A stretch of DNA of 37,454 bases, from positions 1-37,454 of the forward strand of contig JAFMIT010000003.1 in NCBI GenBank assembly GCA_017853815.1, in the 5' to 3' direction. The notes under the pieces were generated by a model. That model was not told the origin of the DNA, searched no databases, and saw nothing but the letters and a program-made list of their open reading frames with translations. The translations under genes were made by a program, and so were the position numbers. The stretch is from Actinomycetota bacterium. Its GTDB lineage: Bacteria > Actinomycetota > Actinomycetes > S36-B12 > UBA5976. Of this stretch, positions 1 to 37,454 are shown one piece after another (positions within the stretch are counted from its first letter, which is position 1; each line of letters begins with the position of its first letter).

Positions 1-916
1 CACTAGGGATAGCTGACTGACCCCAACGCGCACCGAGCAAACCTCCCGCAATCGCCGCAACCGTGTCAGTGTCATTGCCGACTCGCACTGCACGCTCTAG
101 TGCAGCTTGAAAATGCTGAGCCGGGAAGATTCCCAGTTGTGGCAAATCTGCGGGAACTGGCGTGTGGAAAATTGCGGACCATGCAGCCTGGAATGCATGC
201 ACGACCCAGCCGTTGTTGGTGAACTCCCAGGCCTGTCGAGATTCCGCTTCATCGATGAGTGATGACCAACGCTGACGGCGAACGTCGTCGAGATACTCAA
301 GACCTACTCGTGGACCTTTGAGTTCGCCTGTCAAAATCGCATCTCGCATCGCCATGCACCACAGTGCACAGGCATCGGCAGCGTCCATGTCGCGATGGGT
401 GAGATCACTAATGGCACGAGCCGCACGCCATAGCTCATCGGGGGAGTCCAGAAATGCGAGCACCACAGGTGCGGTTCGCATCAGCGAGCCGTTGCCACCA
501 CTGTGCAAGTTTCGTTCGGCGAATGAAATTGCTGCCCTATTTGCTGCCTCCGCAGACAGTTCAGAGAGTCCACCCAACACAGCGCGAGTCTGATTGCCGA
601 CATCGGGAGCAGTCCTTGCCCACGTAGCCCAGGCGTTAACAATGTCGTCTTGAGCCTTCGAGTCGAGTAGGTCCGCACCGGTGGCCGCAACCTCCGCGAT
701 GCACAAAGCCATCGACGTGTCATCAGTCCATTCGCCGGCTTTGAAGCCGAAAGGGCCACCACCTTTCATGCGAATGGATTCGGTGTAGGGAACCCGCGGT
801 TGAAATTCGTAGCCCGCGCCAAGTGCGTCACCGCAGGCCGTGCCCAGTAAAAGTCCAATGGCACGATCCATTTGAGCGGTAGAAAGTTTTGGTCTGTGTG
901 TGTTGCGAAAGTTCAT
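1..916 (-). CDS. ADP-ribosylglycohydrolase (DraG-like) family protein, truncated by left window edge
   Basis: Absent from ORF track because it is open to the edge. Minus strand from ATG at 916 reads MNFRNTHRPKLSTAQMDRAIGLLLGTACGDALGAG..., with AAAGGGGGA Shine-Dalgarno upstream; near the edge reads ...VRVGNDTDTVAAIAGGLLGARWGQSAIPS, the family's GNDTDTxAAIAGxLxGAxxG motif. Confidence 0.9.
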   Translation of the reverse strand, partial: MNFRNTHRPKLSTAQMDRAIGLLLGTACGDALGAGYEFQPRVPYTESIRMKGGGPFGFKAGEWTDDTSMALCIAEVAATGADLLDSKAQDDIVNAWATWARTAPDVGNQTRAVLGGLSELSAEAANRAAISFAERNLHSGGNGSLMRTAPVVLAFLDSPDELWRAARAISDLTHRDMDAADACALWCMAMRDAILTGELKGPRVGLEYLDDVRRQRWSSLIDEAESRQAWEFTNNGWVVHAFQAAWSAIFHTPVPADLPQLGIFPAQHFQAALERAVRVGNDTDTVAAIAGGLLGARWGQSAIPS

Positions 917-1018
917 GCTGAAGTCCCCCTTTAGTTGTGAACAGAAACTACAACTCGAGCCTGACATTTTGGCTCACGCTTGTCCCGTCACCTGCAATGC
1001 AGACGAGTTGTTGACACG

Positions 1019-1038
1019 TTTGTCTCGAACAAGACAAA
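1019..1038. promoter_or_regulatory. Inverted repeat TTTGTCT-N6-AGACAAA, putative operator upstream of xylA
   Basis: 7-bp perfect arms in the divergent DraG/xylA intergenic region. Confidence 0.4.
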
Positions 1039-1205
1039 GCAAAGTTAAAGGACAAGTCATCGCAGAAGGTGTCGTCCGTTGGGAACAAAAATGGCTCTCA
1101 ATTTCCATTGATGGCACCTGTGGCTTGTGCTAATTTCCTGACAAATGGTTGGCAATTGTGCTGACCCTGTAGACGAACTTTTTCGGCCGAACATTGGATG
1201 CATTC

Positions 1206-2366
1206 ATGACACAACTGACTCCTCGCCCAGAAGATAAATTCACGTTCGGCATGTGGACCGTCGGCTGGCAAGCGCGCGATCCATTCGGTGACGCAACCCG
1301 CAGAGCGCTTGATCCGGTGGAGATAGTTGAGAACCTTGCACAGCTTGGTGCGTATGGGCTAACTTTCCATGACGACGATCTCATTCCTTTCGGCAGCGAT
1401 GAAGCAGCGCGGGCAAAATCGATTGCCCGCTTCAAGGAATCCCTCGCGGCGACGGGTCTAAAAGTCCCGATGGTGACGACCAATCTTTTCTCGCATCCAA
1501 TTTTTAAAGACGGTGCCTTCACCTCGAATGACCGCGATGTTCGGCGATATGCGCTTTCGAAAGTAATGCGTAATCTGCACCTCGCGGCCGAGTTGGGTGC
1601 CGAGACTTACGTCATGTGGGGTGGTCGCGAAGGTTCCGAAATGGATGCTGCAAAGGACGTTCGGCATGCTCTCGATCGCTACAAGGAAGGCGTTGACACG
1701 CTTTGCCAATTCGTGATTGATCATGGGTACTCAATTCGATTCGCTCTCGAACCCAAGCCCAATGAACCACGTGGCGATATCCTGCTTCCCACCGTAGGTC
1801 ATGCGCTGGCCTTCATTAACGAACTGCAATACCCAGAAATGGTCGGTCTAAATCCTGAAGTTGGCCATGAACAAATGGCGGGATTGAATTTTGTCCACGC
1901 AATTGCTCAAGCTCTATGGCATGGCAAGCTCTTCCACATCGACCTCAATGGTCAGCGTGGTATCAAGTACGACCAAGACTTTGTTTTTGGTCATGGCGAC
2001 TTGATGAACGCCTTCTTCCTTGTGGATCTCTTGGAATCAGCTGGCTATGCCGGTCCAAAACACTTTGACTACAAGCCAATGCGCACCGAAAATCTCGATG
2101 GTGTCTGGGCATCAGCTGCCGCAAACATGCGCACCTACTTGCTCCTCAAGGAACGTGCTCTCGCGTTTCGCGCTGATCCGCGCGTTCACACGGCTCTCGA
2201 ATTCAGCGGTCTGAATTCGTTGCAGCAGCCGACGCTTGCGCCGGGCGAGAGTTATCGCGACATCCCAGGAGTCGACGGCTTCGACGTCGAGGAATTGGGC
2301 AAGCGCGGATATGGCTACGTGCAACTCTCGCAGCTGGCTCTCGAGCACCTGCTTGGAGTGCACTAA
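1206..2366 (+). CDS. xylA: Xylose isomerase
   Basis: [28 protein letters not shown]..., [34 protein letters not shown]; class I actinobacterial-type xylose isomerase. ORF track start is 1194; the ATG at 1206 is equally plausible. Confidence 0.95.
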
Positions 2367-3784
2367 TGCTCGTTGCTGGCATTGACTCCTCAACCCAGTC
2401 ATGCAAAGTGCTCGTCGTCGACGCTGCGACTGGGAAGATTGTTCGCCAAGGTTCGGCTTCTCATCCAGAGGGCACCGAAGTTCATCCTCATCATTGGTGG
2501 GAAGCGCTGAAGCGTGCGATCGAATCTGCTGGTGGGCTCAGTGATGTCGGTGCACTTTCAGTTGGTGGCCAACAGCATGGCATGGTCTTGCTCGATTCTG
2601 CTGGTGAAGTGTGTCGAGAAGCATTGCTCTGGAATGACACCCGCTCCGCAGAGCAGGCGAATCAATTGGTCGAGCGTTTCGGAGCCAGTTGGTGGGCCCA
2701 GAACATCGGAAGTGTGCCCGTGGCGTCTTTCACGGTCACCAAGCTGGCATGGGTTGCACAGAACGAGCCAGAGATCGCGAGCCGCACGGCCGCTGTCTGC
2801 CTGCCACATGATTGGTTGACATACAAACTTCGTGGTGGCGCAGAACTCGCTCAGCGCGAAGGTCTCGAGGTATCGCTCACCACCGACCGAGGCGATGCCA
2901 GCGGCACGGGCTATTGGTCAACCACTACCGAGAGTTACGACCTCAATCTTGTGGAAACTGCGTTTGGACATAGACCGGTACTGCCTCGAGTGCTCGATGC
3001 TTGGGCAAGTGCCGGAAACGTCGATAGCGATGTTGCTCGCGAATTGGGCATACATCCAAACTGCTTGATGGGTGCTGGCAGTGGAGACAACATGGCCGCG
3101 GCGCTCGGACTCGGTGCAACACCTGGTAAAGGAATTGTCTCACTCGGAACTTCGGGAACGGTGTTTGCTTCTTCGTCGACGTCTACCCATGACGAGTCAG
3201 GAATGATTGCTGGCTTCGCCGATGCAACAGGCAACTTCCTGCCACTAGCTTGCACTTTAAACGCCACGCAAGTGCTCGATCGACTTCGCACTCTGACGGG
3301 TCTCGACTACGCACAATTCGATGCAGCTGCCCTCAGCATGGAGCCGGGTGCACATGGTTTGACACTGATTCCGTACTTCCAAGGTGAGCGCACCCCGAAC
3401 CGCCCGAATGCCACGGGCACTCTGCATGGAATGCGTCTCGACAATGTCTCTGCGGCACACATTGCACGAGCCGGAGTCGAAGCAATCATCTGCTCACTCA
3501 ATGATGCTCTCCTCGCGATTCGAGATTGTGGAGTGGAAGTCACGTCGCTGTCGCTTATTGGCGGCGGTGCAGCCTCGATTGCAACGCAGCAGATTGCATC
3601 CAGCATTTTCGGCGAACCCATCGCGGTGCCACCCACGAGCGAATACGTTGCCTTGGGAATGGCGCGACAAGCGGCGCACGTGGCTGGCGTGGACACGCAA
3701 ACGTGGCAGCTGGTTGGCGAGAGCCTGGTGCACTCGCCGAGCGCACCGCACGTCTTTCAGACCTACCAGCAGCTCAGAGGTTAA
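2366..3784 (+). CDS. xylB: Xylulokinase (FGGY family)
   Basis: [54 protein letters not shown]; overlaps the xylA stop. Confidence 0.93.
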   Translation: MLVAGIDSSTQSCKVLVVDAATGKIVRQGSASHPEGTEVHPHHWWEALKRAIESAGGLSDVGALSVGGQQHGMVLLDSAGEVCREALLWNDTRSAEQANQLVERFGASWWAQNIGSVPVASFTVTKLAWVAQNEPEIASRTAAVCLPHDWLTYKLRGGAELAQREGLEVSLTTDRGDASGTGYWSTTTESYDLNLVETAFGHRPVLPRVLDAWASAGNVDSDVARELGIHPNCLMGAGSGDNMAAALGLGATPGKGIVSLGTSGTVFASSSTSTHDESGMIAGFADATGNFLPLACTLNATQVLDRLRTLTGLDYAQFDAAALSMEPGAHGLTLIPYFQGERTPNRPNATGTLHGMRLDNVSAAHIARAGVEAIICSLNDALLAIRDCGVEVTSLSLIGGGAASIATQQIASSIFGEPIAVPPTSEYVALGMARQAAHVAGVDTQTWQLVGESLVHSPSAPHVFQTYQQLRG

Positions 3785-3793
3785 GGCGAGACG

Positions 3794-4618
3794 GTGCTGT
3801 TTATCAGTTCGGGCGAACACGAACTCTTCATTGATCCCACAAATGGCGGTCGCGTTGTGTCGTGGCAGATTGCTGGCGTCGATGTGCTCGCGCCAGTCGA
3901 AGAGGAACCCATCGAGGGCGGCTGGTATTTGATGGCTCCATGGGTCGGTCGACTCCGGGACCAGTCAGTGACTTTCGATAGTCACACCTTCCGGCAAGCA
4001 ATCAACTTCAGGGAATGGGCCATTCACGGCACTTTGCCGTTCGCCGAATGTCGAGTGCTGGCGCACTCTGACCGAGAAATAGTGATCTCTCACCAAACCG
4101 ATAAGCGCTGGCCAATTCCCGCAATGGTGACGCTTGCGTGGGAAGTCCATGAGTGGGGTGTGGAGACCAGAGCGAGCGTTTCAACGACAGAAGGAAGTTT
4201 TCCAGCGGCAGTGGGATGGCATCCGTGGTTTCGTCGAAATCTGGCGTTGGGAGACACGCCCGTCGGACGTAGTGCTGTTTACGGTTTCGATGCGAGTGCG
4301 CAGTTTGTGACGGATGAGAAATTTATCGTCACGGGTGAAACCGTGGACGTTGGCGTCAGTCCCTTCGACGATTCTTTTGTCGTACCCGACGGCAAGGCAC
4401 ACATCACGTGGCCCGGCTTTCGACGAATCGACATTGCGGCCGATGTGAAGTTCATGCATCTCTACGAAGCCAACGAATTCGTGTGCATCGAACCAGAAAC
4501 TGCCCCACCTAATGGCGTGAACTTGTTGGGCTCTGGCTACGGCCACATCGTCAGTCCTGGTAAACCACTCACCGCGCAAGCCGAATGGCGTGTGTCAGAG
4601 CATTCGGGACTGAACTAG
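3794..4618 (+). CDS. Aldose 1-epimerase (galactose mutarotase-like)
   Basis: TNGGRVVSW...PWVGRLRD...HGTLPF...GWHPWFRR...CIEPETAPPNG; follows xylAB; GTG start. Confidence 0.85.
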   Translation: MLFISSGEHELFIDPTNGGRVVSWQIAGVDVLAPVEEEPIEGGWYLMAPWVGRLRDQSVTFDSHTFRQAINFREWAIHGTLPFAECRVLAHSDREIVISHQTDKRWPIPAMVTLAWEVHEWGVETRASVSTTEGSFPAAVGWHPWFRRNLALGDTPVGRSAVYGFDASAQFVTDEKFIVTGETVDVGVSPFDDSFVVPDGKAHITWPGFRRIDIAADVKFMHLYEANEFVCIEPETAPPNGVNLLGSGYGHIVSPGKPLTAQAEWRVSEHSGLN

Positions 4619-6040
4619 TCAGTTCTCCGATACCGCTGGGAGGTGAGCCCGCGCCGCTTCACCGTGAAAGCGCTCAAGCACCAAATCTCGGACATCTACT
4701 GCTGCGACAGCATGTGCGTAACGGTTGGACGTCGCAGGATTCCACACAACCCGGCAATCCTCGAGTCGCACGTCCTCGGCTTGCATCAACTCAAACGCTG
4801 AGTGATCTCGGCGCAAGAAAGTTGTTTCGCCAGCAGGACGCAGGTCGATTCGAGGATCCCACTTCGACTGGGCCGACATCTCAACGCGAACGTGATTGAA
4901 GACGACTTCACGCACGAGTTCTGGGCGTTGCCCCCACACGAGTACACCAGCTTCAGAGCGGCACATAATGTTTGAGAAACAAATATTGCGGACTGAGCCA
5001 GCAAGTTTTCGTTCGGGATTGCCAGGATGAAGTTCTGATTCATCGTCCCATGCCGCCGCGGTTACGTGCAGAGGTTCCCCGTGACCCCACCAAGATTCGC
5101 TAAAGGTTCGAGTATTCACAATGCAATCGTTGACGAGCACATCACGAACTTGCCCGCCCTCACGTGGACGAATAGCAATACCGCGATGTGAATCCGTGAT
5201 GATGCAATCGCTGATGATCACTTGTTCAATGTCCGCGCAAGATTCTGTGCCAAGGGTGATGGCGCCGGACGTGGAGGTCATAATGCAGTGAGAAATCACG
5301 ACATTAGCGATAGGACCATACATGGCGGTTGCGGTACAAGTTTTGAGTGAAATGCAATCGTCGGCGGTGATCAATTCACAGTTAGTGATGCGGACGTTGT
5401 CACACCGGTCGATGTCAATGCCGTCGGCATTTGGCACCATCAGATCAGTCAAAATTCGAATGCCGTCGATGTTGCAGCCATCGCAGCCAGTCACTCGAAT
5501 GGCCCAAAACGCGGGATCCCTAAGAGTGAAGTCTCGCAGTACAACCGACTCACAGTCGATCAGAAAAATCGTGAAGGGCCGTTCTAGGTATTGGCTGCGT
5601 CCCCCCTCAGGTGCTCGCATTTCGTGAATGTACTGACCTCTGTCGAGGATAAAGCCATCCGCGTTACCTGAAATAGTTCCTTGACCCGTGATGGAAACTC
5701 CATGAGCTTGATATCCCACAATAAATGCGCGCTGGGGAAGAACTTCTTCAACAATCAGATTCTTTGTGATCGAAGGAACTGAGTGTTCAGGCAAATAGTC
5801 TGCATAGTTACTAGATGCATACAGTTCTGCACCCGGTTCGAGATGAAGTTCGATTCCAGCCTTCAGCTGCAAACTTCCGCTGAGAAAACGGCCGGCCGGA
5901 ATCGTGACTCGTCCACCGCCGCTGGCACTCACCGAGTCGATTGCCCGCTGGATAGACGGTGCATTGTTTGTTTCACCATCAGCAATGGCACCGAAATCAA
6001 GAATGGATGTCATGAACCAAGCAATCTGTTGTGTGACCAC
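4619..6040 (-). CDS. GH28-like parallel beta-helix glycosidase (divergent)
   Basis: DFGAIADGETNNAPSIQRAIDSVSASGGGRVTIPAG; GQGTISG; NADGIDIDRCDNVRITNCELITADDCISLK. Confidence 0.75.
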   Translation of the reverse strand: MVTQQIAWFMTSILDFGAIADGETNNAPSIQRAIDSVSASGGGRVTIPAGRFLSGSLQLKAGIELHLEPGAELYASSNYADYLPEHSVPSITKNLIVEEVLPQRAFIVGYQAHGVSITGQGTISGNADGFILDRGQYIHEMRAPEGGRSQYLERPFTIFLIDCESVVLRDFTLRDPAFWAIRVTGCDGCNIDGIRILTDLMVPNADGIDIDRCDNVRITNCELITADDCISLKTCTATAMYGPIANVVISHCIMTSTSGAITLGTESCADIEQVIISDCIITDSHRGIAIRPREGGQVRDVLVNDCIVNTRTFSESWWGHGEPLHVTAAAWDDESELHPGNPERKLAGSVRNICFSNIMCRSEAGVLVWGQRPELVREVVFNHVRVEMSAQSKWDPRIDLRPAGETTFLRRDHSAFELMQAEDVRLEDCRVVWNPATSNRYAHAVAAVDVRDLVLERFHGEAARAHLPAVSEN

Positions 6041-8457
6041 ACGATGTCCGCTAAGCGCGCCTTCAGCGGCTCGAGCGAAACCGGTGCAGTGATGTGGAAG
6101 GTAGTGGATTCATTCGGCAGGAGAGCAACAAACTGCTTATCAACTCTTGACCCTTCAACCACAATCTCTGGTAACAGGCACAGCTCGTGGATGAAATGAT
6201 CTGAGGTGACCGTCACGGTCGCCGAATTGCCAGTGACCTCGATTACTGACTGCACACGCTGAGGCAAGACGCCTTCCGCAGGTTGCATGGAGGCTCTGCG
6301 TGCTGTGCGGATGCCGTCAGCATCCACACAAACGAACGTGAGATTGTCAGCTGCAGCGAGACCAGGCAAGAGCTCATGAGTATCAAAACGCTTGGCTGAG
6401 TACGGTGGAACTTTGAGATGAACCTTTGCTTGTTCAGCCACGTCACCAGCGGAGTTGATAAGCCATAGATCGACTGGCGTGTCCCATTCATCCGCGGTGT
6501 CGTTGATGAGAGTCAGCGGCATACCGAAATCTGGCCTCGTCAAAATAACTGCCCTCGGACGGTAGGCCTCTTGCATCGCGTACCACGCAAGTTTGCGATG
6601 ACCGGTGTAATCGAGAACTGCCCAGCTGATTGCTGGCCACATGTCGTTGAATTGCCAGAGGATGGTCCCCGAGCACCGTTCATACAGGCTTCTAAAATGC
6701 TTCAAACCAGTTTGCACCGCACGTGCCTGAAGTAGCTGTGCGGCGAAGTACCACGCATGACCTTCGACTGGTGGGGTCTTCCATTCCCGATGAAGTCCCG
6801 CTGAAATCTTGTCCATGCCATCAAACGCTTTTTGGTGGATAGCTAAGTCCGGATCGCGCGAATCAAGATTGTCCTTGCCGATTGCCCTCGTCAGCATTGG
6901 CCATGAACCTGGCCCGTTGAAACCAAACTCGGCGGCGAAAGCGGGTGAATATTCTTCGTAACGCTCATAGCCGAGTTCGTTCCAGACGTCCCAAATGTGA
7001 TTGGTACCTGACTTGAAACTGCGAACGTCGTCAGAGTGCGACGAAAACGGCGAACCTGGAATGTAGGGACGCGTGCGATCGAGCCGACCGAGTACACCAG
7101 GGATTGTCTTGCGGTAAAAACTATCTCCCCAAGGTCGACCACCGAGGGGCTCTTGCCAACCCCAGTACTGGAATCCTTCGATGCATTCGTTACCTCCACA
7201 CCAGATGACCAAACTTGGGTGAGATTGCAGACGACGAACAGCCTCTTCGACTTCCAGCTCGACTTCTTCAAACATTTCGCTGGTCTCTGGGTACGCGGCG
7301 CAAGCGAAGAGGAAGTCTTGCCACACAACAACGCCTTCGGCATCACACAAGTTGTAGAAGTCTTCTGACTCATAGATGCCACCGCCCCAGACACGAATAC
7401 CGGTAATACCGACTTCGAGCATGTCATCCAAGCGCTGGCGGTAGCGCGCTAGCGTCACGCGAGTTGGGAACGGATCGTCTGGAATCCAGTTAGCACCGCG
7501 AATCCAGAGGCGTTCACCATTTACTTTGATGGCGAAAAGTTGGTCTTCGCCGATATCAGATGTATCGAGCTCAACTTTTCGAAATCCAACTGAGCGAGTC
7601 AAACTGTCGAGGACGTCCTCTCCATCAATCAGCTCTACAACGCAGGTGTACAGCTTCTGATCTCCACGTCCACGCGGCCACCACAACTGCGCTTGCGGAA
7701 CCGGCAGCGAATCAATCGTTTCTGACGTTGCGCTACTTTCGTTGGTCGCCAAGGTGACATCGCCATCACGCAGACTTACGCGAACCTTCAGGCCATCAGT
7801 CGATCCGTCGATCTTGAACGAGCCAGAAAGTACTGGCGTGCCATCGTGAACAGATCCAGCTACACCAAGGTCGGAGAACTTCGCACGCGACCACGTGTGC
7901 AACTCAACCGGCTTCCAAAGTCCTGAACTGATTGTGATGGGACCCCAGTCCCAGCCGTAGCTGCATGCCATCTTTCGTTGGTAGTTGTACGGCATGTCAT
8001 AAGGCCGCGGATACAAACCAAGCTCAGCAACATGCTTTTCAGCATCAGGCAAAGGCGCCTGAATTCTCACTTCAACATCGACATCGCCCACGGCAATCTC
8101 CGAGGAGATATCTACTGCATGTGTGCGATGCATGTTTTTGACCGACAAACGCGTGACACCATTAATCAAAATGTCTGCGACCGTATCGATTCCTCGAAAA
8201 ACGAGTTGCACAACATCGTTTCCGGGTCGGTGGTTGATTGTCGTTCGGTACGTTACGTCAGTTCGCCAGAGCCACTGCTGATCTGCTTCCCGACCGTCGA
8301 TAGAGATATCGTCGATAAGACCCGCCGAGATCAGATCCGTGTGAACACATCCAGGGACTTGAGCCGCGAGAACGGGCGGTAACTCTGGAGCACCTGCATC
8401 TTCATGCGGGCGCAGTGAAATCGTCCAAGATGAAGTAAGTGGCTCGCGCAAAACCAT
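6010..8457 (-). CDS. GH2 beta-mannosidase-like
   Basis: MVLREPLTSSWTISLRPH, SYGWDWGP, LWWPRGRGDQKLY, VWGGGIYE, VIWCGGNECIEGF (acid/base), PAFAAEFGFNGPGSW (nucleophile). Confidence 0.88.
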   Translation of the reverse strand: MVLREPLTSSWTISLRPHEDAGAPELPPVLAAQVPGCVHTDLISAGLIDDISIDGREADQQWLWRTDVTYRTTINHRPGNDVVQLVFRGIDTVADILINGVTRLSVKNMHRTHAVDISSEIAVGDVDVEVRIQAPLPDAEKHVAELGLYPRPYDMPYNYQRKMACSYGWDWGPITISSGLWKPVELHTWSRAKFSDLGVAGSVHDGTPVLSGSFKIDGSTDGLKVRVSLRDGDVTLATNESSATSETIDSLPVPQAQLWWPRGRGDQKLYTCVVELIDGEDVLDSLTRSVGFRKVELDTSDIGEDQLFAIKVNGERLWIRGANWIPDDPFPTRVTLARYRQRLDDMLEVGITGIRVWGGGIYESEDFYNLCDAEGVVVWQDFLFACAAYPETSEMFEEVELEVEEAVRRLQSHPSLVIWCGGNECIEGFQYWGWQEPLGGRPWGDSFYRKTIPGVLGRLDRTRPYIPGSPFSSHSDDVRSFKSGTNHIWDVWNELGYERYEEYSPAFAAEFGFNGPGSWPMLTRAIGKDNLDSRDPDLAIHQKAFDGMDKISAGLHREWKTPPVEGHAWYFAAQLLQARAVQTGLKHFRSLYERCSGTILWQFNDMWPAISWAVLDYTGHRKLAWYAMQEAYRPRAVILTRPDFGMPLTLINDTADEWDTPVDLWLINSAGDVAEQAKVHLKVPPYSAKRFDTHELLPGLAAADNLTFVCVDADGIRTARRASMQPAEGVLPQRVQSVIEVTGNSATVTVTSDHFIHELCLLPEIVVEGSRVDKQFVALLPNESTTFHITAPVSLEPLKARLADIVWSHNRLLGS

Positions 8458-8498
8458 GATGTTTCCTAACTGGAGATGGAATGGAAAATTGCGTACTT

Positions 8499-9404
8499 TT
8501 AAAGCGCCGCTAAGGCAGCGCCGATAAGGCCAGCCTCAGATTCAAGTTTGGCTGGTCGAATATCTAGTCCCGAGAGAAACTCAATTCCTTCGGTGCGATG
8601 TTTCAGAGCTCTGCGAAGTGGTTCCCAGTAAATGTCACCAGCGCGAGACACGCCTCCACCGATCACCACGAGGCTGACATCAACGGTCGCAGCGACGTTG
8701 ACGATTCCAACAGCCAGCGAATCTGCACCATGTGCGATTGCGGCAATCGCAATGGCATCGCCGGCGCGAGCAGCGTCAGCCAAATCCATAAAGTCATCAG
8801 AGTCAGAAACCCAGCCATTATTTTTGGCCTGACGAACCATGTGTGGTCCACTTGCATAGACCTCAACGCAGCCACGCCGACCGCAAGGGCAGAGTTCGCC
8901 ATCAATCACGATGGTTGAATGACCAAAATAGCCAGCGTTGCCGGATTCGCCGACTTTCAGCTCACCGTCGAGCACAAGTCCGCCACCAATTCCAGTGGAC
9001 ACCACCATGCCGATCATGTTGCTGCTGCCAGCACCAGCGCCATAATGAAATTCAGCGTTTGTCATTGCAATGGCATCGCCATGCATCTTGACGCGCTCGC
9101 ACTCAAAAGTGCTGCGCAGAGAGTCAACCAAGGGAAAGTCTCGCCACACAGAAATGTTGACTGGGCTGACGGTTCCCTTGTCTACGTTGATAGGACCCGC
9201 CGAGCCAATGCCGATTCCCGTCATGGTGCCCGTTGTTGCACCAACGACGGATTTTGCTTCGACAACCAGTCGGTCCCAGAGCTCGTGTGCAGAGTTAGCG
9301 ACTGAAGAAATGCTCGAGGACTCAAGAAGTCTTCCGGAGAAATCCATTGATCCGATAGCGATCTTTGTTCCGCCAACATCAATACCAAGGATGTATTCGC
9401 TCAT
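8499..9404 (-). CDS. ROK-family sugar kinase
   Basis: ILGIDVGGTKIAIG N-terminal motif, STGIGGGLVLDGEL, Zn motif CPCGRRGCVEVYASG. Confidence 0.9.
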   Translation of the reverse strand: MSEYILGIDVGGTKIAIGSMDFSGRLLESSSISSVANSAHELWDRLVVEAKSVVGATTGTMTGIGIGSAGPINVDKGTVSPVNISVWRDFPLVDSLRSTFECERVKMHGDAIAMTNAEFHYGAGAGSSNMIGMVVSTGIGGGLVLDGELKVGESGNAGYFGHSTIVIDGELCPCGRRGCVEVYASGPHMVRQAKNNGWVSDSDDFMDLADAARAGDAIAIAAIAHGADSLAVGIVNVAATVDVSLVVIGGGVSRAGDIYWEPLRRALKHRTEGIEFLSGLDIRPAKLESEAGLIGAALAAL

Positions 9405-10417
9405 GCCTCGCCGCCCTCCTTAACCCGAAGCTGCATCACCGTGGTGACAAAGTTCTCTCCCGCCGGGTTAGCAAATCGATCCAACAAAACTCCTGCAGCT
9501 ATGCGGCCGATGGTCTGTGGATCGTGATCAAGAGTTGTCACCCCCAAGAGCGATGCTTGTGGAAAATCATCAAAGCTAATGATGGGAATTTCGCGTCCAG
9601 CTGCGCGCAGGCCACGGAGTGCACCCTGAGCAATCAAGTCGTTCGCCGCAATGATTCCGTCCACACCAATTTGGGACTTAACGAGATCGGTGATTCTTAA
9701 AAATGCGTCGTTTTCGTTGTGCACGCCAGAAATGACTTGGCAATCTGATTTCGATAATCCCAAACGAGCGAGTGCGCTGTTAAAGCCTGCAATTCGCTGC
9801 CCGGCTGTCCAAATGGATTCGTGGTCTGCGATCAAAGCGATGCGCTTCAACCCCTTGTTGGCAAGGTATTTCACACATTCGTACATACCTCCGTTGTTAT
9901 CGACAAGAACATTGTCGGCATCAAAGAAGGGGGCTGGGCGGTCAACAAAGACAAAGGAGAACCCTCTGCGACGCTCAGCATGAAGATATGAATAGTCCTT
10001 GCCTGAAGGCACCACCAACAGCCCACGAACGCGACGGCCGAGCAGCGAATCGATGAGCGCACTCTCACGCGCTCCGTCATCTCTTGCAGTTGCAATAATC
10101 AAGTCGTGCCCAGCTTCGGTCAGACGCTCTTCAGCTCCTGAGGCAAGACCTGCGTAAAACGGGTTAAAAAGGTCAGAAATGATCATGCCCACGAGGTTGG
10201 ACATCGGGCCACCGCGCAATTCGCGAGCGATGGCGTTTGTCCGGTACCCCAACAGATTGGCAGCCTCACGCACTTTGGCTGCGGTTTTTGGCGTGACATT
10301 GGCCTGATCGTTGACCACGCGAGAGGCAGTTTTGATGCTCACTCCGGCCACGGCGGCAACATCAGCTAGCGTCGGGTGAGCGACGATTCCAGTCTGGTCT
10401 GTAGGCGGCGTGGACAA
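9401..10417 (-). CDS. LacI/GalR-family transcriptional regulator
   Basis: TLADVAAVAGVSIKTASRVVNDQANVTPKTAAKVREAANLLGYRTNAIAREL HTH plus periplasmic-binding-like domain. Confidence 0.93.
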   Translation of the reverse strand: MSTPPTDQTGIVAHPTLADVAAVAGVSIKTASRVVNDQANVTPKTAAKVREAANLLGYRTNAIARELRGGPMSNLVGMIISDLFNPFYAGLASGAEERLTEAGHDLIIATARDDGARESALIDSLLGRRVRGLLVVPSGKDYSYLHAERRRGFSFVFVDRPAPFFDADNVLVDNNGGMYECVKYLANKGLKRIALIADHESIWTAGQRIAGFNSALARLGLSKSDCQVISGVHNENDAFLRITDLVKSQIGVDGIIAANDLIAQGALRGLRAAGREIPIISFDDFPQASLLGVTTLDHDPQTIGRIAAGVLLDRFANPAGENFVTTVMQLRVKEGGEA

Positions 10418-10513
10418 AAGTTCCCTCTCATGTGTATTCCTGCGTGGACCGAAAAGATGGTTCCTGCCCTGAGGTCATGAACCGACGTCGATTTCCTCAC
10501 GCCTGAGCACAAG

Positions 10514-10572
10514 GTGCAACGATGTCAATCAGAAAATCTACACCACACTGTCCATGTTTGACAACGATGTCA
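10514..10572. promoter_or_regulatory. Two direct copies of CAACGATGTCA (10517-10527, 10562-10572), putative LacI-type operators
   Basis: Seen in sequence; the second, TGACAACGATGTCA, is close to the palindrome TGACAACGTTGTCA; they lie between divergent lacI and the acyltransferase gene. Confidence 0.4.
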
Positions 10573-10579
10573 GATAGCC

Positions 10580-12796
10580 TTGGGGAGCCGTCATCGATAC
10601 CCAATACAGGCTTGGAGCTCCGTCTTGAGCACTCACTACATGGACAATAGTCATCGCGTCTACCCGCACATTGAGGGGCTGCGCGCAGTGGCAATCCTGG
10701 CGGTGGTAGCTCATCACATCGGACTGCTTCCTCGGGGCTTTCTGGGGGTAGACGCCTTTTTCGTCATTTCTGGCTTTCTCATCACCAGCCTGCTCATCCA
10801 AGACTTCGCCGTTGCCGGCCGAATCCGCCTGCTGACGTTCTACGCAAGACGTGCCCGCCGAATATTGCCGCTAGCAGGTCTCGTCATTGTGACCACTTTG
10901 CTGCTTGTCGCCTCGCAGGGAAATGAAGTCAGTACGCAGGCAGCGGCCAGAGAAGGTGTCTCCGCCTCGATATTCATGGCCAACTTTCATTACCTCGATC
11001 TCAGCACGGACTATTTCTCAACTATTGAGCACCCCGTCTTGCGAAACTTCTGGTCGCTAGCAGTCGAAGAGCAGTTCTACCTCGTTTGGCCCGCGTTGCT
11101 TCTCGCACTAGGGCTGGTGGCCAAGCGGAATTGGAGCAAGTGGGCAGTCGTGCTGGCGTCGGTCGTCACAGTTGCTTCACTGGCTGTGGGTCTCATCGTC
11201 GGTAATGCCAATCCAAACGCTGCGTATTTCATGCCTCACACAAGAGCGTACGAGCTCGGGATTGGAGCGCTACTGGCATTCCTTTCACAAAACGACCGCT
11301 TGCCGCGCCTACCAACTCTGTGGCGAACGTTTGTCTGCATCCTGCTTCTCGCAACTTTTCTCGTCACCACCCCGACGTACAACCCCGCGCTCCAGGCCCT
11401 GCCGACTGTCTTAATCACCGCCCTTGTGATTGCTCTGGGCCTGAAAGACTCGGTCATCGTCTTCGAGAGTCGAGTGCTCACCTACATCGGAAATCGGTCT
11501 TACGGCTGGTACCTGTGGCATTGGCCATTGCTCGTGATTTTTGGTTTAAGCACAGAAACGCCAGCGTCCCTTACCGAAATGTTCCTGATTGTTCTTGGCG
11601 CATTCGTTCTCAGTGATCTGGCCTATCGAATCTTCGAAAATCCAATTCGCCGCAGTGCCGCACTGAACAACAGTCCTCATAAAGCAATCTCGGTTGGACT
11701 TGCGTTTGCTCTCACTGCGCTTTCTATCAGCTTGATATTTACTCAGGACCGCTCCGTCGCCGCATCGCCCGAGCCCGAGCCAACCGCATCATCGAGCAGT
11801 CCCAGTGCACCTGAACCAACGCCGTCACCCACAGAAAGTGCCACTGAAAGCCCTACCGCTTCACCATCATCGACCGTGGCAACAACACCTGCTGCTCCAG
11901 CGGATCCAAAAGTGCAGGAACTTGTAGGAAAACTATCTGGCACTTCGAGCGCGGCTTTGTTGGCGCAGGTACAAAGCGTAATTCAAGGTGCTATCGATGC
12001 CGAAGCTTTCCCCTACAAAACGCTGCCTCGACTCGGAGACATTGTGCGAGATCGCAGTGCGTGGTTTGAGAATGGATGTTCGGTTGACTTCCCCAACACA
12101 GACGTTCCGGAGTGCGTCGGCGGCGATGACACTGCCGCGCGCACGCTCGTGCTCTACGGCGACAGTCATGCCACTATGTGGATGCCAGCGTTTGATCGCA
12201 TCGGCAAAGCCGAAGGCTGGAAGGTAGTGCTATTCGCAAAGTTGGCATGTCCACTGGTCGAAGAAAACGTGTGGAGCTACCAGCTGAACAAGCCATTCAA
12301 CGAATGTCAGGAGTGGCAAGCACAAGTTCTTCCCCGCATCGAAGCTCTCGCTCCAGAAATGATTGTCGTCACGGATCAATGGAAACCAGCAGTCAATAAC
12401 GGTGCGATTGATGACGCAGGCGTGGTGGCGCTATGGCAGCGAGCATTTCAGCCAGCGCTCGCCCGCCTATCCACCTACACCGATAACTTGGTAGTGCTTG
12501 GAAATCTTCCAAACATGAGTTCCGATCCGGCAACCTGCCTATCAACCCGCGGCACCGACCCATGGATCTGCACCACTTTGAGAGACGATGCAGAGTTCAG
12601 TGCTGTGCAAAAGATTGAAAAGAATGCAGCGCTCGCAGTCAAAGCGAAGTACGTCAATGTGATGCAATGGGCGTGCACCGTGCAATTCTGTCCAACGGTA
12701 ATCGGTGGACGAGTCGCCTACTTCGATCAGTGGCATTTCACCGACACATATGTTGAGTGGCTCGAGCCCTTGCTTAAAGTATCCGTCGGACTGTAG
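10580..12796 (+). CDS. OafA/YrhL-type acyltransferase with C-terminal SGNH domain
   Basis: HIEGLRAVAILAVVAHH..LPRGFLGVDAFFVISGFLIT, FWSLAVEEQFYLVWP, Pro/Ser/Thr linker, LYGDSHATMW and DQWHFT SGNH blocks. Start uncertain (TTG 10580 or ATG 10640). Confidence 0.88.
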   Translation: MGSRHRYPIQAWSSVLSTHYMDNSHRVYPHIEGLRAVAILAVVAHHIGLLPRGFLGVDAFFVISGFLITSLLIQDFAVAGRIRLLTFYARRARRILPLAGLVIVTTLLLVASQGNEVSTQAAAREGVSASIFMANFHYLDLSTDYFSTIEHPVLRNFWSLAVEEQFYLVWPALLLALGLVAKRNWSKWAVVLASVVTVASLAVGLIVGNANPNAAYFMPHTRAYELGIGALLAFLSQNDRLPRLPTLWRTFVCILLLATFLVTTPTYNPALQALPTVLITALVIALGLKDSVIVFESRVLTYIGNRSYGWYLWHWPLLVIFGLSTETPASLTEMFLIVLGAFVLSDLAYRIFENPIRRSAALNNSPHKAISVGLAFALTALSISLIFTQDRSVAASPEPEPTASSSSPSAPEPTPSPTESATESPTASPSSTVATTPAAPADPKVQELVGKLSGTSSAALLAQVQSVIQGAIDAEAFPYKTLPRLGDIVRDRSAWFENGCSVDFPNTDVPECVGGDDTAARTLVLYGDSHATMWMPAFDRIGKAEGWKVVLFAKLACPLVEENVWSYQLNKPFNECQEWQAQVLPRIEALAPEMIVVTDQWKPAVNNGAIDDAGVVALWQRAFQPALARLSTYTDNLVVLGNLPNMSSDPATCLSTRGTDPWICTTLRDDAEFSAVQKIEKNAALAVKAKYVNVMQWACTVQFCPTVIGGRVAYFDQWHFTDTYVEWLEPLLKVSVGL

Positions 12797-12799
12797 TTC

Positions 12800-15340
12800 T
12801 TACGCAACCACTAAACGGACTGCAATATCGCCCGCAAACTTTGGTGTCGTGACTTTTACTTTGAGTCCTACAGATCTCACAAGACTCGTCTTGAGTATTG
12901 CACCAGTCTGAACATTGATGAGCTGAACCTTGTATCTGCCCGCAGCAGCAACAGGCACCATGAAACTCGCTGCAAGAGCAGTTGGAACTCCGACGGCTCG
13001 AGGCTTGCGATTTTCTTTGAGAGCTTTGATCAGTTCTGCGGTCAACAACTTGATGCGTGCGCTTCGACTGTAATCAGAATGACGTACCCACACCAAGGTG
13101 CGACCGGAGCCAACCAACGCCTGCGTAATGGTGTGCTTGGGGCCAGCAATTTTTCTCGGGGTCATTGATGGCAGGTCCGCACCCGCAATCAAAACGCTCA
13201 AACTCTTCGTAGCACCCCACAGCTTGAGTGGATCGATGTACTCGTCCCACCACCAGTACATAGCTGGAGAACCAAAGCCTGCGAAAACTGCTGCCCATTG
13301 ACTGTTGTGCATGTGGAGGCCGGTCTTGTCGAGCGTTGGATCCTCGCCCGCTGCACCTGATCCCATTTCTGCAACGATGGTTGGCTTGCCTGGCAAAACA
13401 GTTTTCATCGATGGCGCAAGATTGCCCAAAGTCGCAATGGGATCAGCGTCGTTGTACACGTGAATTGAGGCAAAATCGACGTTGGACCAATCACGAAGAC
13501 TTCCACCCGAAGACCAGGAGGTGGTGGTGGGGTGGTTGTACGCATCAAGAGTTCTCAACAATTGATCCGACTCACGAATCCAGGATTGAAGTTCACTTGC
13601 GCCCATGGGCGTGAAGTCAACTTCGTTCCACCATTCCCACGATACAAGTGACGACTGCGCTCCCCAGCGGGCAACGACGTAGCGAAGCCGCTGTTCCCAG
13701 AACTTCTTGGCGTCGGCGGACGTCACGAACTCACCAGGACTATTTAGTGGTCCGCCATTGAGTTTGTTGTAAGGGTTATCGCGCCATTCGCTGTTGGTGG
13801 TCTCACTAAAGGCACCGTGATTGAGCAGCACCAAATTGATGTTGATGCCGTACTTAGCACCAAGCGCAAAGACTTGGTCCAGCTTCTTGGCACGATCTTG
13901 CCGCTTGGAATAGTCACCAAGACCAGTGTCTTTCCATTCGATTCCAAATCCCCAGGATGCCATCCACACACGAGCCCAATTAGCTCCATTGCGGGCGGCT
14001 TGCTTGAACCACTTGTCGTAGTCGGCGAGCGAATTTTGTTTTGACCAAGCGATGTTGTACCCGATTGGTGTGAACGGCTTTCCGCCACGGCTAAATCCTG
14101 TGCCGTTCACTTGAATCTGCGGAACCGATGCCTCAGCAAAAGTGAGACTTAATGGCTGAACCACTTTGGATAGATCAAGCGATCGGATGACACCACTGAC
14201 TCGCAGCGTCCACTGTCCAGCTTCGGTCGGTTTGAATCGAACGCGGAACACACCTTCGCCTCGTGGGAGTGCACCCGTGTAATCCTGGAACCAGAAGAAG
14301 GGACTGCGCACGATTTGCTTCGAAGGACCTTCGAATTCGGCCCAGATATTCGCTTGGTCGATTGAGAATGGATTCGCTACCGACGGAGTTCCCAGCAAAT
14401 CAATCTCTGCAGGAGTTTTCGAGTCACCAGCAGAAACCATGCGAGTAACAATGTCCGTAGGAACAGGGTCACAGGCAGCGGCATCAAAGATATCTCCGAC
14501 TCCTGCGACAGCCTGGAAATCAATGCTCTGAGTGTGGGGCACCATCAATGGTGCAGTTTGGCCACCGTACTCCACCAGTGCATACGCAAGCGGTTCGATA
14601 TCGCGAGCGTCATTCCACACGCCGGTGTTCGCCTTCATTTCAAGTGAGTTCTCACCACCCGCAAAAAAGTTGTTGGGCTCCCCGGCGGCCCAATTGGTAA
14701 ACGTGAAAAGTTGCCCGGCTTCAGGCCCGGCCATCCAGCGCCATTCGCCATCTTTTGCGGCATCACTTCCACCGAGCCAACCGCCGACGCCAAGCGTCGA
14801 GAGAACCTCGACTTCGCTCGCCGATGTCACGGTTGCCAAGTAGCCAGACATTCCGTTGAACGTGGACGCCAACGCTGTGCTGCTTGCTGCCTGCCAATTC
14901 GCATAGGTCCCAGCAATCGCTGCATAGAAGTGGCCATTGCTCGAAAGGTAAGAAGCACCAGCTGGCGCAATCATGACCGTGACGTTGCCTGGGCCGGCAC
15001 TGGCACCCCGCACTCTCAACGATGCCAGTGCCGCGGCGACGTCGGCGGCGTCGCCTTCGAACGCAATGCGTCCAGAACCCTTGGTCGAAGGACTTGACCA
15101 CCCAGCGACCGCATCAAGCCGATTCCGCACTGCAACGGCACCTATTCCGTTTGCGATCTCGATGGTTGCGCGGATTCGGGTAATGCCAACAGGAATATCG
15201 CCGATTACAACGCCTGGTAAGGCATCACAGGTCGTCGTTGAGACTTCAGGTGTCACAGCGGCACTCGGTACAGCCAGACATGAAACGCCCATCGCAAAAG
15301 TGACGAGAAGAGTCTTCAGGACTTTTGAAAAGCGATTCAC
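12800..15340 (-). CDS. Secreted C-type lectin-like + DUF5060-like + GH5-type glycoside hydrolase
   Basis: GTG at 15340 gives MNRFSKVLKTLLVTFAMGVSCLAVPSAAV signal peptide; CTL motif FTNWAAGEPNN...VWNDAR; FEGPSKQIVRSPFFWFQDY; GH5 motifs WEWWNEVDF and KPTIVAEMG. The longer ORF to 15571 overlaps the permease gene. Confidence 0.8.
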   Translation of the reverse strand: MNRFSKVLKTLLVTFAMGVSCLAVPSAAVTPEVSTTTCDALPGVVIGDIPVGITRIRATIEIANGIGAVAVRNRLDAVAGWSSPSTKGSGRIAFEGDAADVAAALASLRVRGASAGPGNVTVMIAPAGASYLSSNGHFYAAIAGTYANWQAASSTALASTFNGMSGYLATVTSASEVEVLSTLGVGGWLGGSDAAKDGEWRWMAGPEAGQLFTFTNWAAGEPNNFFAGGENSLEMKANTGVWNDARDIEPLAYALVEYGGQTAPLMVPHTQSIDFQAVAGVGDIFDAAACDPVPTDIVTRMVSAGDSKTPAEIDLLGTPSVANPFSIDQANIWAEFEGPSKQIVRSPFFWFQDYTGALPRGEGVFRVRFKPTEAGQWTLRVSGVIRSLDLSKVVQPLSLTFAEASVPQIQVNGTGFSRGGKPFTPIGYNIAWSKQNSLADYDKWFKQAARNGANWARVWMASWGFGIEWKDTGLGDYSKRQDRAKKLDQVFALGAKYGININLVLLNHGAFSETTNSEWRDNPYNKLNGGPLNSPGEFVTSADAKKFWEQRLRYVVARWGAQSSLVSWEWWNEVDFTPMGASELQSWIRESDQLLRTLDAYNHPTTTSWSSGGSLRDWSNVDFASIHVYNDADPIATLGNLAPSMKTVLPGKPTIVAEMGSGAAGEDPTLDKTGLHMHNSQWAAVFAGFGSPAMYWWWDEYIDPLKLWGATKSLSVLIAGADLPSMTPRKIAGPKHTITQALVGSGRTLVWVRHSDYSRSARIKLLTAELIKALKENRKPRAVGVPTALAASFMVPVAAAGRYKVQLINVQTGAILKTSLVRSVGLKVKVTTPKFAGDIAVRLVVA

Positions 15341-15380
15341 GATATTCCTGTCAGTGGATCCGAGCCTAGAAGTTTGGCGA

Positions 15381-16349
15381 TTACTTGATGCCCGAAAGCG
15401 CAATACCTCGAATGAAGTGCTTCTGAGCAACCAAGAAAAGCAAAACGGTCGGGATAGAGGCGAGAAGGCTGGCGCCCATGATGATGCCTTGCATACCGAT
15501 ATTGCCGGCACCGTTGTTTCGCAACATCGAAAGCGCCACTGGCAGGTTCCACATCTCAGGGCTGTTGGCAATAATCATCGGCCACAAGAAGTTATTCCAT
15601 TCGCCGATTGAAGCGAAGATCATCATGGCAATCATTGCTGGCTTAAGGAGCGGCAGAATGATTCGCCACCAAATCGTGAACTCACTGGCCCGGTCAATGC
15701 GAGCAGATTCGACGAGCTCATCCGGAATAGATGAAAGGTACTGAACGAGGAAGAAGACAATGAACGCTTTGGGAAGTGCCGGAATGATGTAAGCCCAGTA
15801 GGTATCGAGCCAGTTCAGATTACTCATCGTTAAGAAGTTGGGAATGATGCCGACCTGCCATGGAACCATCATCGAACCAATAATGGTCAAGTAAATCAGG
15901 CGCTTGCCCTTCATTCGATGCTTGCTAACAACGTATGCAGCGAGAGATGAGATGAGCATCGTGGCTACGGTGATGGTGACCACAATAAAGAGGCTGTTGA
16001 GAACGTAGTGGAAGAAGCCAAACTGGACTTCTTCAAAGCGTTGGAACAGACCGCGTTGATTGCTCGGATCAGTTGAGTTGTTGTTGACGTTTCCGAAGTT
16101 GGTATTGAAGTAGTTCACCAACAGCCATTTGTTCGGTACGACCGTGGGTGGAACTTTTTGAAGCTCTTGAACTGACTTAAAGGACGATGTAATCATCCAG
16201 TAGTACGGAGCAACCATGATGATGGTCGTGAGGTAGAGAGGAATTCTTCGGAGCTTGCTCCATTTGCTTCGCTTTTCGAAAGGACTCGAAAAGCCGCCAG
16301 CATCGAAAGTGTCTTTCGGTACAAACTCTTCTTGATCAATGATGGTCAT
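15381..16349 (-). CDS. Sugar ABC transporter permease (MalG type)
   Basis: PYYWMITSSFKS, EAA-loop ELVESARIDRASEFTIWWRIILPLLKPA. Confidence 0.93.
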   Translation of the reverse strand: MTIIDQEEFVPKDTFDAGGFSSPFEKRSKWSKLRRIPLYLTTIIMVAPYYWMITSSFKSVQELQKVPPTVVPNKWLLVNYFNTNFGNVNNNSTDPSNQRGLFQRFEEVQFGFFHYVLNSLFIVVTITVATMLISSLAAYVVSKHRMKGKRLIYLTIIGSMMVPWQVGIIPNFLTMSNLNWLDTYWAYIIPALPKAFIVFFLVQYLSSIPDELVESARIDRASEFTIWWRIILPLLKPAMIAMMIFASIGEWNNFLWPMIIANSPEMWNLPVALSMLRNNGAGNIGMQGIIMGASLLASIPTVLLFLVAQKHFIRGIALSGIK

Positions 16350-17320
16350 CGCAAATCCTCAAAACTCTTAGACAGCTTCAGGTTGATCAAACTGATGATG
16401 AAAATAATGCCGAAAAGAACCCATGCGATTGCCGACGCGTAGCCCAATCGGAAGTGAATGAATCCCTGGTCATACAAATACGGGACCAACATAAGCGCCA
16501 TATCCTGAAGGCCACCGACAGAGCCAACGCTGGTTGGGAAAAGAAGATAGACACCTTCGAAAATCTGGAAGGCGCCGATGATGCTTGTGATTCCGACGTA
16601 AGTCATCACGGGCTTGAGTAGTGGCAGTGTGATGTACCGGAAACGCTGGCGCGGATTTGCGCCATCAATCATCGCGGCTTCGTAGTAGTAGGTCGGAATG
16701 GAGTTGATGCCGGCAAGGAACAAGATCATGCCGTAGCCCGCCCCACCCCAGACAGACATGAGCACAAGAATCGGGACTGCGAGTGCGGGGGTAGCAAGCC
16801 ATTCGACTGGGGAGATTCCCATTGCAGCCAACACGCCGTTGAGCAGACCAACGCCATCGCCACGAAACACCCAGCCCCACACGAGGACTGTGGCAATGGA
16901 TGACGTCACAGAAGGTAAGAAGAAGACAACGCGCAAGATGCGATTCGATTTGGTGTCAGCTTGCAAAGCAATGGCCAACATCAACGAGGCAATAATTGTC
17001 AAAGAGACTGCGCCAACGACATAGTACGAGGTATTGAGAAGTGCCTTATGAAAACGATCATCTTCAAAGAAGAGTCGGTAGTAATTGCCAAATCGAACTG
17101 AGCCGCAGGGGCTGAGTTCTTCGTCGCAAATGGCGTTGTAACGCATGAAGGAGAGCCGGAAGCTTGCAAAGATGGGGTAGATGCTGAACGCAACGAACAA
17201 AAGAACGAAGGGAGCGAGCATCAGGTATGAACTCAGGCCAGAGTCGCTCCATTTGTAGAAGCCTTTGCGACGCTGCCGGGTGGGCTCTAAAGCGGTCACG
17301 GTTGGTGTCGACGTAGACAA
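16346..17320 (-). CDS. Sugar ABC transporter permease (MalF type)
   Basis: EAA-loop YYYEAAMIDGANPRQRFRYITLPLLKPV; ATGA overlap with the next gene. Confidence 0.93.
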   Translation of the reverse strand: MSTSTPTVTALEPTRQRRKGFYKWSDSGLSSYLMLAPFVLLFVAFSIYPIFASFRLSFMRYNAICDEELSPCGSVRFGNYYRLFFEDDRFHKALLNTSYYVVGAVSLTIIASLMLAIALQADTKSNRILRVVFFLPSVTSSIATVLVWGWVFRGDGVGLLNGVLAAMGISPVEWLATPALAVPILVLMSVWGGAGYGMILFLAGINSIPTYYYEAAMIDGANPRQRFRYITLPLLKPVMTYVGITSIIGAFQIFEGVYLLFPTSVGSVGGLQDMALMLVPYLYDQGFIHFRLGYASAIAWVLFGIIFIISLINLKLSKSFEDLR

Positions 17321-17381
17321 CCCAACTCACTCTCCTCGTTGTGGCCTCGTGGTAAGAATTTTTCGTGAGGGTCTTCCACCA

Positions 17382-17414
17382 CGTGAGGGACGGGTCTGGG
17401 ACCCGCCCCTCACG
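17382..17414 (-). terminator. Strong hairpin between substrate-binding protein gene and permease genes
   Basis: Minus strand CGTGAGGGGCGGGTC-CCA-GACCCGTCCCTCACG, 15-bp stem with one G-T wobble; no clear U-tract. Confidence 0.5.
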
Positions 17415-17472
17415 CGTTCTTTGGAAGAAACGACTTGGCCTCGGTGAGGCATTCAGTCGAATGTGTGCGTAA

Positions 17473-18717
17473 TTACTGCCGAGACTTCATGGCAGCTGCA
17501 GCGGCGTCAAGAGCGGCCTGAGCCGACTTGCCGTCGAAGAGGAAGGCTTGGATTTCCTTCGTCACATCTGCCTGGCTGTCTTCCCAACCAATGCAGTTCG
17601 GTGGACCCTGAGCCGTTGCGAGCTGGCTCTTGATGGTCTTGAGAACTGAGCTTGGGTAAGAAGCGATTGAGTCTGCGAACTTGATGACTGGCGACAAGAA
17701 GATCGAGTTCTCAACGGTACCAACAGAGTTCATTGCTGTAACAGTGTTGACGTCGTAGAGAGAACGGATGAACTTGGCAGCAAGTGCCTTCTTGGTCGAG
17801 TACTTCATAACGGAGATACCACGACCACCGATGAAGGAAACGCTCTTTGCACCAGGAGCTGCAGGAACAGGAATTGCATTCCAGTTCTTGTAGTCGCGGT
17901 AGTAGGTGTAGAGCGAGCTAGCCTGGAAGTTGCCAGAGAAGCCGATACCGTACTTCTTGTTCTTCAGGTTGTCGTTCATAGACCAGTCAGCAACACCGGG
18001 CTTTGGAGCACCGAAATCTGAATACAACTTCTTGTACTGATTCAGAGCTGAAACACCCTTTGAGTTGTTGATCGTGACTTTGCACTTTGCATCGTACAAA
18101 GAACCACCTGATGAGTACAGCCAGTTGAACCAGCCGAGCCAGTCAGCATTGCCCCACTCGTTGTAGACAGGAACCTGGATGCCTGCATCCTTCAATTTCT
18201 GGGCAGCAGCATTGAATTCTGCAATGGTCTTAGGTGCAGCAATACCGTTGTCAGCGAAGACGGTCTTGTCATAGAACATCATCATGAGGGTAAGGTCGTA
18301 AGGAACTGCATAGACCTTGCTCGAGCCGTAGGCAATGAGTGAGCGATAGATCTGTGATGGAACCTTTGGCTGCACGAAGCTAGCTACACCGAGTGGACGA
18401 AGGTCAGCGAGTGCGCCCTTCTGGCCAAGTGAGATACCCCATGACAAACCACCGGTGATGACGTCTGGACCCTTGCGAGCTGCTGCAGCTGCAAGAACCT
18501 TTGCATAGCCGTCGCCCCAGCCGATTGTTTGGACAGTTACCTTGACGCCAGGATTTTGGCGCATGAATACCTTGGCAGCCGCTTGGGTCACCTTGGTAGA
18601 AGCATCATCGCCTGTGGCCCATACGACCAAGTTCTTGGTTGCGGCTGATGCTGGTGGAGCCATCAGCACACCGACGGCCATCATCAATGTGATGGCAATC
18701 GCACCGAGTCGCTTCAT
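17473..18717 (-). CDS. Sugar ABC transporter substrate-binding protein (family 1)
   Basis: Signal peptide MKRLGAIAITLMMAVGVLMAPPASA; VTVQTIGWGDGYAKVLAAAAARKGPDVI; precedes the permeases. Confidence 0.92.
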   Translation of the reverse strand: MKRLGAIAITLMMAVGVLMAPPASAATKNLVVWATGDDASTKVTQAAAKVFMRQNPGVKVTVQTIGWGDGYAKVLAAAAARKGPDVITGGLSWGISLGQKGALADLRPLGVASFVQPKVPSQIYRSLIAYGSSKVYAVPYDLTLMMMFYDKTVFADNGIAAPKTIAEFNAAAQKLKDAGIQVPVYNEWGNADWLGWFNWLYSSGGSLYDAKCKVTINNSKGVSALNQYKKLYSDFGAPKPGVADWSMNDNLKNKKYGIGFSGNFQASSLYTYYRDYKNWNAIPVPAAPGAKSVSFIGGRGISVMKYSTKKALAAKFIRSLYDVNTVTAMNSVGTVENSIFLSPVIKFADSIASYPSSVLKTIKSQLATAQGPPNCIGWEDSQADVTKEIQAFLFDGKSAQAALDAAAAAMKSRQ

Positions 18718-18785
18718 ATTTCCTCCAATTCAGAAACGAACATAGACGGCGACTATCGCCGCGGTGGCGGAACCATCGCAGCAAA

Positions 18786-18799
18786 TGTCAACGTTGTCA
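18786..18799. promoter_or_regulatory. Near-palindromic TGTCAACGTTGTCA, putative LacI-type operator
   Basis: Central CAACGTTG, one mismatched pair in 14 bp, about 70 bp upstream of the SBP start. Confidence 0.45.
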
Positions 18800-18896
18800 A
18801 TAACTTTTTTCGGCGGTTTGCAGATGTCTTGCGGGACATTTTTGAGCGTGAATCGGACAAGTTGGGGACACAATCCCCATACTGCCTAGGGGGCTG

Positions 18897-19478
18897 CTAA
18901 GCCAACTTTCCGTCGAACTGAACTTGTTCTTTGTCGGTGATCGCAATCGTCACCGAAATCTTGGCGCCGGCAGTGCCTGGGCACGCCATTCCCCAGGGAA
19001 ATTCGACGGTGTCACCGGCTGCAAGGGGTTCGAAAGGCACGCCCATCAGGTTCTGGGACTCATCAAAGATATCCGCGCAGACGGCCTGCGTGTCTCCATC
19101 AATGTCGGTCTTCACGATGGCGACGCTAAACAAATCGATGGACTTCTTGGTGCCGTTTGTGATCGAAATGGTGAAAAGCTGTGGCAGTGCACCCTCTTCA
19201 AGGGCGCCCAAATCTGAAGGCTCGAAGGACTTCAGTTCCGTAGCCTGCACGCTGATGCCACCCTTGGTCTTCACGGGTTCGCCACCAAAGGTAGATGCGA
19301 GGGTGTCGAGCGGGTCTTCCTTCACCACGCCTGCGCCCACATCGCCATAGTCGTCCATGGGGACGAGTGGCCCACCAGTGAACAGGCCGTAAGCGAGCAT
19401 GACGGCAATTCCCAAGGGCACGAGGATGTAGCGCTTTTTCACGCCGCGAACTTTGGCAGCCTTGTCCAACGTTGTCAA
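18897..19478 (-). CDS. Small secreted or membrane-anchored protein with Ig-like (DUF4352-like) domain
   Basis: KKRYILVPLGIAVMLAYGLF hydrophobic N-terminus; LPQLFTISITNGTKKSIDLFSVAI. Start uncertain (TTG 19478 or downstream GTG). Confidence 0.65.
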   Translation of the reverse strand: MTTLDKAAKVRGVKKRYILVPLGIAVMLAYGLFTGGPLVPMDDYGDVGAGVVKEDPLDTLASTFGGEPVKTKGGISVQATELKSFEPSDLGALEEGALPQLFTISITNGTKKSIDLFSVAIVKTDIDGDTQAVCADIFDESQNLMGVPFEPLAAGDTVEFPWGMACPGTAGAKISVTIAITDKEQVQFDGKLA

Positions 19479-19515
19479 TCTTCAAGTTGCAACGATTTGC
19501 GGACCCGAATCGAGC

Positions 19516-20517
19516 CTAAACCCGGCTGTTGACCATTAATTCGAGCAGCTGACGGTCAATCTGGAAGCCCTCAATCGTTTCGTAACTGGTGTTCGGGCGA
19601 CCGTGATTGGCGATTCCAAAGGATCCTTCGAACTCCCACATTGAGTAGCCCCAGTTCGACTTCTTGAAGATTTCAAACAAGTCGTTAAACCACGCCAACG
19701 CAACCTGGTTGTCGGTGTAGCGGTAACAGCCAAACTCACCAATGTGAATCGGACGACCCTGGGCTTGGACGTCGCGCCACGGTCCATAGAACTCCCACAG
19801 CGAGTCTCGGTCCCAATGAACACCGTTGTAGTCGCAAGGATAGGTCGGAACTGGCATACCAATGCTGCCGTCCCACCATTCGGCTTTGTAATGCGACACC
19901 AACATCGGCTGGTAGCCGCGGCCGCTATGCACCGCGTCGAGATCTGCGAGCTCTGGCATAGCCAAGTGGCCGCCAGCGAGGCCGTTGATCACGATGGTGC
20001 GGGCCGGATCTACAGCCCGAATGGCGTAATGGACTGACCTGATGACCTCTGCGTGAATCTCGCGAGTGAAGCCACGCTGGCCAAGATCTGGTGGTTCGTT
20101 GACTAGATCGAAACTCAGAAGATCTGGGTGCTGTCCTTTGAAGTATTCGGCTGCGCGTGTCCATAGGGTCTCGAAAGCAACTTGGGCTACTGAATCGCTC
20201 CACAGGTTGGTGGCTTCAGTTTCCCAGCCAGTAATCACGTAACCCGGCGCGCGGTGCAGGTTGATGCTGATATGGATTCCTCGATCTACTGCAGCATCCA
20301 CATAGGCCTGGATGGTGTCAAGAAAACGATCATGGATTCTCATCTGACCATCAGGCTGAAGAGCATCCATCCAGAAGCGATAGTCAATGGGAATGCGCAA
20401 GAAATTGAAACCGTATTGCGCCATGAAATCGAGCATGCGAGGGTTGAAAGGCGCAGGTGTTTCACGATTGTGTGAACTAAAAGCCCACTGTGCATTGAAT
20501 CCATAACCGAGATTCAT
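19516..20517 (-). CDS. GH5 cellulase-family glycoside hydrolase, no signal peptide
   Basis: MNLGYGFNAQWAF, FLRIPIDYRFW, SFDLVNEPPD (acid/base), IHIGEFGCY (nucleophile); AGGAG 7 nt before the ATG at 20517; ORF track start is 20553. Confidence 0.88.
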   Translation of the reverse strand: MNLGYGFNAQWAFSSHNRETPAPFNPRMLDFMAQYGFNFLRIPIDYRFWMDALQPDGQMRIHDRFLDTIQAYVDAAVDRGIHISINLHRAPGYVITGWETEATNLWSDSVAQVAFETLWTRAAEYFKGQHPDLLSFDLVNEPPDLGQRGFTREIHAEVIRSVHYAIRAVDPARTIVINGLAGGHLAMPELADLDAVHSGRGYQPMLVSHYKAEWWDGSIGMPVPTYPCDYNGVHWDRDSLWEFYGPWRDVQAQGRPIHIGEFGCYRYTDNQVALAWFNDLFEIFKKSNWGYSMWEFEGSFGIANHGRPNTSYETIEGFQIDRQLLELMVNSRV

Positions 20518-20519
20518 AT

Positions 20520-21491
20520 TCATTCTCCTTTGAGAAGCAGTGAGCGCAACCATTGCGCCTGCTTAAGCTGTTGATCTACTCCGCCACCCTCATGGGTTGA
20601 GTACGGCCACACCTCAATCGACTTTTCTCCCTGCCAATGATTAAACGCAGCGAAGACAGTGTCCGGCGGGCAAATCGGATCATGCATACCGACTGAAAAG
20701 AGTGCGTGAGCATGTGCTCTGGCGGCGAAATTCATCCCGTCGAAAAATGCAATTGTGCCGAGCGTCTGCTCAACTGCATCGCGACGACCACGCAGGTAAG
20801 TGACGATTTCTTGATACGGATAACCGTCAGTCATTTCTATCGCTCGCGCAATGTGACTCAGAAAAGGTACGTCTGGCATCGCTGCATACACTTCCGGGCA
20901 GAGACCAGCAGCCGCAATAGCAATGCCTCCTCCCTGACTTCCGCCACCGACGATGATGCGAGCGGGATCGACGTTGGAGAGTTTCTGAGCTGCACGCACA
21001 AAGCAGACTGCATCTGTGTAGACGCGGCGATAAAAGTAGGTCTCAGGCGACTCAACACCATGAGTCATGAATCCTGGCGAGTGATTGCCTACTGGGTATG
21101 AGCCATCAGGTGTGTCTCCGCGCCGATGCCCGCTACCTTGTCCACGAGTGTCCATGACGAGTACCGCATATCCGCATGAGGGCCAAAAAAGCCACTCGTG
21201 AGGCAGGCCGCGACCGCCACCATATCCTTCGAAAATAACCACGCAGGGAACCCTCTTGTTGAGTTCCTTCGGTGTGATAAACCAGCCTTTGATGGGATCG
21301 TTGTTATAACCAGCAATCGTGATATCGAAAACGTCAACAGTTTCTAGCGGCCCGTCCCAACGCGTGAGAACTGGCTCTGATTCGTTGACGTAACGGTCAA
21401 GAGTGCTGGCCCAGAACGCATCGAAATCCGGTGCGACTGGAAGTGCGGGTCGATACGTTCGCAGTTCCTCAAGAGATTTTCCGAGCAGCAT
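20520..21491 (-). CDS. Acetyl xylan esterase / cephalosporin-C deacetylase (AXE1-type)
   Basis: FDAFWASTLDRY, VVIFEGYGGGRGLPHEWL, VMDTRGQGSGHRRGDT, GGGSQGGGIAIAAAGL. Confidence 0.9.
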   Translation of the reverse strand: MLLGKSLEELRTYRPALPVAPDFDAFWASTLDRYVNESEPVLTRWDGPLETVDVFDITIAGYNNDPIKGWFITPKELNKRVPCVVIFEGYGGGRGLPHEWLFWPSCGYAVLVMDTRGQGSGHRRGDTPDGSYPVGNHSPGFMTHGVESPETYFYRRVYTDAVCFVRAAQKLSNVDPARIIVGGGSQGGGIAIAAAGLCPEVYAAMPDVPFLSHIARAIEMTDGYPYQEIVTYLRGRRDAVEQTLGTIAFFDGMNFAARAHAHALFSVGMHDPICPPDTVFAAFNHWQGEKSIEVWPYSTHEGGGVDQQLKQAQWLRSLLLKGE

Positions 21492-21499
21492 TCTTACTC

Positions 21500-23332
21500 C
21501 TAACCTGGTAACCGTTGGGCAGCGAATAGTCGTGAATACGTTCCACCAGCGGCAACGAGATCCGTGTGCTTTCCAACCTCCACAATCGCACCCTTGTCGA
21601 GAACAACCAGCTTGTCTGCCTTTTGTACCGTGGAGAGTCGATGAGCAACGATGAACGTCGTGCGATTCGCCATTAATCGCTCTAAGCCCTGCTGAATTAA
21701 GCCCTCAGAGTGTGAATCTAGAGCTGACGTCGCTTCATCAAGAATCAGAATTCGCGGGTCGCGAATAAGCGCACGAGCAATTGCGATGCGTTGTCTCTGC
21801 CCACCTGACAGTCGGGCGCCTCTCTCGCCCACAACAGTGTTGACACCTTGTGGAAGCGATCGAACAAATTCCCAGGCATTTGAGGCTTCGAGTGCCTCAT
21901 GAAGTTTGTCGGGCGACACGTCTACGAGACCGTACGTGATGTTGTCTGCAATGGTGCCTTCAAAAAGAACCGACTCTTGCGGTACTACAGAAATGAACGA
22001 GCGCATCGACCTTAGATCGAGCGCCTGCATGTCCCGCCCGTCCAGAATGATGCGACCAGATGTCGGCCTCAGAAAGCCAATCACCAAGTTGATAAACGTT
22101 GATTTTCCTGAACCAGACGGACCAACCAACGCAATCGCTTGGCCGTGCGACGCCCTCAGTGAGACGTGGCTAATCGCTGGCGTAGGACTTTCAGGGTACG
22201 TAAATGTGACATCTTGAAATTCAATTTCGCCATCGACTCGATCAATTCGAGGTTTTCCGCTGTTGCTCTCAATGTCAGGTGACTGAAGAACTTCACCGAT
22301 TGAACGAATTGATTCCAAACCTTTGCTGATGATTGGCATGAGGCTTGCAAACAAAATGACTGAACCCGTCAGAATGTTGAAGTAGGTTGTCAGCAAGACA
22401 ACTTCGCCCGCAGTAATCGGCGCGGTCTGTGTGTACGAGAGCCAGCAGGCAACTACAAGACAGGTCACGTTGCACACCTGGAACGCAACCCATGCCATGG
22501 CACTGAAGCGAGCATTGATCGCGTCCAACCGAAGCCCAGCAATTCTCACTTGAGAGAAAGCGTTCGAGACTCGCTCCAAGGCACTCGACTCGAGTCCATG
22601 AGCTCGGGTGACCGGAATCAGATTCGTCATTTCCGTGACGCGAGATGACATCCGTTCGACTTCTTGGCGGAATTCTTGATTTCGGTCATCAAGCGACGAG
22701 CGCAAACGCACAATCAGAAAGGCGCAGATTGGCACTAACACGATGAGGAAAGGCAAAAACTGAGGAACGCGCACCGCAGTAATGACAACAGCCCCGATGA
22801 GGTTATTGAGTGCTGCTAACCCGCCGTCACCGATGTTTTTCAGCATCTGTTCAACTGCTTCAACGTCTCTGACAACTTTGGTTTGCAAGACGCCTGCACT
22901 CGTGCGCAGGTAAAAGCCCATCGAGAGTTGTTGAAGTCGTTCGGCGATGCTCGAGCGAAGCGAGTTCTCGAGGCTGCGCACCGCTCTACTCAAATATTTC
23001 ACATACAGGAGATTGATGGGCAGGTTTTGAATGATGAGGAACGCCATTAACGCTGCATTGATAAACAGTTCTCGAAGAGGACGGTGTTGGACGAGAACAT
23101 CAATAATGTTTGCAGTAAGTAGGGGTAATACCCAGCCTGGGCTGTGTTTGATGACGAAAAACACAAGCGATATCGCTAGATCTCGTCGATGACCACGCAT
23201 CAAGAACCACAGTGTTTGTAAGGGCGCTTCGCCTTCAAATCTATGCTCGAGAAATTCATCCGAGTGAGTGGGCGATGGGTTTTTCGACATCATCTGAGCT
23301 AATGACTCGTCGTCTGAGGATTTACTCCGCAT
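21500..23332 (-). CDS. ABC transporter, fused permease-ATPase (exporter type)
   Basis: N-terminal TM domain; Walker A GPSGSGKST, signature LSGGQRQRIAIARAL, Walker B ILILDEATSALD. Start may be 23293. Confidence 0.93.
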   Translation of the reverse strand: MRSKSSDDESLAQMMSKNPSPTHSDEFLEHRFEGEAPLQTLWFLMRGHRRDLAISLVFFVIKHSPGWVLPLLTANIIDVLVQHRPLRELFINAALMAFLIIQNLPINLLYVKYLSRAVRSLENSLRSSIAERLQQLSMGFYLRTSAGVLQTKVVRDVEAVEQMLKNIGDGGLAALNNLIGAVVITAVRVPQFLPFLIVLVPICAFLIVRLRSSLDDRNQEFRQEVERMSSRVTEMTNLIPVTRAHGLESSALERVSNAFSQVRIAGLRLDAINARFSAMAWVAFQVCNVTCLVVACWLSYTQTAPITAGEVVLLTTYFNILTGSVILFASLMPIISKGLESIRSIGEVLQSPDIESNSGKPRIDRVDGEIEFQDVTFTYPESPTPAISHVSLRASHGQAIALVGPSGSGKSTFINLVIGFLRPTSGRIILDGRDMQALDLRSMRSFISVVPQESVLFEGTIADNITYGLVDVSPDKLHEALEASNAWEFVRSLPQGVNTVVGERGARLSGGQRQRIAIARALIRDPRILILDEATSALDSHSEGLIQQGLERLMANRTTFIVAHRLSTVQKADKLVVLDKGAIVEVGKHTDLVAAGGTYSRLFAAQRLPG

Positions 23333-24444
23333 GCGTAGGCCTTGCCGTTACCACTGATGTCGCACAACTCAGCAGCAGCAATAAAGGCGGCACCGCCGGA
23401 CCTAACCGTGACAGAAGAAAGTCGGTTCGTGAGCGTGAGATAACCATCAACGCAGACTAGAAATGCGGCACCAGAAATGGTGCTCTTGCCTTCAGTAATC
23501 TCAAGATAGCTCAATGCGAAATACTCGCTATCGCTTGGCCAGGTAATCCAGCCACTTTCGCTCTGTGCACCCTGAAGAATGTGTGGCGGTGTCGCGTGCT
23601 TGTGAACCAAGTTCGATAGTTGACTCTGATCGATGTGTTTCGAAGTTAATCCTGCACGAACGACATTGTCCGAAGCTCCCATGACTTCAACAGCCAGCCC
23701 CGATAAATACGCGTGGATTAATCCGGCCCCCAAAAAGAGAGACTCATGGCGTTGAAGTTGGATGAGGTTGAGATACAGGGGCGCGAGGACTGTGATGTCT
23801 GTGGGCCGCTGTGCGTGGAGTGCGAAGACCCACTTCCACTCGTCGCTGACAACACCGTCAGCATTGAGGTCGGCAATCTCCTCGAAAATCTGCTTCTTGC
23901 TCGTGCTCTCCAAACCGAAGAGAGCCAAGAAGGCCTCGCCAGGTGTTTCAAAGTTGGTCGGAAGGTGAGCTGAAAGAGGAGCAGTCAGTTCACGGATTTC
24001 TTCAATGGAACGAAAACCGCAGAGTGCCGACACCTCGGTCAGCGCACAAATCTGTTCTGGCTTGTCGGAGCTATCCACGAAGACACGGGAGGATGAATCG
24101 ACGGGCACTCCCTGTGCGTTTTCTCGCTCAAAGCCTTCACGCGCTTGCTGCAGATTCGGGTGAACTTGAACCGACAAGGGTTTCGCGATGCCGAGGAATT
24201 TCAACAAAAAGGGCAGAGGCTCCGGCAACAGTTCGCTTAGTGGGGTCTGTCCTGAGGGGAGCTGAGCTACCGCTGTACCTCGCGGGTGAGTGCCCAACCA
24301 ATACTCAGCCCACGGGTGATCGTCTTTGGGACGGTTCAGGAGTGTGGGCAAAAGTTCCGTCGATCCCCAATCGTAGTTCTTCACGACACCGTCGATTAAA
24401 AACACGGATGAAGGATCGCTTTCGAACGGCATGTTTTCCAACAT
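23299..24444 (-). CDS. manA: Mannose-6-phosphate isomerase, class I
   Basis: GVVKNYDWGSTELLPTLL, AEYWLGTHPRG, LPFLLKFLGIAKPLSVQVHPNLQQA, LGAGLIHAYLSGLAVEVMGASDNVVRAGLTSKHID. Confidence 0.95.
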   Translation of the reverse strand: MLENMPFESDPSSVFLIDGVVKNYDWGSTELLPTLLNRPKDDHPWAEYWLGTHPRGTAVAQLPSGQTPLSELLPEPLPFLLKFLGIAKPLSVQVHPNLQQAREGFERENAQGVPVDSSSRVFVDSSDKPEQICALTEVSALCGFRSIEEIRELTAPLSAHLPTNFETPGEAFLALFGLESTSKKQIFEEIADLNADGVVSDEWKWVFALHAQRPTDITVLAPLYLNLIQLQRHESLFLGAGLIHAYLSGLAVEVMGASDNVVRAGLTSKHIDQSQLSNLVHKHATPPHILQGAQSESGWITWPSDSEYFALSYLEITEGKSTISGAAFLVCVDGYLTLTNRLSSVTVRSGGAAFIAAAELCDISGNGKAYACGVNPQTTSH

Positions 24445-24545
24445 AGCGACTCATCGCCAGCGGGCAAAGGCTTTTCTTGTCCTATTTCTTGACAACAACG
24501 CGGTTTCCTTGTCCAGTCGGTCAAGAACTGTCGAACCTGGAACTG

Positions 24546-25739
24546 TTAGTCGCCTAGACCGCATGTCACGAGATCGAACGGCAGTTGCCACGCATCGGGA
24601 AGAACGAGTGGGAGAGCGACGACTCCAATGCCGACCGTATGAGCCATTCGAACACGAGTAGGCGTCATCTTTTCAGCCCACTCCGGGTTTGCTGATCGCA
24701 TCTCTGCCACAAACCTCTCCAGTGCAGCGACTGTCTGCTTTCTCATCGATTCATCATTCATCGAAACGCGGAAATGTTCCAGCGTGAGTGCTCGACGGTG
24801 ACCGCGACCAGGTTGCATTGCTTCGCGGATAAAGACGGCGTCAGCAATTCCTTGGCAGTGTGATTGGGCAATCGTCTCTAAGAGTTGGTTATTTTGATGG
24901 AGTCGAGATTCAGTGTTTCGACGAATAATGTCAACAAACAGTTTCAGTTTTGAACTGTAGCGACTGAAGAGAAAACCTTCTGAAAACCCTGCCCGCTCCG
25001 CAATTCGCAATGTGGCAGCTCCATCAAAACCATGCGTACCGATTTCTTCAATAGCGGCGAGCATCAGTGCGCGCAACGCGGGCTCGTCCACGTTGAGAAC
25101 GATGTTGCCATCGAAATGTTCCGCGTCGATGGTTGGTAATCCAGACGGAGCAATGTCCGCCTGCAACGCATTAAAGATTCTTTGGGCCTGTTGCCGCAAA
25201 TCAAAGTCTTCGCCTTCGTAGATTCGCCATCCGAGAAGCAATCCCAAAACAATCGAGACTAGATAAGCCCGCCGCACTGCTTTTCTGGTTTCGGAAATGT
25301 CATTGCTCACCGCGCACAAACTCTGAATACGTTGCTGGCAGGTGTCGTTGATTGCCTGATGAAGTCTCGAATTGAATTGAGACATCACGAGCAGCTCAAT
25401 GGCGGCACGTAATTCGTGTGTTGGGTGAACGAACTGGTCAATCTGCGCCTGAAAAGCGTCGGCACTCGCATCAGCACCTTCGACGGTTTGAAACAGCGCA
25501 TCTAAAGCGTCAAAGAGTTCCTGTGCCGACTCAGATTTCCAGAGATCGAGCGCTACGTCCCATCGGTCCGTGAATCGATCGTGAACCGGACGGCGAGATA
25601 CCCCAGCCCGTTCCGCTATCCGCGTGAAGGCCAGCGCGGACCAGCCTTCAGTGGCCAGAATCTCGCGCGCTGCCTGCCGCAGACGCAGGTCAGTCTGTTT
25701 GACCTGCGCGATTCGGCGCTGCTCCATGACCTCTGACAT
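24546..25739 (-). CDS. TetR-family regulator with two tandem HTH domains
   Basis: Two TetR N-terminal blocks: LRQAAREILATEGWSALAFTRIAERAGVSRRPVHDRFTDRWDV and LMLAAIEEIGTHGFDGAATLRIAERAGFSEGFLFSRYSSKLKLF. Confidence 0.85.
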   Translation of the reverse strand: MSEVMEQRRIAQVKQTDLRLRQAAREILATEGWSALAFTRIAERAGVSRRPVHDRFTDRWDVALDLWKSESAQELFDALDALFQTVEGADASADAFQAQIDQFVHPTHELRAAIELLVMSQFNSRLHQAINDTCQQRIQSLCAVSNDISETRKAVRRAYLVSIVLGLLLGWRIYEGEDFDLRQQAQRIFNALQADIAPSGLPTIDAEHFDGNIVLNVDEPALRALMLAAIEEIGTHGFDGAATLRIAERAGFSEGFLFSRYSSKLKLFVDIIRRNTESRLHQNNQLLETIAQSHCQGIADAVFIREAMQPGRGHRRALTLEHFRVSMNDESMRKQTVAALERFVAEMRSANPEWAEKMTPTRVRMAHTVGIGVVALPLVLPDAWQLPFDLVTCGLGD

Positions 25740-25843
25740 GCGCAGAGGCTACTTCTTGATTCTGCCCATTAGAAGTGCGATACACTTTTCGAACCAGGCT
25801 CTCCCTCTGCCCCCAGATCAGTTGGAGAGCTTGGCTTTTTGGT

Positions 25844-26557
25844 TTAGAGGGCGGATGCGGCGCGAGCGATAAGCACCGTCAACATCAAAATCGCAAGCAA
25901 GACTTGCAATCCCATAATCAACTTTGTTGGTCGCGACATCACCGCTTCGGATGTTGGGCCATAGGTGGAGTTCACGTTGAGCGAGATGAATAGGTAGTCA
26001 AAGAGATTCGGCGTTGGCGCGGGCTCACCATCACGTGCCGGCCAAATAAATGCGCCGCCTGGGGTTGAGAGATCCATCAGCACGTACACGAACATGAATA
26101 CCGTGACGCTCATGAGGTACATGGCACCGATATCCCACAGACTGCCGAGTCCGTCGCCGGAAAGCAGATGTGCCGAGCTCACCATTTCCAACACGTTTGC
26201 AACAACTTGGACAGCGGCGAACGCAATGTAGGCAGCGGCAAAGCGGAAAACCAAGTGCGGCAGTGGTCGCCACAGCGCGTACAGCAACGGCAATGAAGTG
26301 AAGATGAAGACGTAGGCGCTTACTGCGTCGAGAGTCGTGGCGAACTGACCAGTGCCGCCCGCGAGAAGTCCAACCTCAGCCAAGCGATTGTGCAGAAGTA
26401 AATCCATCACCCAGATGACAGTCGTGGCCGCAAGAACCGTAAACCGCCCATAACCGTTCAGGATTTTGTTTCGAAGTCGAGTGGCGGGCGGTATCGAGTA
26501 ATCAGTTTCTTCCATAACCAAACTTCCTTTAGGCGGGAATTGCTGGCAGTTGAACAA
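25844..26557 (-). CDS. Multi-pass membrane protein with channel-like C-terminus
   Basis: Several hydrophobic segments; C-terminal FDYLFISLNVNSTYGPTSEAVMSRPTKLIMGLQVLLAILMLTVLIARA. Internal start (MEETDYS) possible. Confidence 0.7.
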   Translation of the reverse strand: MFNCQQFPPKGSLVMEETDYSIPPATRLRNKILNGYGRFTVLAATTVIWVMDLLLHNRLAEVGLLAGGTGQFATTLDAVSAYVFIFTSLPLLYALWRPLPHLVFRFAAAYIAFAAVQVVANVLEMVSSAHLLSGDGLGSLWDIGAMYLMSVTVFMFVYVLMDLSTPGGAFIWPARDGEPAPTPNLFDYLFISLNVNSTYGPTSEAVMSRPTKLIMGLQVLLAILMLTVLIARAASAL

Positions 26558-27224
26558 TGAGGCTTAGTGCCAAGCCCAGCAGAGCCATGCCCACACCGAT
26601 GAGACCTACGCGCACGCTTGGCATCGTGAAAGTGCGCCCCATGCCGATGAGGAACAGCACGCCAGCGAGAACCACTGTGCTCCTCACAAATTCGTCGCCA
26701 GTTTGGCCAGCTCGTACTCCCTCTTCATGAAGCTTGACAGCTTCAGCTTCCAACGCTTCAGCTTCCACTTCGAGGGCAACGTTGTATTCAGGCATGAAAG
26801 TTGGACCTTCAGGAGCATCTGTGTTGTTTTCAGGATCAGTTGCCATCCACGCATCAAACGCCACCTTCATCTCGGGGCGAAATCGTTCTTCAGCAAACTT
26901 CATCTTGGTTGCATCACCTGAGACGTAGGCTGCAAACCACGAGTTAAAGGTTGACTCATCGAAATTGCGAAGCAATTGGGCGTCAAGATCTGCTCGACTC
27001 GATTGCACGCCCACGAGCGCGCTTGACGAAAGTAGCTGTTGGCTCTCGGTATTCCACTTGGCTGCGGCGAACCCCGACCATGCGACTGTCATCGTCACAG
27101 CGGAAAGCAGTAGAGCTTCGGCTACCGTTAGCCAGCGTCCGAGGCGGCCACGAGATTCGTGTCCAGAACCCTCGTGCTCACCAAATTCGTGGTGCACTTC
27201 CGCAAAGTTCAAACCTTCAGGCAT
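26529..27224 (-). CDS. Uncharacterised membrane protein
   Basis: N-terminal TM (WLTVAEALLLSAVTMTVAWSGFAAAKW), acidic extracytoplasmic region, two C-terminal TM segments; overlaps the next gene. Confidence 0.75.
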   Translation of the reverse strand: MPEGLNFAEVHHEFGEHEGSGHESRGRLGRWLTVAEALLLSAVTMTVAWSGFAAAKWNTESQQLLSSSALVGVQSSRADLDAQLLRNFDESTFNSWFAAYVSGDATKMKFAEERFRPEMKVAFDAWMATDPENNTDAPEGPTFMPEYNVALEVEAEALEAEAVKLHEEGVRAGQTGDEFVRSTVVLAGVLFLIGMGRTFTMPSVRVGLIGVGMALLGLALSLIVQLPAIPA

Positions 27225-27293
27225 TTACAGCTCCAGCCGTGTCAAAAAGATGCGTGGAGTCTAAAGACTGATCTAGACGACGCATAGAAAGAA

Positions 27294-27327
27294 AGATGGG
27301 TGGGGTGCCGAAGCACTCCACCCATCT
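27294..27327 (-). terminator. Terminator-like hairpin downstream of the repeat-protein gene
   Basis: Minus strand AGATGGGTGGAGTGC-TTCG-GCACCCCACCCATCT, 15-position stem with one mismatch, then TTCTTTCT. Confidence 0.75.
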
Positions 27328-27368
27328 TCTCTCTGGAAGAAACCGCGTCAGCGGTTATCTGTGGGACG

Positions 27369-29819
27369 TTACGAGACCTTGACGGTGAACGTAACGTTCT
27401 TGATGCCCACACGAACGGTGACCTTGAAGGTGCCCTTCGTGCGAGGGTGCATAACGATTGACTTAGATGAAGACGACGCCATGCGGGTCAGCTTGAGCGA
27501 ATCTGCGCCGTTCTGACGAACCACGTAGATCTTCTTGCCTTCCACACCACTCAAGTTCACCTTGATCATGCCAGCGCTGCCAGTCACTGAGATCGTGATT
27601 GGAGCCACTACCGCAGCCGCACGAGTGACCGTCAGGGTGTACGTCCGGGTGGTAGTGCCGTCAGCTGCTGTCACCACAACGTTGATGACGTTTGCTCCGA
27701 CAGCAAGTGCGACCGGAGTTGCAGTGTCGCTGTCAGCGGCCACGTTGTTGATAGTGATAGTCGCATCTGCATCAGAAGTGACAGCAGTGATGTTGAGAGA
27801 ATTCACAACATTACTTACACCCAGCGAGTGCTCCGTCATGTCGGTGTCAAAGTCGCGAGTGATGAAGTTTGAGGAGACGCTGAGCCCACTCAAAGCTGCA
27901 TTCGCCGACCGGACAACAATGTGGCTCCAGATGCGGTCACGGTTGATCGAGACTGCGCCTGTAACGCTTGGTGTCATGTCGAACTTGTACTCAGGGGACA
28001 CCGTACGGCTGTCATCCCAGTAGTCCATCGAACTTGGAGCAACCGGACGAGGTTCTGCATCCGTGTTGGTGTTCGTGAGAGTGAAGGTAACTTCACCGCT
28101 CGCGTTGGTGGTACCAGTCAGAGAACCCGTGAACGAGCTGTTCTGAGTTGGCGAGACCGCATCGAGAGTGACTTCGGCACCAGCAACTGGAGCGCCTCCA
28201 TCAGCCATGGTCACCGTGTAGGTGAATGTCAGTGTCCGTCCCTTTTCGGCGAACTTGACGAGGCTGCGTGAGCCATTGCCTTCGTTCCACCAGTACGACT
28301 TGTCAGACATGTGTGCAACATCCGCTGCACTGAGCTTGATGTTGACCAGCGGCTGAACGATGTGACCCCAGATGCGGTCACGGTTCGTCGAGACTGCGCC
28401 GGTAACGCTTGGCACAATGTCGAACTTGTACTCAGGCGACACGGTGCGGGTGTCGTCCCAGTAATCCATCGTGCTTGGAGCAACTGGACGTGGTTCAGCA
28501 GCGCTGTTCGTGTTGTTTAGAGTGAAAGTCACTTCGCCACTTGCATTTGTGGTGCCGGTGAGCGATCCAGTGAAGGAACTGTTCTGGGTCGCTGAAGTTG
28601 CATCAAGAGTGACCTCGGCACCCGCGACTGGCGCATTACCTGCGGCAGCTTCGGTGACAACGTAGGTGAAGGAAAGAACTCCACCCTTTTCGATGAACTT
28701 CACGAGGCTGCGTGAGCCATTGCCTTCGTTCCACCAGTACGACTTGTCCGACATGTGTGCAACATCAGAATCCTTGAGCTTGATGTTGACGCCTACTGCC
28801 TCCACCGTGTGTGTCCAAATGCGGTCACGGTTGGTCGAGGTTGCACCAGTGACACTTGGAACAATGTCGAACTTGTACTCAGGCGACACGGTACGGGTGT
28901 CATCCCAGTAATCCATGGTGCTTGGAGCAACTGGACGTGGTTCGGCAGCAGTGTTGGTGTTAGTGAGATTGAAGGTCACCAAACCATTTGAATCCGTCAC
29001 ACCTGTCAGCGATCCAGTGAAGGAGCTGTTGGTCGTTGGCGACTGCGCATCGAGAGTGACGGTTGCACCGGCCACAGCTGCGTTTGGTGCAGTTGCGTCA
29101 GTGACCTTGTAGGTGAATGACAAAGTCGAACCCTGAGAAACAAACTTCACCAAACTGCGTGAGCCATTGCCTTCGCTCCACCAGTACGACTTGTCTGACA
29201 TGTGTGCAACGTCAGCATCGCTGAGCTTGATGTTGACAGATGCTGGAATGACTGGCGCGGCCGTGTTGACGATGTGCGTCCACAGGCGATCGCGATTGGT
29301 CGAGGTTGCACCAGTTACTGACGGCACCATGTCGAACTTGTATTCGGGCGAAACTACGCGGGTGTCATCCCAGTAATCCATCGTGCTTGGAGCAACTGGC
29401 CGAGGCTCGGCAGCGCTGTTCGTGTTCGTCAGGCTGAAAGTCACTTCGCCGTTGGCGTTGGTAACTCCCGACAACGAGCCAGTGAAAGAGCTGTTGGTCG
29501 TTGGAGACAAAGCGTCGAGGGTGACGGTGGCGCCTTCAACTGGTGCGTTTGGAGCGACGGCATCGGTGACTTTGTAAGTAAACGAAAGCACCGAGCCTTT
29601 CTCAACAAACTTCACGAGGCTGCGAGAACCGCCACCTTCGTTCCACCAGTAAGACTTGTCTGACATGTGAGCCAGATCTGCATCCGACATCCTGATGATG
29701 ACGTTTGCGGGAACTACTGCCTGGGCGGTAGTTGGGACAAGAGCGCTCAGGCCAAGTGCAAGTGCACCGGAGAGCACAGCGGCGAGAAACCGCTTGCCAC
29801 GAGTGGCGATAGCTGTCAT
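27369..29819 (-). CDS. Secreted four-repeat protein with C-terminal cadherin-like beta-sandwich domain
   Basis: ATG at 29819 behind AAAGGAAG; signal peptide MTAIATRGKRFLAAVLSGALALGLSALVPTTAQA; four repeats with SDxDxAHMSDKSYWWxEGxGSRSLVKF; C-terminal LSGLSVSS...NVINVVVTAADGTTTRTYTLTV (PF12733-like). Confidence 0.85.
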   Translation of the reverse strand: MTAIATRGKRFLAAVLSGALALGLSALVPTTAQAVVPANVIIRMSDADLAHMSDKSYWWNEGGGSRSLVKFVEKGSVLSFTYKVTDAVAPNAPVEGATVTLDALSPTTNSSFTGSLSGVTNANGEVTFSLTNTNSAAEPRPVAPSTMDYWDDTRVVSPEYKFDMVPSVTGATSTNRDRLWTHIVNTAAPVIPASVNIKLSDADVAHMSDKSYWWSEGNGSRSLVKFVSQGSTLSFTYKVTDATAPNAAVAGATVTLDAQSPTTNSSFTGSLTGVTDSNGLVTFNLTNTNTAAEPRPVAPSTMDYWDDTRTVSPEYKFDIVPSVTGATSTNRDRIWTHTVEAVGVNIKLKDSDVAHMSDKSYWWNEGNGSRSLVKFIEKGGVLSFTYVVTEAAAGNAPVAGAEVTLDATSATQNSSFTGSLTGTTNASGEVTFTLNNTNSAAEPRPVAPSTMDYWDDTRTVSPEYKFDIVPSVTGAVSTNRDRIWGHIVQPLVNIKLSAADVAHMSDKSYWWNEGNGSRSLVKFAEKGRTLTFTYTVTMADGGAPVAGAEVTLDAVSPTQNSSFTGSLTGTTNASGEVTFTLTNTNTDAEPRPVAPSSMDYWDDSRTVSPEYKFDMTPSVTGAVSINRDRIWSHIVVRSANAALSGLSVSSNFITRDFDTDMTEHSLGVSNVVNSLNITAVTSDADATITINNVAADSDTATPVALAVGANVINVVVTAADGTTTRTYTLTVTRAAAVVAPITISVTGSAGMIKVNLSGVEGKKIYVVRQNGADSLKLTRMASSSSKSIVMHPRTKGTFKVTVRVGIKNVTFTVKVS
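27908..29705 (-). repeat. Four tandem coding repeats (units start about 29705, 29237, 28790, 28346)
   Basis: Intervals 468, 447 and 444 bp by alignment of the VNIKLSDADVAHMSDKSYWW block. Confidence 0.9.
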
Positions 29820-30165
29820 GTTCTTCCTTTCGCAACAGCGATGATGTAACTCGGTGTGCGAACAGGAATGTGCGCACGCTCGAGAAGACGTTTGTTTGAG
29901 CGCGCACACGCTCGGGGACTTGCGGTTGCCTGAGAGAGAGGCGTCGTGAAACCGATTTCACGACAGGCAGAAGGAAACCATTAGGACGACTGGTGAACAA
30001 CCCCAAAAAGTCTGTGAATCCGAGTTGTGACCGATTCGTTACGGTCCCGCAGGGCGGAATCGCGGCCCCTGCGCGACCGGGAGAATCTGCGAAAAATAGA
30101 GAGCTGGATTGATATCCCCCCGAATGGGATACCAAGCCAACTCTCTAGGCAGAAAACATAGCATT
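29820..30165 (-). promoter_or_regulatory. Structured 5' leader/intergenic region upstream of the repeat-protein gene
   Basis: Hairpins at 30097-30147, 30043-30078, 29943-29964 and 29870-29907. Confidence 0.5.
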
Positions 30166-30253
30166 CCTTAACCGTTTCTTGGAAATACATTTCCAGAGAT
30201 TTTTGTCCCCGAATCGCGCCAATTTCACCTCGGGCTGTCGTTAGCCTCAAGGC

Positions 30254-30976
30254 GTGCGAGTGATGAGCTGGAATATCCAACATCTTGAGCCGTATGCCGA
30301 AGGCTGCGAGCCTCACGAGGAGTTCAACCGCGCCCTATCAGACCTACGGCCAGACATCCTCCTGCTGCAGGAAGTAGATCGTCACCAGGAACGATCAGGT
30401 GGCGTCGACCAGACCGCCCTGACCGCGGACCTGCTTGGAGCTAGCGCCCATTACTTCAGGCCAACTCCCGAGGCGCCCGGCAATTACGGCATAGCAATCG
30501 TCTCAACTCTTCCTGTCATCAAGTGGCATCAGAAGTCTCTGCGCCGCTCTCCGATTGGCATGCGACTCACTTTCATGATTCAGGGCAAACCCGAGACGTT
30601 CTATTGCGCGGACCATGAGCGTGCGGTTCTTGCCGCCGAACTGGAGAACGGTTGGTTCGTCGCAAACATGCATGCATCGTTTGTGCCCGGCTGGTCGCAC
30701 TTAATGGTCTGGCGAGCGGCGCGATGGGCGCGTAAGGAAGCAAAGCGCGCAGGCTGCAACTTGCTGTTGTGTGGCGACTTCAATCTGTCATCGCACGCTT
30801 TCTTGAAGCTCATCGGTTTGCGAAGTCTCAATGATGGCGTGACTTTTCCGACGTGGACGCCCGAGCGCCAGATTGATTTCATTGCGGTCGACAAACATAA
30901 CTCGGCCAAAGCGACCACCGTTGAGGTTCGGTCCTACGGCATTAGCGATCACTGTGCAGTGGTCGTTGACTTATAG
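30254..30976 (+). CDS. Endonuclease/exonuclease/phosphatase-family protein
   Basis: MSWNIQHLEP, DILLLQEVDRH, LLLCGDFNLSSH, RQIDFIAVD, SYGISDHCAVVVDL. Start GTG 30254 or ATG 30263. Confidence 0.88.
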   Translation: MRVMSWNIQHLEPYAEGCEPHEEFNRALSDLRPDILLLQEVDRHQERSGGVDQTALTADLLGASAHYFRPTPEAPGNYGIAIVSTLPVIKWHQKSLRRSPIGMRLTFMIQGKPETFYCADHERAVLAAELENGWFVANMHASFVPGWSHLMVWRAARWARKEAKRAGCNLLLCGDFNLSSHAFLKLIGLRSLNDGVTFPTWTPERQIDFIAVDKHNSAKATTVEVRSYGISDHCAVVVDL

Positions 30977-30990
30977 TTTTTGATACAGCA

Positions 30991-31016
30991 ATGGGGTGGT
31001 CCGAAGACCACCCCAT
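30991..31016 (-). terminator. Terminator-like hairpin downstream of rhodopsin
   Basis: Minus strand ATGGGGTGGTC-TTCG-GACCACCCCAT, perfect 11-bp stem with cUUCGg tetraloop; no strong U-tract. Confidence 0.65.
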
Positions 31017-31035
31017 CACTAGGAACTACTTGCGA

Positions 31036-31818
31036 TTAGTCACGGAATTCTGATTCGGCGAATTCAGCGCTGTCTTCAGCAGACTTCATGCGCGCAATCT
31101 TGAAGATGGTCAGACCGTAGGCGCACTTTGCGAGCACGTCAGCGATTGAGTAACCAATTTCGCGGTTAACGAATGCCATTGCGTCAAAGCCTTCAGCATT
31201 CATTGCGAGGATAAAGGTGATTGGGTACACGCCCCAGGTTGCAATCAAGAGCAAGCGCAAGCGGCTAACAGTCGCGCGAACCTGATCTGACTGACGCTCC
31301 AAGCTCTTGGTCAATTCAACGAACAAGATGTAGAGGATGTACAGGAATGGGATGGTCGAAAGAGCGCCCCACACTGGTGCACTGATGCCGAACAAGTCGA
31401 GATGCGCATCGCCTGGGTAACCGAGAAGGATCATGGCGGCAGCGGCCGGCACGAGACGGCCAAGAAGGGCCTTCTGTGCGAGGCGACCGATAGCAAGAAC
31501 TGCAACAGTCTCAACAAGCAGCAATGGAACAGTCAACAGCCAGTCGACGTAGCGGTAGCCAACGTTGTATGCGTATGGATTGTTCGCTGGACCTGCGAAT
31601 GCATGGTTGAACGAATCAAAGATGCGGAAGTAGTGGTACGCGGCGATTGCGGTCACCGTGCCCGAGATGATCACTGCCATGCGGTAGCGGGGCAGAACAC
31701 GATCACGTGAGATGTAAAGAAACACGGACGTGAAAAGCATGCTGGCCAAGCCCAATGACAGCATGTTGTAAACGGCGTTGAACTGATTGTCAGTCAACAG
31801 CTGCGACAGGTTGTTCAT
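31036..31818 (-). CDS. Microbial rhodopsin, proton-pump type (actinorhodopsin/xanthorhodopsin-like)
   Basis: AYHYFRIF (H62), RYVDWLLTVPLLLVE (D92, T96, E103), LGYPGD, VWGALSTIPFLYILYILF, GYSIADVLAKCAYG (K231); AGGAGG Shine-Dalgarno. Confidence 0.95.
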   Translation of the reverse strand: MNNLSQLLTDNQFNAVYNMLSLGLASMLFTSVFLYISRDRVLPRYRMAVIISGTVTAIAAYHYFRIFDSFNHAFAGPANNPYAYNVGYRYVDWLLTVPLLLVETVAVLAIGRLAQKALLGRLVPAAAAMILLGYPGDAHLDLFGISAPVWGALSTIPFLYILYILFVELTKSLERQSDQVRATVSRLRLLLIATWGVYPITFILAMNAEGFDAMAFVNREIGYSIADVLAKCAYGLTIFKIARMKSAEDSAEFAESEFRD

Positions 31819-31831
31819 TTTTCCTCCTGTT

Positions 31832-31856
31832 CACGCAGACACTCACTGACTGCGTG
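31832..31856 (-). promoter_or_regulatory. Hairpin next to the rhodopsin ribosome-binding site
   Basis: CACGCAG-N11-CTGCGTG perfect 7-bp arms, just upstream of AACAGGAGGAAAAATG. Confidence 0.3.
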
Positions 31857-32000
31857 GGCTCGCGTCGTTGCGAGTGATACGAGAGTCCTCTCAATCGTTG
31901 CACTGAGCGACTTGAACAACCTTTGGCGCGGTTTTCGTTGCACAATCGTGACCGAATATCGTGCGAGAAGGGACATTTGCGAGTTGCTTAGGCTTCATCC

Positions 32001-32375
32001 ATGCCCAATCTGGTGAGTGAAAAGGTTCGCGTAGATGTATGGACTTGGGCTGTTCGACTATTTCCCTCACGTTCGGCTGCCACCGCGGCCGCCCGAGGGG
32101 GCCACATCAAAATCAACGGCAAGAGCGTCAAGCCCGCGCAAACAGTCAACATTGGTGACACCATCGCGACCCGCTACGCGGATGTCGAACGAATAGTTGT
32201 TGTGAAGTCGCTCATCAGCCGACGAGTCGGAGCAGACCTTGCGCGAACCCATTACGAGGACCACAGTCCAGTGCGCGAAAAGGTCGCGGACACATTTACT
32301 GCGACGCGAGACCGCGGCGCTGGTCGACCGACGAAGCGCGACCGCCGACTCATTGATCGCCTTCGCGGCTACTGA
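32001..32375 (+). CDS. S4-domain RNA-binding protein (Hsp15-like)
   Basis: VRVDVWTWAVRLFPSRSAATAAARGGHIKINGKSVKPAQTVNIGDTI. Confidence 0.88.
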   Translation: MPNLVSEKVRVDVWTWAVRLFPSRSAATAAARGGHIKINGKSVKPAQTVNIGDTIATRYADVERIVVVKSLISRRVGADLARTHYEDHSPVREKVADTFTATRDRGAGRPTKRDRRLIDRLRGY

Positions 32376-32737
32376 TTTACCGCCACACCTAACTGGCGAA
32401 GCACGAAGGTGTTCATTGACATCTGGTGCTCGGCTGCAGCGAGCGCAACCTGCTTATGCAGTTCGCTGCCTAACCGTAAATTGAACTTTCCTGAGAACTG
32501 TCGTTCGTCCCATGGCTCTGGCACAGGTTCCCCTTGTTTGAGTAAATCATCGAGAACCTCCTCCACCAGCGAAGTCGCACCCGACAATGCTTGAGATCTA
32601 GAGCGGGCCACCCAGCTCAAGGATGGAAATTCCAAAATGGTCGCAACGTATTCATCACTTGCCGCACTCCAGAAAATTCGATACGTATAACGATCCGCTT
32701 TGGGCTTCACTTTCGATGCGCTTTTACCCACGATCAC
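32369..32737 (-). CDS. HicB-like antitoxin
   Basis: YTYRIFWSAASDEYVATILEFPSLSWVARSRSQAL; C-terminal GKFNLRLGSELHKQVALAAAEHQMSMNTFVLRQL RHH-like segment. Confidence 0.75.
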   Translation of the reverse strand: MIVGKSASKVKPKADRYTYRIFWSAASDEYVATILEFPSLSWVARSRSQALSGATSLVEEVLDDLLKQGEPVPEPWDERQFSGKFNLRLGSELHKQVALAAAEHQMSMNTFVLRQLGVAVNQ

Positions 32738-32978
32738 TCTCCATCAGCTTGTCAATCGCCTGCAGTACCTGCTTCACCTGATACTCCTTTGCTTGCCCGC
32801 TTTCATTCTGGATATTGATACGCGGATCACCTATCCAGGGCGTTCGAAAAACAGCGTGCGACCCTCGAGTCAATCTCGGAGCGCCGAAATAGTGCTCACA
32901 GACCTTTGAGAGGTGTGCAAACTTGATGTTCTTCGGAGTGCTGCGCATCTGTTCGATGATTTTTTCTACCGACGGCAT
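32724..32978 (-). CDS. HicA-like mRNA interferase toxin
   Basis: 84 aa, RLTRGSHAVFRTPWIGDPRINIQNESGQAKEYQVKQVLQAID with the GSH motif; overlaps the hicB-like start. Confidence 0.72.
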   Translation of the reverse strand: MPSVEKIIEQMRSTPKNIKFAHLSKVCEHYFGAPRLTRGSHAVFRTPWIGDPRINIQNESGQAKEYQVKQVLQAIDKLMESDRG

Positions 32979-32987
32979 TTCTTGACG

Positions 32988-33003
32988 GTACCGAATATGG
33001 TAC
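32988..33003. promoter_or_regulatory. GTACC-N6-GGTAC inverted repeat upstream of hicA-like gene
   Basis: Perfect 5-bp arms, 10 bp upstream of the start codon. Confidence 0.35.
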
Positions 33004-33064
33004 TGACTTAATAGTCACATTTCCAGACTGTGGAAAACTCCTTTGTTGAGTAGTCGTTCAGAAG

Positions 33065-33610
33065 TTACGGACGGAGCAGTCCGTGCACATGTTCATCGTG
33101 AAGCTCACCGTCGGGATAGCGCCATGACTTTCGCAACGTTCCTTCGTATTCAAAACCTGCCTTGGTCGCCGCCTTGCAAGACGCTTCATTCATCACTGCA
33201 TGAAAGAGACCAATGCGTGCGACCGGAATGTTCGCGAAAGTAAATGCACTTGCAGCTTTGGCGGCGCGAGCCGCGACTCCCCGACCGCGTGCGTGCGGCG
33301 CGACCCAGTAACCCAGCATCACGTTGGCGTTGTGAAAGTCGAACTGAAAGACCGACACTCCACCAAAAATCTGGTCGTGATCATCAACTGCCCACCAAGT
33401 CATGTGACCATCCCAGTTGAGCCTCTGTGAAATCCAATGGGCAACATCGTTACCGCCACGGCGCATTGGGGCCCACTGCACCGTCAGTGGGTCATCAGCA
33501 AACTTCTCGGCCTGTTCGAGATCATCCATCGAGTACGGGCGAAGCAAGAAACCTTCAGCCTCCACAGTTTGTGGCTGTGGAATATCGAAACTTTGCCCCG
33601 GCTCACTCAT
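33065..33610 (-). CDS. GNAT-family N-acetyltransferase
   Basis: EGFLLRPYSMDDLEQAEKFADD, VMLGYWVAPHARGRGVAARAAKAASAFTF, GFEYEGTLRKSWRYPDGELHDEHVHGLL. Confidence 0.9.
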   Translation of the reverse strand: MSEPGQSFDIPQPQTVEAEGFLLRPYSMDDLEQAEKFADDPLTVQWAPMRRGGNDVAHWISQRLNWDGHMTWWAVDDHDQIFGGVSVFQFDFHNANVMLGYWVAPHARGRGVAARAAKAASAFTFANIPVARIGLFHAVMNEASCKAATKAGFEYEGTLRKSWRYPDGELHDEHVHGLLRP

Positions 33611-33685
33611 GGCACACACTCTCGAATCATCTATGCGGCTGTGCACTTCGTTGGCGCACTGCAATGCTCCATTGTGTCAGCCAGG

Positions 33686-34504
33686 TTAGCCCTTAACCGA
33701 ACCTTGCGTCAGGCCAGTGACAATCTGGCGATTAAAGACAACGTACAGAACAATCATTGGCAGTGTGACCATGCTCAAGGCAGCGAACAGCATCTGGTAA
33801 TCCGTTACGTACTTAGAGGAGAACGCCAACAAACCGGTTGGAATCGTCTTCAAGGCATCGTCCTGGACATAGAGCAGTGCCAAAAGGAATTCATTCCATG
33901 AGGAGAGAACCGAAAAGATTCCGACCGTGACGAGAGCTGGGCGAATAATCGGAACCATCAGCAGCCGATAGACCGCCAAGTCACTCGCCCCATCGACGCG
34001 AGCTGATTCAAATATCTCTTTTGGCAGTGAGTCGATGTATGACTTCAGCAACCATACGGCGAGCGGAATCCCCATTGCGGTGTAAGGAACAATAAGAGCC
34101 CAACGGGTGTCTTTGAGATACACCAGCTCGAATAATTCATTTTGAGCGATGAAATACGCCTGAATAGGAAGCAGCAGTCCGAGGGTGAAGATGCCCATGA
34201 CGACACCGCGGCCTCTGAAGTTGAGTTTGCTCAAAGCAAAACCAGCCATCGAGGACACCGTCAGTGTGATTGTCGTCGCCGTGAAAGTGACGATGGCGCT
34301 GTTAATGGCGTACGTGCCGAGGCCACCCATTTCCCACGCTTCGGCAAACACCGAAAAATCAAATGTTGTGGGAAGTCCAAGCGGACTCTTGGCGATCTCA
34401 GCGTTGGTCTTGAGCGAGCTCATAAACATCCAGAGCATGGGAAGTAAGTTGAGCGTCGCGTAGAACCAGACGACAAGAGTGCTGAACGTGGGTTTGCGAT
34501 TCAT
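33686..34504 (-). CDS. Sugar ABC transporter permease (MalG type)
   Basis: MNRKPTFSTLVVWFYATLNLLPMLWMFMSSLKT, EIFESARVDGASDLAVYRLLMVPIIRPA. Confidence 0.92.
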   Translation of the reverse strand: MNRKPTFSTLVVWFYATLNLLPMLWMFMSSLKTNAEIAKSPLGLPTTFDFSVFAEAWEMGGLGTYAINSAIVTFTATTITLTVSSMAGFALSKLNFRGRGVVMGIFTLGLLLPIQAYFIAQNELFELVYLKDTRWALIVPYTAMGIPLAVWLLKSYIDSLPKEIFESARVDGASDLAVYRLLMVPIIRPALVTVGIFSVLSSWNEFLLALLYVQDDALKTIPTGLLAFSSKYVTDYQMLFAALSMVTLPMIVLYVVFNRQIVTGLTQGSVKG

Positions 34505-35382
34505 CAGTACTCCACGTCTTCCTGACGAGTGCTGCGCCACTTCCTGAAGAAGATCGCAATGACGAGGCCAACAATCGTCAGAATGACAGAAAGAGACGAA
34601 CCGAAACCGATTTCCATATCTCTGAACACCGCTTTGACCATGTATGTCGTCGGCACTTCAGTCGAGTTGTACGGCCCGCCGTTAGTCATCACGTAGAAGA
34701 GGTCAAAGCCCTGAATGCCGCCTGTGATGCACAGCAACATGGCGACCGACGACACCTGTCGAATCATGGGCACCTTGATACGCCAGAAGAGTGTCCTCTC
34801 GTTCGCACCGTCGAGTCGAGCCGACTCGATCACATCCTGAGGCAGTCGTGCAAAAGCGGCGTTAAAGATCGCCATGTAAAAGCCAGCGAAAATCCACCCA
34901 GAAACGAGACTGATGGCCGGCAGCGCAGTCGCAGGGTTACCGAGCCAGACCTGGCGCCAATCCTCTCGGCCGATGGCACTTAAGAACGCGTTCATCGCAC
35001 CGAAGTCCGGATTAAAAACTGCTCCCCAGAGGACAGCAATCACGACCATAGGCAGCATGACCGGGATAAACAGTGCCACACGGGGATAACCCATAAAGCG
35101 GCCTGACGAGATGACACCTGCTAGCAGCAGTCCCATCGCCACTTCAACAACCAAAGTGGTGGCGATGTAGAAGAGCATGTGTCCGAATGAACTAACGAAC
35201 ACCGTGTCATGAAAAGCACGGATGTAGTTGTCGAATCCCGCAAACTCAGGAGTGCCGAAACCATTCCAACGCGCGAAGCTCAAAGCAATAGTGCCAACGA
35301 ACGGCAGTAGAACAGCGAATGCATAAATAAATACAGCAGGCGCAACAAGGATGAGAACACCAAACTTCGAAGTTGGCTTCAA
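34504..35382 (-). CDS. Sugar ABC transporter permease (MalF type)
   Basis: DVIESARLDGANERTLFWRIKVPMIRQV; ATGA overlap with the next permease. Confidence 0.92.
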   Translation of the reverse strand: MKPTSKFGVLILVAPAVFIYAFAVLLPFVGTIALSFARWNGFGTPEFAGFDNYIRAFHDTVFVSSFGHMLFYIATTLVVEVAMGLLLAGVISSGRFMGYPRVALFIPVMLPMVVIAVLWGAVFNPDFGAMNAFLSAIGREDWRQVWLGNPATALPAISLVSGWIFAGFYMAIFNAAFARLPQDVIESARLDGANERTLFWRIKVPMIRQVSSVAMLLCITGGIQGFDLFYVMTNGGPYNSTEVPTTYMVKAVFRDMEIGFGSSLSVILTIVGLVIAIFFRKWRSTRQEDVEY

Positions 35383-35423
35383 TGTGGCATTCCCATCCTT
35401 GTTAGCGACCGCTGCGGATTAAC

Positions 35424-36701
35424 TTACTGAGTCTCGACCTTAGCTTGGGCTTCGTCGAGAGCTTCTTGAGGCGTTTTTACGCCATCAAGAACTTGAGCAA
35501 TCGCCGTATTCAGAGCGTCTGCCATCTTGAGGTCATAACCCGTGTCAGGTGGTGCGACGATGGAAGCGCCGGAGTTGAGCAGGTCAACCATCGACTGGGT
35601 GACAGGGTCGAGAGTGCCAGCATCAGCGGACTTCGCTACGACTGTGAAACCTGCCGCGTTCCAAGCGCCGACAAGATCAGCCGAGAACGCATCCTTCAAG
35701 AACTCCACAGCTTTGTCCTGCTTGGTGCTCTTTGCGTTGACGATGTAGCCGGTGGTCACACCCATGATGCTTTCTTGACTGCCAGCCCCACCATCAATCG
35801 CGGGCAGATTGAACCAACCCAAGTTGATGTCTGGAGCTTGCTCCTGGGCGATACCAATCAGCCACGAGCCGATCGGCAACATGGCAGCGCTTCCCTGCAA
35901 GAACAGGTTGTAACCCTCATTGTCTGGAATCGTGTTTGCACTCGCATTGACGTAGCCACCTTTCTGAAGATCGGTCAGATACGTCAGGCCTTTGACGAAC
36001 TCAGGTGAGTTCATCGGCATCTGCTTGCTCATCACTTTGTCGTAAACCGACTCACCAGCAGATCGAGAGATAAGGTGGCCAATCCAATTGCCAGCAACCC
36101 AAAGGTCTTTGTTGCCCACTGCGAGAGGGGTAACACCCTCGCTCTTGAGCTTCTCACAGAGAGTCAGGAATTCGGCCCATGTGGTTGGAGCGCTGAGACC
36201 CTTCTCTGCGAACATGTCTTTGTTGTACCAAATCACGTTGGTGACATCAGACGTGAAAGGCACCATGTAGACCTTGCCGTCTACCGAAGTCGTGCCAAAG
36301 GCACCTTCCGCGAATTGCTGATCCAGTCCAGATGATGAAACCAGGTCAGTGATGTCTGCGGCATAACCCGCATTCACTTTGTTCACCAAACGAGCGCCAG
36401 CCCACTCGAAGTAGACGTCGGGCGCGTTGTTGCTCGTCAACAAGTTTTGCAGACCAACTGTTTGATACAAGTCATCGTTTTGGACCTGGAACTCAACCTT
36501 CCAGCCTGGGTTGTCCGCCTCAAATTTCGCAGCAGCTTGATCCCACACCTTCTGGCCATCCGAACCATTGCTGCCGAATGCGATGCGAAGCGTCTTGTCA
36601 CCCTCTTCAGAAGATGAACCACATGCACTCGTGAGAGCAACGGACATGGTCATAACAACTGAGACAAGTAACCGACGCAACTTTTTTGGATCTATTCTCA
36701 T
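35424..36701 (-). CDS. Sugar ABC transporter substrate-binding lipoprotein
   Basis: Lipobox MSVALTSACGSSSEEG; TTWAEFLTLCEKLKSEGVTPLAVGNKDLW. Confidence 0.92.
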   Translation of the reverse strand: MRIDPKKLRRLLVSVVMTMSVALTSACGSSSEEGDKTLRIAFGSNGSDGQKVWDQAAAKFEADNPGWKVEFQVQNDDLYQTVGLQNLLTSNNAPDVYFEWAGARLVNKVNAGYAADITDLVSSSGLDQQFAEGAFGTTSVDGKVYMVPFTSDVTNVIWYNKDMFAEKGLSAPTTWAEFLTLCEKLKSEGVTPLAVGNKDLWVAGNWIGHLISRSAGESVYDKVMSKQMPMNSPEFVKGLTYLTDLQKGGYVNASANTIPDNEGYNLFLQGSAAMLPIGSWLIGIAQEQAPDINLGWFNLPAIDGGAGSQESIMGVTTGYIVNAKSTKQDKAVEFLKDAFSADLVGAWNAAGFTVVAKSADAGTLDPVTQSMVDLLNSGASIVAPPDTGYDLKMADALNTAIAQVLDGVKTPQEALDEAQAKVETQ

Positions 36702-36717
36702 GATTGTTCCTTTACCT

Positions 36718-37454
36718 TCATAGTGCCTTCACTCGACCTTGAAATTGTTCAATGAGTGATTGATTGTGTTCATCTCCACCGGCGATGTTGGCGCTAGTGA
36801 AAACTGCTGGGCGACAATTGCGAGCTGCGAGCTTCTCTGCAGCGGCAATGGCAAGGGCGTTGACGATTGCGGCGTTGATGGCGGTGGACGTCGGACCCAT
36901 CGTGAGTCCGGTGTTCGCAATTGAGACACTTGCATCGCCTGGCTGGCCATGATTGTCAAGAGTGACATCAACAATGTCGTTGAGCTTTTCTGTCTTCGAT
37001 CTCGCCTGACTGGATTGGGCATGCGCGAGGCTGGTCAGTGCAATGGTGGGAATCCCTTGTCGTTTTGCTTCCCAGGCGACATCGATGGTGGCTTGGTTTC
37101 CACCCGAATTCGAAATCAGGAGCATGACATCGCGAGACGTGATTTTGTGCTGCTCAAAGAGCTCAGCGGCATTGAGATGAGTTCGTTCTCGTTGAGAACT
37201 ATCGGACGCAGATTCGTGCAACATCAGTTCAGGAATCAGAATCGGATTGATATTTGCAAATCCACCAGCGCGATAAAACAGCTCGAGTGCGATGACATGC
37301 GAATGCCCCGTGCCAAACGCATGCAGCATGCCACCGTTCTCAAACGCGTCAGCCATCATCTTGGCAGCAGAATCAATCGGGCCTTTGAGATCGGTTTCAA
37401 CAAGTTTCAAGAGCTCGATTAAGCGACCGATGTAATCAGAGGATGAGTTGGTCA
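36718..37454 (-). CDS. SIS-domain (phosphosugar-binding) protein, open to right window edge
   Basis: AFGTGHSHVIALELFYRAGG, LISNSGGNQATIDVAWEAKRQGIPTIALTS. Frame stays open upstream of the listed start: TNSSSDYIGRLIELLKLVETD... Confidence 0.85.
   Translation of the reverse strand, partial: TNSSSDYIGRLIELLKLVETDLKGPIDSAAKMMADAFENGGMLHAFGTGHSHVIALELFYRAGGFANINPILIPELMLHESASDSSQRERTHLNAAELFEQHKITSRDVMLLISNSGGNQATIDVAWEAKRQGIPTIALTSLAHAQSSQARSKTEKLNDIVDVTLDNHGQPGDASVSIANTGLTMGPTSTAINAAIVNALAIAAAEKLAARNCRPAVFTSANIAGGDEHNQSLIEQFQGRVKAL

Follow-up and report, generated by a model that had tools for sequence, protein, structure and literature searches.

The repeat gene and its surroundings

The window, by which we mean the whole stretch of 37,454 nucleotides analyzed here, carries on its minus strand a gene for a protein with four tandem modules, whose ATG start codon is preceded just upstream by a ribosome-binding-like AGGAAG. 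The features of this gene, and the carbohydrate cluster lying beside it, are as follows.

27369..29819, minus strand: coding sequence of the four-module secreted protein, 816 aa (ORF call; start codon and RBS-like stretch)
29718..29819, minus strand: Sec signal peptide, residues 1-34, MTAIATRGKRFLAAVLSGALALGLSALVPTTAQA (sequence and hydropathy; putative cleavage between ...TTAQA and VV)
29268..29702, minus strand: unit 1, residues 40-184 (repeat comparison, alignment, full-length model)
28803..29237, minus strand: unit 2, residues 195-339 (repeat comparison, alignment, full-length model)
28356..28790, minus strand: unit 3, residues 344-488 (repeat comparison, alignment, full-length model)
27915..28346, minus strand: unit 4, residues 492-635 (alignment; modelled alone, mean pLDDT 95.8)
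28251..28325, minus strand: first decoration and strand A of unit 4, ADVAHMSDKSYWWNEGNGSRSLVKF (alignment and model; W21 and K33 nearly invariant across the family)
27978..28058, minus strand: second decoration of unit 4, AEPRPVAPSSMDYWDDSRTVSPEYKFD, 28 residues inserted towards the end of the Ig sandwich (alignment and model; E100 and W112 invariant)
27621..27887, minus strand: Cadherin-like beta-sandwich PF12733, residues 645-733 (Pfam match)
27372..27620, minus strand: basic C-terminal domain, residues 734-816, 13 K/R versus 2 D/E (composition)
4619..24444, strand unspecified: carbohydrate cluster with GH28, GH2, ROK, LacI, a DUF5060 protein, two permeases and a solute-binding protein (SBP), GH5, AXE1 esterase, ABC exporter and mannose-6-phosphate isomerase (linked to the repeat gene by proximity and strand only)

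The four repeats, already noticed in a sequence-only reading of the window, are far above chance expectation. The units are 144-145 residues long, share 77-85% pairwise identity and recur every 147-155 aa, with short linkers of about 3-10 residues between them, and they were also detected independently as DNA repeats (spacing of 441-465 nt, 73-77% identity). The same reading had proposed that the protein is secreted and had seen no covalent anchor, and both points were corroborated. The hydropathy maximum corresponds to the signal peptide segment, no further transmembrane helix was seen by hydropathy, no LPxTG motif was found by inspection of the sequence, and the 816 residues include no cysteine, and therefore no lipobox. 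A cadherin-like sandwich had been placed in each repeat, and this has to be revised: residues 645-733, a clear member of PF12733 (62.9 bits versus a cutoff of 24.2, profile positions 3-88 of 89 aligned), form a single copy that follows the fourth unit and is distinct from the repeat. No catalytic domain was found in the protein with Pfam.

As a conjecture, the basic tail could attach to anionic polymers of the envelope. Weak relatives of this domain were found at the end of G004:C71 and of two other proteins; with only these three in 39 genomes, the idea of a common sorting signal was rejected.

The repeat gene lies 3-6 kb from the cluster, which is apparently of the mannan/hemicellulose degradation type. 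It is followed downstream, on the same strand, by two small ORFs (no Pfam match), a double-TetR protein, mannose-6-phosphate isomerase, the ABC exporter, the AXE1 esterase, GH5, the importer, GH2, and GH28, the AXE1 gene being the nearest enzyme gene at about 6 kb. No GH16 gene was found on the contig, nor any promoter- or terminator-like site informative on operon membership of the repeat gene. The double-TetR gene (24546-25739) encodes one protein with two TetR_N DNA-binding domains; of six related genomes, three have matches to it, all of them weak and partial. On the opposite side of the repeat gene, a second sugar ABC importer (SBP and two permeases) and a SIS-domain protein are encoded at 33686-37410.

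A bacteriorhodopsin-like gene of the actinorhodopsin type (31036-31818) shares 64-87% identity with genes of three related genomes. This gene, the genome size of 1.7 Mb and the usual origin of such metagenome-assembled genomes (MAGs) suggest that the organism is probably from freshwater. In a search for a syntenic orthologue of the repeat gene, the rhodopsin flanks were not conserved in G001, G016, and G006, and the gene thus lies in a variable region.

Fold and family of the repeat unit

The repeat unit is a lineage-specific variant of the bacterial Ig-like domain, with a Big_1 core and two aromatic decorations. Unit 4, modelled alone with AlphaFold2 from an alignment of 40 units from nine genomes, was predicted as one compact all-beta Ig-like domain (mean pLDDT 95.8, pTM 0.88), with strands at residues 2-7, 29-36, 40-49, 60-66, 74-76, 79-81, 87-94, 123-130, and 134-146. 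The conserved blocks and the Ig segment, previously described as separate parts of each repeat, are thus parts of a single decorated domain. In a four-unit full-length model, the fold was repeated four times in tandem with a pLDDT of mostly 80-90 per unit, with an uncertain relative arrangement of the units (pTM 0.46) and a poor C-terminal third.

The invasin-like character of the Ig segment was borne out by a Big_1 (PF02369) match on the whole window protein, in four stretches, at 47.3 bits against a cutoff of 34.9. It aligns to roughly residues 42-97 of the unit, its best stretch covering about positions 18-71 of the 93 in the profile; the match is partial, and the unit exceeds the Big_1 profile by about 50 residues. 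The all-beta model and the Foldseek matches, which are Ig-like folds, agree with the beta-sandwich of Big_1. In a sequence-profile search of the PDB, intimin and invasin were the best matches (E about 7e-4), over the core region only, and a search of solved folds gave intimin D00-D0 (6tqd) among the best, with a TMq of 0.44 and none above 0.5 among the 50 PDB matches listed. The unit shares with invasin and intimin the core strands and the TDANGxVTFTL signature, but it adds an N-terminal strand/helix/loop extension and the 28-residue insertion. Neither the N-terminal outer-membrane beta-barrel nor the C-terminal C-type lectin-like domain of that family was matched with Pfam, and the signal peptide directly precedes unit 1.

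The first aromatic block corresponds to the N-terminal extension, which precedes the first core strand and runs into it (residues about 10-34); the second spans residues 95-122, between the GEVTFTL strand and the next strand. Both were predicted with high confidence despite little regular structure. Across the 40 units, Y45, L63, G86, F90, E100, W112, D139, and H144 are invariant, and W21, K33, G38, T48, T82, T89, A99, W142, and V146 are near-invariant; several of the aromatic and polar residues among them (W21, K33, E100, W112, D139, W142, and H144) lie in loops of the confident model. The blocks had been called unfamiliar and they remain so, as no Pfam, NCBIfam, or PDB entry spans the whole unit, Big_1 covering its core only. 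Pfam scans of the unit proteins gave no match to a named carbohydrate-binding module (CBM) family. An NCBIfam match to nucleoside-diphosphate kinase (E 0.0035, far below the cutoff) was set aside as chance.

Evolution of the unit and its association with GH16

Strong unit matches were found in 9 of the 166 genomes of the order, all from one family. An absence of orthologues had been named as a refutation of the earlier reading, but about 50 other ORFs of this actinobacterial family contain the domain. When a 10-row alignment pattern was run against a collection covering 84,980 species, six loci were returned, all in Actinomycetota MAGs, while the single window protein as query gave no match in this collection. 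Among 395 genomes sampled across the class, G455 was the one from outside the order in which units were found, and these are divergent. A phage origin was rejected, with no tblastn match in phage records and none in IMG/VR; a PHROG match of the whole window protein disappeared when single units were scanned, and a viral fold search with the unit returned only Ig/Big_1-like folds.

In the tree, the four window units cluster (support 81/89), are mutually nearest and adjoin units of G034, G006, and G031 (82/87), indicating that they were amplified within the window lineage. Comparing whole units in pairs gives a dS of 0.8-1.9 and a dN of 0.13-0.20; within the blocks, dN is 0-0.09. As judged from these substitution rates, block conservation is due to purifying selection on old copies, and recent homogenisation, one of the explanations first offered for it, was rejected as the main cause. 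Two lower block dS values, 0.25 for the second block of units 2 and 3 and 0.23 for the first block of units 3 and 4, suggest that short gene-conversion tracts between window units are possible.

When the list of unit matches was compared with the list of GH16 matches, 11 of the 53 unit ORFs were found to share their open frame with a GH16 domain; in nine of these ORFs the units are divergent. In G030:C48, a full-type unit (residues 23-167) lies N-terminal to GH16 (residues 173-434), only a few residues apart, and its orthologue G063:C58 likewise has a full-type unit followed by GH16. The closest PDB relatives of the G030:C48 domain, the one GH16 compared, are endo-beta-1,3-glucanases and laminarinases (3atg, 9voq, 2hyk). 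A discrete domain appended to a carbohydrate-active enzyme, as expected of a CBM, thus occurs in these 11 relatives and not in the window protein.

A GH16 gene was located within 10 kb of 23 further unit ORFs, alongside GH1, LacI, SBP, and permease genes. In relatives, the usual locus reads SBP, two permeases, GH1, LacI, between one and three GH16 and from one to four unit proteins, and a sugar-ABC ATPase is often present as well. G004:C71 has no GH16 in its vicinity, and neither do several unit genes located on short contigs. In the genome to which the window belongs, other, broken contigs carry four matches to GH16 and three to GH1, and a divergent unit protein adjoins one GH16 (C176). In G455, which belongs to another order, a locus examined after the hypothesis had been formed is arranged as LacI-GH1-GH16-GH16-unit-permease-permease-SBP-GH16, with a two-unit protein, and a second unit protein is encoded near another GH16. 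At the genome level, units and GH16 co-occur (13/15 versus 2/28, Fisher 2.6e-7, shared ancestry ignored), also within genus g5 (8/8 versus 0/16 genomes, 1.4e-6, likewise ignoring shared ancestry). All nine genomes with strong units contain GH16, and the 28 GH16-free genomes gave only two weak unit matches. One actinobacterial protein (L036:10560-11843) combines a GH16 domain with an OmpA-like domain.

A putative glycan-capture protein and the alternatives

Non-catalytic sugar-binding modules that work with glucanases are known from other bacteria. In a GH17 beta-1,3-glucanase of Vibrio, a linked tryptophan-bearing beta-sandwich binds laminarin (PMC9026390), and in Bacteroides non-catalytic surface glycan-binding proteins (SGBPs) act together with GH16_3 (PMC7157763). 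Like the CBMs of beta-1,3-glucanases (CBM4, CBM6, CBM56, and others, including the GH17-linked one), the unit is a discrete beta-sandwich joined to GH16 with conserved tryptophans; it differs in having no Pfam CBM match, in its Ig/Big_1 lineage and in its free-standing arrays, and its binding is putative. As in the beta-glucan loci of Bacteroidetes with their SGBP-A/B, a secreted protein free of catalytic domains is encoded in relatives within a polysaccharide utilisation locus, next to GH16, further hydrolases and a transporter. However, no sequence relation was found, a Gram-positive ABC importer takes the place of SusCD, and the lipid anchoring typical of SGBPs is missing from the cysteine-free window protein. 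By analogy, the window protein is best read as functionally similar to these SGBPs.

The unit very probably serves beta-glucan utilisation as an accessory module. We consider it reasonably probable, in addition, that it is an Ig-like (Big_1-type), CBM-like polysaccharide-binding accessory module and that the window protein, which is secreted and has four modules but no catalytic domain, captures glycan. Of the roles first suggested for the conserved blocks, ligand or self-assembly function, ligand binding is the better supported by the GH16 fusions and loci. The unit would bind polysaccharide, most often beta-1,3-glucan, in the manner of a CBM, and most likely grips laminarin-like polymers because relatives join it to laminarin-cutting enzymes. 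The window protein, presumably exported by Sec as four tandem modules with a cadherin-like spacer and a basic tail, may be retained on the anionic cell envelope by this tail and would hold polysaccharide on the cell or close to it for separately secreted glycoside hydrolases and ABC importers, the multiple unit copies raising avidity. Because its neighbors form a mannan/hemicellulose-type cluster and GH16 is absent from its contig, there are two candidates for its own ligand: beta-glucan, the probable ligand in most relatives, and a mannan-type polymer.

Two rivals to glycan binding are serious. On glycosidases, Ig-like and Fn3 modules often do no more than keep domains apart, and the unit may likewise be a rigid linker that holds catalytic or other domains off the cell wall, its blocks being ligand-free folding features. 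Spacer roles are common among Big_1, Fn3, and Cadherin-like domains, the unit family is often combined with Fn3, the short linkers would suit a stiff rod, and the conserved W, D, and H are possibly packing residues. Yet four to six units occur in proteins devoid of a catalytic domain (the window protein, L034, and L033), loop residues as strictly conserved as those of the blocks are rare in spacers, and a spacer would be expected on other secreted proteins too, whereas the unit is tied to GH16 genomes. We therefore regard a purely structural role as unlikely. Still less probable is an envelope anchor, in which the unit would bind the cell's own wall or surface glycan and hold GH16 enzymes and itself on the cell. 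A sortase motif, transmembrane helix or lipobox is lacking, such retention would benefit the GH16 fusions and multi-unit proteins, and the tail of the window protein is strongly basic; but an anchor should also occur in GH16-free genomes and on unrelated secreted proteins, in conflict with the genome distribution given above. An adhesin or self-assembling surface fibre with no nutritional role, for which the tandem invasin-like Ig domains, the Cadherin-like domain and the closeness to intimin and invasin in the PDB might speak, is very improbable, as the Ig core alone matches and the GH16 fusions and conserved glucan locus do not fit.

If the unit is a glycan-binding module, it may, as a tentative extension, found a new CBM family with a decorated invasin-type Ig fold and its own aromatic, acidic and histidine site, and the free-standing arrays would be, in these actinobacteria with small genomes, Gram-positive counterparts of SGBPs capturing algal laminarin, perhaps mannan. 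With about 145 aa and a confident model, it is a concrete candidate domain for such a family. Streamlined planktonic Actinobacteria are usually regarded as users of small solutes. The capture of algal beta-glucan by some of them would be explained by a module that is specific to the lineage, present in many copies and tied to laminarinases, and a likely function would follow for dozens of secreted repeat proteins that lack annotation in freshwater metagenomes.

Five other secreted proteins (L038:8042-10867, L038:11162-13636, L037:1-2745, L037:2911-5538, and L083:8634-9593) are encoded beside unit or glucan genes. An N-terminal 'FESDDxxG...' domain gave no credible Pfam match for two copies (the N-terminus of L038:8042-10867 and L083:8634-9593) and no credible PDB match for the L038 copy. 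In the L038, L037, and L083 proteins, this domain resembles a jelly-roll CBM, and it shares a chain with full units in two proteins.
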